The notes under the pieces are model-generated. The model saw only the letters and a program-made list of their open reading frames with translations, made no database searches and was not told the DNA's origin. From Bacteroidota bacterium (GTDB taxonomy: Bacteria; Bacteroidota; Bacteroidia; B-17B0; Aurantibacillaceae), in assembly GCA_021156365.1 (NCBI GenBank), contig JAJNDK010000006.1:62001-126000 (forward strand): DNA of 64,000 nt, given 5' to 3'. Below are positions 1-64,000 of the stretch, in pieces (positions within the stretch are counted from its first letter, which is position 1; each line of letters opens with the position of its first letter). The position numbers and the translations under genes were made by a program.

Positions 1-514
1 TATCGTTGATAAAGGTATCACGGCCAGTCATCATCAGCGGATTTTTCCAGATGAAATAAGCGGTACGTTTGGTCACGATTTGAATGGGCAGCTTTGCAAA
101 GCCTTTTGCGATCAGGTCCCGGATCTTCTCTGCCGTTTTTCGTTTTTCGAAAATAGCTCCAAGATTTGTGATCATGTCAAGGGAGTCAGAAAGATTTTTT
201 ATATCACTGATCCAGACCGGGAACAGCCTGCACAGCTCTTCGATCTGTTCTTTTTCATTTTCTTCCTTATTGGCAATAATGATATCCGGATTCAGCTCTT
301 TTATTTTTGCTATGTCCAGTTTTTTCGTTCCGCCTATACGTGTTTTGGTACTGAACATTTCTTTGGGATGAATACAGAATTTGGTAATACCGGTCAGTTC
401 TTCCTGCAAGCCAAGATCCCAGAGCAATTCACTCTGTGAAGGAACGACAGAAACGATCCGCCTGGGCGTTGCGTTTAGCTCAATGGTTCTGCCGGTTTGG
501 TCTGTAAATTGCAT
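1..514 (-). CDS. ABC-type substrate-binding protein, BtuF/TroA-like (3' end outside window)
   Basis: Read directly on the minus strand from the ATG at 514; the frame stays open to base 1, so only the first 171 codons are present. The protein begins MQFTDQTGRTIELNATPRRI and continues with IVSVVPSQSELLWDLG, the usual opening of helical-backbone metal or cobalamin receptors (BtuF/FepB/TroA fold). Family members bind a metal chelate and hand it to an ABC permease. No signal peptide or lipobox precedes the domain, and no upstream in-frame start would add one. It lies 16 bases downstream of the adenine deaminase stop and is probably cotranscribed with it. The ligand cannot be told from the sequence. 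Confidence 0.75.
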   Translation of the reverse strand, partial: MQFTDQTGRTIELNATPRRIVSVVPSQSELLWDLGLQEELTGITKFCIHPKEMFSTKTRIGGTKKLDIAKIKELNPDIIIANKEENEKEQIEELCRLFPVWISDIKNLSDSLDMITNLGAIFEKRKTAEKIRDLIAKGFAKLPIQIVTKRTAYFIWKNPLMMTGRDTFIND

Positions 515-530
515 GCTGATTTCTTTATGA

Positions 531-2201
531 TCAGGAGCTCATGGCCCGTTCGTTGTTTATAGCAACACTGGTAAATTCAAAAGTGGATCCGTTGAACAAT
601 CCTTTATCACTTAGTTTTAATTGAGGGATTACCAGAAGCGCCATAAACGAAAGTGTCATAAAGGGCGCATCCAGCTTACTTCCGAGTTCTTTTGCCTTTT
701 TATCGATGTTCGTATATTCTTCCGCAATGGTGTATCCGTCCTTATCTGTCATGATCCCCGCGATCGGCAATGCAATGCTCATGCTCTCCGATCCCGAATT
801 CAGAGAAAGCCCGCCTTTATTCTCAATGATCGTATTCACGGCTTTACACAGGTCTTCGTCATTCGTGCTCACTGCGACGATATTGTGACAATCGTGTGCT
901 ACACAACTGGCGATCGCTCCTTTTTTTAGCCCGAAATTTTTGATGTAGGCCACACTTACCGGTGCATCGTTGTATCGGTTCACTACGACAATTTTCAGGA
1001 TGTCTTTCTCCACATCCGACTGGAAGTTGTTGCCCTCCGGTAGTATGTTCTCATGGAGCTCTTTCGTGATCAATTGCCCGTTCAGCGCTTCTATTACGCG
1101 GATGGTATTTCCGTTTATGTCCAGCGCGAAGTCAGCCTGCGATCTTTTCTTGCAGGAAAAGTTGTTGATGGTAGCGGCAGGGATACTTGCTATCAGCGGT
1201 TTTCCGTTTTCTGCCACCAGTATTCCTTTGATGTAGGTTTTAAGGATATTAAAATCATCCAGTGTATCGATCTGAATAAAATCTGCAGATTGTCCTTGTT
1301 GTAGCACGCCTACCGGCAATTGATAATGATTGATCACATTCATGGAGGCGGCCTGCAACACATCGAACAGATCGTAGCCTGCTTTCAGTGCACGTTTTAC
1401 ATGTCCATTGATATGCTCGTGGATCAGGCTGTCCGGATGTTTATCATCACAGCAGAACATGATCTTAGAGGGATAATAATTCAGCAGGGGGATCAGCTCG
1501 TTGAAATTTTTAGCTGCACTTCCTTCGCGAATCATAATATTCACACCCTGATCCAGCTTTCCATCCGCTTCGTCAAATGTAAAACATTCATGATCGGTAC
1601 TGATCACCGGCCAGCGGTCTTCGGTGCCTGCATAAAAGTAGTTGCGCATCTGTTCGCCCTGTAAGCCCGGAGCATGGCCATCAATTGGCTTATTGTGTTT
1701 TTGTGCGATCTTTATTTTTTCGTGTACTTCTTTGTCTCCGTATATCACGCCCGGGTAATTCATCATTTCGGCCAGGTAAACGATCTCCGGCCTGCTTAGC
1801 AGCGCATCGATATCAGCGGCATTGATCTCCGCTCCCGCTGTTTCGAATTTGGTGGCAGGAACGCAGGATGGGGCGCCAAAGAAAAAATGAAAAGGAACTT
1901 TTTTGCCATTCTCTATCATGTAATTTACGCCTTCCATTCCCATTACATTCGCTATTTCATGCGGATCGGAAATGGTAGCTACTGTTCCGTGCACCGTCGC
2001 CAGCCTCGCAAATTCGGAGGGCACCAGCATGCTGCTTTCAATATGTACATGCGCATCGATAAAACCCGGAAGCGTAAATCCCTGCACTGTTTCGCTGATC
2101 CGTTCGATGGATCTTATTTTTCCTTCCTCCACGGTAACCTGTGCTGCATAGATCTCGCGGTCCAGAATGTCTATAAGATTTGTTTTGAAACTGAAGGTCA
2201 T
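531..2201 (-). CDS. ade: Adenine deaminase
   Basis: A 556-residue amidohydrolase that converts adenine to hypoxanthine and ammonia in purine salvage. The first metal-binding motif is in PGFIDAHVHIESSM (His51, His53), followed by the family stretch SDPHEIANVMG and DGHAPGL. The C-terminal half carries VAHDCHN and the glycine/serine-rich LSLNSGSESMSIALPIAG segment typical of bacterial Ade. Length fits the family, which is about 550-590 residues. The start ATG at 2201 lies 54 bases from the divergent EamA gene. Function is secure from motif content. Manganese or iron dependence is family knowledge, not visible here. Confidence 0.93.
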   Translation of the reverse strand: MTFSFKTNLIDILDREIYAAQVTVEEGKIRSIERISETVQGFTLPGFIDAHVHIESSMLVPSEFARLATVHGTVATISDPHEIANVMGMEGVNYMIENGKKVPFHFFFGAPSCVPATKFETAGAEINAADIDALLSRPEIVYLAEMMNYPGVIYGDKEVHEKIKIAQKHNKPIDGHAPGLQGEQMRNYFYAGTEDRWPVISTDHECFTFDEADGKLDQGVNIMIREGSAAKNFNELIPLLNYYPSKIMFCCDDKHPDSLIHEHINGHVKRALKAGYDLFDVLQAASMNVINHYQLPVGVLQQGQSADFIQIDTLDDFNILKTYIKGILVAENGKPLIASIPAATINNFSCKKRSQADFALDINGNTIRVIEALNGQLITKELHENILPEGNNFQSDVEKDILKIVVVNRYNDAPVSVAYIKNFGLKKGAIASCVAHDCHNIVAVSTNDEDLCKAVNTIIENKGGLSLNSGSESMSIALPIAGIMTDKDGYTIAEEYTNIDKKAKELGSKLDAPFMTLSFMALLVIPQLKLSDKGLFNGSTFEFTSVAINNERAMSS

Positions 2202-2242
2202 AAGAAGCGGTTTTATTAGCCTAAATGTACGTAATAAATTTG

Positions 2243-2250
2243 CATCTTTG
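2243..2250 (+). promoter_or_regulatory. Putative -7 element of the EamA gene
   Basis: CATCTTTG, one mismatch from the Bacteroidetes -7 box TAnnTTTG, ends 5 bases before the ATG at 2256. If it is used, transcription would start at or next to the start codon and the message would be nearly leaderless. Confidence 0.4.
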
Positions 2251-2255
2251 CAGCC

Positions 2256-3143
2256 ATGAATGATGGATTAAAAGCGCACGTTTGCCTGTTTGCAGCACAG
2301 GTTATTTATGCCCTGAACTATTCCATCGCCAAAGACCTGATGCCCCTTCATATACAACCCCTGGCCCTGGTTCTTTGCCGTATTGCCGGTGCCTGTTTGC
2401 TTTTCTGGATCCTCAGCCTTTTCTTTAAACGGGAGCCGATCGAAAAAGGAGATATGAAAAAACTCATGCTGCTGGCGCTTTTCGGTGTGGCGGTCAACCA
2501 AGTGTTTTTTATATGCGGGCTCAATCTCACGCAACCTATCAATTCTGCGATTATCATGATCTCTAACCCGATCGCGGTGATCCTTTTTACGCTACTGGTG
2601 CTGAAAGAGCGGATCACGATCTATAAAATATCGGGATTAGGACTGGGTCTTGTTGGTGCAGTGACGCTCCTGCTGTTCAAAGGAAATTTCACACTGGGAA
2701 GTGATACGATCCTTGGTGATCTTATGACGCTTGTTAATTCACTTTCCTGGGCGGTTTTTGTAGTGATGGCCAAGCCGTATATGCAAAAATACCAGACCGT
2801 AACGGTGATGAAGTGGATCTTCCTGTTCGGCCTGATCTACGTGAGCCCCTTAGGTATTGCGGATGTGCTGAAAACCGACTGGACCGGTTTCGATCAGCAT
2901 GCCTGGTTTGCATTGGGCTTTGTGGTGGTGGCGACTACCTTCCTGGCCTATCTTCTCAATACGTATGCACTGAAAGCGCTCAGTCCTTCGGTAGTAAGTA
3001 TGTACATTTACCTGCAACCTTTCCTCGCAACATTATTTGCCGTATCTTTAGGCAAGGACCATTTGAGCCCGATCAAGATCCTGTCGGCCGTTTGTATAAT
3101 AACAGGAGTATATTTAGTAAGTAAAAAAACAAAAAAAATATGA
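2256..3143 (+). CDS. EamA/DMT-family inner-membrane transporter
   Basis: A 295-residue protein with about ten hydrophobic segments arranged as two EamA repeats (roughly residues 8-135 and 150-288). It shows the family features NYSIAKDLMP near the N-terminus, NSAIIMISNPIAVILFTLLVLKERI at the end of the first repeat, and the matching SPSVVSMYIYLQPFLATLFAV in the second. DMT transporters export or import small metabolites such as amino acids or nucleosides; the substrate cannot be predicted. The stop overlaps the start of the next gene (ATGA), which suggests translational coupling to the YicC-type gene. Confidence 0.9.
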   Translation: MNDGLKAHVCLFAAQVIYALNYSIAKDLMPLHIQPLALVLCRIAGACLLFWILSLFFKREPIEKGDMKKLMLLALFGVAVNQVFFICGLNLTQPINSAIIMISNPIAVILFTLLVLKERITIYKISGLGLGLVGAVTLLLFKGNFTLGSDTILGDLMTLVNSLSWAVFVVMAKPYMQKYQTVTVMKWIFLFGLIYVSPLGIADVLKTDWTGFDQHAWFALGFVVVATTFLAYLLNTYALKALSPSVVSMYIYLQPFLATLFAVSLGKDHLSPIKILSAVCIITGVYLVSKKTKKI

Positions 3144-4009
3144 TGCAATCCATGACAGGGTTCGGGAAAGCCGGAAAAGAACTGCCGAACCTGACCATAC
3201 AGGTAGAAATAAAATCACTCAACAGCAAGGGAATGGATCTGAATATGCGTCTTCCGTCGGTGTACCGCGAGAAAGAGCTCGAGCTGCGATCCGAAATTTC
3301 CAAGCTGCTGGAGCGCGGTAAAGTAGATGTATCCGTGAACATCGAAAGCAAGACAGAAGAATCGGCTGTGAAGATCAATAACCAGCTTGCCCTGAATTAT
3401 TACAATCAGCTGAAAGAACTGGCTGTATTGCTGAAGGAAGATGATCGTTCGCTGATGGGAGAGGTGTTGAAAATGCCGGACGTAGTGAAGAATGAAAAGA
3501 AGGAGCTGGACGAAGAAGAATGGAAAGCCATCAAGGAAGCCTTGTATGCCGCGATCAAAGATCTGCAAAAGTTCAGGAAAGAGGAGGGAAGCTCTATTCA
3601 GTCGGATTTCACCAAACAGCTGAACAGTATCCTCGATAAGCTGCAGCAGATCGAAGCACATGATCCGAAACGTATTGAAAATATAAAAGGGCGCATCTCC
3701 AAAAACCTGGCGGAATATATTCCATCTGCATCCGTTGATCAGAATCGCTATGAGCAGGAGTTGATCTATTACATCGAGAAGATCGATATCAACGAAGAAA
3801 AGGTACGTTTAAAAACCCATTGTAATTATTTTCTGACCACGATGACAGAACCGGCCAGCGGCAGAAAATTGAATTTCATTGCACAGGAGATCGGCAGGGA
3901 GATCAATACCATCGGTTCGAAAGCGAATGATGCTGATATCCAGAAGCTCGTGGTGCTGATGAAAGATGAGCTGGAAAAGATCAAGGAACAGACGAATAAT
4001 GTGCTTTAA
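3140..4009 (+). CDS. YicC/YloC-family endoribonuclease
   Basis: A 289-residue protein with the family N-terminus MQSMTGFGKA, the motif EIKSLNSKGMDLNMRLP at about 27-43, and the conserved C-terminal DUF1732 region (EQELIYYIEKIDINEEKVRLKTH, then GRKLNFIAQEIGREINTIGSKAND). YicC proteins are cytoplasmic RNases reported to help degrade small RNAs. Two adjacent ATGs exist (3140 and 3143); the second gives the usual MQSMTGFG start. It overlaps the EamA stop by four bases. The C-terminal helix rich in Lys and Glu is normal for the family. Confidence 0.92.
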   Translation: MMQSMTGFGKAGKELPNLTIQVEIKSLNSKGMDLNMRLPSVYREKELELRSEISKLLERGKVDVSVNIESKTEESAVKINNQLALNYYNQLKELAVLLKEDDRSLMGEVLKMPDVVKNEKKELDEEEWKAIKEALYAAIKDLQKFRKEEGSSIQSDFTKQLNSILDKLQQIEAHDPKRIENIKGRISKNLAEYIPSASVDQNRYEQELIYYIEKIDINEEKVRLKTHCNYFLTTMTEPASGRKLNFIAQEIGREINTIGSKANDADIQKLVVLMKDELEKIKEQTNNVL

Positions 4010-4017
4010 AAATTGAA

Positions 4018-4039
4018 CCATCGCGAGGCTTCGCGATGG
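4018..4039. repeat. Perfect hairpin between convergent genes
   Basis: CCATCGCGA-GGCT-TCGCGATGG is a nine-base-pair perfect stem with a four-base loop, nine bases after the YicC stop. No T-tract follows on either strand, so it is not a classical intrinsic terminator. The core TCGCGAGGCTTCGCGA reappears as its reverse complement at 26096-26111, which marks it as a repeat-family hairpin. Confidence 0.7.
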
Positions 4040-4160
4040 CATATAAGTTTTAGCTGCAGAATACGTATTGATTTCCGATAGTTATCCGGATTGTGATTGT
4101 CACCGACAATCGTTTTTAATGATTTTCTTTGCGCTCTCTGCGAGCCATATGCTTCATCAG

Positions 4161-5066
4161 CTATCCCTTATTCCTTGGATGATACGAAATGATATTATCC
4201 CTCAGGTAATGATTATCGATATGCGCATAGATCTCGGTAGTGGTAATCGATTGGTGGCCTAACATTTCCTGGATCGCACGCAAGTCTGCACCGCCTTCTA
4301 CAAGGTGGGTTGCAAAAGAATGCCGGAAGGTATGCGGTCCGATCGTTTTAGTAATGCCGGCTTTTTCAGCGAGGCCTTTAATAATGTAGAACACCATCAC
4401 TCTCGATAATTTCCCACCCCGTCTGTTGAGGAACAAAATATCCGTACTGACTTTATTAACGGGAATATGCACCCTGATCTCTTTCAGGTATACATTGATG
4501 TATTTTTTTGCCAGGCGCCCGATCGGCACCAACCGTTGCTTATCACCTTTCCCAATAACGGAAATATAGTTATCACGGAAATGAAGATCGGATATCCGGA
4601 TGTTTACGAGCTCACTTACCCGCAGTCCGCAACCATACAGCGTTTCGAGCAGGGCCCTGTTTCGCTGCCCCTCCGGTGTAGAGTAATCGATCTTTGCAAA
4701 CAGGGCATCCATTTCCTGTATGCTGAGCACTTCGGGCAGGTGCCGCGTGGTTTTGGGGAAATCGAGCAGCTCGGTAGGATCGTCCCTGATCTCGTTCTCC
4801 TGGATAAGATATTTATAGAAACTACGAACACCCGACAGTATCCTTGCCTGCGTGGTAGCACCCAATCCCAATTCATTGATCTCTTTTATGAATTGCTGCA
4901 AATGTTTTAATTCCACTTTGACCGGACCGATGGAAAAAGCAGTGTTGATGAAATTTTCCAGCTTATTGATGTCATCCATGTATCCTTCTGCCGTGTTTTC
5001 AGACAGGGAACGTTCCATCAGCAGGTAATGCCTGAATCCTTTTTTGTATATACCCCAGTTGCTCAA
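4161..5066 (-). CDS. xerD: Tyrosine recombinase XerD
   Basis: A 301-residue recombinase of the XerC/D type that resolves chromosome dimers at dif. The N-terminal core-binding SAM-like domain spans about 5-95 (YLLMERSLSENTAEGYMDD). The catalytic domain holds all the expected residues: Arg149 in GCGLRVSEL, Lys173 in GKGDKQRLVP, His245 and Arg248 in PHTFRHSFATHL, His271 in LGHQSITTT and the nucleophile Tyr280 in EIYAH. Length is standard and no mobile-element genes flank it, so it is the housekeeping enzyme and not an integrase. The choice of XerD over XerC is by overall resemblance. Confidence 0.92.
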   Translation of the reverse strand: MSNWGIYKKGFRHYLLMERSLSENTAEGYMDDINKLENFINTAFSIGPVKVELKHLQQFIKEINELGLGATTQARILSGVRSFYKYLIQENEIRDDPTELLDFPKTTRHLPEVLSIQEMDALFAKIDYSTPEGQRNRALLETLYGCGLRVSELVNIRISDLHFRDNYISVIGKGDKQRLVPIGRLAKKYINVYLKEIRVHIPVNKVSTDILFLNRRGGKLSRVMVFYIIKGLAEKAGITKTIGPHTFRHSFATHLVEGGADLRAIQEMLGHQSITTTEIYAHIDNHYLRDNIISYHPRNKG

Positions 5067-5092
5067 TACGGTAAAATTGCAAAAAATGTTTG

Positions 5093-5100
5093 TAGCTTTA
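5093..5100 (+). promoter_or_regulatory. Putative -7 element of aroQ
   Basis: TAGCTTTA, one mismatch from TAnnTTTG, ends 4 bases before the aroQ ATG at 5105, so the transcript would be leaderless or nearly so. It sits in the 38-base gap shared with the divergent xerD. Confidence 0.4.
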
Positions 5101-5104
5101 CGGT

Positions 5105-5518
5105 ATGGTAATTTTAATTATTAACGGGCCCAACCTTAATTTATTGGGGAAACGTGAGCAGGAGATCTATGGCAGCGAAAATTTCGAAAGCTACCTGGAG
5201 AACCTGCGGAAACAATTCCCGGATCACCGTCTTGATTATTTTCAAAGCAATGTGGAAGGTGAGCTCATCAATAAGCTGCACGAGGCAGGCTTTTCAGCAG
5301 ATGGGATCATCCTCAATGCCGGAGCGTATACTCATACTTCCATTGCCCTCGCAGATGCCGTTGCAGCCATTACCTCGCCGGTAATTGAAGTGCACATTAG
5401 TAATATTTTTGCGCGGGAAGAGTACCGCCACGTTTCCTATGTCGGCCGGCATTGCAAAGGGAGTATCTCCGGGTTCGGTCTCCGGGGCTATGAGCTTGCG
5501 CTTAGCTCTTTTCTATAG
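5105..5518 (+). CDS. aroQ: 3-dehydroquinate dehydratase, type II
   Basis: A 137-residue shikimate-pathway enzyme that converts 3-dehydroquinate to 3-dehydroshikimate. The signature INGPNLNLLGKREQEIYG (residues 6-23) contains the catalytic Tyr22. NAGAYTHTS (from 71) and EVHISNIFAREEYR (95-108) carry the substrate-binding Asn71, His77, catalytic His97 and Arg108. Type II enzymes are dodecamers of about 140-150 residues, so the gene is full length. It is divergent from xerD and convergent with the long T9SS protein gene. Confidence 0.96.
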   Translation: MVILIINGPNLNLLGKREQEIYGSENFESYLENLRKQFPDHRLDYFQSNVEGELINKLHEAGFSADGIILNAGAYTHTSIALADAVAAITSPVIEVHISNIFAREEYRHVSYVGRHCKGSISGFGLRGYELALSSFL

Positions 5519-5583
5519 ATTAAGGCATATCCTACCACAGGATTTTATTAAAACTCTTTTGATCCTTATTTCAGGCATAAAAA

Positions 5584-5618
5584 AAGCCACTGACCTGTTT
5601 CGGACCAGTGGCTTCTTT
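5584..5618. terminator. Bidirectional terminator between aroQ and the T9SS protein gene
   Basis: AAGCCACTG at 5584-5592 pairs with CAGTGGCTT at 5606-5614. A-rich sequence lies on the left and T-rich on the right, so it can act for both convergent genes. Confidence 0.8.
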
Positions 5619-5632
5619 CATATTTTGAATGC

Positions 5633-8600
5633 TTATTCTACGATCAGTTTTTTAGTTGTCTTTCCGGCAGGGCCTGAAGCGATCACCGTATAAACACCTT
5701 TTGCAAAAGAGCTTACATCAAATGTATACGCAGTACCGGAGGTGTTGATCGAATCGCTGTATACAACACGGCCCAGTGCATCTGCTACCTGTATGGAGCC
5801 GAAGGCATTGTTTTTTGCAAACACTAATGTTACCTGTGCATTTGCAGGGTTCGGGAATAACCGGATATCATTGGCAGAAGTAATATCCTTCATGCCGATC
5901 GAGTTAGGCGATTTGATGTTCGAACGGGAAGTATTGATCGCACCACGTGTAGGATCGCAGGTAGTTAACCATTCGATTTCGATGCGGTATCTTGCGCCGC
6001 CACCCGGAACCGGGTTGTTATCTACCCAGGTTGTAGCCGTAGGATTGATAGCTCCGTCCAGCAGATCCCATGTTCCGCCTACTGCAAATGAATCTCTATA
6101 CACTTTATAGAAGTCAACGGTTTGCCCGATGTATAGATTCCACTGAAGATTTACAGTACCTGCTCCTAGGCTGGTACTCATGAACATAGTTGTGTGGTAT
6201 GCTGATTTGGCACCTTCGTTACCGCAGCTGTCAACCGCTGATATGGTGTACTGTTCAAGGCTGCTGTTCGGATCGTAATCGGAAAGTGTATCCACAATAT
6301 ACGACTCATCTTCGTATGCAACGGTTCCTACTAAAGTGTCAACGAGCGCACTGATCCTTCTGTATACACGGAAGCTGTCAATATCGCTGCTTGCAGGGCG
6401 CACCCAGTATACTTCATTATATTGGGAAGCTGTATCTACAGTAGCCACACACACATCCACGATCGGAAGTGAATTGAAATTCACGATGTATGCAGCGCTT
6501 GAATCCCTTGTACCGCATGCATTCGTAGGTACTACCTGAATACTTGTTGTGCCCGTAACGCCTGTGAAATCAACAGTAATACTATCGGTGCCTGTGCCTG
6601 AAGTGATGGCTCCGTTACTCAGGATCCAGGTATAAGAAGTTGCATAAGCCACAGGATCGATATCATAAGAAACAGCATCGGCAGTAGGACAAAGCTGCAG
6701 GAAAGCTGTTCCGGTAATTGCTCCGGCATTGGCAGGCAATGGGTTTACCGTTACTGCAAAATCCGTAGAGTCGCCTGTACCGCAGGAATTTTTACCTTTT
6801 ACATAGATCCTTCCGTTCTGTTCGTTAAGCCCGATGTTGAATGTTTCCGTTGCAGGTACCGGGTTGGTGTTTGTTCCATCCAGTGCAGTCCATACATAAG
6901 AAGTAGCTCCAACGATCGTAGGAACGGTATAGGTCACACCCTGTTCTCCCTGGCAAACGATTGCAGGACCTGATATGGCTCCCGGTGCCGAAGGAAGTGC
7001 GGTAAGATTTACCATAAGACTGTTAGTGGAGCTGGTGCCACAGGAATTGGAAGCACTTACAGTAATGTTGCCCGGAATAGCTGTATTGTCATATTCCAGT
7101 ACTATGGAATTAGGAGAAGGGTTGGCAACGATATTTCCTCCTGTCATTGTTGTCCAGTTATAACCGGTAGCATTTGTTACCGATGCAATTGAATACGTAT
7201 ACTGGTTAGTAGTGTTTCCTGCACAAATAGCGGAACTGGTACCGAACACTGTTCCCGGAGTGGCAGGTGCATCGATCACCGTAATTGTTTTTTGTGTATT
7301 GTAATACAGGCTGGTTGTAGTACTGTGAATTCTCATGTATACTGTATACGTTCCGACAGTGTTGTAGGTGAAAGAAGGATTCTGAAGCGTGGATGTATAG
7401 TTCGGCATAGATCCGTTGTAATTAAAATCCCACTCCCAGGTATCCGGATTTCCAACCGAAAGATCTGTGAAATTCAAGGTGGAATTTTTACAAACAGTGA
7501 TAACAGGTATTGTAACGTCGCTTAACGGACTGTATGAGAAATTGGCAGCCGGCGCACAGGCAACGTTTGCGAAATTAGTTGTGATAGTTATTGTATCTTT
7601 TTTTGGAGGGCACACACTTCCGGTTTTTGTAACCGTCCAGATGTATTGATAGGTTTGTGGCGAAGTTAAACCGCTTAAAGAAGTACTGTTGCTGCTTGCA
7701 TTTCCGATAGATGGTACCGGGGTTCCACTGAGCCATGTCCAGGCCCCGGTGTTTCCGCTTGCAACAGAGGTAGCAGTAAGGAAAGTTGTTCCCGAACAAA
7801 CAAGTGGCTGATCAAGTCCTGCATCAGGAGTGGATGCCTGCGCGTCTACCTGGATGGATTTGGTGGAAACAGTTCCGTTACCGCAGCCGAATGTATTGCT
7901 TCCATACACACCAATGTTTCCGGAAGGTGTGGATGCAGAAGTGGCGATCGTTACAGTTGGAGTTCCAAGTCCTGCGGTGATGGTGTAATTAGCCGGAACA
8001 CTCCAGTTATAAGTAGTGGCATTCGCAATGGCAGGAACAGTGTAGGTAGCACTTGTACCCGCACATATCGGTGTAGATCCGCTTATTACACCTGCAGCTG
8101 CAGGGATAGGCCGTACGGTAATTGTAAATGTAGCAATAGCTGTGTTCGCAGTATGCCAGCCGTCATTCACAGTAACCGTTATGATCGCTGTTCCCGACTG
8201 ACCTGCTACCGGAGTGTATTTAAGTGTTGCGCCGGAGGCCGGGCTCGAATACGTAATGGCAGGATTCGGAATGAGGCCAGTGTTATTGGATACTGCCGAT
8301 ACACTGATCGTTTGTGATTCTGCTGTGCTTCCATCGCTGATACCGGACAGGTTTATTGTTTGCTGGCTTGCATTCTGGCAGACCGTCACACTGGAAACTG
8401 CATTGATAGTTGGTGGATTGTTCAGGGTATAAAACGCGTAAGAAGAGCCGCTGACATAGTTTTTTGTGTTTACTGCATAAGAAGAAGATGTTGGAAAAGT
8501 TCCGTTTGAAAAAGCATGTGAATAAGCATAATACAAAGTGGCAGGCTGAAGATTGGTAACGCCAACACTTGTTCCGCTGCCCGCATACACCGCATATCCG

Positions 8601-9232
8601 CCGCCTAATGCCGAGCCTCCCCCATATGTACTGGAAGCCGGATAATGGTATCCATCTGTAGGATATACATTTGTTCCGGTAGAAGGTCTTACATAGATGA
8701 GTCTCCCATCAGCGCCCGTACCTGTAGTGCTGAATATGGAAGCGCTTGTATAGCTTGGTGTGACAGAACTAATGCTGGCAACTGCAGAAGGCGAGGTGTC
8801 AAGCGTATAGAACTGCTCATAGTTGGCCGAGCTTGTTGAATTATTATAGGCATATATAACACTTGGGAATGATTGTATGGTTACATACTCATATACATAC
8901 GCGTAATAGGCCGTATTTGCAACAAGGCTGGATACAAATACGCTTGTTCCCGTTCCTTCATAAACAAGAAAATTGTCCGAAGCACCTAAAGATGTACCAT
9001 TCCCATAAATACCACTTGCAGAATAATTGGAAGTAGTAGAAGAAGGAGGTGCAACCTGGCTACTGGATAATTTACGGATTACTACTATACATGCGTTGCC
9101 GCTTCCACGGGTCCAGCTAACCGTAGCACCCGATGTAGTTTTATAAGTTATTTGAACATTGCTGGCCTGCGTTTGAGCAGAAATTGACATGCTTAAAAAA
9201 AGGCCGAATAATAAAAAGTAGAGTTTTTTCAT
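5633..9232 (-). CDS. Large secreted multi-domain protein with PKD/Ig-like domains and T9SS sorting domain
   Basis: The start chosen is the ATG at 9232 (MKKLYFLLFG..., signal peptide ending near SISAQ), giving 1199 residues. A longer reading from 9259 would place nine unlikely residues before the signal peptide and would include the promoter. Two related FN3-like units (about 25-125 and 145-250) share 'YGNGTSLG/YGGGSALG ... VYxGxGTSV' and 'ANTAYYAYVYEY/PATLYYAYSHAF'. They are followed by a cadherin-like block ending in TITVTVNDGWHTANT. Next come several PKD-like modules that start with 'GxISG...ICxG' and contain 'ATxYxW', a classical PKD domain (WEWDFNYNG...VGTYTVYMRI), two FN3-like domains, and a C-terminal type A sorting domain (IRLFPNPANAQVTL ... 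FAKGVYTV ... KKLIVE). It is probably a cell-surface adhesin or structural protein exported by T9SS. No catalytic domain was seen. Confidence 0.88.
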   Translation of the reverse strand: MKKLYFLLFGLFLSMSISAQTQASNVQITYKTTSGATVSWTRGSGNACIVVIRKLSSSQVAPPSSTTSNYSASGIYGNGTSLGASDNFLVYEGTGTSVFVSSLVANTAYYAYVYEYVTIQSFPSVIYAYNNSTSSANYEQFYTLDTSPSAVASISSVTPSYTSASIFSTTGTGADGRLIYVRPSTGTNVYPTDGYHYPASSTYGGGSALGGGYAVYAGSGTSVGVTNLQPATLYYAYSHAFSNGTFPTSSSYAVNTKNYVSGSSYAFYTLNNPPTINAVSSVTVCQNASQQTINLSGISDGSTAESQTISVSAVSNNTGLIPNPAITYSSPASGATLKYTPVAGQSGTAIITVTVNDGWHTANTAIATFTITVRPIPAAAGVISGSTPICAGTSATYTVPAIANATTYNWSVPANYTITAGLGTPTVTIATSASTPSGNIGVYGSNTFGCGNGTVSTKSIQVDAQASTPDAGLDQPLVCSGTTFLTATSVASGNTGAWTWLSGTPVPSIGNASSNSTSLSGLTSPQTYQYIWTVTKTGSVCPPKKDTITITTNFANVACAPAANFSYSPLSDVTIPVITVCKNSTLNFTDLSVGNPDTWEWDFNYNGSMPNYTSTLQNPSFTYNTVGTYTVYMRIHSTTTSLYYNTQKTITVIDAPATPGTVFGTSSAICAGNTTNQYTYSIASVTNATGYNWTTMTGGNIVANPSPNSIVLEYDNTAIPGNITVSASNSCGTSSTNSLMVNLTALPSAPGAISGPAIVCQGEQGVTYTVPTIVGATSYVWTALDGTNTNPVPATETFNIGLNEQNGRIYVKGKNSCGTGDSTDFAVTVNPLPANAGAITGTAFLQLCPTADAVSYDIDPVAYATSYTWILSNGAITSGTGTDSITVDFTGVTGTTSIQVVPTNACGTRDSSAAYIVNFNSLPIVDVCVATVDTASQYNEVYWVRPASSDIDSFRVYRRISALVDTLVGTVAYEDESYIVDTLSDYDPNSSLEQYTISAVDSCGNEGAKSAYHTTMFMSTSLGAGTVNLQWNLYIGQTVDFYKVYRDSFAVGGTWDLLDGAINPTATTWVDNNPVPGGGARYRIEIEWLTTCDPTRGAINTSRSNIKSPNSIGMKDITSANDIRLFPNPANAQVTLVFAKNNAFGSIQVADALGRVVYSDSINTSGTAYTFDVSSFAKGVYTVIASGPAGKTTKKLIVE

Positions 9233-9256
9233 GGAATAAATATAGTTTTCGTCATA

Positions 9257-9264
9257 CAAATATA
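9257..9264 (-). promoter_or_regulatory. -7 promoter element of the T9SS protein gene
   Basis: On the minus strand this reads TATATTTG, a perfect match to TAnnTTTG, 25 bases before the ATG at 9232. It supports that start over the upstream ATG at 9259. Confidence 0.6.
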
Positions 9265-9387
9265 GCGTATTTGTCTGAAAAAAAGTAGGGTTAATCGCAA
9301 TTGCCGGAAAGATCTGATAAAAAATAAATGACTGTTTTTCAGCGATATAAACCCGTTTTAACAGGTCAAACTCCTGGCATTGGCTTA

Positions 9388-9416
9388 CTTAACGTATATT
9401 TATGTTAGTTAACGTA
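9388..9416. promoter_or_regulatory. Direct repeat upstream of a LytTR regulator; candidate LytTR operator
   Basis: TTAACGTAT occurs at 9389-9397 and again at 9409-9417, exactly 20 bases apart, two bases before the ATG of the LytTR gene. On the minus strand the two nonamers are TACGTTAAG and TACGTTAAC. The published LytTR consensus [TA][AC][CA]GTTN[AG][TG] is matched 9/9 and 8/9. The 11-base spacer is slightly shorter than the usual 12-13. TATATTTA between the repeats may be a weak -7 box. Confidence 0.55.
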
Positions 9417-9418
9417 TT

Positions 9419-10306
9419 ATGACCGAAACAAGCAATATTAACTCTATCATATCGTATCTCGCCCATTCCTTAAATGAAGCTCAGACAATAGATGAATTAG
9501 TGTGGGATCTGTCGCAGAAATGTATTTCCAAGCTGAATTTCGAAGACTGTATTATTTACCTGTTTGACAAGGAAAGAAGGAAGCTGGTTCAGCGGGCGGC
9601 ATACGGCCCGAAGAACCCAAAAGGCAAGATCATTGCCAATCCCATTGAAATACCTCTGGGAAAGGGGATCGTTGGTTCCGTTGCGATGAACGGAGTAGCG
9701 GAAATGATCGGGGATACCACAAAAGACAACCGGTATATCATTGACGATAAAAAACGCTTTTCAGAATTGGCAGTTCCAATCAAATATCATGATTATGTGG
9801 TAGGTGTTATCGACAGCGAACACTCGCAAAAAGAATTTTTCACCACCGACCACCTGCATGTATTGACCGTGATCGCCAGCTTTACCGGTAATAAGATCCG
9901 GGAGATCAACCAACGGGAAAGCCTGAAACGTGCAGAAAAAGAAAACGGGAACCTGCTCGAAAAGCTGAAATATTTTGAACAGAACGAAAGCGAGCACATT
10001 ATCCTGAATACCCAGGTACGTACCTATAAACTGAACAAAACGGATATCGTAAGAGTAGAAGCCGACGGTAATTATTGCATTGTGTACACCAATAGCGGTC
10101 TTCGCATTATGCTGGCCAAAACGCTGAAAAATATTGAAAAGGAAATAAATTCGAAGCAATTTATACGTCCGCACAAATCGCACCTGGTGAATTCAAAATA
10201 TATCACAGCACACGCCAACAATGAGCTTTTCCTTACGGATAACACAGCTATCCAGATCTCTGTGCGTAAACAATCGCTTATCAAAAAAATGCTGCTGCCG
10301 CGGTAA
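9419..10306 (+). CDS. GAF domain - LytTR DNA-binding transcriptional regulator
   Basis: A 295-residue cytoplasmic regulator. A GAF domain occupies about 10-155 (LSQKCISKLNFEDCIIYLFD ... GKGIVGSVAMNG ... YHDYVVGVIDSEHSQ). A short helical linker follows (about 160-185), then a LytTR DNA-binding domain at about 195-293 with DIVRVEADGNYCIVYT, LAKTLKNIEKE, FIRPHKSHLVNSKYI and a final basic helix. GAF domains bind small ligands, nucleotides or haem; the ligand here is unknown. LytTR domains bind paired direct repeats. Such a repeat lies immediately upstream, so autoregulation is plausible. No partner histidine kinase is adjacent, and there is no receiver domain. Confidence 0.9.
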   Translation: MTETSNINSIISYLAHSLNEAQTIDELVWDLSQKCISKLNFEDCIIYLFDKERRKLVQRAAYGPKNPKGKIIANPIEIPLGKGIVGSVAMNGVAEMIGDTTKDNRYIIDDKKRFSELAVPIKYHDYVVGVIDSEHSQKEFFTTDHLHVLTVIASFTGNKIREINQRESLKRAEKENGNLLEKLKYFEQNESEHIILNTQVRTYKLNKTDIVRVEADGNYCIVYTNSGLRIMLAKTLKNIEKEINSKQFIRPHKSHLVNSKYITAHANNELFLTDNTAIQISVRKQSLIKKMLLPR

Positions 10307-10316
10307 GAATTTTCAG

Positions 10317-10895
10317 TTATTTGCTTTTCAGGAAATCCGTCAGTTTTTTTACGGCCAAAGCCCGGTGTGAGATCGTGTTTTTTTCTTCCGGCTCCATTTC
10401 CGCAAAGGTCCGTGTTTGTTGTTCGGGTATAAAAACCGGATCGTAACCAAATCCTTTCGTGCCTTTTTTTTCTGTTGCGATCGTGCCCCTGATCGCACCT
10501 TCGAAAAGAAATTCCTTTCCGTCCAGAATAAGCGCTATCACTGTCCTGAACTGTGCATCCCGGCTTGGCTTGTCGGCTAATTCCGAAAGCACTTTCTGCA
10601 TATTGGCCTCATCATTTTTTTCATCGCCAGCATAGCGTGCCGAAAAAACACCGGGTTCATTGTCAAGCGCATCTATCTCCAGACCGGAGTCGTCGGCAAA
10701 ACAATTTTTTTTGTAATTCGAATAAACGTAACGAGCTTTTATCAGGGCATTCTCTTCCAGCGTAAGGCCGGTTTCGGGAATGTCTTCTGTGCAGCCAATA
10801 TCGGATAAGGTCAGCACCTCGTATTGACCTTCGAGCATTTTGTTGATTTCAAAGGATTTATTTTTATTGTGTGTAGCAAATACAAGCTGTGTCAT
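10317..10895 (-). CDS. rdgB: RdgB/HAM1 non-canonical purine NTP pyrophosphatase
   Basis: A 192-residue house-cleaning enzyme that hydrolyses dITP, ITP and XTP to monophosphates. Family motifs are present in order: FATHNKNKSFEI near the N-terminus, FADDSGLEIDAL, FSARYAGDEKNDE, GTKGFGYDPVF and ISHRALAVKKLTDFL. The start at 10895 is chosen because THNKNK should follow almost directly after Met, and because a perfect promoter (TATCTTTG at 10923-10930 with TTG at 10950-10952) lies inside the longer reading frame that begins at 10961. It is convergent with the LytTR gene, with a gap of only 10 bases. Confidence 0.95.
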   Translation of the reverse strand: MTQLVFATHNKNKSFEINKMLEGQYEVLTLSDIGCTEDIPETGLTLEENALIKARYVYSNYKKNCFADDSGLEIDALDNEPGVFSARYAGDEKNDEANMQKVLSELADKPSRDAQFRTVIALILDGKEFLFEGAIRGTIATEKKGTKGFGYDPVFIPEQQTRTFAEMEPEEKNTISHRALAVKKLTDFLKSK

Positions 10896-10922
10896 TTCAG
10901 GACCGTTGGATATGGAATAGCG

Positions 10923-10952
10923 CAAAGATAAATTTAAAAAGCCGCGTTGCAA
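10923..10952 (-). promoter_or_regulatory. rdgB promoter
   Basis: On the minus strand TTG (10952-10950), a 19-base spacer and TATCTTTG (10930-10923) match the Bacteroidetes consensus TTG-N19-TAnnTTTG exactly. The predicted start of transcription is about 20 bases before the ATG at 10895. Confidence 0.7.
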
Positions 10953-11021
10953 CTTTGTCAATTTGTGTAGAGTACAATTGAAATTTAGTTTCTATCTTGC
11001 AATTGCAATATATGTTCAAAA

Positions 11022-11735
11022 ATGGGAATTAAAATTCCAAGGAAAAAGCCCGCTGTTTTTATACTGACTCTTATTTACAGGCTGCATAAGTTATTGCCAT
11101 TGCGTGCCGAAAAAAAATTCAGACTTTATCTCAACCTCGAATGGATCTTTGATCGCCTGGCACACGAAATGTCCTTTAAGATATATAAACCAGCCGATCA
11201 CCCCATCCGTCTTCATTCCAAACCTTTTATACTTCAGCAGATCACCCCGCAAAGTGTAGTGCTCGACCTGGGCTGCAACTTAGGAGAGATCACTCATTTT
11301 ATTGCAGAAAAAGCAGCCGAAGTAACCGGGATCGACTACAGCGAAAAGGCTATTGCCATTGCACGCTCGCGTTATCAGAGAGATAATCTCAGCTTTGTTC
11401 ACGCGGAAGCGCTCGGTTTTCTGACTTCCAATAAAAAGAAATTCGATACGCTTATCCTGTCTCACATCCTCGAACACCTCGACGAGCCCGAAACATTCCT
11501 GATGCGCCACAAAGACTTTTTTAAGCAGATCTATATAGAATTGCCCGATTTCGACAGGTATTACCTCAATCAATACCGCGTTGATCAGAAATTAAAACTG
11601 ATCTACTCCGATAACGATCATGTTACCGAATTCAACAGGTATGAGCTAATGGATCTATTGGAAAGATGCGGCCTGCAGGTTGTCCGCTCCGAATACATTT
11701 ATGGCCTGCAAAAAGTCTGGTGCAGGGTTGCCTGA
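11022..11735 (+). CDS. Class I SAM-dependent methyltransferase
   Basis: A 237-residue protein opening the polysaccharide locus. The SAM-binding motif I is VVLDLGCNLGEITHF (about 85-99), followed by VTGIDYSEKAIAIAR (motif II acidic residue) and LILSHILEHLDEPETFL. The N-terminal 75 residues are basic and rich in aromatics and may hold a glycan-binding or membrane-contact region. Methyltransferases of this kind commonly O-methylate sugars or cap glycan chains; the acceptor is unknown. It is the first gene after the divergent rdgB and is followed at 26 bases by the flippase. Confidence 0.85.
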   Translation: MGIKIPRKKPAVFILTLIYRLHKLLPLRAEKKFRLYLNLEWIFDRLAHEMSFKIYKPADHPIRLHSKPFILQQITPQSVVLDLGCNLGEITHFIAEKAAEVTGIDYSEKAIAIARSRYQRDNLSFVHAEALGFLTSNKKKFDTLILSHILEHLDEPETFLMRHKDFFKQIYIELPDFDRYYLNQYRVDQKLKLIYSDNDHVTEFNRYELMDLLERCGLQVVRSEYIYGLQKVWCRVA

Positions 11736-11761
11736 TCATATAAAAACGGAACGCAGTACAA

Positions 11762-13012
11762 ATGTTTAAACAATCACTGACAAACGAGTTTACAAAGAAC
11801 TTCATAAAACTGGTGTCAGGGAATGTCATTGTTCTTGCGCTTCCCATTTTTACTGCTCCCATTAACAGCCGTCTGTATGATCCGGTCGATTATGGGCTCT
11901 TGGGGATCTTTTTGCTGATCGTCGGTTTTTTTACGGCTCTTTCCACTGCAGGGTTTTGCCATGGAATTATCGTGTCGGGCAGGAAGAAGGACATTGCTAA
12001 TTTTTTTCAGCTGAGTATATACACGATCTGTATTTCCGTGTTCCTCAGCCTTATCTTTATTTTCCTCGTGGCCCGCTTCGGTCTGTTTTTTAAGCTCGAT
12101 ACGACTTTTGCGTATTTTGTCCCGCTCCATGTGCTGCTGCAGTCGCTTATCATATTGCTACAAACGCTTATTAACAAAACGGCTGCCTATGGACTACTAA
12201 CGAAAGGAAGGATCATTGCTTCCGTTTCCAGCGCCGTTATCCAGATCTCTCTCGGCTATGCAGGCATGGGATTCAAAGGCCTTGTTATTACGTATATCTG
12301 TTCTTCCGTATTTACTTTTCTGTACTATTATATTTCTTACAACAAGGAACTACGGATAACCTATCGCCTTATTTCACATCGCTATTCTACGAAGCTGATG
12401 CGGCAGAACATGAAATACATCAGTTATTCCACACCTTCCGAAATGATCAATAACCTCATTCACCAGGTGCCGGTATACCTCTTTACTAAACTATACAGTG
12501 CCGAACAGTTAGGTGCTTATATTTTTTCCGAGCGTCTGTTGGGAATGCCTTTCTCCGTGATGAGCGGCGCTTTTATCGAACTGTTCCGAAAATCGGCCAG
12601 TGATGAGCTGCGTACAAGCGGGCATTGCCGGACAAGCTTTAACAGGGTACTGAAAGTACTTCTACTGATCGCTATCCCGGGTTTCAGCATTATAGCTTTT
12701 GCATCCCCTTTGCTTTTTGAAACAGTGTTTGGTGAAGAATGGCTGCTGGCCGGTAAAATAGCAAGTGCCTTGTCCATCCTTTATTTTTCAAGGTTTGTGG
12801 TGAGCCCGCTGACCTATGTATTTGTGTTAAAAAGCCGGCAAAAAGAGGATTTTATATTGCATGTTTTACTGCCTTTCTGGATCATAGCCGTGGTGTGGTC
12901 GGCCAATTACTTTGGTTTTACGGCAATTACAGACCTTATGTTTTTTTACAGCCTCGGTGTTTCTATGATTTATATTCTGTATTTTTACAAGTCTTATAAG
13001 TACTCCAGATAG
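11762..13012 (+). CDS. Wzx-type oligosaccharide flippase (MOP/PST superfamily)
   Basis: A 416-residue integral membrane protein with about twelve hydrophobic segments. It begins FTKNFIKLVSGNVIVLALPIFTAPINSRLYDPVDYGLLGIF, the characteristic start of polysaccharide-transport proteins. The segment LYSAEQLGAYIFSERLLGMPFSVMSGAFIELFRK around 240-275 is the family's mid-protein signature. It should flip undecaprenyl-linked oligosaccharide across the inner membrane. Next to glycosyltransferases it indicates a Wzx/Wzy-type export route, not an ABC route; no ABC glycan exporter is seen in the window. Confidence 0.9.
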   Translation: MFKQSLTNEFTKNFIKLVSGNVIVLALPIFTAPINSRLYDPVDYGLLGIFLLIVGFFTALSTAGFCHGIIVSGRKKDIANFFQLSIYTICISVFLSLIFIFLVARFGLFFKLDTTFAYFVPLHVLLQSLIILLQTLINKTAAYGLLTKGRIIASVSSAVIQISLGYAGMGFKGLVITYICSSVFTFLYYYISYNKELRITYRLISHRYSTKLMRQNMKYISYSTPSEMINNLIHQVPVYLFTKLYSAEQLGAYIFSERLLGMPFSVMSGAFIELFRKSASDELRTSGHCRTSFNRVLKVLLLIAIPGFSIIAFASPLLFETVFGEEWLLAGKIASALSILYFSRFVVSPLTYVFVLKSRQKEDFILHVLLPFWIIAVVWSANYFGFTAITDLMFFYSLGVSMIYILYFYKSYKYSR

Positions 13013-13013
13013 C

Positions 13014-13604
13014 ATGTGGCCCTTTACCTATTTCAGATTTATTAAGGAAACCAGGAATACCCAAACCCCCATAACATTCAAAATGTGGTTCATTCAGCGT
13101 GTCCTTGGATTTAATAAATCCGCCTACTGGCCTATGCACCATTCCAGCTACGTTACAATGTCGTCGAGAGTGATGTGTGGTATTGAGACCTGCCCCGGTT
13201 ACATGCCCGGCTGTTATATACAGGCGATTAACGGCGTGCATATCGGGGATTATACACAAATTGCTGCGAATGTAGGTTTGATCAGCTCCAACCACGATAT
13301 AAAAGATAACAGGAAACACCTGCCTGCCGGACCCATAAAAATAGGGCGTTACTGCTGGATCGGAATGAACGCTGTTATACTTCCTGAAGTAACATTGGGA
13401 GATTTTACCATCGTAGGAGCAGGAACCGTAGTCACCAAATCCTTTCCGGAAGGCTATTGTGTTATTGCCGGCAATCCGGCCCGCAAAATAAAAGATCTGA
13501 GCAAAGAGGAATGTGTGAGCCACAAAAGCCATTTCGAATACAATGGCTATATAAAAAGTGAGAGCTTTGAAGCCTATAAAAAAAGATACCTCTATATAGA
13601 ATAG
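13014..13604 (+). CDS. Hexapeptide-repeat (left-handed beta-helix) acyltransferase
   Basis: A 196-residue protein of the CatB/WcaF-like O-acetyltransferase group. The hexapeptide region runs from about 60 to 160 (VHIGDYTQIAANVGLISSNHD, then GRYCWIGMNAVILPEVTLGDFTIVGAGTVVTKSFPEGYCVIAGNPARKI). The candidate catalytic His is in SSNHD. The N-terminal 45 residues are basic and aromatic. It begins one base after the flippase stop and its stop overlaps the next gene's possible GTG start, so it is part of one operon. It probably acetylates a sugar or nucleotide-sugar precursor. Confidence 0.88.
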   Translation: MWPFTYFRFIKETRNTQTPITFKMWFIQRVLGFNKSAYWPMHHSSYVTMSSRVMCGIETCPGYMPGCYIQAINGVHIGDYTQIAANVGLISSNHDIKDNRKHLPAGPIKIGRYCWIGMNAVILPEVTLGDFTIVGAGTVVTKSFPEGYCVIAGNPARKIKDLSKEECVSHKSHFEYNGYIKSESFEAYKKRYLYIE

Positions 13605-13609
13605 TGAAG

Positions 13610-14791
13610 ATGGAAAAGGATACTGCCAGGATATGCAAAAGATGTGTGTTGGATGAAACGGCGCCAGAGCTGGTGATCGGTGAAGATGGCGTGTGTAATT
13701 TCTGCAAAGGATATGATATACTGGCCGCGACTACTATTAACAGGCAGGAAGCTGTAAAAAAGCAGGAGCTGAACGAAGAGCTGGCAAAGATCAAACGGAG
13801 AGGCGAAGGAAAAAAATACGATTGCATCCTTGGGGTAAGCGGCGGCGTGGATAGCACCTATCTGGCACTGAAGGCAAAGGAATGGGGCCTGAAACCGTTG
13901 GTGGTGCATTTTGATAATGGCTGGAATTCGGAACAGGCGGTGAAAAACATCGAGAATATTGTGAACAGACTGGATTTCGATCTTCATACCTATGTTATCG
14001 ACTGGAAAAAATTCAAAGACCTGCAGCTGTCTTTTGTCAAGGCTTCTGTGCTCGACCTGGAAGTACCAACCGATCAGATCATCTTTTCGGCCCTATATAA
14101 AATCGCAAAAGAACACGGAATAAAAACGATCCTGAGCGGACATAATATTTCCACCGAATCCGTTTTGCCACGCTCCTGGTATGCCGACAAGCTGGATTAT
14201 GTAAATATGAAAGACATACATAAGAAGTATGGAACGCAGGGCATTTCCGGATTACCAAAGCTCAGTCTCTATCATAAGTATTACTATCAGCAAGTGCTTT
14301 GTATCACTACAGTGAATTTGCTGAACTATGTCGGCTACAATAAAAAGAAGGTAAAGGAAGAGATCATTTCCCTGCTCGACTGGAAAGATTACGGAGGAAA
14401 GCATTACGAATCCATCTACACCCGTTTTTACCAAAGCTATATATTGCCGGTTAAATTCAATATTGATAAACGGAAAGCACATTTGTCCAATCTCGTTGTA
14501 TCCGGCCAGATGCAGCGGGAAGAAGCAGTGAAGGAATTACAAAGCCTGCCTTACGATTTGGAAACCATTGAAAGTGAAAAAGAATACGTAGCCAAAAAAT
14601 TATCCGTTTCAGTGCAGGAGCTCAACAGATATATAAGTCAGCCTAACAGGAAACATTCGGAATTCAAAACCGAAAATGACAAAGGCGTACGTTTCTTTTA
14701 TTTTATTTTCAGGCTATGTGTATTCATACCTGTCAGGATATTGAGACTGTTACGTATACTGGAAACTCCCAATAACCCACGGTTCTATTAA
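13610..14791 (+). CDS. N-acetyl sugar amidotransferase (WbpG/PseA-like)
   Basis: A protein of about 393 residues. An N-terminal Cys cluster (CKRC ... CNFC, about 8-35 of the longer reading) precedes an ATP-pyrophosphatase PP-loop LGVSGGVDSTYLALKAKEWGLKP at about 80, then VVHFDNGWNSEQAV and ILSGHNISTESVLP. Family members (TIGR03573-like) convert a 2-acetamido sugar to its acetamidino form in flagellin or LPS glycan synthesis, using ammonia from HisH/HisF-like partners. No such partners lie in this window. The start may be GTG at 13604, overlapping the previous stop, or the ATG at 13610; the ATG is preferred. The C-terminus has a basic hydrophobic stretch (VRFFYFIFRLCVFIPVRILRLLR in part) that may contact the membrane. 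Confidence 0.85.
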   Translation: MEKDTARICKRCVLDETAPELVIGEDGVCNFCKGYDILAATTINRQEAVKKQELNEELAKIKRRGEGKKYDCILGVSGGVDSTYLALKAKEWGLKPLVVHFDNGWNSEQAVKNIENIVNRLDFDLHTYVIDWKKFKDLQLSFVKASVLDLEVPTDQIIFSALYKIAKEHGIKTILSGHNISTESVLPRSWYADKLDYVNMKDIHKKYGTQGISGLPKLSLYHKYYYQQVLCITTVNLLNYVGYNKKKVKEEIISLLDWKDYGGKHYESIYTRFYQSYILPVKFNIDKRKAHLSNLVVSGQMQREEAVKELQSLPYDLETIESEKEYVAKKLSVSVQELNRYISQPNRKHSEFKTENDKGVRFFYFIFRLCVFIPVRILRLLRILETPNNPRFY

Positions 14792-15970
14792 ATGGAAATT
14801 GTCTACATCGCCATTGCTGACACCGGCTTAAAAGGAGTATTCTCCAAGGTAACCGGCACCATCAATGCTTTGGCAGATGTGGGTTTGAATATCCGCGGCC
14901 TGATCATGAGCAGTGAAACGGCTTCAACGGCCGGGAATGCGATCGACGTCCTGCAGTACACCGATCCCGCCAAGATCTATCCTGCCATCGAACAATATCT
15001 AAGTAAAAATTACCGTACATTTCCATTGCTTTATTTCCGGTACCCCTTTGCTGACAGGCATTTGTCGGACTTTGTAAAAAAACGCGGCACTCATATTGTT
15101 TTCGAGCATAATACCATCGAGGAAAGCGAGCTTGCTCTTTATTTCAAATATTATACAACAAGAGACTTTTTTTACAACCTGCGAAAGCTTGATTTTTCGG
15201 ATGCGATCGGGAAAAGGAAATTACTAAAGGAAGAAAAAAATACCGGTAGGGAAATTCTTTCGTATGCAAAAGCAGGGATCGCTGTTACTACAGAAATTGC
15301 AGCCTACGAAAACTCCCGCGCAGGTAAAGCCTATTGCAAACATGTGCTCGGTAATGCTGTGTATGCATCTGTCTTACCCCGGATAAAAAAAGTACTAAGT
15401 ACAGATACGAACAAGCTTCGTTGTATTTTTGTGGCAGGTCACGCCAACAACTGGCATGGTATCGACAGGGCCATACAAGGTATGGGGGCCTACAAAGGAA
15501 CGTATGATATCAGTCTTATCTATGTCGGGAAAGTATTGCATACCGTGAAAGAACAGGTAGAGGCCCTGGGTCTTTCATCCAAAGTGGTGTTTGCAGGTAT
15601 GTGTGAAAAAGACAAGCTGGAAGAACTGATGTTGAATACCGATCTGGCCATCTCAACCCTCGCCCTGCATCGTATCCCATTGAAGCAGGGAAGTGTTTTG
15701 AAAACAAGAGAGTATTTACTGCACGGGGTTCCCACGCTTATCGGATACGAAGACGAAGAGCTGGAAGCAGATACACTGCTGAACAAGTACCTGATTAAAG
15801 CAGGAGCAAATGATACGCCCATTGATTTTGAACTGGTGATAGGGGAGCTTAAAAAGATTACCGCTTCAGGGGTCTCACCTGTTGAAATAAGCACACAGTT
15901 ATTTAAAGAATATGGCATTCAGGCAAAAGCACAACAGTTAAAAAAAGCCCTGCTCGAATTGAGCGCCTGA
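14792..15970 (+). CDS. Glycosyltransferase, GT-B fold (GT4-like)
   Basis: A 392-residue protein starting directly after the preceding stop. The N-terminus MEIVYIAIADTGLKGVFSKV is a Rossmann-type acceptor domain with a glycine-rich loop. The donor half contains CIFVAGHANNWHGIDRAIQG, SLIYVGKV, VVFAGMCEKDKLEELMLNTDLAISTLALHR and LKTREYLLHGVPTLIGYEDEE, which correspond to the usual donor-binding block. Donor and acceptor sugars are unknown. It is a member of the tightly packed run of polysaccharide genes. Confidence 0.82.
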   Translation: MEIVYIAIADTGLKGVFSKVTGTINALADVGLNIRGLIMSSETASTAGNAIDVLQYTDPAKIYPAIEQYLSKNYRTFPLLYFRYPFADRHLSDFVKKRGTHIVFEHNTIEESELALYFKYYTTRDFFYNLRKLDFSDAIGKRKLLKEEKNTGREILSYAKAGIAVTTEIAAYENSRAGKAYCKHVLGNAVYASVLPRIKKVLSTDTNKLRCIFVAGHANNWHGIDRAIQGMGAYKGTYDISLIYVGKVLHTVKEQVEALGLSSKVVFAGMCEKDKLEELMLNTDLAISTLALHRIPLKQGSVLKTREYLLHGVPTLIGYEDEELEADTLLNKYLIKAGANDTPIDFELVIGELKKITASGVSPVEISTQLFKEYGIQAKAQQLKKALLELSA

Positions 15971-15980
15971 TACGTAACAG

Positions 15981-17135
15981 ATGAAAAAGAAAGTACTGCA
16001 TATTGTAAATGATCTTCGTATAGGAGGTGTGAGCTCTGTTGTGCTAAATCTTGTGCGCGATCCTGCCAATAGCAGGTATCGGTATGAGATCGTTAATCTG
16101 AGTGGCGCTGCATATCCCGATGTGTTGGATCTGTTTCGCAATAGTGGTATCACCATTCATAATTTCAAGTATGTGTTCGAAGATGGATATGGTTTGAAAG
16201 ACCAATTCCGGAAAGCCTTTGGCGAAAAGAAATACCTCGGAAAAAATGCAGAGCTGATCCGTTCCATTCAAAACCTGGAAGCTGATATATTACATTTTCA
16301 TACGCTTCCGAGAGAGCTGATGCTGGGCAGGGCTGCTGCCAAAGGAAACGAAAGCCTGCTTGTATATACCGATCACCTGACACGTATACGTAAAAAAGAA
16401 ATTAAAAACATCAGTAAACTCCTGGTTCCTTTTCCTTTTAAGCAATTCTATAAAAAATACCATGTGATCGCTGTGAGCAAAACGGTAGCCAATTACCTGC
16501 ATGAATTCGGTATTACAACTGTTCTTGAAAGCCTTACTGTACTCCCGAATAAAATACCACATTATTTGCCTGAAGTAAACTATGCAGCGAAAGGGCAGTT
16601 GAAAGTTGTATATGTCTCGAGGATCTCTGCGGTGAAAGGACACAAAGACCTTCTCAACGCATGGGCACTGCTACCTGCCTTGAACATCAGCTTATACATT
16701 GTAGGGCCGGATGAGCTGAACGGGGAGATACAAAAGCTGGCAGCCGCTTCTTCGTTTGCTAATGAGATCGTTTTCACCGGTTCCCGTAAAGATGTGCAGG
16801 CTGTTGTATCTGCCGCCGATATCGGTGTATTTCCTTCGCACCAGGAAGGCCTGCCCGTGGCCCTGCTCGAAATGATGCAGGCCGGATTGCCTTGTGTGGT
16901 TTCGGATATAGACGAAATAAAAGACATTGTTTTCGACGGTATTGATGCCCTGTCTTTCAAATGTGGTGATAGCAAAGACCTCGCAGCTAAACTACAATTA
17001 CTTGCTGCAGATCGGGAGCTCCGGGAAAAGATCGGGAGAAGCGCCGCTGCATTGGTAGCTGCAGACTATTCGGAAAAGGATCGTAGCCTGAGCGCTGAAT
17101 ACGAAGCGTTCTATGATAAAATAATTCAAGCGTAA
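15981..17135 (+). CDS. Glycosyltransferase family 4
   Basis: A 384-residue GT-B enzyme. The N-terminus KVLHIVNDLRIGGVSSVVLNL is the standard GT4 glycine loop. The C-terminal domain has VVYVSRISAVKGHKDLLNAW, LYIVGPDELNGEI, IVFTGSRKDVQAVVSAADIGVFPSHQEGLPVALLEMMQAGLPCVVSD, including the EX7E motif (E in QEGLP to E in LLEMM). It is predicted to transfer a sugar from a nucleotide donor with retention. It lies 10 bases after the previous gene, followed by a 108-base gap that may contain an internal promoter. Confidence 0.92.
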   Translation: MKKKVLHIVNDLRIGGVSSVVLNLVRDPANSRYRYEIVNLSGAAYPDVLDLFRNSGITIHNFKYVFEDGYGLKDQFRKAFGEKKYLGKNAELIRSIQNLEADILHFHTLPRELMLGRAAAKGNESLLVYTDHLTRIRKKEIKNISKLLVPFPFKQFYKKYHVIAVSKTVANYLHEFGITTVLESLTVLPNKIPHYLPEVNYAAKGQLKVVYVSRISAVKGHKDLLNAWALLPALNISLYIVGPDELNGEIQKLAAASSFANEIVFTGSRKDVQAVVSAADIGVFPSHQEGLPVALLEMMQAGLPCVVSDIDEIKDIVFDGIDALSFKCGDSKDLAAKLQLLAADRELREKIGRSAAALVAADYSEKDRSLSAEYEAFYDKIIQA

Positions 17136-17187
17136 GAGCTATAATAACCTGTATTCCAGCTGGTTTAGCACTGAATTTTATTTTTAC

Positions 17188-17195
17188 TAACTTTA
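17188..17195 (+). promoter_or_regulatory. Possible internal promoter of the polysaccharide locus
   Basis: TAACTTTA, one mismatch from TAnnTTTG, lies in the 108-base gap 49 bases before the ATG at 17244. This is one of the wider gaps inside the run of + strand polysaccharide genes. Confidence 0.3.
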
Positions 17196-17243
17196 AAGAC
17201 AAATTTTCAGGACCGCGGATTTATATTTTAGTTCAATTACCCT

Positions 17244-18134
17244 ATGAATTGTCTGTTTTGTTGTAGTGAGAGTAAGGTGGATCAGGGGTTGCCGGCAAAT
17301 CATTTTAACAATAAAGTTTTTCAGTTTATCTCCTGTCCGAACTGTGGACTTTTATTCATCGATCCGATCCCGGACGAAAAGGATCTCCGTGAAATGTACC
17401 CGGTCTCTTATCAGCAGGGTGTTTCGAGGGAGAAAAGAGATCCGGGGCAAAAACCACCCGGACTTCGGTATCCATACCAGGCTTTTTATGACATCATAAA
17501 AAACAAAGGCGTATCGGCGAAGGTGGTTGATTTTGGTTGTGGAAACGGACAGTTCGTATACAATGCCTTGCAGGAAGGCATCACTGTTCACGGTGTCGAA
17601 TTTTCACCGGAGCAGGTCCAATTGATGAAAGAGGAATTAAAAGAAACGGCTTTCTATACCATTGAAGAATTCTATAAAGATGAAGAGAAATATGATGTAA
17701 TTGTTTTGAGCAATGTACTAGAACATTTTACGGATCCCAAAGCAGAGTTGAGCAGGTTGATCGGAAAGCTGAATATAAACGGATTGCTGGTGGCAGAAGG
17801 GCCTTTGGAACATAACAGCAGCTTCGTTAATTTCTGCAAATGGGAATATTTTCGCTTACGTAAACTGATGTCAGAGAAATATACAACCTTCTTTCCACCG
17901 GTGCATATTTTTTATTCAAACTACCGGAACCAGCTTGCATTTTTCGAATCGTTCGGGCTCAAAACGAACCGCTATGAATGTGCGGAGAACGAATGGCCCT
18001 TTCCGGCACGCAGGAGCAATGCCCGTTCTTTGGGAGATGTGATCAAATATTTGCTGGCAAAGCTTAGTAAGTTGTTTAAATTCTTTCTGCCGAAATACGG
18101 AAATACATTTATATATGTCGGAGAAAAAAAATGA
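17244..18134 (+). CDS. Class I SAM-dependent methyltransferase with N-terminal zinc ribbon
   Basis: A 296-residue protein. Cysteine pairs at the N-terminus (CLFC at 3-6, then CPNC at about 30) form a probable zinc ribbon typical of sugar C- or O-methyltransferases in polysaccharide loci. The SAM-binding motif is VVDFGCGNGQFVYNAL at about 93-108, with VHGVEFSPEQVQLM and YDVIVLSNVLEHFTDP after it. The C-terminus is basic and aromatic. The last 20 bases overlap the next gene in another frame, so translation is probably coupled. The acceptor is unknown. Confidence 0.87.
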   Translation: MNCLFCCSESKVDQGLPANHFNNKVFQFISCPNCGLLFIDPIPDEKDLREMYPVSYQQGVSREKRDPGQKPPGLRYPYQAFYDIIKNKGVSAKVVDFGCGNGQFVYNALQEGITVHGVEFSPEQVQLMKEELKETAFYTIEEFYKDEEKYDVIVLSNVLEHFTDPKAELSRLIGKLNINGLLVAEGPLEHNSSFVNFCKWEYFRLRKLMSEKYTTFFPPVHIFYSNYRNQLAFFESFGLKTNRYECAENEWPFPARRSNARSLGDVIKYLLAKLSKLFKFFLPKYGNTFIYVGEKK

Positions 18135-19197
18135 CATACGCGTTTTGTACCTGCATGGACGGCCTCAGCCGCATCCTTTGCATGGAGCTTTTGCCAAAGC
18201 GGTGAATGGTGTTTTTCGTTTTATAGATCCGTATATGCGCTGGCAGGACAAGAACAGGAGCTTGCTGTACCGTATCATAAGCTCTTTTGTGAATGCCTGC
18301 ATGTTCCCGGTTCGCGCTTTCGATTGTATCCTCGTGGATAATCTTCACATTGCCCCGATCATTGCAAAAAAGCTGAGGTTCTGGCAGCGGAAAAAATACG
18401 TAGTGCATCTTGGGAGCCATACCTTGTTCTTTTTATACAATGGGCAATATTCAACTATGGTAAAACGGATCCACCTCTGGGCCTTGCGCAACTATGATAT
18501 GCTGATCTGCGAAGGCGAAATGGCCCGTGAATTGGTGCAGCATCTGTTGCCAGGCTACAACAAACAGATCTATGTAAATTTCCTCGGCCCGAAAACAGAA
18601 CGGAACAACAAGCTCCTGCAACTCGAATACAATGCCGCTTCCGGCCTTATTTTAATTATAGCGAATGGATCCGGTGAGTTCAGGAAATACTACAAAGGGA
18701 TCGATCTGATGATAAAAGCATTTGGAATAGCCGGCACAAAGAACAGGAATTTGAAGCTGGAGATTGTAGGCCACTGGGATGAAGAGATCAGGAACCAATG
18801 CCTGGAACCATTAGCAGAAGAAGTAAGGGGACGTGTTTTGTTTACAGGGACTACGGATGATATCGATCAGAGAATTGCTTCCGCCTCTTTGTTATTCCAT
18901 TGCACACGGGGCGATGCATTCCCTACTTCTACTATAGAAGCTATGGCAGGCGGGCTTCCTGTGCTGGTATCCGAGTGGACAGGCACAAAGGAGATGGTCA
19001 TAAAAGCCGATCCGAAATTTGTTGTGGAAATGAATGCAGAGGAGATGGCAGAGCGGATCTCCTGGTTCTATTCCCTCGACCTGCCGCAACGAAAGGAGTA
19101 TTCTGAAAAATTCAGAAATTTAGCAGCTCCGTATACGGAGGAAAACGCAATTAAACAGTATCAACACATTTTTTCATCCATTGCCAATGAGCGCTAA
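18115..19197 (+). CDS. Glycosyltransferase (GT4-like)
   Basis: A 360-residue GT-B protein. The N-terminal part includes VLYLHGRPQPHPLHGAFAKAV and CILVDNLHIAPIIAKKLRFW. The donor domain holds YYKGIDLMIKAFGIAG, LEIVGHWDEE, RVLFTGTTDDIDQRIASASLLFHCTRGDAFPTSTIEAMAGGLPVLVSEWTG, which has the family's E-x7-E spacing in altered form (GDAFPTSTIEAM). Its ATG lies inside the preceding gene (20-base overlap) and its end overlaps the next start. Substrates are unknown. Confidence 0.85.
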   Translation: MSEKKNDIRVLYLHGRPQPHPLHGAFAKAVNGVFRFIDPYMRWQDKNRSLLYRIISSFVNACMFPVRAFDCILVDNLHIAPIIAKKLRFWQRKKYVVHLGSHTLFFLYNGQYSTMVKRIHLWALRNYDMLICEGEMARELVQHLLPGYNKQIYVNFLGPKTERNNKLLQLEYNAASGLILIIANGSGEFRKYYKGIDLMIKAFGIAGTKNRNLKLEIVGHWDEEIRNQCLEPLAEEVRGRVLFTGTTDDIDQRIASASLLFHCTRGDAFPTSTIEAMAGGLPVLVSEWTGTKEMVIKADPKFVVEMNAEEMAERISWFYSLDLPQRKEYSEKFRNLAAPYTEENAIKQYQHIFSSIANER

Positions 19198-20314
19198 ACT
19201 ACTGTTCTATTATCCTTCCAATAAACGGACGATCGCTTTTAATTCGGAGCTTAACGAATTAAAGAAGCGGGGATATGAGCTCTGCCTGCTCACTACCTGC
19301 GAAGAAGGTGTTTTTCATGAGGACTGTGGGAAACTGGGGATACAGGTGTTCAGCCACCCGGTAAACAGCTCTTCTTCTGTTTTATATTATTTTAAACAAA
19401 TACGTTTCCTGATCCGCTTCTGCCGGAAAAACAGGATCGATACGGTCTTATCCAATCTTCAGCATACGAATTTTATTTCGGTGCTCGCACGGTTTTTTAT
19501 GCGGGCAAAAGTTGTTACGTACCGGCATCATTTTAATTATACGAATCTCATAGATACCGAACAGGCAAAGAACAGGAATGAAATGCGCTTCGACCGGATC
19601 ATCAACCGTTTTGCAAAAAAGATCGTGGTGCCTTCTCTTTCCGTGAAGGAAGGAATGGTGAAATTCGAAGGAGCCGATCCGGCAAAGATATTCCTGATGC
19701 AGTACCTCTATGATTTTGATATGTACGACAAGCCGGATCCGGCGAAGGTAGCTGCACTGAAGGAAAAACACAAAAGTGGACTGATCTTATTGATGTGTGC
19801 CCGGTTGATAAAGCTGAAAGGGCATGCAACGGTGTTCGGGGTAATAAAAAAACTGGTGGAAGAAAAGAAAGCGGACCTTCAATTGCTGGTGCTGGATGAA
19901 GGGCCTGAAAAAGAAACGTTACAAAAATTCATTTCCGACAACCAGCTCCAGGATCATATTCACCTGATCGGTTTTTGCAAAGACATTCAGAATTACATGG
20001 CCTGTGCAGATCTGATGGTGCATCCTTCCCTGACAGAAGCCAGCAATTCGGCCGTTAAGGAAATGGCGCTGCAGGGCAAAACAAGTATTGTCTGTGCAGG
20101 CGTGGGAGATTTCAGCGAATACTTCAATGACGGGAATGGTTTTCTCATCGATCCCAATCGCATGGAAGAGGAAATTCATCGAATTATTTCCGGAATCAGG
20201 GAAAATAAAAGTATCTTGGCTGGTAAGGGCGATGAGCTGAGAAAGGCCGTGATGCAGCGTTTCGGTGTGACGAAAGAGAATGTAGATAAATTTATAGACA
20301 GCTTCGAAAACTAA
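19187..20314 (+). CDS. Glycosyltransferase family 4
   Basis: The ATG at 19187 (MSAKLLFYYPSNKRTIAFNSE) is preferred; a TTG two codons earlier is the alternative. It overlaps the preceding stop by 11 bases. The donor domain reads LILLMCARLIKLKGHATVFGVIKKL, LQLLVLDEGPEKETLQKF, HIHLIGFCKDIQNYMACADLMVHPSLTEASNSAVKEMALQGKTSIVC, containing the EX7E motif. It is a retaining sugar transferase acting on a lipid-linked acceptor at the cytoplasmic face. Part of the overlapping run of genes from 17244. Confidence 0.9.
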   Translation: MSAKLLFYYPSNKRTIAFNSELNELKKRGYELCLLTTCEEGVFHEDCGKLGIQVFSHPVNSSSSVLYYFKQIRFLIRFCRKNRIDTVLSNLQHTNFISVLARFFMRAKVVTYRHHFNYTNLIDTEQAKNRNEMRFDRIINRFAKKIVVPSLSVKEGMVKFEGADPAKIFLMQYLYDFDMYDKPDPAKVAALKEKHKSGLILLMCARLIKLKGHATVFGVIKKLVEEKKADLQLLVLDEGPEKETLQKFISDNQLQDHIHLIGFCKDIQNYMACADLMVHPSLTEASNSAVKEMALQGKTSIVCAGVGDFSEYFNDGNGFLIDPNRMEEEIHRIISGIRENKSILAGKGDELRKAVMQRFGVTKENVDKFIDSFEN

Positions 20315-20319
20315 CATAC

Positions 20320-21072
20320 ATGTCTTCAGAAAGGCAACTGAATAATACGAACAATCCCTGGTGGGGTGAGCACATTCACCGCTATGAAGAGGCAGCAAGG
20401 CTTCTTCAGGGAAAAAGCTGCACCCTGCTGGATATTGCCTGTGGTACGGGTTTCGGTTCCAATTACCTTGCTTCAAAAGGACATACGGTTGTTGGTGGTG
20501 ATATTTCGGAAGAAGCTATAAAGGAATGTGTGGCCAACTACCAGGCCGGAAATCTTTCCTATAAAGTACTGGACGGATTGAACCTTCCCTATGACAACGA
20601 AGATTTTGATGCACTGATCTCGTTTGAGACCATCGAACACACCACCTCCTACAAACGGATGCTGGAAGAGTTCAGACGGGTAGTAAAGAAAGACGGTATC
20701 CTTATTATTTCCACACCCAATTTTCTTGTGAACAGTCCGAAAGGAGTGATCGTAAATCCCTATCATACTCAGGAATGGCGATATGGAGAATTACGGGAAT
20801 TACTTACAAGTGTTTTCGGCGATGTAAACATACAAGGGCAAAAATATTCGAGATACGATACCATGCAGGGCCTTCGGTATAACATGGGAAATGCAATGGA
20901 AGAAGTATTATACATGCGTGGAGTGAGGAAACTTCCCATCTCCTTCCAGGATTCCATCATGAAAGCTCTGATAGGAAAACCAATGTATCCGACAAAAGAT
21001 GATTATACACTGGTGAATGATCTGCCATCCATAGAAAAATGTAAAACCTTTTTTGCTGTTTGTAAGGGATGA
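20320..21072 (+). CDS. Class I SAM-dependent methyltransferase
   Basis: A 250-residue protein with motif I LLDIACGTGFGSNYLASKGHTVVGGDISEEAI (about 33-64) and the post-I segment DALISFETIEHTTSYKRMLEEFRRVVKKDGILIISTPN. It resembles small-molecule and glycan methyltransferases of the Methyltransf_11/23 group. It begins 5 bases after the preceding stop and overlaps the next gene by ATGA. The substrate is unknown. Confidence 0.87.
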   Translation: MSSERQLNNTNNPWWGEHIHRYEEAARLLQGKSCTLLDIACGTGFGSNYLASKGHTVVGGDISEEAIKECVANYQAGNLSYKVLDGLNLPYDNEDFDALISFETIEHTTSYKRMLEEFRRVVKKDGILIISTPNFLVNSPKGVIVNPYHTQEWRYGELRELLTSVFGDVNIQGQKYSRYDTMQGLRYNMGNAMEEVLYMRGVRKLPISFQDSIMKALIGKPMYPTKDDYTLVNDLPSIEKCKTFFAVCKG

Positions 21073-21923
21073 AAGCACCGGCAATAAGTATTATCATTCC
21101 CTGCTACAATGCAGCGTTGTATCTGGAGGAGACAGTACGATCTGTTTTTGAGCAGCACTGTGATACAGAGATTATCCTCGTGGATGACGGTAGCACCGAT
21201 AACACGGAAGAGCTGCTAAAGAAAATAAATAACTCAACCGTAAATTATTTCCGGCAGGAAAATACAGGCGTTTCTGCTGCGCGCAACAAAGGCCTGGAGC
21301 TCGCAAAAGGTGAATACCTTGTTTTTTTTGATTCGGATGATCTTATGTCGCCCCGGTTTCTACTTACACGTATGCAGGAGCTCGAACAGAATAAAGAGAT
21401 CGGTTTTGTTTGCGGTGATGTGGAAAAATTCAGTGAACAAGGCATGAAATCCGGATCATTTAAAGGCCCCGACCCGGGGAAGATAGAAGAACAGATACTA
21501 CTGTATACAAAAGAAGTGATCACCTGTCCTTCTAATTTTATGTTCAAAAGAGAATTCCTAACAGAAAATAAGCTCCGGTTCAATGAAAGATTGAGCAGCA
21601 CCGCCGATCGTTTTTTTTTGCTGCAGTGCAATAAAGCAGGCAGCTTTCAGAAGGCCGGAACACCTTTGTATTACAGGGTATCCCCGGGAAGTATGTCCAA
21701 CCGCCTGGATAAGAGCCTTGTGGAAGACAATGAAAGGTACTACGATGAGCTGAAAAAGGCCGGCCTGATCCCTGAACGAATTAAAAATAATTCTTTATTT
21801 TTAGGCGATTTTATATTATCCGGATCTTATTGGAAAACAGGTAATAAGTGGAAGGCGTTGAAATATGGTAGCCGATGCTTTTTCAGGGATCCAATCGGGA
21901 TGATCAGGAAACTAAACAGATAA
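21069..21923 (+). CDS. Glycosyltransferase family 2
   Basis: A 284-residue GT-A enzyme. Family features are ISIIIPCYNAALYLEETVRSV at the N-terminus, IILVDDGSTDNTEELL with the nucleotide-binding acidic pair, NTGVSAARNKGLELAKGEYLVFFDSDD with the DxD metal site at about 92-94, and a later ERLSSTADRFFL segment. It is an inverting transferase at the inner face of the membrane. The start overlaps the preceding methyltransferase stop by four bases. Confidence 0.92.
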   Translation: MKAPAISIIIPCYNAALYLEETVRSVFEQHCDTEIILVDDGSTDNTEELLKKINNSTVNYFRQENTGVSAARNKGLELAKGEYLVFFDSDDLMSPRFLLTRMQELEQNKEIGFVCGDVEKFSEQGMKSGSFKGPDPGKIEEQILLYTKEVITCPSNFMFKREFLTENKLRFNERLSSTADRFFLLQCNKAGSFQKAGTPLYYRVSPGSMSNRLDKSLVEDNERYYDELKKAGLIPERIKNNSLFLGDFILSGSYWKTGNKWKALKYGSRCFFRDPIGMIRKLNR

Positions 21924-21931
21924 TTGGTATA

Positions 21932-22816
21932 GTGATTCGATTTTTAAAGGAGCACAAAGCTCTTATATATGGTGGTCTTTTGTTCCTGAGCCTGATCCCC
22001 CTGCTGCTTAAACTGGGAAAGAAAGAGCAGCCGGTAAAGAGTAAGAGCGAACGGTACATTTCGAGCCTGAATACAGTAAACAGCCTGGAAAAAGCAGAAA
22101 CGTATGTGGACGAACAATACGCATTAGAAGGATTGAAGGAGTTCGATACAGCCGTATATGTAAAAACTGCCACCAGATTTACAAAGGACCGTTTTTTTCA
22201 CGGCCTCGCACGCTATGATTTTGCCGATAACTGGATCTGTTACCTGAGCTCAAAGATCGCCTGGGATCATTTTTCTGCTATCGTCGATCCCGATGATATT
22301 CTTGATCATGCAGAAGGGCTGTGCAGTCAGCAATCCATTGTGTACATGGAGCTGCTGAAGAAAAAGGGCATTAAAACACGAAGTGTTGGGCTTGGCTATA
22401 AAGAAGGGCCAGGACACTTTCTGACAGAAGTTTTTTACAAGGGATCCTGGCATTTGCATGATGTGACGATGGAGCCACAATGGGAAAGGGTAAAGCCCGA
22501 TCACGGAAGCATGGCATATTATCAGCAGCATAAAGGCTCTTTGTTCCCAGCATATGAGAAGCGTCTTTCAAAAAGCACATTCAACAAGATAATGGAAAGA
22601 GTGGAGTATGGTATTGTTGATACTTTTCCTGCCCGAAAGATGCTTTGGTTCCACAGGATCACCAATGTGATTACTTACGTTATCCCGCTCTATTGTTTGT
22701 TCGCAATACTTGTGGTGATACTAAAAGAAAGGCCGGAAGAAAAACGTAAGCCGGAAACTACCTTGAAACATGTCATTCCTGTAGTAGAAGAATGGGAAAA
22801 ATTTAATCGCTCATAG
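21932..22816 (+). CDS. Membrane-anchored transglutaminase-like protein
   Basis: A GTG at 21932, 8 bases after the preceding stop, gives 294 residues starting IRFLKEHKALIYGGLLFLSLI; an ATG at 21875 would overlap the preceding gene by 49 bases. There is one N-terminal membrane segment and one near the C-terminus (VITYVIPLYCLFAILVVIL). The central domain has GLCSQQSIVYMELLKKKGIKTRSVGL, GHFLTEVFYKGSWHLHDVT: a Cys-His-Asp triad in the order and spacing of the transglutaminase/arylamine-like superfamily. Members cross-link, cleave or modify peptides or glycans. Its place among glycan genes suggests a role in glycan or glycoprotein processing, which is inference. Confidence 0.75.
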   Translation: MIRFLKEHKALIYGGLLFLSLIPLLLKLGKKEQPVKSKSERYISSLNTVNSLEKAETYVDEQYALEGLKEFDTAVYVKTATRFTKDRFFHGLARYDFADNWICYLSSKIAWDHFSAIVDPDDILDHAEGLCSQQSIVYMELLKKKGIKTRSVGLGYKEGPGHFLTEVFYKGSWHLHDVTMEPQWERVKPDHGSMAYYQQHKGSLFPAYEKRLSKSTFNKIMERVEYGIVDTFPARKMLWFHRITNVITYVIPLYCLFAILVVILKERPEEKRKPETTLKHVIPVVEEWEKFNRS

Positions 22817-23924
22817 CACTTTTGCTCTTCACTACCGCATATTTTTTTTTGAATCTTAGGATAGGTCCCTCAAAAAAACGGTAAGACAAATATGCCAATC
22901 CAATAGTGGTCACTGTTATAAGTGCGTATATCAGGATATAGTTCGCTACAGATCTTGTGGTAAAATGAACGAGCCTGGAAAGGTAAAATATTACCAAGGG
23001 ATGCAGGACATATATGCCAAAGGAAATTTTGCCCAGGAAATCGAATATTTTGCTCTCGAGATTAATCAACCTGTTTTTCTGTTCGATCTGTCCTGTAATG
23101 ATGCAAAGCGTAACCAAGGAAATAAACTCGCTGTCCAGTACAGAAATAAGGTGGAATCGGTTGACGGCCGCCAGCACAATTATTATCCAAGCGGCCAATT
23201 GTACAATGCGTAAGTTAAGTAAGCCAATCAGTTTGTGTTTCCTGAAATACAATATCCCGCCAATGCCTCCAATGATCATACATTGAAAACGTGTAACATG
23301 AATAAAGGTATAAATAAGCTCAAGTGCAGGATGTTTTTTGGAAAGCACATATATTATGAGCTTAAATACAATTAAAGCAGTACCCAGCAGGATACAGATT
23401 TTCAGAATATTCTTTGTGGATTTAATGATGTGCGGCCAGAACAGGTAGAATTGTTCTTCTACTCCCAGCGACCAGTAATGACCGGCAAACTCCAAAGCAC
23501 CGCCAAAAACAAAAGGAATATTGGCAGACAAGAGTAGATAATAAATAAAGGAAGTTTTTTCGAAAGAGATTTGATTCAGGCTCAGTGTGAGTAACACAAT
23601 GCCCAAATATAAAAAATACAATGGCCATATACGGAGGATCCGGCGTATATAGAATTTTTTTATACTGATCTGTTGCCAGTCTTTTTCTTTTAATAATAAT
23701 AAGGTAATAAGAAAGCCGCTGATCGCAAAAAACATGGAAACTCCAAATCCGGCGAGGAGCGTTGCTTTAGGAGAACCATCTTCATATTTACCGAAAATGT
23801 ACAGGTCCAGCCCAAAAAATTGCAGGCCGAGAGTGCTATGAGAGAACAATACGGCCAATGCAGCAATAGCCCTGAGTCCGTTGAGCCCGGGAAAATAAAC
23901 GGAAGGACCTGTATGCACTGTCAT
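22803..23924 (-). CDS. Membrane acyltransferase, OafA/YrhL (acyltransferase 3) family
   Basis: A 373-residue protein with about ten membrane segments. It has the family opening YFPGLNGLRAIAALAVLFSHS (catalytic His and Arg region), FFAISGFLITLLLLKEK, FYIRRILRIWPLYFLYL with the conserved RR/R, and SLGVEEQFYLFWPHI. Such proteins O-acetylate surface glycans in the membrane. It is convergent with the transglutaminase-like gene; the two coding regions overlap by 14 bases at their 3' ends. The divergent neighbour is the AsnB homologue. Confidence 0.92.
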   Translation of the reverse strand: MTVHTGPSVYFPGLNGLRAIAALAVLFSHSTLGLQFFGLDLYIFGKYEDGSPKATLLAGFGVSMFFAISGFLITLLLLKEKDWQQISIKKFYIRRILRIWPLYFLYLGIVLLTLSLNQISFEKTSFIYYLLLSANIPFVFGGALEFAGHYWSLGVEEQFYLFWPHIIKSTKNILKICILLGTALIVFKLIIYVLSKKHPALELIYTFIHVTRFQCMIIGGIGGILYFRKHKLIGLLNLRIVQLAAWIIIVLAAVNRFHLISVLDSEFISLVTLCIITGQIEQKNRLINLESKIFDFLGKISFGIYVLHPLVIFYLSRLVHFTTRSVANYILIYALITVTTIGLAYLSYRFFEGPILRFKKKYAVVKSKSAMSD

Positions 23925-23974
23925 ATTCTCCTGATGTGGTGAGCTAATCTAATAAAAGTTCTGTCGCTATCGGA

Positions 23975-23991
23975 TAAAAGTACTAATTTTG
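23975..23991. promoter_or_regulatory. Back-to-back divergent promoter for the acyltransferase and asnB
   Basis: TAATTTTG at 23984-23991 is a perfect + strand -7 box for asnB. TAAAAGTA at 23975-23982 is TACTTTTA on the minus strand, one mismatch from the same box. The two boxes are one base apart. Confidence 0.5.
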
Positions 23992-24044
23992 CAGAGATTA
24001 TCTGCCTTTTGCTTCTGCGGGCAGCGGAAAACTGAAGTCTTATC

Positions 24045-25955
24045 ATGTGCGGCATTACCGGCTTTCTTGATTTTACCAAAAGGTCAGACGAAATTATCCT
24101 GACAGGGATGACGAATGCCCTGCAGCATAGAGGCCCTGATGAACACGGTAAAAGAATGATTGACACTGCTTCGTTTCAGCTGGGGCTCGGACATCGAAGA
24201 CTTTCTATCATCGATCTTACGGAGACCGGGAAGCAGCCAATGCGCTTTCAAAACACTGTTGTAACTTTTAACGGGGAGATCTATAATTTTGCGGAGATAA
24301 AGTCGCAGCTTTCAGCATTGGGACATCAGTTCGCCGGGCATTCCGATACAGAAGTGCTGTTGCATGCTTATACACAATGGGGCATAAGCTGTGTGCAAAA
24401 ATTCATTGGTATGTTTGCCTTTGTACTGTATGATGCAGACAAAGAGCTGATCTACTGCGTAAGGGACAGGGCCGGTATAAAACCATTTTTCTACTATCAG
24501 CACGAAGGTTTGTTTTTATTCGCCTCCGAATTAAAAGCATTTCATCAACACCCTTGGTTCAAAAAAGAGCTGAACACAGATGCAGTTGCGGCATTCATGC
24601 AATTCGGGAATGTCCCTTCACCGCATTGTATATTTCATCATTGCTACAAGCTGCCTCCGGGGCATTATATGGAATGTTCCCTTCGCTCTGCTTCTGTTGA
24701 ATTCAGCATACATAAATACTGGGATGTATACGATGCGTATAACAAACCCAAACATAAAATTGATTTTGAAGAAGCAAAAACAGAAACCGAAAAGATCCTG
24801 AGATCGGCTGCAGACTACCGGATGGTGGCAGATGTGCCGGTAGGCGTTTTTTTGAGTGGTGGATACGACAGCGCTTGTCTTACTGCTTTGTTGCAAAAAG
24901 ACAGGACAGAGAGATTAAAGACCTATACAATAGCAGTGCCTGACATTGGGCTGAACGAAGCCCCTTTTGCAAAGCAGGTAGCGGACTATCTCGGCACAGA
25001 TCATCATGAATATACCTGTACAGCGCAGGAAGCCCTGGACCTGGTCGATGGCCTGCCGTATTATTACGATGAGCCTTTTGCCGACAGTAGTGCGATCCCG
25101 ACGAGCCTTGTATGTAAGATGGCGCGAAAAGAAGTAACCGTGGCTTTAAGTGCCGACGCCGGCGATGAAGTGTTTGCCGGCTACAACCGTTATGATTACC
25201 TGATGAAGCATGGAGAACGGTTAAAGAACATGCCGTCTTTTCTTCGCAAAGCAGCTGCTGGTATGATGGGCAGTGTGAATGCAGGCAGTATCCCGTATTT
25301 CCGAAACAAATATAATTTCCCGAACAGGTATGAAAAAATGAAAAGCCTGTTGAACGATCCTTCCGACCGCAACCTCATGCTGAGCCTGAGCAGGCAATTT
25401 GATGAGCAGGGTCTCGCCGCTTTATTTAAGAATAAAGTGAACCTGCCGGAAACCCGCTACACCAATACGGATCTCCGCGATGAATTCTACAGCCCGCTTT
25501 CCTACATGATGGCGGTTGACTATCAAACCTATCTCGTTGATGATATCCTGCAGAAGGTAGACAGGGCATCCATGAGTGTGGGACTTGAAGCAAGGGAACC
25601 CTATCTTGATCACCGGCTGATCGAATGGGCTGCACGCCTGCCGGATGAATTCAAGTATAACAAAGGGAATAAAAAATACATTCTGAAAGCGATTACACAC
25701 AAACACATCCCGCAGGCCATGATGGAGCGGCCAAAAATGGGTTTTGCCATCCCGATCGAAAAATGGATGCTGCATGAATTAAAAGAAAAGATCGACCATT
25801 ATCTTGATCCGTCACGCATAGAAAAACAGCAGATCTTTAACACAGGAAAAGTAAATGAGCTGCTAACGAAATTCAGGAACGGAAAGAAGGAGTACGGTGT
25901 GAAGATCTGGTACCTGCTTATGTTTCAGATGTGGTATGATAAGTGGATGCCATAG
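24045..25955 (+). CDS. asnB: Asparagine synthase (glutamine-hydrolysing) homologue
   Basis: A 636-residue two-domain enzyme. The N-terminal class II glutaminase begins MCGITGFLDF with the nucleophile Cys2, and has NALQHRGPDEHG, LGHRRLSIIDL and TFNGEIYNF. The synthetase domain has the PP-loop FLSGGYDSACLTALL (about 268-282), YYYDEPFADSSAIPTSLV and ALSADAGDEVFAGYNRY. Length and the C-terminal VGLEAREPYLDHRLIEW ... ERPKMGFAIPIEKWM match the long AsnB-like proteins found in polysaccharide loci. It may make asparagine or amidate a sugar precursor; sequence cannot separate these. It has its own perfect -7 box and a leader of about 50 bases. Confidence 0.9.
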   Translation: MCGITGFLDFTKRSDEIILTGMTNALQHRGPDEHGKRMIDTASFQLGLGHRRLSIIDLTETGKQPMRFQNTVVTFNGEIYNFAEIKSQLSALGHQFAGHSDTEVLLHAYTQWGISCVQKFIGMFAFVLYDADKELIYCVRDRAGIKPFFYYQHEGLFLFASELKAFHQHPWFKKELNTDAVAAFMQFGNVPSPHCIFHHCYKLPPGHYMECSLRSASVEFSIHKYWDVYDAYNKPKHKIDFEEAKTETEKILRSAADYRMVADVPVGVFLSGGYDSACLTALLQKDRTERLKTYTIAVPDIGLNEAPFAKQVADYLGTDHHEYTCTAQEALDLVDGLPYYYDEPFADSSAIPTSLVCKMARKEVTVALSADAGDEVFAGYNRYDYLMKHGERLKNMPSFLRKAAAGMMGSVNAGSIPYFRNKYNFPNRYEKMKSLLNDPSDRNLMLSLSRQFDEQGLAALFKNKVNLPETRYTNTDLRDEFYSPLSYMMAVDYQTYLVDDILQKVDRASMSVGLEAREPYLDHRLIEWAARLPDEFKYNKGNKKYILKAITHKHIPQAMMERPKMGFAIPIEKWMLHELKEKIDHYLDPSRIEKQQIFNTGKVNELLTKFRNGKKEYGVKIWYLLMFQMWYDKWMP

Positions 25956-26224
25956 TAAGGCAATAGAAAAACCTCCTGCTGTAGGACAAAGTTGGAAATA
26001 AATTAGGCTGTCACGTCGAGTGTTCCGACAATGCCCAGCAAGAGTAGTAAGTCTGTTACTTTTAAAAATATTCATCGGGCACGACATCGGAATGTTCGCG
26101 AAGCCTCGCGAGAGACGCTTACGAAGGCTGCTATACTACTCCGAGTCGTTCTCGATACACCCCGACTCTTTTATTAAGGACATGCCGGAAAATTCAACAA
26201 GATATTTTCTTTTTATCAGTATCG

Positions 26225-26240
26225 TCACGCCATGGCGTGA
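26225..26240. repeat. 16-base perfect palindrome
   Basis: TCACGCCATGGCGTGA is identical to its reverse complement. It lies in the gap between asnB and the convergent membrane protein gene. Confidence 0.85.
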
Positions 26241-26280
26241 TCGAACTGACATGACTACAAAATTCCAGCTTTTTTCACTT

Positions 26281-26353
26281 CTTCATCCGCGTCAATTTAG
26301 TCCAGCTCAATTATCCGCGAAATCCGCGTTAATCTGCGGCCGGTCAGCTAAAC
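26281..26353 (-). repeat. Dispersed repeat, copy A
   Basis: Its reverse complement reads GTTTAGCTGACCGGCCGCAG, then ATTAACGCGG, a variable core, then GGATGAAG. The same ends occur at 30045-30096 (copy B) and 57200-57263 (copy C). With copy C the match extends over almost the whole unit. Confidence 0.75.
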
Positions 26354-26372
26354 TACAGCTCAGTACATATTG

Positions 26373-27719
26373 TTAGAATCGAACCTTCTTCCCGCTTTTT
26401 TGCTCATACAAATACCGGAGAATAAAGATGCCCGCCACGAAGAACGGCAGTTCCGGAATCCGCAATCGCACGAGTGATCCGAAATTAGCCACAGTGAGTC
26501 CTACCGAAAAGGCAAAGAAGATGGAGAAGAGAATAGAGAAGAGCAAGAGCGGGTTTAAACGAATGAGATTCAGAAAGCCAAATACCTTCAGCTTGATCAT
26601 CAGGAATATGGTAAGCAACAGCAAATACGTATTTTCCAGTGAAGAGACCAGCATGACGGCATTTCGTACATCCCAGATGCCCGGCCTGAATAGCCCGGCA
26701 AATATGGCAACATGCGCTTTCGATGCAACACCCGTAGCGCTGGCATCAAAGTCGCCGATGTCGAATGTTTTTCCTCCGTAGTATTCCGCTTTCATATCTT
26801 TCTGAACGATCGTGGCCCTTTCCAATACGGTGTCGACTTTGTACAGGCCCAGTTTATCCCCGAGCTGACTGAGTGCGAAAAAACCGCCGGCAACACCCAG
26901 GGTCAAAAGAAAAGGCGCGGCTACAAACCGGATCACTTTGTTGTGTATTTTTTTTATGATGTCATTGCTCAGCCACAGTATAGCACCTGGCAGCAGGGCA
27001 AAGAAGATGTAAGGCTTTATGGAAATAATGATGAAACTTGAAATAAGGATCTGGAGAATGTAGCTGATCTTTCGGTGCTTTCGTATGAAAAGATAATAGA
27101 ACGAATAGGTGAACCAACCGACTGCCGAGAGCGTGAATGAATCTTTCATCAGGCCTGAGCCCCAGAAAACACAGGAAGGAACGAAGATAATAGCAATGGC
27201 AAGCTCTCTTTTCAACGCAGGAAATTCCTGCAGGAAGGTCTGGTATAATTTCCATACACCCGTGTAGGTGATAACGGCTGTTAAAGCTGCGCTGGCAAAA
27301 TACGATTTGCTGCCGAGGAAAACGATGGGAATTAATAAGCGCACTACAAAGAACGAATGATGATCGCGGTGATAATAGACCGGCCGGCCTGTTTCTTCCG
27401 AAAAGAATTCACCTGCGTTCAGAATGTGCGGATTGCCCAGCCAGCCTTCCATAAAATCTTCCTGATTGGTGAAAGCAAGATTTACATATGCCCGTGCGGT
27501 TTGAAAATAATTAGTGGTATCTCCGCCGCCATAATAGAAATAGTAAACAAAGCCCAGTGCAAAAGCGCCCAGGATCTTCACAAAAAGTCCCGTTACAAAA
27601 TATTTGTATTCAGGTCGTTCCCGTATGTTCTTTTGCCGGATGTGAAACGCAATGATCCAGATCACGAAGAGATAAACCGGTGTGAGCAGCAGGTCGAAAA
27701 TGGATAAATCTTCTTGCAT
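26373..27719 (-). CDS. Polytopic membrane protein of the polysaccharide locus, candidate polymerase
   Basis: A 448-residue protein with about ten to eleven hydrophobic segments. No family was recognised with confidence. A long non-membrane loop lies between the second and third segments (GGGDTTNYFQTARAYVNLAF ... GRPVYYHRDHHSFF, about 65-125), and a second near 290-330 (RATIVQKDMKAEYYGG). Acidic and aromatic loops between membrane helices are typical of Wzy polymerases and GT-C glycosyltransferases. The locus has a flippase but no other obvious polymerase, so Wzy is a reasonable but unproven guess. It is read against most neighbours and is divergent from the glycosyltransferase at 27760. Confidence 0.6.
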   Translation of the reverse strand: MQEDLSIFDLLLTPVYLFVIWIIAFHIRQKNIRERPEYKYFVTGLFVKILGAFALGFVYYFYYGGGDTTNYFQTARAYVNLAFTNQEDFMEGWLGNPHILNAGEFFSEETGRPVYYHRDHHSFFVVRLLIPIVFLGSKSYFASAALTAVITYTGVWKLYQTFLQEFPALKRELAIAIIFVPSCVFWGSGLMKDSFTLSAVGWFTYSFYYLFIRKHRKISYILQILISSFIIISIKPYIFFALLPGAILWLSNDIIKKIHNKVIRFVAAPFLLTLGVAGGFFALSQLGDKLGLYKVDTVLERATIVQKDMKAEYYGGKTFDIGDFDASATGVASKAHVAIFAGLFRPGIWDVRNAVMLVSSLENTYLLLLTIFLMIKLKVFGFLNLIRLNPLLLFSILFSIFFAFSVGLTVANFGSLVRLRIPELPFFVAGIFILRYLYEQKSGKKVRF

Positions 27720-27726
27720 TCAGGTA

Positions 27727-27743
27727 TAAAAATACTAATTTTA
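27727..27743. promoter_or_regulatory. Back-to-back divergent promoter, second copy
   Basis: TAATTTTA at 27736-27743 (+) and TATTTTTA on the minus strand at 27734-27727 are both one mismatch from TAnnTTTG. The arrangement and sequence (ATAAAAnTACTAATTTT) are the same as at 23974-23990 upstream of asnB. Confidence 0.45.
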
Positions 27744-27759
27744 ACGCTTGATCCGGCAA

Positions 27760-28986
27760 ATGACTAAAAAAGCTCTTTTTGTTTCCATCGACGGAATGAC
27801 TGACCAATTGGGGCAATCGCAGGTTTTACCCTATCTGGCAGGTTTGCGCGGGAAGGGATATGCCATCGAAATTTGTAGTTGTGAAAAACCAGTGAATCTT
27901 GCAAAGAACAAAAAGGTCGTGACTGAGGCTCTGGATGCGGCCGGTATTCAATGGAACTATTGTTTGTACGAGTCCAAATTCCCGGTGATCTCGCAGCGAA
28001 AAAATTTCAAGAGGCTGAATAAGCTGGTCAATGAGCGGATTGCTGCAAACGGGAAGAATGTTTTTTTGCATTGCAGGAGCTACCTGCCTGCCCTGATAGG
28101 ACTTGCCTGCAAGATAAGGAGCGGTATTCCCTTTATTTTCGATATGCGTGGCTTTTGGGCAGATGAGCGTATTGACGGAAATATCTGGAAACTGAAAAAT
28201 CCTGTACAAAGGAATTTGTATTCCTACTTCAAGCGCAAGGAAAAAGAAATGCTGCAGCATGCCGATCATGTGGTAACACTCACCGAAAATGCACGTCGGG
28301 AGATCGGTTCATGGAGTATCCCTGATATCAAAGGGATAACGGTGATCCCCTGTTGTGCCGACCTGGATCATTTTTCGATCCGTGATCCGCAGCAAAAAGA
28401 ATTGCAACGCAAAAACATAGGGATCCGGAAAGAACAATTCGTGATCGGTTACCTTGGCGCATTGGGAACCTGGTATATGCTCGAAGAAATGCTTGCTTTC
28501 TGCAGCGAAGCAATATTGGCTGATCCACAGGCAGTATTGCTCTTTGTCACGAACGATGACGAGAAAATGGTGTTTGAAGCAGCAGAAAGGAACGGGATAC
28601 CAAAGGAAAAAATATACGTGAAAGCGGCAAAGAGAAATGAAGTACCGGATTTTATTTCCTGTTTTGATATCGGTTTGTTTTTTATCCGGCCTTTGTATTC
28701 CAAGAAAGGCTCTTCACCAACCAAGCTGGCAGAGATACTGGCTTGCGGGGTGCCGGTAGTGACCAATAAAGGAGTGGGGGATGTGGACGATATTATTGAA
28801 GGACATCGTGCAGGTATTTGTATCAGTGCTTTCACGAAGGAAGAATATAAAACAGCAGTGAGCCGTCTTCCTTCATTGGTGCAAAAATCCGGTACAGCGT
28901 ATCGGGAAGTAGCAGCCTCACTGTTTTCCCTCGAACAGGGTATTGAAAAGTATGAACATATTTATTCAGAGATCATAAAAATATAA
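27760..28986 (+). CDS. Glycosyltransferase, GT-B fold (GT4-like)
   Basis: The ATG at 27760 gives 408 residues (MTKKALFVSIDGMTDQLGQS); a TTG four codons upstream is the alternative. The acceptor half includes FLHCRSYLPALIGLACKI and PFIFDMRGFWADERIDG, seen in several bacterial GT4 enzymes. The donor half has VIGYLGALGTWYMLEEMLAF, VLLFVTNDDEKM, IYVKAAKRNEVPDFISCFDIGLFFIRPLYSKKGSSPTKLAEILACGVPVVTNKG. Donor and acceptor are unknown. It is followed at 9 bases by galE. Confidence 0.85.
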   Translation: MTKKALFVSIDGMTDQLGQSQVLPYLAGLRGKGYAIEICSCEKPVNLAKNKKVVTEALDAAGIQWNYCLYESKFPVISQRKNFKRLNKLVNERIAANGKNVFLHCRSYLPALIGLACKIRSGIPFIFDMRGFWADERIDGNIWKLKNPVQRNLYSYFKRKEKEMLQHADHVVTLTENARREIGSWSIPDIKGITVIPCCADLDHFSIRDPQQKELQRKNIGIRKEQFVIGYLGALGTWYMLEEMLAFCSEAILADPQAVLLFVTNDDEKMVFEAAERNGIPKEKIYVKAAKRNEVPDFISCFDIGLFFIRPLYSKKGSSPTKLAEILACGVPVVTNKGVGDVDDIIEGHRAGICISAFTKEEYKTAVSRLPSLVQKSGTAYREVAASLFSLEQGIEKYEHIYSEIIKI

Positions 28987-28995
28987 TTACACTAT

Positions 28996-30024
28996 ATGTC
29001 AGCAACTATTTTAGTCACGGGCGGTTCCGGCTACATCGGTTCACACACCATCATCGAATTGTTCAACAATGGATTCGATGTGGTATCGATCGATAATCAA
29101 AGCAATTCCTCTGTGGATGCCTATGATCATATCGAACAGATCACCGGCAAACGCGTGGTCAGCTATTCGGCAGACGTATGCGATATAGCACAGCTGCGTG
29201 GGTTGTTTTCCAAACACCGCATTGAAGGTATCATTCATTTTGCGGCCTTCAAAGCCGTGGGTGAATCGGTGGAAGATCCTTTAAAATATTACCACAACAA
29301 CATCGCTTCCCTGGTTTCCGTGCTTCAGTTGTCGGAAGAATTCAATGTAAACAAGCTGATCTTTTCTTCCAGCTGCTCTGTGTATGGCAATGTGACCAGT
29401 TTGCCTGTTGATGAGAATACCGCTTTACCGAAAGCGGAATCGCCGTATGCATATACTAAACAAATAGGCGAAGTGATGATCGAGAATTTTTGTAAAGTGC
29501 ATCCTGCACTGCAGGCTGTATCCCTTCGTTATTTTAACCCGGTGGGCGCACACAAGAGTGGTCTGAATGGAGAATCGCCGATCAACAAACCCAACAATCT
29601 TGTTCCGGTTATTACTGCCACTGCCATTGGGAAGATCCCGCAGCTTACCATATACGGAGGTGAGTATCCGACACGCGATGGTACCTGTGTACGTGATTAT
29701 ATTCATGTTTCGGATGTGGCCGATGCACATGTATTAGCATTAAAGTACCTGATCGACGGGAAGAACAGCGTCAATTACGATGTGTTCAATCTTGGTACGG
29801 GCAATGGTGTGTCGGTACTCGAGGCGATCCATGCGTTCGAGAAAGTATCGGGACAGAAACTGAACTACCGTATCGGGCCACCGAGAGAAGGAGATGTGGT
29901 GGCAGTGTATTCCGACAGCAGCAAGGCAGGAAAACTCTTAGGCTGGACCTGTAAATTTGATATCGATGAGATGATGCGCACCGCCTGGCTTTGGGAACGG
30001 AATGTGGCGGAACGGAAAAAGTAG
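28996..30024 (+). CDS. galE: UDP-glucose 4-epimerase
   Basis: A 342-residue short-chain dehydrogenase-type epimerase. The NAD-binding TGGSGYIGSH lies at 8-17, GIIHFAAFKAVGESVEDP near 80, the catalytic Ser in FSSSCSVYG and the YxxxK motif in SPYAYTKQIGE (Tyr150, Lys154). The substrate region has LRYFNPVGAH and DGTCVRDYIHVSDVADAH. It interconverts UDP-glucose and UDP-galactose or the N-acetyl forms and would supply precursors to the adjacent transferases. Length is typical. It ends the polysaccharide locus. Confidence 0.95.
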   Translation: MSATILVTGGSGYIGSHTIIELFNNGFDVVSIDNQSNSSVDAYDHIEQITGKRVVSYSADVCDIAQLRGLFSKHRIEGIIHFAAFKAVGESVEDPLKYYHNNIASLVSVLQLSEEFNVNKLIFSSSCSVYGNVTSLPVDENTALPKAESPYAYTKQIGEVMIENFCKVHPALQAVSLRYFNPVGAHKSGLNGESPINKPNNLVPVITATAIGKIPQLTIYGGEYPTRDGTCVRDYIHVSDVADAHVLALKYLIDGKNSVNYDVFNLGTGNGVSVLEAIHAFEKVSGQKLNYRIGPPREGDVVAVYSDSSKAGKLLGWTCKFDIDEMMRTAWLWERNVAERKK

Positions 30025-30044
30025 TTCTGCTGAAGCGAATACAT

Positions 30045-30096
30045 TAACTGGCCAGACACAGATTACACGGTCCCGAGAGCTCTCGGGATGGATGAG
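30045..30096 (+). repeat. Dispersed repeat, copy B, with palindromic core
   Basis: CTGGCCAGACACAGATTACACGG at the left and GGATGAG at the right match copies A and C. The core is replaced by the 18-base perfect palindrome TCCCGAGAGCTCTCGGGA (30071-30088). Confidence 0.75.
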
Positions 30097-30245
30097 TATT
30101 AAAGGGTCAATACTTTCATAGATTGGTCCTTGTATTTGCCAGTTTTGATGATAGCACCAGCAAAAGCAGAAATATTTTCAATCTGCCATCTGCGTAAATT
30201 TATTTAAGCCATAAGTATCTGCGACATCTGCGTAATCTGTGTCTG
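30053..30245. repeat. Element bounded by near-perfect 16-base inverted repeats
   Basis: CAGACACAGATTACAC at 30053-30068 and GCGTAATCTGTGTCTG at 30230-30245 are inverted copies with one mismatch. The roughly 160 bases between them carry no open frame of note. The form resembles a short non-autonomous mobile element, but no target-site duplication was identified. Confidence 0.5.
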
Positions 30246-30399
30246 TTTTCAAAAAGCTTCACGGGCAGCATATTCCACCCTCCTATGTAAAGAAAAAATT
30301 AAATTAATCTGTCTTTTGTGCTAAACACATGTAGCTGAGTTTACAATTTCTTATTGCTCCATTAATCCGCTGCTGATGGCAATTGGATAGTTTAGCCAA

Positions 30400-32724
30400 A
30401 TGAAAAAATTAATACTATTCTCCTCTTTAATTTTACTCAGCACGATCAGTTTCTCCCAGGTAAGCCTTATTTCAGCAGGATCTTCCTGGAAATATCTTGA
30501 TAACGGTTCTGATCAAAACACCCAGTGGACAAGCCCGACATTCAGCGATGCAGCCTGGAACACGGGCAATGCAGAGCTTGGCTACGGTGATGGCGATGAG
30601 GCTACAGTTGTTTCCTATGGCCCGAACTCGGGAAACAAATACATAACTACCTATTTCAGAAAAACATTTACGGTTTCCAATCCTTCCCAGTTCACAAACC
30701 TGGCGCTCGAAATGGTACGTGATGATGGCGCTGTAGTATACATCAACGGGCAGGAAGTGTTCCGTACGAATATGCCTTCCGGAACTCCGTTCTATACGAC
30801 CGAAGCCAGCTCTACTGTTGCTTTCGGTGCCGAGGACGACTGGAACGCATTCAGCGCAAGTCCTTTGACACTTGTCAGCGGAACGAACACTATCGCGGTT
30901 GAAATTCACCAGGATGATCCGGGCAGTTCCGACATAAGCTTTAACCTGAAGATGGACGGAATAACAGTTCCGCAGAATTTCACGCTGGAGCGCGGTCCCT
31001 ATCTTAACCAGGCTTCTCCTTCAAGCATTATCGTGAAATGGAAAACAACGCAGGCCACGGATACGAAGCTGAGCTATGGATCCAGCCCCTCCGCACTTAC
31101 CCAAACGATCACCGTTGCGAATTCCTCCACCGATCACGAAGTGCACATTACCGGTTTGCAGCCGTTCACACAATATTATTATTCGATCTCCTGCAGTGGC
31201 AATTCACTTACCACACCGGCGGCTGATCTGTATTTCAGAACCATGCCGAATTACGGACAACGCGGTGATTACCGTTTCTGGGTTACGGGCGATGCAGGAG
31301 CGGGAAGCACCGGCCAGAGAGATGTGAGAACAGCATTCGACAATTACAATGCAGGCAGGGTGCTGGACGGTTGGCTTTGGCTGGGCGACAATGCATACGA
31401 AGGCGGTTCACAAAGCGAATATCAGTCCAATGTGTTCTCTAATAACACGTATGAGAACAATCTGAAAAACACAGCGGTATGGCCTGCTGCAGGTAATCAT
31501 GATTACAACAACCATATTCCTTTTTCACCAAGCCCTGCCTACTTCGACATTTTTTCTTTGCCTTCTAATGGCGAGTGTGGTGGTGTAGCATCCGGCAGCG
31601 AACAGTATTATTCTTACAATTACGGCAACATTCATTTTATCGTGCTCGAATCGTTTGATGTAAGCCGTGCCAGCAACGGGCCTATGGCTACCTGGTTGCA
31701 GAGCGATCTGGCTGCGAATACGCAGGAGTGGACGATCGCTTACTGGCATCATCCTCCGTATACCAAAGGAAGTCATGATTCGGATAATCCTACGTTTATT
31801 GATTATGAATTGCCAGAGCTTCGTCAGAATATTATTCCCATTCTTGAAAATTACGGAGTGGATCTCATCCTCAACGGGCACAGTCATGTGTATGAGCGTT
31901 CTTACCTGCTCGACGGGCATTATGGATATTCCAGCTCCTTCCAGCAAAGCATGAAATTAGACAACACTTCGGGCTCATACCCTGCGGATTGCCCGTATAT
32001 GAAAAATACCACGCAGTCTTCATCGCACAAAGGAACCGTATACGTTGTCTGCGGATGTTCGGCAAAACACGACAGCTCGCCTGCTTCCGGCTGGCCGCAT
32101 CCTGCATTCTATAATTACACCTTTGCCGAAATGGGTTCTATGGCGATTGATATAAAAGACAATATGCTGCAGGGGAAATTCGTTACGACCAACGGCACTG
32201 TTTTCGATTCTTTTACGATCGTGAAAAATGCAGGTGGCAATACCGATATTACTATTTGCCCGGATGATACAGTTACACTTGTTCCTTCGTTTCCATCGGC
32301 GATGAACTGGTTTCCCGGTAACATGCAGGCGGATTCCATACAAATAAACACACCGGTGAGCACAGTCTATTATGCATCCGATCTTGCGGGTTGTCCTACG
32401 GATACATTTACGATCAATGTAGTGAACCTGCCATCCTGTAACCCTGTTGGCTTGTCGGAAGCTCAAAACACTATTTTCAAAGTGTATCCGACTATACTGA
32501 GAGAAGACCAAAAAGAAATCACCATCGAAAGCGGCATCTTTGCCGGATCGTTTATTGAACTGCTCGATATAAACGGAAAAAACATCTGGAGCACGAACCT
32601 GTCGCTGAAGGAAGGCAACAATGTTTTGTTACTGGATGCAAAGATGAACGGCGGACTTTATATATTACGAATTAAGACAGCTAACCAGGAAGAACAAACA
32701 ATCAAACTTTTATATGCAGAATAA
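30400..32724 (+). CDS. Secreted purple-acid-type metallophosphoesterase with T9SS sorting domain
   Basis: A 774-residue exported protein. The signal peptide ends near STISFSQ (about 20). An N-terminal beta-sandwich of about 170 residues is followed by an FN3-like purple acid phosphatase N-domain (RGPYLNQASPSSIIVKWKT, from about 197). The metallophosphoesterase domain carries the metal ligands in WVTGDAGAG (about 297), LGDNAYEGG (328), GNHDYNN (365), YWHHPPYTKGSHDS (449) and NGHSHVYERSY (491). The C-terminus from about 690 is a type A sorting domain (FKVYPTILREDQ ... GGLYILRI). It should hydrolyse phosphate esters outside the cell. The stop overlaps the next gene by 11 bases. Confidence 0.9.
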   Translation: MKKLILFSSLILLSTISFSQVSLISAGSSWKYLDNGSDQNTQWTSPTFSDAAWNTGNAELGYGDGDEATVVSYGPNSGNKYITTYFRKTFTVSNPSQFTNLALEMVRDDGAVVYINGQEVFRTNMPSGTPFYTTEASSTVAFGAEDDWNAFSASPLTLVSGTNTIAVEIHQDDPGSSDISFNLKMDGITVPQNFTLERGPYLNQASPSSIIVKWKTTQATDTKLSYGSSPSALTQTITVANSSTDHEVHITGLQPFTQYYYSISCSGNSLTTPAADLYFRTMPNYGQRGDYRFWVTGDAGAGSTGQRDVRTAFDNYNAGRVLDGWLWLGDNAYEGGSQSEYQSNVFSNNTYENNLKNTAVWPAAGNHDYNNHIPFSPSPAYFDIFSLPSNGECGGVASGSEQYYSYNYGNIHFIVLESFDVSRASNGPMATWLQSDLAANTQEWTIAYWHHPPYTKGSHDSDNPTFIDYELPELRQNIIPILENYGVDLILNGHSHVYERSYLLDGHYGYSSSFQQSMKLDNTSGSYPADCPYMKNTTQSSSHKGTVYVVCGCSAKHDSSPASGWPHPAFYNYTFAEMGSMAIDIKDNMLQGKFVTTNGTVFDSFTIVKNAGGNTDITICPDDTVTLVPSFPSAMNWFPGNMQADSIQINTPVSTVYYASDLAGCPTDTFTINVVNLPSCNPVGLSEAQNTIFKVYPTILREDQKEITIESGIFAGSFIELLDINGKNIWSTNLSLKEGNNVLLLDAKMNGGLYILRIKTANQEEQTIKLLYAE

Positions 32725-34318
32725 ATTACGTTTACACATTACATGTATAGTACTCTTCGTATTCGGCAGCCTGTCGTTATGGTCGCAGTGCGGAACCACT
32801 ACCATCAGCGGTAATTACACCGTGAATGCCGATATTATCCTGAGCGGGATTTACAATGTGAGCGGCGAGTTCAAAATTCCTGCTGGCATTACCGTTTATG
32901 TGAAGCCTTTCTCTTCCGGCGCTTGCGGAACCCTTGAGATACATGCACAGAAAATAACGATACTTGGTACGATCAATGGCGACTACGCCGGAAAGACCGG
33001 TGGAACAGGTGGCCCGGGCGGCTCCCTCGTAAGCAGTATTACCGGTGATATTACGGCCCTCGATGATTGTAGTAACAAAGACAATACGGGCGTTGTAATG
33101 ATCGCAGGCGGTTCGGCAGGCAATCCCGGTACTGGCAATGGTCTGGGACTGGCGGGTCAGAACGGGCAAACCGGCTCGGGGCCTAAACAACAATGTTTGA
33201 ACAATGACGATGAGTGCGGAATGATCGGTGGTGCTTCGGGTGCCGGCGGCGGTGGCGGCGGAAGTTATGGTGGCGCCGGAACACCAGGTGGTAACGGAGG
33301 CAATGGATCGGATGCATATGTGGCAACGGATGTGAATGTGTCAACCGCTTACCCGGTGGTTGGCGGAACAGGGACAGCCGGTGGAAATGCAGGAAGCACC
33401 TATGGAACGATAAGCGGTACTGATATTGACTTAGGATCGGGTGGTGCAGGAGCAGGCGGCGGTGGACGTTCGTTTGCAACAGGCCTCCAGGGAGGTAATG
33501 GCGGTGCGGGCGGCGGATTGGTAAAATTAATAGCAAGCGATTCGGTAAAGATCAACGGTAGCATTTCTGTGAATGGAGCGAATGGCGCTGCCGGAGGAAT
33601 AGGTGGCAATGGTGGGATCTCTACCAAATGCTGTTCGGACGGATGTGATGATGCAGGTGAAGAAACCATGTCCTGCGGTGCAGGTGGTGGTGGTGGCGCA
33701 GGCGGCGGATCAGGTGGAGGAATTTACATCGAAACACAAACAGCGGCGCTTATCTCCGGAACACTGAACAGCAAAGGCGGTAACGGTGGCAATGGCGGAA
33801 GCAAAGGCATAGGTACCAGCGACAGTTACAGCGGAGGTATTTTCTGCGGAACACAATCCCTCTCAAGCTCCGATGGAAACAACGGAGATAAAGGCGGAGC
33901 AGGCGGCGGCGGACGCATCAAAATATTTGCACCGGTTTGTGCAGCTTCATCTGTCACTCCACTTACGAACCTGCAGGGCGGAACCGGCTTAACAAGCGGC
34001 ACTGCGGGAACTTATACATTCGTTTGCAGCCCGGTGTCTTTGCAGGAGCAGGAAAAAGAATTGTTCGCACTCACTGTATTCCCGAACCCTGCTACAGAGC
34101 AGATCAGCTTACAATTTAAAAATACGATCAACCCTGAAAAGGTGAGTGATATAACGATATACTCATTGATGGGCCAGCTGATCACAAGCCAGGATGGTAC
34201 CGACCTGAAAACGAACGGATCGCAGGCCATAGATGTTTCTATGTTCCCCGCAGGAATGTATTTTATTAAAGTAACCATTAACTCCATCAGCTATGACTAC
34301 CGGTTTATCAAAAACTAA
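32714..34318 (+). CDS. Secreted glycine-rich protein with T9SS sorting domain
   Basis: A 534-residue protein. The signal peptide ends near SLWSQ (about 25). Residues about 95-415 are about one-third glycine, with runs such as GAGGGGGGSYGGAG, GGAGAGGGGRSF, GGNGGAGGGLVKLIA, GAGGGSGGGIYIETQ and GGAGGGGRIKIF. Short beta segments alternate with glycine loops, as in right-handed beta-helix surface proteins. A Cys-rich insert (CCSDGCDDAGEETMSC) lies at about 307-322. The C-terminus is a type A sorting domain (LTVFPNPATEQISLQF ... AGMYFIKV). No enzymatic motif is seen. It overlaps both neighbours (11 and 26 bases), so it is probably translated as a unit with the two phosphatases. Confidence 0.85.
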   Translation: MQNKLRLHITCIVLFVFGSLSLWSQCGTTTISGNYTVNADIILSGIYNVSGEFKIPAGITVYVKPFSSGACGTLEIHAQKITILGTINGDYAGKTGGTGGPGGSLVSSITGDITALDDCSNKDNTGVVMIAGGSAGNPGTGNGLGLAGQNGQTGSGPKQQCLNNDDECGMIGGASGAGGGGGGSYGGAGTPGGNGGNGSDAYVATDVNVSTAYPVVGGTGTAGGNAGSTYGTISGTDIDLGSGGAGAGGGGRSFATGLQGGNGGAGGGLVKLIASDSVKINGSISVNGANGAAGGIGGNGGISTKCCSDGCDDAGEETMSCGAGGGGGAGGGSGGGIYIETQTAALISGTLNSKGGNGGNGGSKGIGTSDSYSGGIFCGTQSLSSSDGNNGDKGGAGGGGRIKIFAPVCAASSVTPLTNLQGGTGLTSGTAGTYTFVCSPVSLQEQEKELFALTVFPNPATEQISLQFKNTINPEKVSDITIYSLMGQLITSQDGTDLKTNGSQAIDVSMFPAGMYFIKVTINSISYDYRFIKN

Positions 34319-36179
34319 GTGGCTTACATCGATCCTGTTTTTCTTTGCCGCCTGCATCACAGCGGGAGCACAGAGTGTATTGCATACTTCAACACTTGAA
34401 GCCTGTCTTGCACCTTTTTATCATGGCGTTGCTTCCGGCGACCCGATGGCAGACAGGGTAATTATCTGGACAAGGGTTACACCCGATACGGTGAGCAGCG
34501 ATCCGGTACTGGTGTCGTGGAGAATGGCTACCGACACGGGTATGACGACGATCATTCAGAACGGAAGCCTGATGACGGACAACACAAAAGATTATACGGT
34601 GAAAGTGGATGTGCAGAACCTTACACCCAACACCTGGTATTATTATGAGTTCTCTGTGAATGGCTTCAACTCTCCGCGTGGAAGAACAAGGACAACACCG
34701 TTGGGCAATGCGGACAGTCTTCGTTTTGCGGTAGTGTCCTGTGCCAATTACGAAGCAGGATTTTTTAATTCCTATAAAGCCTTGCTCAACAGGGCCGATT
34801 TTGATGCTGTCATTCATCTGGGTGATTACATCTATGAATATGAAACAGGAGGCTATGCGCCCAACACAGCAGTGAACAGGCAATGGATCCCGGCCAACGA
34901 GATCCTGTCGCTGTCCGATTACCGCGAGCGTTATTCAACCTATCACCTTGATGAGGACCTGCGCAAGCTGCATCAGCAGTTCCCTTTCATCACGGTGTGG
35001 GACGATCATGAATCGTCCAACGATGCGTGGATGAACGGAGCGGAGAACCACCAGGCAAACGAAGGTCCTTTTGCCCTGCGTAAGGCCTATGCAAAACAAG
35101 CCTATTTCGAATGGCTGCCTATCCGCGAAACCGGCGTAAGCGATCCTTACCAGATCTTCCGTAAACTTTCCTATGGCAATTTAGTCGACCTGATCATGCT
35201 GGATACACGCCTTCATGGCCGTGAAGTACAAAGCGGCACTTCAGGAGCAGTGGTTACCAATACGAACAGGCAACTCTTAGGGACCGACCAGTTCTCGTGG
35301 ATGTCTGAGCGGCTGGACTCTTCACAGTGCAGGTGGAAAGTGCTGACACAACAGGTAATGGTGGCACCTTTGAAAGTATTTGGGGTGGCTGTGAACGGTG
35401 ATCAGTGGGATGGTTATCCGGCAGAACGGGATCGTCTCTTCAATCACATCCTGACGAACAATATAAAAGACATCGTAGTTATCACAGGCGATATTCATTC
35501 TTCCTGGGCCAATGATCTTCCTACTTCTTCCTACAATGGTTCTACCGGTGGCGGGTCGGCAGGCGTTGAGTTTGTAGGACCAAGTGTTACCTCACCAGGC
35601 ATGAGCATTCCGGCCGGTTCTGCGGTTATTATGGCATCCAACTCGCATATCAAATATGCAGACCTTTCGCAGCATGGCTTTATGATAATGGATGTAAATC
35701 AGAACAGGGTGCAGAACGATTGGTACTATGTGCCTTCGGTGGATATTTCTTCCGCTACCTGCAATTGGGGGAAATCGTTTTATGTGAATCATCTCGAACG
35801 TTTTCTGCGCAGCACAAATACAGTGAGCTTCCCGAGGAACAGTATTTACGGTGCCATGGCGCCACTATGCCCGAGGATCATCAGCCCGGTTGCGATCAAA
35901 GAAGCAACACCTTTCAAAATTTCCAACGTGTATCCGAACCCGGCAAATAACAATCTCGTAGTTAGCTTTATGAATGCAGCCGGATTGGAAAATGGGGAGA
36001 TCAGCATCATGAATGCGGCAGGGCAACTGGTGAAGAAAATTGATTTCAGTAAAAATGACTTATACAATGCACAACTGTTGATAGACGTGACGGAGCTGGC
36101 CGATGGTTTTTACACCGGGCTGGTGAAACAGGGACCAGCAAATGCATACTTTAAATTCATCAAACAAAAGAGTAATTGA
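34293..36179 (+). CDS. phoD: Secreted PhoD-type alkaline phosphatase with T9SS sorting domain
   Basis: A 628-residue exported phosphatase. After the signal peptide (ends near ITAGAQS), the PhoD N-domain starts GVASGDPMADRVIIWTRVTP at about 45. The catalytic domain has AVVSCANYEAGFFNSYKAL, HLGDYIYEYE (about 175), VWDDHESSNDAW (about 235), MLDTRLHGRE and VVITGDIHSSWAND (about 397), the usual metal and phosphate ligands of PhoD. The C-terminus is a type A sorting domain (ISNVYPNPANNNLVVSF ... DGFYTGLV). It releases phosphate from diesters and monoesters. The gene overlaps the glycine-rich gene by 26 bases and the peroxidase gene by 4. Confidence 0.92.
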   Translation: MTTGLSKTKWLTSILFFFAACITAGAQSVLHTSTLEACLAPFYHGVASGDPMADRVIIWTRVTPDTVSSDPVLVSWRMATDTGMTTIIQNGSLMTDNTKDYTVKVDVQNLTPNTWYYYEFSVNGFNSPRGRTRTTPLGNADSLRFAVVSCANYEAGFFNSYKALLNRADFDAVIHLGDYIYEYETGGYAPNTAVNRQWIPANEILSLSDYRERYSTYHLDEDLRKLHQQFPFITVWDDHESSNDAWMNGAENHQANEGPFALRKAYAKQAYFEWLPIRETGVSDPYQIFRKLSYGNLVDLIMLDTRLHGREVQSGTSGAVVTNTNRQLLGTDQFSWMSERLDSSQCRWKVLTQQVMVAPLKVFGVAVNGDQWDGYPAERDRLFNHILTNNIKDIVVITGDIHSSWANDLPTSSYNGSTGGGSAGVEFVGPSVTSPGMSIPAGSAVIMASNSHIKYADLSQHGFMIMDVNQNRVQNDWYYVPSVDISSATCNWGKSFYVNHLERFLRSTNTVSFPRNSIYGAMAPLCPRIISPVAIKEATPFKISNVYPNPANNNLVVSFMNAAGLENGEISIMNAAGQLVKKIDFSKNDLYNAQLLIDVTELADGFYTGLVKQGPANAYFKFIKQKSN

Positions 36180-38074
36180 TTTTGATCAGAGGTTTAGTAG
36201 GATCCATAGTTCTTTGCACTGTTTTTTTTCTTTTGTCTTTTCACACAAAGGACGAAACCAACATAAATACCTGTAAAACGTATATTCATGGGGAGACAAA
36301 AAAGATCATCGAAGTTCTCGATCAGTCGCTTGTTAATCTTGATAGTGTTAAGGACGATGCAGCAGGCAAACGACTAAAGGAACTTTATTTCCGGATGCGA
36401 AAGCACTACAAACATGTGGAGTGCTTTGTGGAATATTATTCTCCTCACGATGCCAAATATTTTATAAACGGCCCGCTCGTAAAAAAATCGGAGCTGGAAT
36501 ACGGCAAGCGTGTCTACGATCCGCGTGGCATGCAGGTAGTAGAAGAGCTGCTCTTTGACGCGGACAGCCTCGATCGCAAAGCGCTGGCATATGAGTATCA
36601 GTATCTCCGGGAGGCGCTCAAAGCAATACTACCCAAAATACAAGCTGTTACCTTCGACGAACGACGCCTGTTCGATATGCTGCAATTTGAGCTGTACAGG
36701 CTGAGCTGCCTGAACCTGAATGGCTACGATGCCACCTTCACACAAACCAACCCGGGCGAATGTGCCTGGTCGCTCGAAGGATGTGAGCAGCTGCTGCAAG
36801 TCAGTTCCCAGCCGCAGGACAAAGTAAAATATACAAAATTACTGTCCCTCTTCGCGCAGGCAGAAACGTACTGCAAAAGCGCGAAAAGTAACAACACATT
36901 CAACCGCCTGTATTTTATTACGCGTTTCATGAATCCTTTGTACAAAGAGTTAGTGTTGCTTCGTAAGGAATTGAAAATAGAGCAGACGCAGGTGAATTAT
37001 GCGTTGAACCTCGCTTCGCCCGACATGTTCGGCAGCCGGATGTTCAACCCGCTTTTCTTTTCGGTGAATACAAAAGATACAGCCAACAACGCATTGCAAT
37101 CAGACTTAGGCAAGCTCCTGTTTTACGATCCGATTCTGTCGGGCAACAACGAAAGGGCTTGTGCATCCTGTCATCAGGCGGGCAAGGGTTTTGCCGACGG
37201 ATTACAAAAGGCGCTGTCTTTTTCCAAAGATTCCGTTCTGTCGAGGAACACGCCCGGCTTGTTGAATGCTATGTATCAGCGTAATTTTTTCCTGGACGGA
37301 AGATCACGCCAGTTGGAGCAGCAGGTAAACGATGTACTGCACAATCGGAATGAAATGAATACCACGGTGGATGCAATTATCAGCAAGCTCAACAAATCAA
37401 TAGAGTACCGGAAATTATTCCAATCGGCCTTTGCCGGCTCTCCCGACACCAGCATCAGTTATTATGGCATCCTGAAAGCCATTACCGAATATGAAAAAAC
37501 GCTGGACTCGCGCAACAGCCGTTTTGATAAATACCTGCGTGGAAATTATACCCAGCTGTCGGCTGCTGAAATAAAAGGCTACAATCTTTTTTCCGGGAAA
37601 GCGCTCTGTGCCACTTGTCATTTCCTGCCTTTGTTTACAGGACTTGTGCCGCCTTACTTTAACGATACGGAATACGAAGTAATAGGAGTGCCTGCCACAA
37701 AAGACAGCAAAGAAGTGGATGTTGACAAAGGACGCACGGTTGTGTCGTTGGTCGCTATCCACCAGCATGCTTTTAAAACTACCACTGTCCGAAATATTGG
37801 GATCACTGCGCCGTATATGCACAATGGTGTTTACACAACGGTGGATGAAGTACTAGATTTTTACAACAAAGGCGGCGGGAACGGAATGGGCATGCAGCTA
37901 CCGAACCAGACACTGCCTTTCGATTCCCTCCAGCTCAACAAACAGGAGCTGAGTAGCATAAAATCTTTTTTGTTGTCCCTCACCGATACCTCCGGGATAC
38001 CGGGTCCTCCGAAAAGATTGCCACAGTTTGAAGAAGCGGCGTTGAACAAAAGGAAGATCGGGGGGACGTATTAG
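36176..38074 (+). CDS. Diheme cytochrome c peroxidase (MauG/CcpA-like) with a long N-terminal extension
   Basis: A 632-residue exported protein. No ATG is available: TTG at 36176 overlaps the preceding TGA, with another TTG at 36182. A hydrophobic segment (GLVGSIVLCTVFFLLSF) acts as signal or anchor. Residues about 35-280 are helical and unlike standard peroxidases. The peroxidase part has the first haem site CASCH (about 328), DGRSRQLEQQVNDVLHNRNEMN, the second haem site CATCH (about 477) and APYMHNGVYTTVDEVLDFYNKGGG. These enzymes reduce peroxide or oxidise protein side chains in the periplasm. It has no sorting domain. The coupling to the two phosphatases is unusual. Confidence 0.85.
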   Translation: MILIRGLVGSIVLCTVFFLLSFHTKDETNINTCKTYIHGETKKIIEVLDQSLVNLDSVKDDAAGKRLKELYFRMRKHYKHVECFVEYYSPHDAKYFINGPLVKKSELEYGKRVYDPRGMQVVEELLFDADSLDRKALAYEYQYLREALKAILPKIQAVTFDERRLFDMLQFELYRLSCLNLNGYDATFTQTNPGECAWSLEGCEQLLQVSSQPQDKVKYTKLLSLFAQAETYCKSAKSNNTFNRLYFITRFMNPLYKELVLLRKELKIEQTQVNYALNLASPDMFGSRMFNPLFFSVNTKDTANNALQSDLGKLLFYDPILSGNNERACASCHQAGKGFADGLQKALSFSKDSVLSRNTPGLLNAMYQRNFFLDGRSRQLEQQVNDVLHNRNEMNTTVDAIISKLNKSIEYRKLFQSAFAGSPDTSISYYGILKAITEYEKTLDSRNSRFDKYLRGNYTQLSAAEIKGYNLFSGKALCATCHFLPLFTGLVPPYFNDTEYEVIGVPATKDSKEVDVDKGRTVVSLVAIHQHAFKTTTVRNIGITAPYMHNGVYTTVDEVLDFYNKGGGNGMGMQLPNQTLPFDSLQLNKQELSSIKSFLLSLTDTSGIPGPPKRLPQFEEAALNKRKIGGTY

Positions 38075-38244
38075 CAGACCGGGAAGAATACTAAGCTTTT
38101 CTACATTGCTATGAGCAATGTTAATTTAACACGCTCATCCACTTTACATTCCGAACACACGGGTAATGATTCGGTAGTGTTGCCATAATTTGCATCAACA
38201 TACAAACCTGTAATTTTCTCTTTTTTTAAATTCAAGCCCTTATT

Positions 38245-40938
38245 ATGAAAAATAACTACAAAGCTTTATTGAGTATTCTTTTTGTTGGCCTTAGTGCAAC
38301 ATCCTTCGCCCAAACCCAACTGGCGATCTGGGATTTTGCCACCGTGGCCAATGCAGCTACAAACGCTATCAATGCTACCACGGATGCGGTGCCGGGCACA
38401 CCCAGCCTGAAACAATTTTACCAGACGATCGATAACAACGGAAAAGGCGGAACTACCTACACAGATGCCAATTCGGTAGCACACACTGCCGGAAGCGCCA
38501 TTGCATGGGATGATATCAAAGGATCGGGCATCGATGCAGAGCTACAGATAACACTCAGCACCACGGGCTGGGAAAATATATTCTTTCGTTTCAATTACAA
38601 AAGCGAATCGGCCGAAACATTCGATCTCCGTTACTCGCTGGACAACGGCGCTTCCTGGACACTGATCCTGGACGATGCTGCTATCACGGGAGATAATGCA
38701 TATCATGCAAAGGTGAATAACCTTTCTGCCTTCAGCAATATAGAAGATCAGCCGACTGTTATGTTCAAGATCTCCGAATTGGATAATACAGGCAACGATC
38801 AGTTCGTATTTGACAATATCGAATTCTACGGCAGCCAGATCGCTCTTGTACCGGGTGTTCCTTCTATCCAGGCGCATTCATCCACTACCCGTTTCCTCAA
38901 TAACAACACCCATAGCGGAAGTGCCAGTGGCGTGATGAGCGATCCTACGGATCCGTGCAGGACCAAAGGACTGAACTTCCTGCTGAGAGACAGCAATACG
39001 CCGCTCAATACATTGGTGGTTACTGCTTCCAGCTCTAATACAACTGTAGTACCCAATGCAAACCTGGCGCTGACTACTATCAACGACAGTATCCGCAACC
39101 TGGAGATCACACCGGCTGTAGCTGGCTACTCCGATATTACCATCAGTGTAAGCGACGGTTCCAATTCGGATTCGTATGTGCTCAACTACGCCGCTTCGGC
39201 TCCTACTTATGATATTCCCAACACGGTTTTCCACACAGGTATTTCCGATGGCTCTACAAGTATTGATGCCGGCAACAATTACATCATTGCCGCTGACGAT
39301 GAAACAAATGCATTGTTGTTGTATCACAAAGATTCTTCGGGGCATATTTTAAATCAATTCAATGTAGGCGCTGCTATGGGTCTGCAGGAAGAGGGCGATT
39401 TTGAAGCATCCTGCCGCAAAGGCAACAGGACCTATTGGATGGGCTCCCTGGGCAATTCGGTGAACGGAAATATCAAGCCATCACGTCATCGTTTTTTTGC
39501 TACGGATGTTTCGGCCAGCGGGAGCTCGGTTGCTGTAAACTATGTTGGCAATTACGATATCCGCAATGCTATTATTTCCTGGGGCGATTCGCACGGATAT
39601 AATTTTATGGCAAGCGGTGCAGACGGGATGATCCCTAAGCAGATCGGCGGGCTCAATGTAGAAGGTATGTGTCTTGCACCTGCTACTTCTACCTTGTATA
39701 TCGCATTCAGGGCGCCATTGGTGCCGGTGAGCAACCGTACCAAAGCACTGATCTGCCCGGTAACGAATTTCGAAACCTGGTTCAACAATGGCTCACCTTC
39801 GGGATCTCCTACTTTCGGTACACCTATCGAACTGAACTTAGGTGGAAGAGGTATCCGTAGCATCGAACAAAATGCAAACGGGCAATTCCTGATCGTTGCA
39901 GGTAGTTATGACAGCAATCACAATGCCGCCCTGTATGAGTGGGACGGCAACCCTGCCAGCGCACCGGTACTGCTCACAGCAGACCTCACCGATCTGAACC
40001 CGGAAGGGATCGTAAGTTTTCCATCTCCTTTTTACAATGGATCGACGGTGGAGCTGATGAGCGACGATGGAACGGATACCCTCTACAACGACAACATCGA
40101 GAACAAACTATTGAACGATGCTAACAAAAAAAAATTCAGGACAATAAAAATTGCAACCACCGGCGGAACCCTGGCTCCATGTGTCGGACCTAATTTGACC
40201 GGTGTTACCGCATCTCAAACAGCTATCTGTGCAGGAGGTTCTACCACACTTACCATTACAGGCACACTCAACAGCGCTACTGCATGGCAGGTATACACAG
40301 GCAGTTGCGGATCGGTAAGCGCTGGCAGTACAGCTACGGGAACCATGAGTGTGTCGCCGACCGCCACCACTACTTATTATATCAGGGGTGAGGGTGGATG
40401 TACAATGCCCGGTGCCTGCAATACTATCACGATCCAGGTAAATCCATTGCCGGTAGTGAATACCAATCTTTCGGCGATCGACTCGCAGTGTGTGAATACA
40501 TCTGCGATCGCATTGAGCGGCGGTAGCCCGGCAGGCGGAACATATTCAGGTGCAGGTGTATCAGGCGGGAATTTTTCTCCTGCAGCAGCAGGTACCGGAG
40601 TTCACCAGATCACTTATACCTACACGGATGCCAATAGCTGTGTGAATTCTGCAGCGGCTTCTATGACTGTACTGGCTTGTGTGGGGATCGCGGATCAGAA
40701 AGCAGGGTCTGCCACTTTCCTGTATCCGAATCCGACAACTGGTAATTTCACTATCGTGCATCCGGTTAACGGGAAAACAAAATTGAGCATTTATAATACG
40801 CTCGGACAATTGGTGAAAAGCCAGGAACTGACAGCTAGCGGGCAATCGATCAATACCAGTACATTCCCTGCCGGTGTGTATTACATCCAGCTGGATAACG
40901 GTATATCGGTTTGGACGAACAGGCTTATCAAGGAATAA
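38245..40938 (+). CDS. Secreted DUF3616-containing protein with T9SS sorting domain
   Basis: An 897-residue protein with signal peptide ending at SATSFAQ. Residues about 25-200 form a beta-sandwich (IWDFATVANAA ... FVFDNIEFYG), followed by an Ig-like stretch to about 315. Residues about 325-640 resemble DUF3616, a probable beta-propeller (YIIAADDETNALLLYHKDSSG, EGDFEASCRKGNRTYWMGSLG, GGLNVEGMCLAP). Two Ig/SprB-like repeats follow (SQTAICAGGSTTLTITG; SPAGGTYSGAGVSGGNFSP) and then a type A sorting domain (TFLYPNPTTGNFTI ... AGVYYIQL ... RLIKE). Function is unknown. It sits 170 bases after the peroxidase and ends in a strong terminator. Confidence 0.85.
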   Translation: MKNNYKALLSILFVGLSATSFAQTQLAIWDFATVANAATNAINATTDAVPGTPSLKQFYQTIDNNGKGGTTYTDANSVAHTAGSAIAWDDIKGSGIDAELQITLSTTGWENIFFRFNYKSESAETFDLRYSLDNGASWTLILDDAAITGDNAYHAKVNNLSAFSNIEDQPTVMFKISELDNTGNDQFVFDNIEFYGSQIALVPGVPSIQAHSSTTRFLNNNTHSGSASGVMSDPTDPCRTKGLNFLLRDSNTPLNTLVVTASSSNTTVVPNANLALTTINDSIRNLEITPAVAGYSDITISVSDGSNSDSYVLNYAASAPTYDIPNTVFHTGISDGSTSIDAGNNYIIAADDETNALLLYHKDSSGHILNQFNVGAAMGLQEEGDFEASCRKGNRTYWMGSLGNSVNGNIKPSRHRFFATDVSASGSSVAVNYVGNYDIRNAIISWGDSHGYNFMASGADGMIPKQIGGLNVEGMCLAPATSTLYIAFRAPLVPVSNRTKALICPVTNFETWFNNGSPSGSPTFGTPIELNLGGRGIRSIEQNANGQFLIVAGSYDSNHNAALYEWDGNPASAPVLLTADLTDLNPEGIVSFPSPFYNGSTVELMSDDGTDTLYNDNIENKLLNDANKKKFRTIKIATTGGTLAPCVGPNLTGVTASQTAICAGGSTTLTITGTLNSATAWQVYTGSCGSVSAGSTATGTMSVSPTATTTYYIRGEGGCTMPGACNTITIQVNPLPVVNTNLSAIDSQCVNTSAIALSGGSPAGGTYSGAGVSGGNFSPAAAGTGVHQITYTYTDANSCVNSAAASMTVLACVGIADQKAGSATFLYPNPTTGNFTIVHPVNGKTKLSIYNTLGQLVKSQELTASGQSINTSTFPAGVYYIQLDNGISVWTNRLIKE

Positions 40939-40959
40939 ATTGCTTTATATACACCTGAA

Positions 40960-40995
40960 AAAGCCGGATGTAAATTTTACATCCGGCTTTCTTTT
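40960..40995 (+). terminator. Strong intrinsic terminator after the DUF3616 gene
   Basis: AAAGCCGGATGTAAA (40960-40974) and TTTACATCCGGCTTT (40976-40990) are perfect inverted copies, followed by CTTTT. It closes the phosphatase-peroxidase-DUF3616 run. Confidence 0.88.
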
Positions 40996-41040
40996 ACCAA
41001 TTGATAATATTGGCACAATGCCTGCCTAATACTGCTGCTT

Positions 41041-41048
41041 TAGTTTTG
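41041..41048 (+). promoter_or_regulatory. -7 promoter element of the lamin-tail protein gene
   Basis: TAGTTTTG matches TAnnTTTG exactly, 64 bases before the ATG at 41113. It lies after the terminator at 40960, so the next two genes form a separate unit. Confidence 0.55.
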
Positions 41049-41112
41049 TTGAGCAAATTGAACATCCTGCAGGATCTCCACATCCGAACCTCTTTGCATA
41101 GCTAAAGCACAC

Positions 41113-42765
41113 ATGAAACATTTGCCTCTTATTGTTCTTCTTTTTCTTTGCAGTTCCAGCATGTTCCCACAGGCTGTAGTAATAAACGGATATTTTAATG
41201 CAGCCGACCCGAAGGATGAGTGGATCGAGCTGTTAATAATAACAGATAATACGGATATACGCGGTTGGACCATCCGTGATAATAATGCGAGCCAAACCTC
41301 CTGGCAGACTGCTATTACCTTTCAAAATCATGCACTCTGGAATAATTTACGTTCAGGCACTGTGATCATGATCTGGAATCGCCTTATCAGTACTACTTCT
41401 GTTACGCATGTAATGCTGGATGTAAATAAGGCAGATGGTTATATTGAACTGAGTGCACAGGACGGAACCTATTTTACCGGTAGTGCTTTCGGAACCTCTC
41501 CTTCCTGGGCAGGAGCTTCATTGAACATAGCCGGGGGCGGAGAGATCATTGAATTGCGCAATTCGGGAGGAACACATGTACATGGCCTGGGGCATTTGTC
41601 AAGTGCAGGATCTGACTGGACAGCGATGGCCACTCCGAAATTAAATCATGCCAACAGTGCAAACTCCGGTGATGCGATCTATGTATGCCCTGGCGCTTCC
41701 ATTACCGATTACAACGGCCCCGCTACGGGAAATAATTTTACTTCCAAAAATGATGTAACGATCACCTTTGGTTTGCCAAACACCTGCGGAGCAAGCGCTA
41801 CAGGTAACACCAATTACTGGCTCAGCCTGCGTCAACCGGTAATAACATCCCAAACCGTGACACCAACAGGTGTAGGCGGAAATCCGGGAAGCCTTACATT
41901 TAGCTGGACTGCTGCTACGGATCCCAATACTGCTGATAACGTAACCGGTTATATTGTCCTGAAGAATACCATAAACACCTTTACCGCACCGACTGACGGA
42001 ACCACATATGCGGTCGGAGCTACGATCGGATCGGCTACCGTGATAGCACACACGAATTCCACTACTTACACCTATACGGATAATACGGTGAACACAAGTA
42101 ACTGTTATTATTACAGGGTGTATGCGTATCGATACGGAACCGACGACAGGAACGGGAACAGTTACAATCAGGCAAGAGGCCGGGCATACAATCAGCTTAA
42201 CTTTATTACAGTTCCCTGCTTTACGATTGTTCTGCCGGTTCAGCTCAGTTATTTCAAAGCACTGCGGAATAAAAAAGAAGTAGCTATAAGCTGGGAAACC
42301 GCCTCTGAATTCAACAGCCGTTTTTTTGAAGTAGAGAGAAGCATGGACGGTAGCTTGTTTGAAACAGTAGCGCATGTGGAAGCAGGATTGTACAGCAATC
42401 ATACAAACAGCTATACTGCTACAGATGCCGACCCACTGAAAGGAAGAACTTATTACCGGCTGAAACAGGTGGATGTGAACGGTGAATATATGTACTCAGC
42501 GATCGTGTCGGTAGAACCGGCTGCATTGGACTTTTCTATGTATCCCAATCCTGTTACTACCGGCAAGCTGACCATTACGGAATACGATTGCGGAGAAAAT
42601 ATGGAATATGAAATATACAGCCTTCAGGGCACGCTGCTCAAAAAAAATGCAGACTACACAACAGGTGAAACGATAGATGTATCGGACCTGGAGAACGGGA
42701 TGTACAGCATCAGGATCAGCTGCGAAGGGCAGCAGGCCATGAAACAGCTCTGTATCATTAAATAA
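41113..42765 (+). CDS. Secreted lamin-tail-like protein with T9SS sorting domain
   Basis: A 550-residue exported protein (signal peptide ends near SMFPQ). Residues about 20-165 look like a lamin tail domain (VVINGYFNAADPKDEWIELL, DIRGWTIRDNN, GEIIELRNSGGTHVHGL). An FN3-like domain with SFSWTAATDPNTADNVTGY spans about 235-360. A second beta-domain follows, LQLSYFKALRN...-type (LSYFKALRNKKEVAISWETASEFNS), common next to sorting domains. The C-terminus is type A (FSMYPNPVTTGKLTITE ... NGMYSIRI). No catalytic domain is seen. It lies 9 bases before the PstS-like gene. Confidence 0.82.
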   Translation: MKHLPLIVLLFLCSSSMFPQAVVINGYFNAADPKDEWIELLIITDNTDIRGWTIRDNNASQTSWQTAITFQNHALWNNLRSGTVIMIWNRLISTTSVTHVMLDVNKADGYIELSAQDGTYFTGSAFGTSPSWAGASLNIAGGGEIIELRNSGGTHVHGLGHLSSAGSDWTAMATPKLNHANSANSGDAIYVCPGASITDYNGPATGNNFTSKNDVTITFGLPNTCGASATGNTNYWLSLRQPVITSQTVTPTGVGGNPGSLTFSWTAATDPNTADNVTGYIVLKNTINTFTAPTDGTTYAVGATIGSATVIAHTNSTTYTYTDNTVNTSNCYYYRVYAYRYGTDDRNGNSYNQARGRAYNQLNFITVPCFTIVLPVQLSYFKALRNKKEVAISWETASEFNSRFFEVERSMDGSLFETVAHVEAGLYSNHTNSYTATDADPLKGRTYYRLKQVDVNGEYMYSAIVSVEPAALDFSMYPNPVTTGKLTITEYDCGENMEYEIYSLQGTLLKKNADYTTGETIDVSDLENGMYSIRISCEGQQAMKQLCIIK

Positions 42766-42774
42766 AAACAGTCT

Positions 42775-43629
42775 ATGAAAAAAATAGTTTTCTCCCTGGT
42801 TATTCTGACGGCACTGGCCGCTTGTTCGCATTCCGGTAAACATCCCGAAGCCTCCGGAGAAAAAAGCCAGCTCCGGGTGATAAAAATAAAGGGCAGTGAA
42901 ACCATACGTCCTTTTATTGAACAGGCGATTGTAAAGTACGAACAATCACATCCGAATATCATTATAGACTACACTGGTGGCGGAAGCAATCTGGGCCTGA
43001 TGGCGCTGAAACAAAACGAGGCGGATGTTATCTTCACTTCCAAATCCTTTAACGAAGATGACCTGGAAGGAATGCCGCAGGGAAAATCGCTACAGACAGA
43101 AATACTCGCATATGATGCATTGTGCGTGATCGTAAGTATCAAGAACCCCATCAACGAGATCAGCAGGGCACAACTGTCCGATATTTATTCGGGTGCAGTA
43201 AAGAACTGGAAAGAGCTGGGTGGTCAGGATGCTCCGATCCAGGTCTATTCACGTGACATATCTTCGGGCTCGTATAGTTTTTTTAAAGACCGTGTGTTGC
43301 TGAACGAAAATTATTCTTCTACCGATATCAACCTGGTGCACAACGAAGAGATCGTGAACAATGTAAGGGATAAAGTGAATGCGATCGGCTATGTAGGACT
43401 TGGAAATGTGAATGCAGAAGTGAAAAGCCTGAAGCTGAAGAAGGAGGGAGAAGGAGAGTTCACTGCACCGAATCTTGTGAATGTAAAAGGCAATTCGTAT
43501 TTATTGAGCAGAGAGTTGAGCTGTATGTATTTCCTTGAATCGGATATGGCCGTGAAAGATTTTATCACTTACCTGAAATCCGCTGAAGCAAAAGAAATAG
43601 TACAGGAAGTGGGTTTTCTGAATAAATAA
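42775..43629 (+). CDS. PstS-like phosphate-binding lipoprotein
   Basis: A 284-residue protein with a lipobox (LAAC, Cys17). It has IKGSETIRPFIEQAIVKYEQSHPNI, DYTGGGSNLGLMALKQNEADVIFTSKSFNEDD, ISRAQLSDIYSGAVKNWKELGG, VYSRDISSGSYSFFKDRVL and VNAIGYVGLGNV, the usual order of ligand loops in the PstS family. It should bind phosphate at the envelope. No pstC, pstA, pstB or phoU gene is in the window, so it may work alone or with a distant permease. Its position next to the secreted phosphatases supports a phosphate role, as inference. Confidence 0.87.
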   Translation: MKKIVFSLVILTALAACSHSGKHPEASGEKSQLRVIKIKGSETIRPFIEQAIVKYEQSHPNIIIDYTGGGSNLGLMALKQNEADVIFTSKSFNEDDLEGMPQGKSLQTEILAYDALCVIVSIKNPINEISRAQLSDIYSGAVKNWKELGGQDAPIQVYSRDISSGSYSFFKDRVLLNENYSSTDINLVHNEEIVNNVRDKVNAIGYVGLGNVNAEVKSLKLKKEGEGEFTAPNLVNVKGNSYLLSRELSCMYFLESDMAVKDFITYLKSAEAKEIVQEVGFLNK

Positions 43630-43642
43630 AAGTGGAATAGCT

Positions 43643-44548
43643 CTAATGTGTTACATGAGATTCTTCTACCTGTCTCACTTCATAATAAGAAGAGCTGGAA
43701 TTATCGGCGTTGTATATGAACGCAATGATATGACAATGCTCCGGAACAATATTGGCAGCTAACTGAATACTGTTCCTTTTAATCTGGTAACGGCCCTTGG
43801 CCCAGGATCCGCTGAAAATCTGTTGACCCCAGGTACTGTTAAGCGAAGCCCGCAACACATGCATGAAATTGTAATCCTGGATCAGCTGCTGGCCGGTAGG
43901 CAAACGGTAATCCAGTTGTTCGGCTATGATGCTGTCCTCAAGGAGCAACACGGAAAGATTGTAAGTACCGCTCATATCCTGGTTGGCCGTAACAGTAACA
44001 GCAGAGGTTAGCTGCCGCGTGCCTGCATTGTAGGTGTTGTTGATACTGATCTTAAAATCCGCTATCTCGGCTACTGCAGGTGCTGCATTGGTTTCCCAAA
44101 GTGTCCAGCCCACTATGAAGTCGGATGTTCCAAAACCTTTGCGGTTTACCAGTCCGTTGGGATTTCCGGCATCCGAAATGTGAAAGTCGCTGTCAAAAGT
44201 AGTTCCTTCCGGCGTTCTGAGATCTGTAGGGTATACTACATTTACAGCAGCAAAACCACCCGCATGAATAGCCATGGGGATCACTTTTCCTGCATAGATG
44301 GAATCGATCCGATGGAGGTCTTCTGCCGCAGCCGGGCAATTGCCGCAACGATGGCCGGTATAGTCTTCGATGAGCGCTTTGCGAAGGATGACAGTGTCAA
44401 AAATAGTAGAATCCATACCGCTGTCGGCGCTTCCGTTACCTCCGTTGCCGGTATTCTGTCCGGGTTCCATGACGTTGCTGACATAGTCGCAGGAATTGAA
44501 AACAAGACCCGAAACACAAATACCTATAAACAGAGATAGTTTTTTCAT
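43643..44548 (-). CDS. Omp28-related lipoprotein with thioredoxin-like fold
   Basis: The ATG at 44548 gives 301 residues (MKKLSLFIGI); a TTG at 44557 is the longer alternative. The lipobox is GLVFNSC (Cys20). A short Gly/Asn linker leads into ALIEDYTGHRCGNCPAAAEDLHRI, the thioredoxin-like CxxC motif of Omp28 proteins, then PMAIHAGGFA and a beta-rich C-terminal half (VTVTANQDMSGTYNLSVLLLEDSI, YNFMHVLRASLN). It is probably an outer-membrane-attached thiol protein. It is the third gene of the minus-strand group that begins at 46820, 15 bases after the beta-barrel gene. Confidence 0.85.
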   Translation of the reverse strand: MKKLSLFIGICVSGLVFNSCDYVSNVMEPGQNTGNGGNGSADSGMDSTIFDTVILRKALIEDYTGHRCGNCPAAAEDLHRIDSIYAGKVIPMAIHAGGFAAVNVVYPTDLRTPEGTTFDSDFHISDAGNPNGLVNRKGFGTSDFIVGWTLWETNAAPAVAEIADFKISINNTYNAGTRQLTSAVTVTANQDMSGTYNLSVLLLEDSIIAEQLDYRLPTGQQLIQDYNFMHVLRASLNSTWGQQIFSGSWAKGRYQIKRNSIQLAANIVPEHCHIIAFIYNADNSSSSYYEVRQVEESHVTH

Positions 44549-44563
44549 CTTATGCAAAGTTAA

Positions 44564-46288
44564 CTAAAAACTGGTAGAAATACTAAGCTGGAACCCTGTG
44601 AATGCGGGCACTAAACGACAAACCCCACCTGCGCAGAAAATACCCTGGCGTTGCCGGCCGTAACTGAGCATAATACGTGTAGGTCCTGAAACATGAGTAA
44701 TACCTGCGTAATAATAGTGAAGTTTCTTATAATCCAGTGGATTGCTATAGTTGAACTGATCCATCAGCACAAAGAACCATTTGGATGTAGGTGTCCATTC
44801 GATGGTTTCGGTAACCCAGCTTCCGGTATTGCCCAGAGCTTCTTCCGCCTCGCTTAAATGCACCGTCTCGTCTTTTTTATATTCACCAAGGAATAATTGG
44901 GTTTCCGTGCGAATGGCCGATCCTGTTTTGTAGCGATAGGTAAAGTCTGCAACGAAGATATTGGAGTATACATCCGGGTGTTCGCTCCGGTCGGGAGTAT
45001 TGAACTGAACGATCGACTGATTGATGAACTGGTTGGCATACATGAGCGTAAGCTTCGCTTTTTTATTGAATTTTTTACTGATCTCGATATTGATGTCGTG
45101 AAAGTATTTGTCTCCCACGCCATATGGATTGACACTGTATTTGCGTTGTTTTACCGAGTCCTGGGTCGGATCGATGCGCGTGGTATCCGTGCCATAGAAC
45201 AGGGAAGCATTCACACTGATGTCCATACCGTATTTGCCACCAAGTACAGTACCCTTTTTAACCTTGTACTGGATATCCGCCGATCCGCCAACTTCTCCGT
45301 TAGGCTGCGAAGCATATGGATAATAAGCCATCATCAGATAGGTGTGTGGCTTGGAAAGTGCCGGGAGAAAATTCATGAAGGCAACAGTGCTTTGTTTATC
45401 CCTGTCGCTCCGGTAGCTCATATTGTCGATGTATTTTCCGGAGAGCAATACGGAGAAGCCTTTTTTTGCATACGAAGAAGTCAGGTAAAGTGCCTGCCCG
45501 TCTTTAAAACTATAATTGTTCTGATAGGAGGGGTCATTAATTTTATAAGCATATTCTGCATAAAAATTAAAACTTTCATTCAGTACGTTCAACCGTCCGC
45601 CGTAGCATCCCACATTTTCAGGGAGAACCAGGCTCGGGTTACGGTCGCTTTGGTATTTGCTTACAAAACTCCCGCCCAGAATGACTTTTGTTTTGAAGCG
45701 TTGAGCGGAGTCGAGCAATTCCATGAAGTTGATCTCACCGTCGAAACCTTTCACGATACCATCGCTCAGGCCCCAGAAAACCCGTTGACGGCCTACAATT
45801 CCTTTAAAGGTAAGACCTGCTCTCGGTGTATAGATCGCCCTGACTCCATCCATGGCATTGTCATACAACAGGCCGCGGTCTTCGTAAGATCTGAATATCA
45901 AACCGGAGCCAAACTGCTCGTAAAAATTTCCTACGGTCACATCAATGTCTTTGTGTTTGTATCGTGCATACCTGTATGGAATTCCCGATCTGTTGCTGTA
46001 GTCGGGTAAAAAACCCAGCATCACGGGGTTGTAGCTTTCGTACCGGAATCCCATCGAGAAATCGCCGGAGGTATAATTGACATTGCCAAAAGCGTTGTAA
46101 CGAAAGCTCTCGCCCTGTACATCAGGAGTACCCGTGGCGGTGTCCTGTTCGCAGTTTTGCATTTCGATCTGGAAATTCCCGTGAACGTTTTGCAATGCGT
46201 CATTCAACTGCGCAAAAAAAGGATTTGCCAAGCAAATCCCTATTAAACTGAAAAATAAATTCTTGTAGAGGGTCGAATACTTCTTCAC
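44564..46288 (-). CDS. Outer-membrane beta-barrel protein, DUF6029-like
   Basis: A 574-residue exported protein with signal peptide ending near NPFFAQ. After it comes LNDALQNVHGNFQIEMQNCEQD, then many alternating amphipathic strands (YKHKDIDVTVGNFYEQFGSGLIFRSYEDRGLLYDNAMDGVRAIYTP; FNFYAEYAYKIND; FVADFTYRYKTGSAIRTETQLFLGEY). The final strand ends in Phe (FTGFQLSISTSF), as in outer-membrane barrels. Two Cys (CAGGVC) lie just before it. The DUF6029 label is from general resemblance. It lies between the TlpA-like and Omp28-type genes with gaps of about 15 bases. Confidence 0.75.
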   Translation of the reverse strand: MKKYSTLYKNLFFSLIGICLANPFFAQLNDALQNVHGNFQIEMQNCEQDTATGTPDVQGESFRYNAFGNVNYTSGDFSMGFRYESYNPVMLGFLPDYSNRSGIPYRYARYKHKDIDVTVGNFYEQFGSGLIFRSYEDRGLLYDNAMDGVRAIYTPRAGLTFKGIVGRQRVFWGLSDGIVKGFDGEINFMELLDSAQRFKTKVILGGSFVSKYQSDRNPSLVLPENVGCYGGRLNVLNESFNFYAEYAYKINDPSYQNNYSFKDGQALYLTSSYAKKGFSVLLSGKYIDNMSYRSDRDKQSTVAFMNFLPALSKPHTYLMMAYYPYASQPNGEVGGSADIQYKVKKGTVLGGKYGMDISVNASLFYGTDTTRIDPTQDSVKQRKYSVNPYGVGDKYFHDINIEISKKFNKKAKLTLMYANQFINQSIVQFNTPDRSEHPDVYSNIFVADFTYRYKTGSAIRTETQLFLGEYKKDETVHLSEAEEALGNTGSWVTETIEWTPTSKWFFVLMDQFNYSNPLDYKKLHYYYAGITHVSGPTRIMLSYGRQRQGIFCAGGVCRLVPAFTGFQLSISTSF

Positions 46289-46304
46289 TAATTCTGTAAT
46301 TTTT

Positions 46305-46820
46305 TTAATGGCTTAGTTTTTCTCCTTTGGCAACTTTTTTTACATTTTCATATAAAATATCTTCGTCGCCTTCGGCATATGAGTTGTGGCTCCATACGAT
46401 CTCGCCGTTGCCATCAACTAAAAAAGTGTGCGGAACGTTGTTTACATTCATTGCACGTTTGAAATCCTGGTTCTCATCGATGTATACTTCATACTCCCAT
46501 GCTTTTGCTTTTACATCGGGCGCTACTTTGGTAGAGCTCCTTGCATCATCAATGGAAATAGCGATCAGTTTCACGCCGGTCTCTTTTTGCCACTCTGCAT
46601 AATTTTCGGCAATCGCATCCAGTTCTTTTTTGCAGGGCTTGCACCAGGTAGCCCAGAAGCTGATCACAATGGGTTTACCGTTATTGCTGAATGTATTGGT
46701 ATTTACTTTAGAGCCATTCAGCTTTTTCACTGTTGCAGAAGGAAGTTTGTTCCCATCTCCGGGAAACGAAAAACTCATAAGGACAGCGATGGATACAAAT
46801 AAAAGAGCTAATTTTTTCAT
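46305..46820 (-). CDS. TlpA-like periplasmic thioredoxin
   Basis: A 171-residue exported thiol-disulfide protein with signal peptide ending near SFSFPGDG. The active site is SFWATWCKPCKKELDAI (about 54-70), the cis-proline loop is NVPHTFLVDGNG. Family members keep cysteines reduced or deliver reducing power in the envelope. It is the first gene of a unit with the beta-barrel and the Omp28-type lipoprotein (16-base gap). CAATTTTG on the minus strand at 46851-46844 is a -7 box with one mismatch, 23 bases before the ATG. Confidence 0.92.
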   Translation of the reverse strand: MKKLALLFVSIAVLMSFSFPGDGNKLPSATVKKLNGSKVNTNTFSNNGKPIVISFWATWCKPCKKELDAIAENYAEWQKETGVKLIAISIDDARSSTKVAPDVKAKAWEYEVYIDENQDFKRAMNVNNVPHTFLVDGNGEIVWSHNSYAEGDEDILYENVKKVAKGEKLSH

Positions 46821-46862
46821 GGTTGATTTTTTCTCTGACAGGGCAAAATTGGTACCAAAAAA

Positions 46863-46889
46863 TATCCCCGCCCGGAAAAGGCGGGGATA
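46863..46889 (-). terminator. Terminator of the Omp28-type T9SS gene
   Basis: TATCCCCGCC (46863-46872) and GGCGGGGATA (46880-46889) form a 10-base-pair stem. On the minus strand it is followed by a run of T (TTTTTT at 46862-46855), so it ends the gene at 46908-48863. Confidence 0.88.
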
Positions 46890-46907
46890 CAGATTGGTTA
46901 ATATTTA

Positions 46908-48863
46908 TTAGTGGTTAACAGTTAATTTCTGAATAGATTTACCGTTTGCAGTATTTACACTGATTGTGTAGAGACCATTGGCCAAAGCAGTAGTATTCAA
47001 TTCAAATGTATTAAAACCGGTAACGATCTTTTCTGACATAACAGAAACTTCCTGACCTAATGCGTTGTATACAGCAATGGTAGCCATACCTGAAACTGCA
47101 CTGTTTACTTTCACAGTAGCGTTAGTGTTTGCAGGGTTTGGATACACGCTCACATTGGTAATAGCGTTGTTATTTTCTGTGATTCCAACCGGGTTGGATA
47201 CCAGGTTGATATTATCAAGGTATACGTTGTTACCATATCCATTGATGACTTTGAACCCAACGATCACATCAGACATTCCGTCATATGCAGCCAGGGAAAC
47301 AACATCCGTTCTCCAGTTAGAAGCCAGGGAAGTTGGCGTGTAAACAGCTGTTTGTGCGGCTCCTGTTGCCAGGGTAGCTCCTGTTTTGCTGTACAGCGTA
47401 GTCCAGTTTGTACCGCAATCAGTAGATACTTCCAGTTCCAGTGTCTCCAGGTAAACGGTGTTGTATGGTCTGTGAGCAACACTGAAACTGATCTGCATAC
47501 CTGTCATCCCTGTAAAGTCAGTACGTGGCAGATAGAAATAATCAATATCACCTTCGTTACCATTTGAGTATGCATCGTATTTTAAAATACCACCCGCATT
47601 TGCTACGCGTGTCCAGGCAAATCCTGCATCAGGATTGTAGACACCGTAACCTGCAGGAATACCAGCTGTTCCGAAAGCCTGAGTAACAGGAGCAAGGGTA
47701 GGAGTACTGCCGTACATTACAAAAGTAGATGTTTTTCCGTCGTTTTGTGCATTGTTATCGGTAGATCCGTTCGGAGCGCTTGTATATACATTGAATGTAT
47801 GTGTTCCGCCTGTTGCAGTCTGCACAGGAAGAGTAACCACATCGGTTGCCCCGGTTGCAAGATTACCTGTCCATGGCATTGTTTGTACGGTACCGTTATC
47901 GATCTTGTAATTGATCGTGCAGGAAGTAAGTGTTGTAACACCTGCATTTTTAACAGTAACTGTCGGAGTAAAGCTTGGAGAACACTGAGGGGTTGCAGGA
48001 ACACCGCTTAGCAATGATGCAGTAGCATCCAAAGCCAGTGGCTGAGGAGGACCGAAAGCTGCCTGGTGAACTGTTCTTACCGTGTTTGGTCCCGGGCTTG
48101 GAACATCTTCCTGGATGAAAGCAACGATCGCTACTTCTCCTTTGTTCCAGATATACGATGGAAGTGTAACAGTGTTCGTCAATGTTTGAGTCTGACCGTT
48201 TGTCCATGTAGTTGCAAGGGTTTGACCGTTCACATCAGGAACCATTTTACGCATAATGAATTCAAAATCTTTTTCGCCGTTTGATCCCGGAGCGGTAGCA
48301 TAATGAATGTTCTCTTCGATGATCGCTAATTGCAGTTTCAGCGGGTTAGCAGTTGAGAATGCCTGTGCTGCAGTGATCGTTGTAGTGATATCCATTGCAT
48401 CAAAGGTAGAATTCCAGGCATACGAAGTGGTTAATGAAAATGGCGCAGTCACGGTGTAAGCACCATTGATCGTTGCCTGATCCAGAAATCCGGCATGTCC
48501 CTGGTTAGGATCTCCTAAACCCAATTCTCCACCGTTGAAACGTCCCTGAGGAGCAAACTGATCGCTGCCTGATGGATAATAATAATCCTGGCGTGCATTC
48601 GGCTCAGCTGGATTTTGTTGATACAAAGAAGTTGGAGAAGATGGAGCGGAAGGAATAGGAACCTGGTAACGTAACAGGATCATTTTCATTGGTCCGGCGA
48701 AATTGGCCTGTGCCAATGCTGTAATTCCTGGATTTGTAGCCGCACAAGGAGCACAGTTCTCACCGGTAAACTCTTCGAATAAAGAGATCCTTTGTGTTTG
48801 TGCATTCATGTTTAGCGATGTGCCAAAAGCTAAAGCAGATAATACGAGTAAAGGTTTTTTCAT
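46908..48863 (-). CDS. Omp28-type thioredoxin-like protein with T9SS sorting domain
   Basis: A 651-residue exported protein. After the signal peptide (ends near SLNMNAQ) comes RISLFEEFTGENCAPCAATNPGITAL with CxxC at about 36-39, the Omp28 signature, and ARQDYYYPSGSDQFAPQGRFNGG. The middle has CARDB-like stretches (ATPQCSPSFTPTVTVKNAGVTTLTSCTINYKI), then a choice-of-anchor/jelly-roll-like domain (AWTRVANAGGILKYDAYSNGNEGDIDYFYLPRTDF). The C-terminus is a type A sorting domain (VSVYPNPANTNATVKV ... NGLYTISV ... QKLTVNH). It is probably a secreted thiol protein on the cell surface. It has its own terminator and lies upstream of the TlpA unit. Confidence 0.87.
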   Translation of the reverse strand: MKKPLLVLSALAFGTSLNMNAQTQRISLFEEFTGENCAPCAATNPGITALAQANFAGPMKMILLRYQVPIPSAPSSPTSLYQQNPAEPNARQDYYYPSGSDQFAPQGRFNGGELGLGDPNQGHAGFLDQATINGAYTVTAPFSLTTSYAWNSTFDAMDITTTITAAQAFSTANPLKLQLAIIEENIHYATAPGSNGEKDFEFIMRKMVPDVNGQTLATTWTNGQTQTLTNTVTLPSYIWNKGEVAIVAFIQEDVPSPGPNTVRTVHQAAFGPPQPLALDATASLLSGVPATPQCSPSFTPTVTVKNAGVTTLTSCTINYKIDNGTVQTMPWTGNLATGATDVVTLPVQTATGGTHTFNVYTSAPNGSTDNNAQNDGKTSTFVMYGSTPTLAPVTQAFGTAGIPAGYGVYNPDAGFAWTRVANAGGILKYDAYSNGNEGDIDYFYLPRTDFTGMTGMQISFSVAHRPYNTVYLETLELEVSTDCGTNWTTLYSKTGATLATGAAQTAVYTPTSLASNWRTDVVSLAAYDGMSDVIVGFKVINGYGNNVYLDNINLVSNPVGITENNNAITNVSVYPNPANTNATVKVNSAVSGMATIAVYNALGQEVSVMSEKIVTGFNTFELNTTALANGLYTISVNTANGKSIQKLTVNH

Positions 48864-49083
48864 TTTTCTTATTATTAAATTATCAATAAAATCTATCTCA
48901 CAAGTTATTAAAAATAAATTTTACCGGTGGTTAGTAGATGGGGGTAAAAATAGAGAGAAATACATCCAAAATACAAAAAATCAAATTTATTATTTGGTTT
49001 CGGAAATGGAATAGGTAATTATGCCCTGTATTACAGTGATTTAGCGGTTTAATTTTAACACTAAACTGTTTTAGTTAAAATTA

Positions 49084-49095
49084 GTTTTCGAAAAC
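49084..49095. repeat. 12-base palindrome next to porV
   Basis: GTTTTCGAAAAC is identical to its reverse complement and lies 17 bases after the porV stop, within a repeated TTAGTTAAAATTAGTT context. It could be part of a weak terminator or a binding site. Confidence 0.4.
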
Positions 49096-49112
49096 AACGA
49101 TAACTAAATGGT

Positions 49113-50360
49113 TTATTGATCACTTCCGCCATTGTCTTTGTTTTGCTTGTTAAAAGCATCAAAGTCAAACGACAGGCTGAAACGCAGGGTATTCTGAAGC
49201 GGATTGTTTCTTGGCACCGTTGGGATCAGGTAAGCAAAATCAAAACCGAATACATTGTATTTAACCCCGATCCCCATGGTGAAGAACTGTCTTCCGCCTT
49301 TGGTTTTGTTTTCGTGGAAGTAACCTGCACGTACGGCAAATAATTTATCATACCAGTATTCTACACCTGCCTGAAGAATGATCTCTCTTAGCTCTTCTTT
49401 TGCTCCGCCCGGCGCATCGGAAAATGAACCGAATAACCCTTCTGCAATACCCCTGTGCGGATCTTTTCCTGCTTCGATCTCTTTCTCGCCATCGGCATTT
49501 TTTATGTAGGCACCGCTTGCATCCAGTTTGTACACTGGTGGAGTAGGTACAAGAAGTTTGTTGACATCGGCCGTGAAAGCAAAACTGTTGAATTCGTCCG
49601 CATTGATCTTCAGACAACCTCCTAACTTCATATTCATCGGCAAAAAGTTTTTGCTGTCGGGGCTTGCATTATCGGTGTAGGACATTTTGTTTCCCATGTT
49701 GGAAATATTGAAGCCTCCGCTTACAACCGCCTTTTTCCCGCTTATTTTGATCTCATCGTCGGTGTAAAAGCCCGAAATATCCACTGCTACTGCCTGACCT
49801 GCATGTGTAGCTGTGTTACCCACATTCACACCACCCGTTAAATTGGAATTGATATAACGCAATGCCATACCTGCAGAGAATTTTTCACCTAACTTACGTG
49901 TATACGCTACATCAATGGCAAATTCGTTGGGTTTGAAATTTCCGGTAGTGTTACCAACTACATCCGTGAACGTAATATTTCCTAAAGAGAAGTATCGCAG
50001 CGATCCGCCAATGGCAGAGTTTTTATCTATCTTTCCATAACCTGCAAGATACGCAAGGCTGATATCCGGGACCAATTGCCTTAACCAGGGAGAATAGGAA
50101 GCCGCAAAGCCCATCTTCTTGTCCATAAAAGCATATTTGGAAGCATTCCAGTGCATAGAGTTGATATCGGGGCTGGTTGCAGCGCCGCATTCGCCCATAG
50201 CACCTGCTCTTGAGTCCGGTGAGATCAGTAATAGAGGAACCGCTGTTGTTATGGCATTGATATCCGATCCGCCTAACTGGCCCGTCTTGATCTGAGCAAA
50301 TGATATATTTTTTGCAACAACACCTATCAAAAGGCTTAAAACAACTTTTTTACTCTTCAT
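49113..50360 (-). CDS. porV: T9SS outer-membrane protein PorV (LptO)
   Basis: The ATG at 50360 (MKSKKVVLSLLIGV) gives 415 residues; eight extra upstream residues are possible but disrupt the signal peptide. The FadL-like barrel carries the PorV start: INAITTAVPLLLISPDSRAGAMGECGAATSPDINSMHWNASKYAF, then LAYLAGYGKIDKNSAIGGSLRYFSLGNI. The C-terminal barrel ends VFGFDFAYLIPTVPRNNPLQNTLRFSLSFDF. PorV collects cargo from the translocon and delivers it to PorU for cleavage and attachment. It lies 36 bases downstream of porU and is almost certainly cotranscribed. Confidence 0.94.
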   Translation of the reverse strand: MKSKKVVLSLLIGVVAKNISFAQIKTGQLGGSDINAITTAVPLLLISPDSRAGAMGECGAATSPDINSMHWNASKYAFMDKKMGFAASYSPWLRQLVPDISLAYLAGYGKIDKNSAIGGSLRYFSLGNITFTDVVGNTTGNFKPNEFAIDVAYTRKLGEKFSAGMALRYINSNLTGGVNVGNTATHAGQAVAVDISGFYTDDEIKISGKKAVVSGGFNISNMGNKMSYTDNASPDSKNFLPMNMKLGGCLKINADEFNSFAFTADVNKLLVPTPPVYKLDASGAYIKNADGEKEIEAGKDPHRGIAEGLFGSFSDAPGGAKEELREIILQAGVEYWYDKLFAVRAGYFHENKTKGGRQFFTMGIGVKYNVFGFDFAYLIPTVPRNNPLQNTLRFSLSFDFDAFNKQNKDNGGSDQ

Positions 50361-50396
50361 TCTGCAATATCTGAAATGAGCCACGAATTTAAGTTT

Positions 50397-53300
50397 TTAA
50401 TTTAATATAACCAGTTTTTCAATTTTTTCTGCACTTTTTCCGTCCGCACTTTTCAGCTTTATCCGGTAGATGTATACCCCTGCACCGATTTTGTCGCCAT
50501 AATCGTCTTTTCCGTCCCAATCAATCCCTTCGATCCGGTATCCTTCATTCTGAACGGCTGTCTGGATGGTTTTTACAATTTTTCCGGAGATGGTATAGAT
50601 CTGTACCAGCATTTCCAGCGGCACACAACATTGATTGTGCTCCACAAAAAATTTGGTACGTGTGGTGAAAGGATTCGGATAATTCAGTACGTGCTTCAAT
50701 GCCATATCGGCCGAAGGAGCTACCACAAACTCCGTATGTGCTGTTGATGAATTGTTCTGCACATCCCACACTTTGGCATCCAACGTGTGACTGCCTTCGC
50801 CCAGGCCGCTCAGTGGATAATATAATTTACCGGCCTGGTAGCTGTTGGTGTTCGATTCATAAAAATCATTCAGCACCATTGGGTTGGTTGCACTGTTGTC
50901 AAGAACGGCCGTGATGTCGTGCCCGATACCATTCCCAACCGTATTGATCCCACTCGAATCGAACATGGTCATGTATATTTTCGGGCTTTCATTCGTGGTA
51001 CCACCAAACACAAAATTATCATCGTTCATGAAGAGACGGATCTGTGGGCCTGCATTGTCTATCGGGGCATTCGGATCCGATCCGCCTACAATGATGTCAT
51101 CGTAATAGCCTGCCGCATCAATGGATCCGTTGTGTGCATAGTAACTTATCTTACCGGGGCCGAACTGGTAATTAATGTCTTTCGGAACGATGAACGTGAA
51201 TTCAAAATCACCGTTCGTTACACTTGATTTTCCTTTGTATAAAACATTTTTCTGCATGGTGAAATTGATCACACCGCCCGGCCCCTGGTCATTGCCCAAT
51301 GTGGCAAGCTGGCTGGGCTTATCAAACACAGTAGGAAAAACGATGCCATTGAAACCGGTCAGTTTCACACTGTCTTTTGTTCCTACAAAACCTTTGATCG
51401 TTATTTTGGAAAGCGCCTTGAGTGTATCATTGCCACCTGCCACTACCGGCTGCGCATTTATTTCCGTGGTAAATACGCGCTGTTTGGGATAAGCAAGCGT
51501 AACGGCAGGATCTCCCAACAATGCAAAATGGGTATAGCTCCGGTTGCTTCCCTGCTTGGTAAGCCGGATGATGTCACCCGTTCGCGGGAACCAGCCGTTC
51601 AGCTCATGCAGGGCAGCATCGAAAAAAGGCGGACACAAATTGTCGGCATCGCTGGAGAATGCAATGCGTGTGGTAGTGAACAAACAAATACCGCCTCCCT
51701 GGGAGTTCAGCAACACATACTCGCCACAGGAAGTTCTTGCCGGATCGTCAAAACGGCTGAACTCGCAGGTAGCTGTTACGAACATCGGCAGGTTGTTCAG
51801 GTTTTTCCATCCGTTCACAATGTTTACATCCACTACGCCTTCCGAAGTAAGCTGCAATTCGCCACCGTGGCCGGAATAATTCACTATCAGCGAGCCTTTC
51901 TGGATCCGCCTGTTCAGTGCAGCTTCGGCATCCGGATACTTTTGCCCGCCGGAAGTAGAATACTGCTGATAGGCATCGAGGTAAATTTTATCGATGTTAA
52001 AGGTTGGATCAATACTTTGTACCTGTGTGGCAAATGTCTCGCTGTGTTGCGAAACGAACATAAGCTCCCAGGCACTTAGGGGACCTGCTTCTGCGTCGTC
52101 TGCGAGGAAGGTGATCCAGTTTCTCCAGTCGCCGAATGTAGTGTATGAGCTGTTGTCGCAGGCAGTGGTTGTCTGGTTGATATCACCCTGCTGAAGATAA
52201 TAGTGTTTTACCTTCTCTACCATGGCAGTTGCTTCCTGTGTGTTTTTCACAGGCAATCGTCCGATCCCAATGTCTACCAGATCTGTGCCAGGTATGGCTC
52301 CTTCCGAATCATCCATCAGCCCGAAAAAATCATCCGTGGTTTTGGATGCAATAAAGGCAAGTGAATTGGCAGACTGGTAGGTGGGAATAAAATTGGTGTT
52401 CCCGCCTGCAGTCCCTGTTTTATTAATATAAGAGCCATCGCCGAATAGTAACAAGTATCTTGGTTTTACCGTCGCTCTTTTGTACAACATCCTTACAAAC
52501 TCGCGAAGCGCAGTAATATCCTGTGCACCGGAAGAAAATTCATTATAGATCTCCTGCGGGGTAGCGATCACATAATCCAGTGTGTCGTATAGCTGGTGAA
52601 GCTGGGCCAGCTCCAGCGCCTGCGATTTGAATGAAGGATGGGTGATAATGATATAATCGTAATCCTGGGTCAGCGAATGCAGGTTCTGATTCGCAATTTT
52701 TCCAAAAGCAGTTGCTGCTAAAAACGAATTGTTGGCAAAAGCAACATACTCACGCAGGGTATCGGTTTGCGCTACAAATTCGTATTGGCTTCCTGAATGC
52801 AATGCCTGTTGTTCAGCTACATTCAAATGATCGGTCACATCCCAGATCGTCAGGTCGGAAGAAGAAACGATCCCGAATTTGCTAATCCTGCCAGGCGCGT
52901 AGGTCCTCGAGTCCCGGAAATATAATTGTGCACCGGCATACTGAAGATTCCTTCTCACGTTCAGCCGGACATAATTAAGCCAGCCGACAGAAGAAGCTGT
53001 CTGTTTGCTGATCGTAAGGTTAAAAGAAGAAGGAGAATTGGCAATGTATTTTTTGAAGCCGGAATTCTCTACACCGATCGCGCAGGTGTAGGCAGCGCAG
53101 GTAGGACCACAGGGGATCAACATGCTTTGGTTGCCGGGGAGGGTGAGATTGAACTGAGTAGTAGCCGAAGTATTTCGGCCGACCACCGAGGCTTTTGCAA
53201 AAACAGTATCTCCCTGCACCATATTCGGGAAGCTAAAGTTAAATGAATGTTGAGTGAGAATATCAAAGCTCTCTCCGTAAAACTCACGCCCTGATTTGAT

Positions 53301-54314
53301 AAGGTTCTGGCCATCTACTTCGTGAAAACCAAAATCATCAAAGGTAGTGGTCGTATAATTTTCTGCGCCGGCCAATGACGTTTTTTGCTGAACCCTTTTT
53401 CCGAATGTGTTTCCGATCGTAATAAAATAATAAGCCGTATCGCTGTAGAAATGTTTGATGAAAGTGTACTTCAGGTCGTTTGCATTTTGGGGATTGAACT
53501 CCCATTGATCGGGGCCTTTTCCATAGAAAAGAATATAATCACTGTTATCGAAGCTTCCGTCGTTTTCACCGTCAACCACAATGGCATTTTCGTTGAGGTC
53601 ATCGTATTTGAAATCCGAATTTTTCTCACTCAGGATCCTGCCGCCGTTTCCGTAGATCTGTATGTTACGGGGATCAATTCCCGTTACGTTCATTCCTAAG
53701 GAAGAAAGGAATTGCCGGTCCAGTTTGTAAATTCCGTTCTGTGTGATCCCGATCTTATACCAATCGCCGCTTGCAAGCACCGAGCTGTTGGCATAAGTAG
53801 CTGCTGTTGCATTGATGGAAAAATTCTTTTCGGCAGAAACTTTTGGCTTCCACGTAACGAAATAGGAGATCAGTTTGTCGTAGGAACCCGAATTATTTTT
53901 GCGAAAAACACAGATCTCTCCGCGGTTATGTCTGATTCCACTGCCAATACCGGAATAATATTTTATTTCGAAGGTTTCAGCGATGTCTTTCCAGGTGGCC
54001 GCGATCGCTTTTCTTTCCTGTTCGGTTACTTCGGAAATGGCTATAACAGTGAGTTGTGGCTCGAGCAGGGTAGATGCATCACTTTGCTGAGCACAGGCAA
54101 CATAGGGTCTGAACAGGTTGTCCCTGTCAAACTCATTTTTGGAAAAGCTGAATTTTGGAACTTCCAGTCCGGATAGTTCATCCGGAACAAATTTGGTTTC
54201 TTTCCAGGCAATGGTTTCGGCATTGCTTTGCTGCCTGATCTTTTGTGAGAACAGGGTATTGGTCATTAAAACCAAAAGAAAGACACTTAAAACTTTTCCG
54301 CCCTTTGTTACCAT
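50397..54314 (-). CDS. porU: T9SS sortase PorU (C25 gingipain-type peptidase)
   Basis: A 1305-residue exported protein. The N-terminal region (about 30-560) is beta-rich (WYKIGITQNGIYKLDRQFLSSLG, YFRDSRTYAPGRIS). The C25 peptidase domain (about 570-950) includes YDYIIITHPSFKSQALELAQLH, PRYLLLFGDGSYIN, the catalytic His816 in NYSGHGGELQLTSE and Cys850 in FVTATCEFSRFDDP. The end has FlgD-like and sorting-type strands (NYPNPFTTRTKFFVEH ... GAGVYIYRIKL). PorU removes the C-terminal sorting domain from cargo and joins it to a lipid-linked glycan at the cell surface. Length fits the longer PorU of gliding Bacteroidetes. Confidence 0.94.
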   Translation of the reverse strand: MVTKGGKVLSVFLLVLMTNTLFSQKIRQQSNAETIAWKETKFVPDELSGLEVPKFSFSKNEFDRDNLFRPYVACAQQSDASTLLEPQLTVIAISEVTEQERKAIAATWKDIAETFEIKYYSGIGSGIRHNRGEICVFRKNNSGSYDKLISYFVTWKPKVSAEKNFSINATAATYANSSVLASGDWYKIGITQNGIYKLDRQFLSSLGMNVTGIDPRNIQIYGNGGRILSEKNSDFKYDDLNENAIVVDGENDGSFDNSDYILFYGKGPDQWEFNPQNANDLKYTFIKHFYSDTAYYFITIGNTFGKRVQQKTSLAGAENYTTTTFDDFGFHEVDGQNLIKSGREFYGESFDILTQHSFNFSFPNMVQGDTVFAKASVVGRNTSATTQFNLTLPGNQSMLIPCGPTCAAYTCAIGVENSGFKKYIANSPSSFNLTISKQTASSVGWLNYVRLNVRRNLQYAGAQLYFRDSRTYAPGRISKFGIVSSSDLTIWDVTDHLNVAEQQALHSGSQYEFVAQTDTLREYVAFANNSFLAATAFGKIANQNLHSLTQDYDYIIITHPSFKSQALELAQLHQLYDTLDYVIATPQEIYNEFSSGAQDITALREFVRMLYKRATVKPRYLLLFGDGSYINKTGTAGGNTNFIPTYQSANSLAFIASKTTDDFFGLMDDSEGAIPGTDLVDIGIGRLPVKNTQEATAMVEKVKHYYLQQGDINQTTTACDNSSYTTFGDWRNWITFLADDAEAGPLSAWELMFVSQHSETFATQVQSIDPTFNIDKIYLDAYQQYSTSGGQKYPDAEAALNRRIQKGSLIVNYSGHGGELQLTSEGVVDVNIVNGWKNLNNLPMFVTATCEFSRFDDPARTSCGEYVLLNSQGGGICLFTTTRIAFSSDADNLCPPFFDAALHELNGWFPRTGDIIRLTKQGSNRSYTHFALLGDPAVTLAYPKQRVFTTEINAQPVVAGGNDTLKALSKITIKGFVGTKDSVKLTGFNGIVFPTVFDKPSQLATLGNDQGPGGVINFTMQKNVLYKGKSSVTNGDFEFTFIVPKDINYQFGPGKISYYAHNGSIDAAGYYDDIIVGGSDPNAPIDNAGPQIRLFMNDDNFVFGGTTNESPKIYMTMFDSSGINTVGNGIGHDITAVLDNSATNPMVLNDFYESNTNSYQAGKLYYPLSGLGEGSHTLDAKVWDVQNNSSTAHTEFVVAPSADMALKHVLNYPNPFTTRTKFFVEHNQCCVPLEMLVQIYTISGKIVKTIQTAVQNEGYRIEGIDWDGKDDYGDKIGAGVYIYRIKLKSADGKSAEKIEKLVILN

Positions 54315-54416
54315 TTTTTGTTTATTTGTTGAAAAACGTATCTTTTGAAGACAAATAACGTAAACAGAAGCAAAATATTATCAAAAATAATTTTTCTTTT
54401 TATGATTTTTTAATAT

Positions 54417-54424
54417 TATATTTG
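54417..54424 (+). promoter_or_regulatory. -7 promoter element of the porP/sprF gene
   Basis: TATATTTG is a perfect TAnnTTTG match in an AT-rich region, 29 bases before the ATG at 54454. Confidence 0.6.
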
Positions 54425-54453
54425 TGTTCCTTTAAATTTAAGGTATTTTGTGT

Positions 54454-55407
54454 ATGATGAAGAAATTACTACTTATACTCAGTATCATTGGAATCGGATC
54501 TATAGATCTGATGGCCCAGGATCCGGCATTTACGCAGTTCTATGCGAATCCGCTTTATCTGAACCCTGCATTTGCGGGAACAGCCAAATGTCCACGTATC
54601 TGTTTGAATTACAGGAACGAATGGCCGGGGCTGAACAATGCCTATATCACCTACAGTGCGTCTTACGACCAGCACGTCGATAACTTATCGGGAGGTATTG
54701 GTATTTTGGCTACTTCCGACCGTGCAGGCGACGGAACGCTCACCACCAACCGGATCAGCGGGATGTATTCCTACCAGCTGAACGTGAACCGTGAGTTTTC
54801 CATGAAATTTGGTCTGGAAGGTACGTATCACCAGAAAAGCCTCGATTGGAGCAAGCTCACGTTCGGTGATATGATCGACCGCAGAAGAGGTTTCGTATGG
54901 AATACCAACGAGATCCCTGTTTCCAACAGAACACAGGCAGTTGATGTAAGTGCTGGTCTCTTAGGATACAGCAAGCGTTATTTCTTCGGTTTTGCAGCAC
55001 ATCACATCACACAGCCGGAAGAAGGCTTCATCACCAAGCAAAATGTTAAATTACCGATCAAATTCACCGGTCACGCCGGAGCGATGATCCCATTGGAAAA
55101 AGGAAACGAAACATATATCTCCCCGAATATCTTATACCAACGCCAGCAGGATTTCCAACAATTGAACCTTGGATTGTATTTCGTTAAAGATAAGATAGTT
55201 GGAGGTTTATGGTACCGTAACCAAGATGCGTTCATCGTATTGATCGGTTTCCAGACCAAAAACTTCAAATGTGGATATAGCTATGATGTAACGGTGTCGA
55301 AGCTCGCCAATGTTTCTGCGGGTTCCCACGAGGTTTCCATGCAATTACAATTTGAGTGCCGTCCGAAAAAGAGGAAGTTCAGAACAGTAAGCTGTCCTTC
55401 TTTTTAA
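54454..55407 (+). CDS. PorP/SprF-family T9SS outer-membrane protein
   Basis: The ATG at 54454 gives 317 residues (MMKKLLLILSIIG); TTG at 54448 and ATG at 54457 are alternatives. The mature part begins QDPAFTQFYANPLYLNPAFAGTAKCPRICLNYRNEWPGL, the signature of PorP/SprF. Barrel strands follow (YTISYSASYDQH-like, GGIGILATSDRAGDGTLTTNRISGMYSYQLN; FGFAAHHITQPEEGF; YISPNILYQRQQDFQQLNLGLYFV). PorP belongs to the trans-envelope complex; SprF is needed for secretion of the adhesin SprB. Which of the two this is cannot be said. It has its own promoter and lies between porU and gldJ. Confidence 0.9.
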   Translation: MMKKLLLILSIIGIGSIDLMAQDPAFTQFYANPLYLNPAFAGTAKCPRICLNYRNEWPGLNNAYITYSASYDQHVDNLSGGIGILATSDRAGDGTLTTNRISGMYSYQLNVNREFSMKFGLEGTYHQKSLDWSKLTFGDMIDRRRGFVWNTNEIPVSNRTQAVDVSAGLLGYSKRYFFGFAAHHITQPEEGFITKQNVKLPIKFTGHAGAMIPLEKGNETYISPNILYQRQQDFQQLNLGLYFVKDKIVGGLWYRNQDAFIVLIGFQTKNFKCGYSYDVTVSKLANVSAGSHEVSMQLQFECRPKKRKFRTVSCPSF

Positions 55408-55415
55408 AAAAATTG

Positions 55416-55423
55416 TAACTTTG
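55416..55423 (+). promoter_or_regulatory. -7 promoter element of gldJ
   Basis: TAACTTTG matches TAnnTTTG exactly, just 9 bases after the porP/sprF stop and 40 bases before the gldJ ATG, so gldJ can be transcribed independently. Confidence 0.6.
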
Positions 55424-55463
55424 TCGAACTTTTTACGTTATAACTGTACTTTAAGCAAAAGTC

Positions 55464-57065
55464 ATGATTAAATTAAACTATAAATCAGTGTTGTCGGTAG
55501 CAGCAGGAGCTATACTACTAACGTCTTGCGGAAGCGAGCGTTCTCCTGTTACGGGTTGGGCCTATAACGATCCTCAGAACGGTGGTTTTGAGAAAGTTCC
55601 TTACGAAGAGCAGGAAACAGGTCCTGGTTTGGTATTGGTAGAAGGTGGTACATTCACTTTCGGACGTACTGAGCAGGATGTTACATATGACTGGAACAAC
55701 GTTCCGCGTCGTGTAACCGTTTCTTCTTTCTACATGGATGAAACAGAGGTAAGCAACTTTTCTTACCTTGAATATTTATATTGGACCAGCCGTGTGTTTG
55801 GTCCGTCTTATCCTGAAGTATATGTAAAAGCACTTCCGGATACACTGGTATGGCGCGAAAAACTGGCTTTCAACGAGCCTTATGTGGAATATTACCTGCG
55901 TCACCCAGCTTACCGTGATTACCCTGTTGTAGGTGTAAACTGGCTGCAGGCAAATGATTTTTGCTCCTGGCGTACCGACCGTGTGAACGAGTTCATCCTG
56001 ATCCGTGAAGGATTATTGGAGCACGTCCCTACGGCTACAGAAACAGACTACTTCAGTACAGAAGCTTACCTCGCCGGAAAATGGGGCGGACAGCTGAAAC
56101 AAAAATTACCTTCCTTTGATGAGCAGGCTCCTGAAAGAGATGTGCGTATGGAAGATGGTATCTTTTTGCCGAAATACCGTCTGCCGACAGAAGCTGAGTG
56201 GGAATATGCAGCATATGGTCTGATCGGGAACACGATCGGAGAGCGTATCACAGATCGTCGTATCTATCCATGGAACGGACATGGTGTTCGTAACCCGGAT
56301 GAAAAATACATCGGGCAGATCCTTGCCAATTTCGTAAGAGGAAGTGGTGACTACATGGGTACTGCAGGCTGGCTGAATGATAACGCCGACGTAACTGCTC
56401 CTGTTTATTCATACTGGCCGAACGATTATGGTTTGTACCATATGGCAGGTAACGTTTCTGAGTGGGTGTTGGATGTATACCGTCCTTTAACCTCTGAAGA
56501 TGCAGATGAATTCAGACCATTCCGTGGTAACGTATTCCAGACACAAAAAAGAGATTCTACAGATGGTACTATCCTCGTGAATGATGATGTACCTGTATTC
56601 CAGAAATTCAAACATAAAGTTGCCACCCCGGTTGGAACAAATGGTTCTAACGTAGGAACAGTAGAAACAGAAGTGGAAGACAGTATCCTCGTTTCGATCC
56701 CGGGCCGTGTAATGTGGAGAGATGTAAGTATCACCTATGCTTCAGATAACCTGGATGAAAGAAGAAATTATAAAACTGCTGATTACATCGGCGATAAAGA
56801 TGGTGATGTAAACTCGTCTATCTACTTCGAACAGGGTGAAGATGCGTATACCAACAAATCAGGTAAACTGATGTATGAGTATGCCAAATCATCTCTCGTG
56901 AATGATGTAGCTCACGTATTCAAAGGAGGTTCCTGGAGAGACCGTGCATATTGGCTGAACCCTGGTACAAGACGTTACCTGGATCAAAGACAGGCATTGG
57001 CTTACCTTGGATTCCGCTGTGCAATGACCCGTGTTGGTAGTCCAACTGGTTTAGGAAGCAAATAA
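55464..57065 (+). CDS. gldJ: Gliding-motility/T9SS lipoprotein GldJ
   Basis: A 533-residue lipoprotein with lipobox LLTSC (Cys22) followed by GSERSPVTGWAYNDPQNGGFE, a GldJ-type start. The body is a formylglycine-generating-enzyme-like fold: LVLVEGGTFTFGRTEQDV, RRVTVSSFYMDETEVSNFSYLEYLYW, YPVVGVNWLQANDFCSWR, YRLPTEAEWEYAAYG, YHMAGNVSEWVLDVYRP and FKGGSWRDRAYWLNPGTRRYL. GldJ stabilises GldK and is needed for T9SS and gliding. A long insert (VNEFILIREGLLEHVPTA ... FDEQAPERDV) separates two parts, as in known GldJ. The porU-porV-gldJ neighbourhood agrees with flavobacterial genomes. Confidence 0.93.
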   Translation: MIKLNYKSVLSVAAGAILLTSCGSERSPVTGWAYNDPQNGGFEKVPYEEQETGPGLVLVEGGTFTFGRTEQDVTYDWNNVPRRVTVSSFYMDETEVSNFSYLEYLYWTSRVFGPSYPEVYVKALPDTLVWREKLAFNEPYVEYYLRHPAYRDYPVVGVNWLQANDFCSWRTDRVNEFILIREGLLEHVPTATETDYFSTEAYLAGKWGGQLKQKLPSFDEQAPERDVRMEDGIFLPKYRLPTEAEWEYAAYGLIGNTIGERITDRRIYPWNGHGVRNPDEKYIGQILANFVRGSGDYMGTAGWLNDNADVTAPVYSYWPNDYGLYHMAGNVSEWVLDVYRPLTSEDADEFRPFRGNVFQTQKRDSTDGTILVNDDVPVFQKFKHKVATPVGTNGSNVGTVETEVEDSILVSIPGRVMWRDVSITYASDNLDERRNYKTADYIGDKDGDVNSSIYFEQGEDAYTNKSGKLMYEYAKSSLVNDVAHVFKGGSWRDRAYWLNPGTRRYLDQRQALAYLGFRCAMTRVGSPTGLGSK

Positions 57066-57090
57066 TAAATACCTGAAATAAACATACTGA

Positions 57091-57119
57091 AAGGGCCGCT
57101 TGATGAAAGCGGCCTTTTT
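57091..57119 (+). terminator. gldJ terminator
   Basis: GGCCGCTT (57094-57101) pairs with AAGCGGCC (57107-57114), extended by AAG/TTT pairs, followed by TTTTTATTT. Confidence 0.9.
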
Positions 57120-57199
57120 ATTTGAGAGAACGTCATAGCTGCGGCATGTTTTACAATGTCAGCTGGAAACCGGCCTATGTCGCTCCTACGGAGCTATGG

Positions 57200-57263
57200 T
57201 TTAGCTGGCCAGACGCAGATTACGCGGATAATGATTAGCTGAATTAAATTGGCGCGGATGAGG
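57200..57263 (+). repeat. Dispersed repeat, copy C
   Basis: TTTAGCTGGCCAGACGCAG, ATTACGCGG, a core, then GGATGAGG. It aligns with the reverse complement of copy A (26281-26353) along almost its full length and shares both ends with copy B (30045-30096). Confidence 0.75.
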
Positions 57264-57327
57264 GTTATTGGCATGTCGCTCCTACGGAGCTAACTAACTG
57301 GTTTATTACTTTTACTATTGAGATGCC

Positions 57328-57372
57328 GTCCCTATACGCTGTCGCTGAAGCTTTAGCGTAAGCGATCGGGAC
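57328..57372. repeat. 45-base nested inverted repeat
   Basis: GTCCC and GGGAC form the outer ends; TACGCT and AGCGTA pair inside them; CGCTGAAGCTTTAGCG in the middle is a near-perfect palindrome. Confidence 0.6.
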
Positions 57373-57521
57373 TACTCTTTAGCTCCGTAGGAGCGATATA
57401 GTAATAGTTGATATACGAATGTTGTAATTGAAGTTCCGTAGTTGCGGCATATTTTATACCCAAAATCTTCTGCAGGATTAATGTATCGCTCCTATAGAGT
57501 TGAAATGAAAAGATGTAAATA

Positions 57522-57554
57522 AAAAAGTCCCTTCTGTTCAGGAAGGGACTTTTT
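57522..57554. terminator. pckA terminator, bidirectional
   Basis: AAAAAGTCCCTTC (57522-57534) and GAAGGGACTTTTT (57542-57554) are perfect inverted copies with a seven-base loop. The A/T flanks allow action on both strands. Confidence 0.9.
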
Positions 57555-57575
57555 AAAATGATATGAAATGTCCGT

Positions 57576-59189
57576 TTAAACGGTTACTTCTACTCTTGGC
57601 GCTGCTGCTAAGATCTCAGCGTTTGCAGCAGATGCATATTGTTCAAAGTTCTTAACGAATGAAGCTGCAAGGCTTTGTGCGGTTTGCTCAAAAGCTCCTT
57701 TATCAGCCCATGCATTTTTCGGTTCCAGGATCTCTGTAGGCACATTCGGGCAGGCTTTAGGGAAGTTCAGCTTGAAGTAAGGTGTAGTACCATATTCAAC
57801 TTTATCCAGATCTCCGTTCAGTGCTGCTGTGATCAGCGAACGTGTGTATGACAGCTTGATACGGCTTCCTACGCCGTATTTTCCGCCTACCCATCCGGTG
57901 TTCAGTAACCATACATTTACCTGGTGTTTTTTCAGTTTTTCACCTAACAGCTCTGCATATTTGGTTGGGTGAAGTGGTAAGAAAACTTTTCCGAAACAAG
58001 CAGAGAAAGTCAGTGTCGGCTCGGTGATGCCCATTTCTGTTCCTGCAACCTTGGCTGTGTAACCACTGATGAAATGGTACATAGCCTGTGCAGGTGTCAG
58101 TTTAGAGATCGGAGGCAGTACACCGAATGCATCGCAGGTAAGGAAGAAAATGTTTTTCGGGATATCGCCGATAGCAGGAGTAACTGCATTGTCGATATAA
58201 TGAGAAGGGTAACTTACACGTGTATTTTCTGTTTTGGAAATGCTGCTGTAATCAACAGTTGTTGTTCCTTCATAAAAATCAATGTTTTCGAGCAGGGAGC
58301 CGAATTTGATCGCATTGAAGATCTGCGGTTCTTTTTCTGCCGAAAGGTCTACACATTTTGCATAGCATCCGCCTTCGAAATTAAATACGGAGGTTTCGCT
58401 CCAGCCGTGCTCATCATCACCGATCAGCTTGCGGGCAGGATCAGCAGAAAGAGTAGTTTTACCGGTACCCGATAAGCCGAAGAAAATAGCTGTATCACCG
58501 TCTTTACCAATATTAGCAGAGCAGTGCATTGGAAGCACACCTTTTTCGTGTGGAAGGATATAGTTCAGCACAGCGAAAATTCCTTTTTTGATCTCACCTG
58601 TGTAGCCGGTTCCACCGATCAGGATGGTCTTTTTAGTGAAATTGATAATCGCAAAGTTATGCTGACGTGTTCCGTCGATCTTAGGATCTGCTTTAAAGCC
58701 CGGGGCATTCAGGATGAGCCATTCGTGCTGGAAATTCTCAATTTCGGCAACAGTCGGGCGCAGGAACAGGTTATTGGCAAATAAATTGCTCCATGGCGTT
58801 TCTGTCACTACACGGATATTGATCCGGTATTTCGGATCGGCACATGCGTAAGAATCACGTACAAACACCTCTTTACCAGAGAAATACGCCAACATACGGT
58901 TATGGAGAATATCAAATTTAGCTTCATCAAAAGGGTTGTTCACATCACCCCACCAAACACTGTCTTTTGTATTTGCATCTACTACCACAAATTTGTCTTT
59001 TGGCGAACGCCCGGTAAATTCACCGGTATCAATAGCCAAAGCTCCTGTATCTGCAAGAACGCCTTCTCCTCTAACGATAGTTTCCTCTACAAGCTCAGAT
59101 GGGTGCATGTTCCAGTAGACCATAGAAACATTGGCAAGCCCCAGGTCCGCAACACTCGAATTTTTCGATTTTATTCCTAATTCATTCAT
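57576..59189 (-). CDS. pckA: Phosphoenolpyruvate carboxykinase (ATP)
   Basis: A 537-residue gluconeogenic enzyme that converts oxaloacetate and ATP to PEP, CO2 and ADP. It has TGEFTGRSPKDKFVV near 58-72, the P-loop FFGLSGTGKTTLSADPARKLIGDDEHGW around 235-260, NFEGGCYAKCVDLSAEKEPQIF and the C-terminal NTGWVGGKYGVGSRIKLSYTRS. Length is as expected. It has a perfect -7 box 26 bases before its ATG. The gene is convergent with gldJ. Confidence 0.97.
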   Translation of the reverse strand: MNELGIKSKNSSVADLGLANVSMVYWNMHPSELVEETIVRGEGVLADTGALAIDTGEFTGRSPKDKFVVVDANTKDSVWWGDVNNPFDEAKFDILHNRMLAYFSGKEVFVRDSYACADPKYRINIRVVTETPWSNLFANNLFLRPTVAEIENFQHEWLILNAPGFKADPKIDGTRQHNFAIINFTKKTILIGGTGYTGEIKKGIFAVLNYILPHEKGVLPMHCSANIGKDGDTAIFFGLSGTGKTTLSADPARKLIGDDEHGWSETSVFNFEGGCYAKCVDLSAEKEPQIFNAIKFGSLLENIDFYEGTTTVDYSSISKTENTRVSYPSHYIDNAVTPAIGDIPKNIFFLTCDAFGVLPPISKLTPAQAMYHFISGYTAKVAGTEMGITEPTLTFSACFGKVFLPLHPTKYAELLGEKLKKHQVNVWLLNTGWVGGKYGVGSRIKLSYTRSLITAALNGDLDKVEYGTTPYFKLNFPKACPNVPTEILEPKNAWADKGAFEQTAQSLAASFVKNFEQYASAANAEILAAAPRVEVTV

Positions 59190-59214
59190 TGTTAAGTAGT
59201 TTTATAAGAAAGTG

Positions 59215-59222
59215 CAAAAATA
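59215..59222 (-). promoter_or_regulatory. -7 promoter element of pckA
   Basis: The minus strand reads TATTTTTG, a perfect TAnnTTTG match, directly after the terminator of the upstream lipoprotein gene. Confidence 0.6.
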
Positions 59223-59225
59223 AAA

Positions 59226-59251
59226 AAAATCGGCCACAATGAGCCGATTTT
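59226..59251 (-). terminator. Terminator of the small lipoprotein gene
   Basis: AAAATCGGC (59226-59234) pairs with GCCGATTTT (59243-59251). On the minus strand the stem is followed by eight T. Confidence 0.85.
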
Positions 59252-59275
59252 GTATGTAAAGAAATGAACAGTCGT

Positions 59276-59701
59276 TTATAATTTTTTCTTCATTTTCCCG
59301 TTGGGAGCCTCGTTTTCCTTGTAGGAAACCCGGTCGCTGTTACCTATCGCTGCCTTCAATTCTTGGATGAATTTGGCCTGGTCGCCGGATTTGATCTCTT
59401 TCAAAGAAAAAGCATAGTCCGTTTCGCCTTCCCTGCCCCAGGCATAGACGTCATACTGAGGCTTTTTAGGGTGTTCCTTGATGAATTTCTCCATTTTGGC
59501 ATTTGCATCAAGATCGATACCCGTTCCTATACTTTTAAAGGAAACAACCAGTCTCGATTTTTTGTCGGTTGTAGCGCCCAGTTTGGCATCGGAAGCAGTA
59601 TTGGGATCAGCGGTATTGGAGCTTGCGGCTTTTTCCTTGTTTTTACAGGATGCACCTGTAAATATGGTCAATACGGATAGGATCAAAATGATATTTTTCA
59701 T
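59276..59701 (-). CDS. Small lipoprotein of unknown function
   Basis: A 141-residue protein with lipobox FTGASC (Cys19), a Ser/Asn/Ala-rich linker to about 50, then a small alpha/beta domain (RLVVSFKSIGTGIDLDANAKMEKFIKEHP, YDVYAWGREGETDYAFSLKEIK) and a basic tail KMKKKL. No family recognised. It has its own near-ideal promoter and its own terminator, so it is a single-gene unit between pckA and the von Willebrand A gene. Confidence 0.8.
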   Translation of the reverse strand: MKNIILILSVLTIFTGASCKNKEKAASSNTADPNTASDAKLGATTDKKSRLVVSFKSIGTGIDLDANAKMEKFIKEHPKKPQYDVYAWGREGETDYAFSLKEIKSGDQAKFIQELKAAIGNSDRVSYKENEAPNGKMKKKL

Positions 59702-59716
59702 ACAAATTAGTTTTTA

Positions 59717-59746
59717 CAAATGTACTAATGTAAACGTTAATTCAAA
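59717..59746 (-). promoter_or_regulatory. Promoter of the small lipoprotein gene
   Basis: On the minus strand TTTG (59746-59743), an 18-base spacer and TACATTTG (59724-59717) match the Bacteroidetes consensus at both boxes. Confidence 0.7.
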
Positions 59747-59787
59747 CCCTGTGCCGCTTTTTAGGGTAAACCCTCCTGCCAGGGGAT

Positions 59788-60951
59788 CTACTCCTTTTTT
59801 GAGCGGAGCTTGATCTCTTCTACCAGGACTTCCTTGTCTTTTTCGAAATGGCGGATCCGGATATAAGATCCCTTTCCAAAGCGGGCTATTTCTTTTAAGT
59901 TTACAAGCGCATCTTTGTCATTCCCGAAAGCCACGGCCGACAGAACGATAGCTTTTCCTTCCGACTCTTTGAGCCATTTTTCATAATGTGCCTCATAAAA
60001 AGGAAATTTGCCATCGGTGGCCAGGAAAACCTGGTTATTTCCCTCTTCTATATAGTTTTTCTTTGCCGTTTCGAGCGCAAACAATACCGCCTTTGCACCC
60101 CGTGTATATCCTTTCGAGTTCAGGGATTGTACGGTTTTCTTCAGCATTTCTTTGTCAGAGCCATTTACGGCTTCGCAACGGAGCAATACCGAATCGGAGT
60201 AGGTGATAAAGGTAACCCGGTCAATATCCCTGAGCTGATCTATTAAAACAACGAGCGCCTTTTTCATCAGGGGCAGCTTGGACGAATCTCTCATGGAACC
60301 CGAAACATCTACGAGGAAAACGATATTGTTCGGTTTGTATACAAAACGGTTCAGGGGCTCGTTGGAAACTGTTACTTCAGGTTCTTCCACGGGTGGCGGA
60401 TCCACCACTTCAAATTCGCTCGTATCGATGTCGTCCCGATTGCTATCGGGATCGATTTCCTTAACGGGATTGACCGGTGGCTTGTTCACTGTAGGAGGAT
60501 TGTACACAATTACATCGCCGGAATGATGAGGTTTGTTTGGCCTTCCGAAATAATAGCAGGCTGTTTTGTCGTCGTTTTTAATGCTTTTGATCGTGCCTTT
60601 TACAGCCAGGAGGTAAGGTTGACCGTCAGCGCTGGTGATGAGCTTTATTTCCCGTTTGAACTTTCCGGTGGAAGTGGGTTGATAAAACACCGATAAATGA
60701 ACGGTATCGCCTGGCGGCAGGGCTTTCTTATACACCATCACTTTTACATCCCTGTCCACATCCGCCCGCATGAAATAAAGTGTTTTCTCCGCGTTATTTT
60801 TCAGGATGAATTCGGAACGGAGGGTATAAATATTTTCCAGGTCACCGTAATCGTGCGTGGTTGCATCGGCCTCGATAGTTGAATTCTGGCCATAGGCAAT
60901 GGAAGCAAAAAGCAAGGCGAAAATCAGCGTTATTTGGAAGGAAAATCTCAT
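59788..60951 (-). CDS. Exported von Willebrand factor A domain protein
   Basis: The ATG at 60951 gives 387 residues with a clean signal peptide (MRFSFQITLIFALLFASIAYGQ); an ATG five codons upstream (60966) is possible. Residues about 25-130 form an Ig-like ASH/DUF1573-type domain (THDYGDLENIYTLRSEFILKNNAEKTL, STGKFKREIKLIT). A proline/acid-rich linker (about 150-195) contains a palindromic DNA repeat. The VWA domain has the MIDAS motif FLVDVSGSMRDSSKLP at about 207-222, and later VFLATDGKFPFYE. VWA domains mediate metal-dependent protein binding; the partner is unknown. Confidence 0.88.
   Translation of the reverse strand: MRFSFQITLIFALLFASIAYGQNSTIEADATTHDYGDLENIYTLRSEFILKNNAEKTLYFMRADVDRDVKVMVYKKALPPGDTVHLSVFYQPTSTGKFKREIKLITSADGQPYLLAVKGTIKSIKNDDKTACYYFGRPNKPHHSGDVIVYNPPTVNKPPVNPVKEIDPDSNRDDIDTSEFEVVDPPPVEEPEVTVSNEPLNRFVYKPNNIVFLVDVSGSMRDSSKLPLMKKALVVLIDQLRDIDRVTFITYSDSVLLRCEAVNGSDKEMLKKTVQSLNSKGYTRGAKAVLFALETAKKNYIEEGNNQVFLATDGKFPFYEAHYEKWLKESEGKAIVLSAVAFGNDKDALVNLKEIARFGKGSYIRIRHFEKDKEVLVEEIKLRSKKE
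60434..60451. repeat. Palindromic repeat inside the VWA coding region
   Basis: TCCCGATTGCTATCGGGA has a seven-base perfect stem with a TGCT loop and matches the intergenic palindrome TCCCGAGAGCTCTCGGGA (30071-30088) at 15 of 18 positions. It encodes part of the acidic linker (DPDSNRDD). Confidence 0.7.
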
Positions 60952-61041
60952 ACAGAATGATCTCATAACGCTAAAAACCGTACCAAATTACACTATTTCT
61001 TCCTCCTTAGAGCTGCCGGGAGCATTTTTTTTGCTTAGTTC

Positions 61042-61071
61042 TTGAAAATCTAAAGAAAAAAGCTACTTTTG
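61042..61071 (+). promoter_or_regulatory. sucC promoter
   Basis: TTG (61042-61044), a 19-base spacer and TACTTTTG (61064-61071) give an exact match to TTG-N19-TAnnTTTG, 36 bases before the ATG. Confidence 0.7.
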
Positions 61072-61107
61072 GAGTCATATAAACAAAAATCATAGATCAC
61101 ACAAAAT

Positions 61108-62298
61108 ATGAATATTCACGAATACCAAGGAAAGCAAATACTAAAGAGTTTTGGAGTTGCGGTGCAGGAAGGTTTTGTTGCTGAAACAGTTGAACAGGCT
61201 GTAGAAGCGGCGAAGGAATTGAAAACAAAATACAACAGCGATTTTGCTGTGATCAAAGCGCAGATCCATGCCGGTGGTCGTGGTAAAGGTGGCGGAGTGA
61301 AAGTGGCAAAAAACCTTGATGAAGTGAGGGAAAAAGCAGGAGCAATCCTCGGGATGCAACTGATCACCCCACAGACAAGCGCAGCTGGTAAAAAAGTGAA
61401 TAAAGTATTGGTAGCCCAGGATGTTTATTATCCGGGAGCGAGCCCAACCAAAGAATTTTATATGAGCGTTCTGCTCAACCGTGCTACAGGCCGCAACATT
61501 ATCATGTACACGACCGAAGGAGGTATGGACATTGAAGAAGTGGCAGAACACCACCCGGACAAGATCTGGAAAGAAGAGATCGACCCGAAAGTAGGTCTGC
61601 GCGATTTCCAGGCACGTAAAATTGCCTTCAACCTGGGCCTGAGCGGAACAGCCTTCAAAGAAATGACAAAATTCGTTGCGTCTCTTTACAAAGCATATGA
61701 TTCTATCGATGCTTCCATGTTCGAGATCAACCCGTTGTTCAAAACATCCGATGACAAGATCATTGCAGTAGATGCAAAAGTAACTTTCGATGGTAACGGT
61801 TTGTACCGTCATCCGGATTACGAAGCAATGCGCGATGTAACAGAAGAAGATCCTACAGAAGTAGAAGCAAAAGCGGCGGAGCTGAATTACGTAAAGCTGG
61901 ACGGTAATGTCGGCTGTATGGTAAACGGCGCCGGACTTGCTATGGCTACTATGGATATCATCAAATTATCGGGCGGAGATCCTGCAAACTTCCTGGATGT
62001 GGGAGGAACTGCCAATGCAGAACGCGTTGAAAAAGCATTCCGCATTATCTTAAAAGATCCGAATGTAAAAGTGATCCTCGTAAATATCTTCGGTGGAATT
62101 GTTCGTTGCGACCGCGTTGCACAGGGAATTGTAGATGCTTACAAAAACATGGGCACCATCAATGTACCGATCATCGTTCGTTTGCAGGGCACCAATGCCG
62201 TAGAAGCAAAAAAGATCATCGACGAGTCGGGACTGAAAGTATATTCCGCTATCCAATTGCAGGAAGCGGCGGACCTTGTGAAAGACTTAATTAAATAA
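61108..62298 (+). CDS. sucC: Succinyl-CoA ligase (ADP-forming) subunit beta
   Basis: A 396-residue TCA-cycle enzyme subunit that makes ATP or GTP from succinyl-CoA together with SucD. It starts MNIHEYQGKQILKSFGV and has the ATP-grasp segments IKAQIHAGGRGKGGGVKVAKN, FEINPLFKTSDDKIIAVDAKVTFD, and the CoA-ligase part GCMVNGAGLAMATMDIIKLSGGDPANFLDVGG, VNIFGGIVRCDRVAQGIV. Full length. No sucD is adjacent, which is common in Bacteroidetes. A lipoprotein gene follows at 23 bases and may be cotranscribed. Confidence 0.97.
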   Translation: MNIHEYQGKQILKSFGVAVQEGFVAETVEQAVEAAKELKTKYNSDFAVIKAQIHAGGRGKGGGVKVAKNLDEVREKAGAILGMQLITPQTSAAGKKVNKVLVAQDVYYPGASPTKEFYMSVLLNRATGRNIIMYTTEGGMDIEEVAEHHPDKIWKEEIDPKVGLRDFQARKIAFNLGLSGTAFKEMTKFVASLYKAYDSIDASMFEINPLFKTSDDKIIAVDAKVTFDGNGLYRHPDYEAMRDVTEEDPTEVEAKAAELNYVKLDGNVGCMVNGAGLAMATMDIIKLSGGDPANFLDVGGTANAERVEKAFRIILKDPNVKVILVNIFGGIVRCDRVAQGIVDAYKNMGTINVPIIVRLQGTNAVEAKKIIDESGLKVYSAIQLQEAADLVKDLIK

Positions 62299-62321
62299 AA
62301 AAGGAAACCCCAGTTTAAATT

Positions 62322-63230
62322 ATGAATAGATTCTTTAAAACTGCATTCTTAGCAGTGCCTTTAGCGGCAGGTGTAATACTCACATCTTGCGGTGGAGACC
62401 ACCCTGATGGAGAGGAAGTAATAAATGACTCAACGAAAGTTGATTCCGCCGGAACAGTAAACGACGGCCTGGAAACAGGAGAGTTGTCTTTCCAGGTTCC
62501 TTCACCGGGCGAAATGCTGACCTTCATAAAAATGGTGGGCGGCAAAACCAACAAGAGTACTGCGTTTTTAAATTCGCCGGATAATAATAAGAACTATACG
62601 GACGCAAAATCGAAAGCCTTGAATTTCGGTATCTATAGCTGCGATCTTAGCTACTGCTCTACTTTTGAAATGGGGCCTGAAGCATTGAAGTATTTCATAG
62701 TAGTGAAAAAATTAGGAGATGAGATCGGAATCTCTACTTCAATCAATCCGGAAGTGGCAAAACGCCTGCAGGAAAATGTAGGAAACTCTGATTCACTGGC
62801 TGCTATCACCGACGATCTGTACTACTCTTCATTCGAAACGCTGCAAAACAGCAAGCAGGGAAGCACCCTCGCGCTGGTAATTGCAGGTGGATATATCGAA
62901 AGCCTTTACATTGTTACGAACCTCGTGAAATACGAGGCTAACAGTCCGGGTATTCAACGTGTGGCCGATCAAAAGATCACCCTTGAGAATATCATCGAAT
63001 TCGTTAAGAAATATGAATCGGATCCTGCAACTGCAGATGTTATAAAAGAGCTGAATGGTTTGAAAGACGAGTTCGCTAAGCTAAAAGAAACAGAAGTGAA
63101 AGCAGAAAAAGGAAAAGACGGAGTGAATGTATTAGGAGGTGGAACGAATATTGAAATGACCGCTGACCAATACAAAGCAATTTCCGAAAAAATTAAATCA
63201 GTTAGAAATACATTCACTCAAACCAAATAA
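62322..63230 (+). CDS. Lipoprotein of unknown function
   Basis: A 302-residue lipoprotein with lipobox ILTSC (Cys23) and an acidic linker. The rest is mostly helical (AKSKALNFGIYSCDLSYCSTFEMGPEALKYFIVVKKLGDEIGIS, PEVAKRLQENVGNSDSLAAITDDLYYSSFETLQ, STLALVIAGGYIESLYIVTNLVKYE). Two Cys, in CDLSYC, lie close together. No family recognised. It is between sucC and another exported protein gene, with 3 bases to the latter, so the three are probably one transcript. Confidence 0.8.
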   Translation: MNRFFKTAFLAVPLAAGVILTSCGGDHPDGEEVINDSTKVDSAGTVNDGLETGELSFQVPSPGEMLTFIKMVGGKTNKSTAFLNSPDNNKNYTDAKSKALNFGIYSCDLSYCSTFEMGPEALKYFIVVKKLGDEIGISTSINPEVAKRLQENVGNSDSLAAITDDLYYSSFETLQNSKQGSTLALVIAGGYIESLYIVTNLVKYEANSPGIQRVADQKITLENIIEFVKKYESDPATADVIKELNGLKDEFAKLKETEVKAEKGKDGVNVLGGGTNIEMTADQYKAISEKIKSVRNTFTQTK

Positions 63231-63233
63231 CAG

Positions 63234-63731
63234 ATGAAAAAAGCATTTATACTACTAACGATATCTATGCTGGGTGCGCTAAGCTCGCAGCTTCATGCGC
63301 AGGCAGGTGTTTGCGGCAATTTCCATAAGAAAAACTGTCATATGGAAGGCTCAAAGGATGATAACAAAGCATTTATGTATAACTCCCAGTCGAAAAGCGG
63401 TTTGTTTGCACAGGGAACTACTTCTAAATTGCGTTGTGTTATTTATAAAGGAATGGATTACCGTATGACTGTTTGTTGCGAGACTTCCGGATCTACTGTA
63501 AATTTCAAGATCATGGACGCAAGAACGAATGAAGAATTGTTCGATAATGCAAAAAATGAAAATACACAGCAGTTCGAATTTCAATCGGCAACAACACGCC
63601 AGTTGGTTATCGAAGTGATGATCCCTGCAGGAGAAGCTTCTTCTGCAAAAGGAAAACCACAGGATGCAGCTTGTGTAGGTTTACTGATCGAGCACAAGAT
63701 CTCTGACAAAGTAGGATTTTCAAAATATTAA
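63234..63731 (+). CDS. Small secreted cysteine-containing protein of unknown function
   Basis: A 165-residue protein with signal peptide ending near SSQLHAQ. The mature part begins AGVCGNFHKKNCHMEGSKDDN and has further Cys in LRCVIYKG, MTVCCETSG and DAACVGLL, six or so in all, which suggests disulfide bonds. Beta-rich C-terminal half (VNFKIMDARTNEELFDN, QFEFQSATTRQLVIEVMIPAG). No family recognised. It ends the sucC unit before a strong terminator. Confidence 0.8.
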   Translation: MKKAFILLTISMLGALSSQLHAQAGVCGNFHKKNCHMEGSKDDNKAFMYNSQSKSGLFAQGTTSKLRCVIYKGMDYRMTVCCETSGSTVNFKIMDARTNEELFDNAKNENTQQFEFQSATTRQLVIEVMIPAGEASSAKGKPQDAACVGLLIEHKISDKVGFSKY

Positions 63732-63753
63732 TATCGGATTTTCAGGTTATATG

Positions 63754-63791
63754 ATCCCCTGTCTGCATTAGGCTGACGGGGGATTTTTTTT
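63754..63791 (+). terminator. Terminator of the sucC unit
   Basis: ATCCCCTGTC (63754-63763) pairs with GACGGGGGAT (63775-63784, one G-T pair), followed by eight T. Confidence 0.9.
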
Positions 63792-63799
63792 GATGTAAA

Positions 63800-64000
63800 A
63801 TGGGAAAGGATTACAAACAGACAGTGGAGTATCTCTTCAGCCGCCTTCCAATGTTCCAGCGGATAGGGGCTGCTGCCTACAAGGCAAACCTGGATAATAC
63901 CTGGAAGCTAATGGATGCGCTGGATCATCCCTACAGGCAGTTTAAAAGCATTCATATTGCAGGCACCAACGGGAAAGGATCTACTTCCCATATGATCGCT
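63800..64000 (+). CDS. folC: Folylpolyglutamate/dihydrofolate synthase, 5' part only
   Basis: The ATG at 63800 opens a frame that runs past the window end (67 codons seen). It reads MGKDYKQTVEYLFSRLPMFQRIG, a typical FolC start, then WKLMDALDHPYRQFKSIHIAGTNGKGSTSHMI with the ATP-binding P-loop of the Mur-ligase/FolC family (AGTNGKGS, about 57-64). FolC adds glutamate to folates and, in many bacteria, also makes dihydrofolate. Only nine bases separate the terminator T-tract from the ATG, so the promoter must lie in or before the terminator. Confidence 0.92.
   Translation, partial: MGKDYKQTVEYLFSRLPMFQRIGAAAYKANLDNTWKLMDALDHPYRQFKSIHIAGTNGKGSTSHMIA

Follow-up and report, generated by a model that had tools for sequence, protein, structure and literature searches.

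A phosphatase operon with T9SS-tailed products and a fused EfeO-like/MauG-like dihaem protein in a Bacteroidota bacterium, and a possible role in phosphatase maturation

Organization of the locus

Four consecutive open reading frames, all on the forward strand, lie between positions 30400 and 38074 of the window, the whole stretch of 64,000 nucleotides that was analysed. The first, PAP (30400..32724), encodes a secreted purple-acid-type metallophosphatase of 774 aa with a type IX secretion (T9SS) tail; the second, GLY (32714..34318), a glycine-rich T9SS surface protein of 534 aa; the third, PhoD (34293..36179), a secreted alkaline phosphatase D of 628 aa, also with a T9SS tail; and the fourth, PRX (36176..38074), a 632 aa protein in which an EfeO/imelysin-like domain is fused to a MauG-like dihaem domain. 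Consecutive genes overlap by 11, 26 and 4 bases in the ORF calls within the window, and PRX begins with TTG; both features had been described in a first-pass annotation and are borne out by the ORF coordinates. There is no excess of terminator-like sites over the interval 30000-38400 when both strands are compared with shuffled sequence (6 versus 8.4 +/- 3.0), and we infer that the four genes are co-transcribed in the present strain.

A weak direct repeat with an 11-bp period (TTATTGC-TCCA-TTAATCC; 30351..30368, forward strand) is located 49 bases upstream of the first start codon and is a possible degenerate Pho-box-like site. Because it has two mismatches it falls below the match threshold used, and at that threshold no Pho-box-like repeat is found upstream of the operon. 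Direct repeats of this period occur in 71 of 148 regions upstream of phosphatase genes versus 33.6 +/- 5.5 in shuffles, an excess that is a property of the whole 148-region set and not of the operon's own upstream region; for the AcpA class the figure is only one region in ten. In a tied-motif search, regions upstream of phosphatase genes differed only slightly from control upstream regions (6.29 versus 5.94 per sequence).

Domain scans of the forward-strand genes that follow PRX identify an 897 aa T9SS protein (38245..40938), possibly part of an extended phosphate cluster, and a further T9SS protein with a lamin-tail-domain (LTD) match below the cut-off (41113..42765). LTD-like proteins also come after the four-gene unit at three other loci (L038, L039 and L041). 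The third gene after PRX (42775..43629, forward strand) encodes a lipoprotein that Pfam and NCBIfam scans show to be PstS-like, and in 9 of the 17 relatives checked such a gene is no more than two ORFs away from PRX; no match to PstC was found in the bacterium's own genome. At another locus (L057) the unit is followed by genes for a metallophosphoesterase, a glycosyltransferase and a lipid kinase.

The phosphatases and the glycine-rich protein

PAP matches Metallophos (2.8e-16), Pur_ac_phosph_N (3.2e-10) and, among solved structures, the purple acid phosphatase 6gja (4.2e-16). It contains five metal-ligand motifs, including GDxxY, as fits a purple acid phosphatase: D298, D330, Y333, N366 and H367 are kept in 38 of 39 sequences, H450, H494 and H496 in all 39, and H451 in 34, residues that we take to be those of the metal-ligand motifs of this family. 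PhoD is the sole match to the PhoD model in its genome (9.7e-108), and its closest solved structures are 9uya (1.3e-113) and 2yeq (4.3e-87). Its PhoD_N and PhoD domains, together with the Cys and Tyr, place it in the PhoD family, although it scores under the strict NF058638 cut-off (351.8 versus 1000); Cys150, Asp178 and Tyr181 are kept in 21 of 21 sequences, the Cys and Tyr presumably lying near the iron site.

The T9SS tail is the only domain of GLY above cut-off. An AlphaFold model of GLY, built from an alignment of 4, is of low confidence (mean pLDDT 48.5), too low to judge the beta-helix-like fold suggested at first pass. Outside the family, GLY begins a large protein of about 950-1,500 aa in 13 of the 20 regions examined. 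A domain scan of one of these (L242) gave CHU_C, PKD and Ig domains; three others (L231, L239 and L249) were judged by eye. A role for GLY as a phosphatase-specific scaffold is weakened by these large proteins.

The sorting domains attributed to PAP, GLY and PhoD at first pass were all recovered, with GLY and PhoD passing the Pfam cut-off and PAP only TIGR04183 (26.2 versus 23 bits, as opposed to 18.7 versus 27 for Pfam). PRX, as had also been stated, matches no T9SS model in Pfam or NCBIfam.

Domains and conserved residues of PRX

PRX begins with a hydrophobic helix that probably serves as an export segment. Residues of about 25-270 (36248..36985) form a domain of the M75/EfeO/imelysin fold, recognizable both by sequence (Algp7, 1.9e-9; EfeO, 1.3e-6) and by fold (3at7, Z 23.1, 231 aligned, rmsd 2.7; 7wgu, Z 22.9, 240 aligned, rmsd 3.9), and single-sequence scans of 41 PRX members gave no match to the Pfam M75 model. 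Among the 172 unique PRX-family sequences that were aligned, the GxHxxE metal motif of M75 is altered, with Gln at position 120 in 146 and Thr in 21, while position 123 is acidic in 154. With Gln or Thr replacing the His of HxxE, PRX lacks the canonical iron site of EfeO.

The C-terminal domain (about residues 304-626; 37085..38053) gives the CCP_MauG match and has the dihaem fold of bacterial cytochrome c peroxidases (bCCPs) and MauG. The structural matches are 6e1c (Z 34.1), MacA 4aan (Z 33.7), MauG 3l4m (Z 29.9) and BthA 6nx0 (Z 27.9), so that 6e1c, a MauG-like copper-homeostasis protein that we take to be MbnH, is tied with MacA and the bCCPs (Z 33-34). Two haem motifs are invariant in all 172 sequences: CASCH at residues 329-333 (37160..37174; C329, C332, H333) and CATCH at residues 478-482 (37607..37621; C478, C481, H482). 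Equally invariant is Tyr563 (37862..37864), which aligns without gaps to MauG position 294, the axial Tyr ligand of the second haem. The fold, the two CxxCH motifs and this Tyr place PRX among the MauG-type dihaem proteins of the CCP_MauG superfamily. No position carries Trp in 30% or more of the 172 sequences.

The description of PRX as a diheme peroxidase thus holds for the two haems and not for a plain peroxidase, the C-terminal half being MauG-like with the Tyr294 position and the N-terminal half having the M75 fold. PRX is neither MauG proper (TIGR03791, 165 bits versus a cut-off of 443.85) nor MbnH (TIGR04039, 185.4 versus 362.85). The six scanned window proteins beside it are phosphatases, T9SS proteins and the PstS-like protein, which is not a mau gene context, and no model match to an MbnP partner was found among the scanned window proteins or among the part of the neighbours elsewhere that was scanned. 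The first-pass annotation had left the action of PRX open between metal centres, peroxide and side chains; judged from sequence and fold, that choice is narrowed by the MauG-type Tyr ligand together with the EfeO-like N-terminal half.

Conservation of gene order and association of PRX with phosphatases

Of 87 genomes of the family, 18 encode GLY, and 16 of these carry the complete order PAP-GLY-PhoD-PRX. Absence of the order from relatives had been named as grounds for rejecting the unit; the order recurs in relatives, which a chance arrangement would not explain. The junctions are alike in the closest relatives (GLY-PhoD gap -26, PhoD-PRX gap -1 or +2). Farther away, short gaps mostly take the place of overlaps at the first two junctions, with a range over units of -47 to +76. 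Three genomes (L245, L246 and L248; completeness 86, 98 and 100%) have PAP-GLY-PhoD but lack a long PRX (E <= 1e-50), so the unit does not require PRX.

A scan of contigs with the single PRX sequence gave no relatives; a profile scan did, with at least 596 stretches and at least 587 relatives. Because only the best 80 were kept, this set is biased to close relatives, and a class-wide sample was therefore made. The class-wide search matched 73 of 395 genomes, 66 of them outside the family, and yielded 60 loci, one per genome (G106 had already been taken; G203, G233, G289, G425 and G441 were left out). Some loci are duplicates: to judge by length, L077 and L047 come from one contig, as do L080 and L056. 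Others overlap between sets.

De-duplication on PRX sequence left 173 unique loci, of which 140 have a phosphatase-class gene directly adjoining PRX and 148 have one within three genes; in the class-wide sample the corresponding counts for long PRX are 41 and 44 of 60. The control, with counts not de-duplicated, consisted of 42 short MauG-like ORFs in 40 regions (38 from the first 39 rows listing the short form, G075 being skipped, plus two from the bacterium's own genome): none of the 42 adjoins a phosphatase-class gene, and no such ORF occurs anywhere in the 40 regions. The Fisher values calculated take no account of relatedness. The partners span PAP, PhoD, PhoX and AcpA-type families, as sorted by a classifier that was derived from PRX neighbours and misses other phosphatase types; for this reason, class names were taken from Pfam, NCBIfam or PDB matches of members, and in class PhoXa 4 of 22 members reach Pfam PhoX and there is no solved-structure match. 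In 16 of the 60 class-wide loci no phosphatase was detected within three genes of the long PRX. A second common partner was sought for these; the neighbours examined varied from locus to locus, and the same ones came up again only in near relatives. In 23 of the 173 unique loci PRX is followed by a small c-type cytochrome-like lipoprotein. That relatives of PRX usually lie beside a secreted phosphatase across Bacteroidota suggests, from gene neighbourhood, that PRX may ready such phosphatases for work.

A possible role for PRX in phosphatase maturation

We give an even chance to the reading that this is a phosphate-starvation operon for surface phosphate release in which PRX is an oxidative maturation enzyme for the operon's phosphatases. 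The operon part, a phosphate-starvation surface phosphatase operon, is well supported. Phosphate release at the surface had been offered as one hypothesis at the outset, and it is strengthened by the conserved order, the T9SS tails, the nearby PstS-like gene, the genes downstream of the unit in L057 and the Pi induction seen in Flavobacterium (PMC8115612).

PAP and PhoD would leave the cell through the type IX system and split phosphate esters outside it, and GLY, exported in the same way, may retain them in the surface layer. PRX would remain in the periplasm, where its c-type haems and lack of a T9SS tail place it, and would act on the phosphatases before their export, perhaps at their iron centres. 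A high-valent oxidant would come from its MauG-type dihaem unit, while either iron or the client would be bound by its EfeO-like domain; in the variant we favour, PRX would oxidise or load the ferric ion that the phosphatases need. Location, maturation role and iron chemistry are all steps that we infer. The set-wide excess of 11-bp-period repeats upstream of phosphatase genes speaks for the reading; the absence of such a repeat at threshold before this operon, its rarity in the AcpA class and the slight separation in the tied-motif search speak against it. The PRX-less PAP-GLY-PhoD units and the 16 of 60 long PRX with no nearby phosphatase also count against it, as do the replaced HxxE His and two imelysin-like proteins without ferric ion or haem binding (PMC3143127). 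A comparison of phosphatases with and without PRX likewise gave no residue specific to PRX-associated PhoD and two weak candidates in PAP.

PRX might instead modify a phosphatase side chain, as MauG and MbnH do, to give a cross-link, kynurenine or quinone-like residue, the gain being a protein-derived cofactor or stability. We consider this rather unlikely, although the MauG Tyr294 position is kept, the haem domain is as near to 6e1c as to MacA and the bCCPs, and such a role was proposed by the authors of PMC8812569 and PMC6405878. PRX has no counterpart of the MauG Trp relay (an argument tempered by BthA, which also lacks an inter-haem Trp), and the partners belong to different phosphatase families, so that it is difficult to envisage one target residue shared by all. 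Nor do Trp or Tyr residues specific to PRX-associated enzymes point to one: there are none in PhoD (only four PhoD without PRX being compared) and two weak ones, a Trp and a Tyr, in PAP (only three compared).

Protection is an improbable alternative, in which PRX is a periplasmic peroxidase that shields either the phosphatases, with their iron, or the starved cell against peroxide, the link being one of co-regulation only. In bCCPs, the position corresponding to the MauG Tyr holds a Met ligand, whereas it is strictly Tyr in PRX, and mere co-regulation fits poorly with pairing at 140 of 173 loci versus 0 of 42 for short MauG-like genes. The haem domain is nonetheless also close to bCCPs, the cytochrome-like lipoprotein at 23 loci could donate electrons, and efficient turnover of peroxide by BthA is described in PMC6405878. 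Most unlikely, in our estimate, is that PRX collects iron when phosphate is short, be it for the phosphatases or for the cell at large, in an EfeO/EfeB-like supply step that does not act on the phosphatase protein: the EfeO-like domain and the functional link between imelysins and peroxidases (PMC3143127) speak for it, and the replaced HxxE His and the linkage to phosphatase genes against.

The preferred reading, oxidative maturation, could extend to a Bacteroidota system in which the fused enzyme activates unrelated phosphatases (PhoX, PhoD, PAP and perhaps AcpA-type) through a shared ferric centre, oxidising or inserting iron in the periplasm, with BthA-phosA as an independent case; we regard this as possible but doubtful. 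The AcpA-type and His-phosphatase neighbours are not known to us as ferric enzymes, which counts against the iron variant. To our knowledge, few clients have been identified for MauG-like dihaem enzymes outside the mau system, and BthA is among those without one. The tight linkage of PRX to several unrelated phosphatase families provides candidate clients for immediate testing. It could account for the inactivity of PhoX_Fj in P. putida, and it is relevant to the way in which soil and marine bacteria equip their surface phosphatases with metal centres.

Comparison with known systems

The impression that this is not a standard operon needs qualification: a two-gene pair of MauG-like protein and phosphatase has been printed twice (PMC8812569, PMC6405878), and the four-gene unit was not found in literature searches. 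In Flavobacterium johnsoniae, Fjoh_2477 (MauG_like) and Fjoh_2478 (PhoX_like) are strongly induced by Pi depletion, and Fjoh_2477 is listed as predicted cytoplasmic (PMC8115612 Table 1), which counts against a periplasmic PRX. Deletion of PhoX_Fj reduces inducible activity in its own host; PhoX_Fj alone is inactive in P. putida, for which the authors suggest faulty expression or localisation, or a cofactor from the MauG-like protein (PMC8812569). The neighbour logic is the same, the Flavobacterium loci in our profile-scan set having a PhoX-type gene and then a long PRX, and by analogy with these Fjoh_2477 is probably of the long form. The F. johnsoniae pair differs in having two genes and a PhoX lipoprotein, whereas here PAP, GLY and PhoD carry T9SS tails.

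BthA of Burkholderia, a MauG-type Tyr-His dihaem enzyme, likewise adjoins a putative purple acid phosphatase (phosA), predicted to be in the outer membrane. It belongs to another phylum and has an alanine-rich N-terminus, and the consulted part of PMC6405878 describes no M75 domain and mentions neither PhoD nor GLY; its structural likeness to PRX is in the haem part (Z 27.9). MauG and MbnH (PF03150) share with PRX the fold, the two CxxCH motifs and the Tyr at the MauG Tyr294 position, but PRX has phosphatases as neighbours and scores under the NCBIfam cut-offs for both.

Imelysin-like proteins are described as nearly always linked to peroxidases of the EfeB type, with a fusion of the two in a small group (PMC3143127). 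The M75-only protein EfeM binds iron (PMC9174327), whereas ferric ion or haem binding was not seen in two solved imelysin-like proteins, and the IPPA family of imelysin-like proteins likewise lacks the HxxE His (PMC3143127). With EfeO, EfeM and the imelysin-like proteins PRX shares the fold of its N-terminal domain and the pairing of M75 with a haem peroxidase (PMC3143127, PMC9174327); it differs from them in that its haem part is of the CCP_MauG type, its HxxE His is replaced and its neighbour is a phosphatase.

The four-gene unit

Four overlapping genes on the forward strand encode a purple-acid-type phosphatase (PAP, 30400-32724), a glycine-rich T9SS protein (GLY, 32714-34318), an alkaline phosphatase D (PhoD, 34293-36179) and a MauG-like dihaem protein (PRX, 36176-38074). 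We re-found the four open reading frames and the overlaps of 11, 26 and 4 bases from which the first-pass annotation had proposed a coupled operon, and family scans bear out its phosphatase and secretion assignments, with Metallophos and Pur_ac_phosph_N in PAP, PhoD_N and PhoD in PhoD, and T9SS tails on PAP, GLY and PhoD; PRX matches CCP_MauG, and the match in GLY is the T9SS tail. Terminator-like sites are not in excess in the unit region. On the same strand, 3′ of the unit, three genes encode an uncharacterised T9SS protein (897 aa, 38245-40938, with the tail as the sole family model above cut-off), a second T9SS protein that weakly matches a lamin-tail domain, and a PstS-like lipoprotein (42775-43629). 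A relative of the 897-aa protein, matching at 35% over 517 aligned positions, is found two ORFs after PRX in locus L047. T9SS-related genes are also present at 49113-55407 (PorV, a peptidase C25-domain protein that is by inference PorU-like, and PorP/SprF).

The proposed unit is also borne out in relatives. GLY is present in 18 of the 87 genomes of the family, the taxonomic order comprising the same 87, and 16 of the 18 GLY-bearing genomes have PAP, GLY, PhoD and PRX in this sequence on one strand, with intergenic gaps from -47 to +76. Fourteen of the complete units lie within single stretches (16 loci minus the duplicates L077 and L080; in L039, counted as complete, the contig end truncates PAP), while the other two, in genomes G034 and G016, were judged from coordinates across the borders of retrieved stretches. 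As for the remaining two genomes, the contig ends within GLY in G071, and in G001 PRX is partial and lies on the opposite strand near a contig end. In Fluviicola chungangensis (L087) PRX is read as two pieces (522 + 104 aa) and precedes PAP-GLY-PhoD instead of following it.

GLY occurs in 30 of the 395 genomes of the class-wide sample, 26 of them outside the family. Of 20 GLY regions outside the family, L244 has the whole unit, L245, L246 and L248 have PAP-GLY-PhoD but no PRX, and L243 has GLY-PhoD alone; no long PRX was detected at E ≤ 1e-50 in the genomes of L243, L245, L246 and L248. In 13 others (L231-L242, L249) a GLY-like sequence forms the N-terminus of a protein of ~950-1,500 aa, with PKD, Ig and CHU_C domains in that of L242, and in two (L247, L250) the GLY frame is broken.

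Phosphatase genes beside PRX

Comparing the neighbours of long PRX with those of short MauG-like genes from the same family, we find a phosphatase-class gene adjacent to long PRX in 104 of 119 loci and within three genes in 109, versus none of 42 short MauG-like genes (Fisher 2e-26 and 2e-29 respectively, relatedness being ignored). Over all sets, de-duplicated on PRX sequence, the counts are 140 and 148 of 173, and four of the 25 unique loci without such a gene within three are at contig edges. Long PRX (E ≤ 1e-60) occurs in 73 of the 395 class genomes and 53 of 197 genera, and in this sample, which was not chosen by closeness, a phosphatase-class gene is adjacent in 41 of 60 loci and within three genes in 44.

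Partners were identified by what members of each class match in Pfam, NCBIfam or the PDB: family-model matches of the window proteins for PAP and PhoD; for PhoX, a PhoXb profile match to solved PhoX (1e-17) and PF05787 in L070 (4.4e-9), the Pfam PhoX model being reached by 4 of 22 members of class PhoXa; and for an AcpA-type phosphoesterase, PF04185 in L106 and L123, with TIGR03397 above cut-off in L106. In L135 a histidine-phosphatase-like gene (6574-7914) precedes PRX and a PAP-class gene follows it.

We also note a small c-type cytochrome-like lipoprotein (~125 aa) directly after PRX in 23 of the 173 unique loci (e.g. L063-L075), in 17 of which the gene before PRX is PhoX-class; it is a possible electron donor or acceptor.

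The two halves of PRX

An alignment of 77 PRX relatives searched against solved structures matches in its C-half MauG (3l4m, 6.5e-50), bacterial cytochrome c peroxidases (1iqc, 2e-58) and the MauG-like copper-homeostasis protein 6e1c (7.7e-59), which we take to be MbnH. The AlphaFold model has high confidence (mean pLDDT 93.5, pTM 0.91), and its C-half aligns with 6e1c at Z 34.1, tied with MacA and other bacterial peroxidases (33-34), with MauG at 29.9 and with BthA at 27.9. Both CxxCH motifs and the Tyr563 position, aligned gap-free with MauG position 294, are invariant in 172 unique long sequences. His at MauG position 294, like BthA Y463H, is reported to abolish the near-infrared bis-Fe(IV) feature (PMC6405878). 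Since Trp reaches 30% at no position in the 172 sequences, PRX does not keep a Trp relay like that of MauG; BthA is likewise described as lacking an inter-haem Trp (PMC6405878).

The N-half matches EfeO (2.2e-8), EfeM (7q1g, 4.4e-8) and Algp7 (4.8e-8; 1.9e-9 with the N-half as sole query), with structural Z scores of 23.1 for Algp7, 22.9 for EfeO, 22.5 for imelysin-like 3pf0 and 22.4 for EfeM. In 167 of 172 PRX sequences Gln or Thr stands in place of the His of the M75 GxHxxE motif, and acidic residues are kept at position 123 in 154 and at position 185 in all 172.

Links to phosphate

We counted 7-base direct repeats with at most one mismatch upstream of 148 distinct phosphatase-class genes. 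Repeats of period 11 (e.g. GGTAACG, TTTAAGA, ATTAACA) occur in 71 of the 148, where dinucleotide shuffles give 33.6 ± 5.5; of 638 control genes, 140 have one. Period 22 ranks next (49 versus 32.0 ± 4.1), followed by 20 (45 versus 30.2 ± 3.6) and 14 (43 versus 31.3 ± 5.0). A period of 11 is the spacing of the PhoB box, and these repeats could be a Bacteroidota Pho box; upstream of the window operon there is only a weak period-11 pair.

Of 17 relatives, 9 have a PstS-like gene no more than two ORFs downstream of PRX. PstC has no match in the window's own genome by a model that matches 14 of 14 control genomes, and the PstS-like lipoprotein may be a phosphate binder that works without a Pst transporter. 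The unit of L057 is directly followed by genes for a metallophosphoesterase, a glycosyltransferase and a lipid kinase (15180-18114), similar in kind to the low-phosphate-induced PlcP and glycosyltransferase genes listed for F. johnsoniae (PMC8115612, Table 1). Three ORFs in L056 (1311-4186) resemble those of L057 in size and start.

A possible role for PRX

Gene order, folds, conserved haem ligands and neighbours are all observed. Beyond these, we propose that PRX would act on the phosphatases while they are in the periplasm, ahead of their T9SS export. The target we favour is the phosphatases' iron centre: the partners belong to different families, yet a ferric ion is common to PhoX, PhoD and PAP, and the associations of the N-domain fold point the same way. 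PhoD and PAP are known to carry ferric iron. PhoX contains iron (PMC8812569), the imelysin/M75 fold has been connected with iron and with haem peroxidases (PMC3143127), and EfeM bound iron (PMC9174327).

Several points count against this proposal. No phosphatase was detected within three genes of PRX in 16 of the 60 class-wide loci, and PAP-GLY-PhoD units without PRX exist. Some partner families have, to our knowledge, no known ferric iron, and the M75 His is lost in PRX. Two imelysin-like proteins are reported to have bound neither ferric ion nor haem (PMC3143127).

Comparison with known systems

The literature searched covers few subscription papers, so that absence from it is weak evidence; in it we found neither the PAP-GLY-PhoD-PRX unit, nor an EfeO/M75 domain on phosphatase-linked MauG-like proteins, nor the generality of the pairing over phosphatase families. 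Fusions of imelysin-like domains to EfeB-like peroxidases have been described for a small group (PMC3143127), and the two-gene pairing of a MauG-like protein with a phosphatase is already in print, as is phosphate induction for the Flavobacterium pair. In F. johnsoniae the MauG-like Fjoh_2477 and PhoX-like Fjoh_2478 rise on phosphate depletion, with transcript fold changes of 9.58 and 12.50 and whole-cell proteome differential expression of 7.33 and 11.34 respectively (PMC8115612, Table 1); Fjoh_2477 is predicted there to be cytoplasmic and is not among the proteins detected in the exoproteome. According to the authors of PMC8812569, phoX and the MauG-like gene share an operon in all Flavobacterium genomes; F. 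johnsoniae had lower inducible activity once phoX was deleted, and PhoX_Fj on its own showed no activity in P. putida, ascribed to faulty expression or localisation or to a cofactor need. BthA is reported always to have a putative purple acid phosphatase close by, and the authors suggest that it oxidises that partner (PMC6405878).
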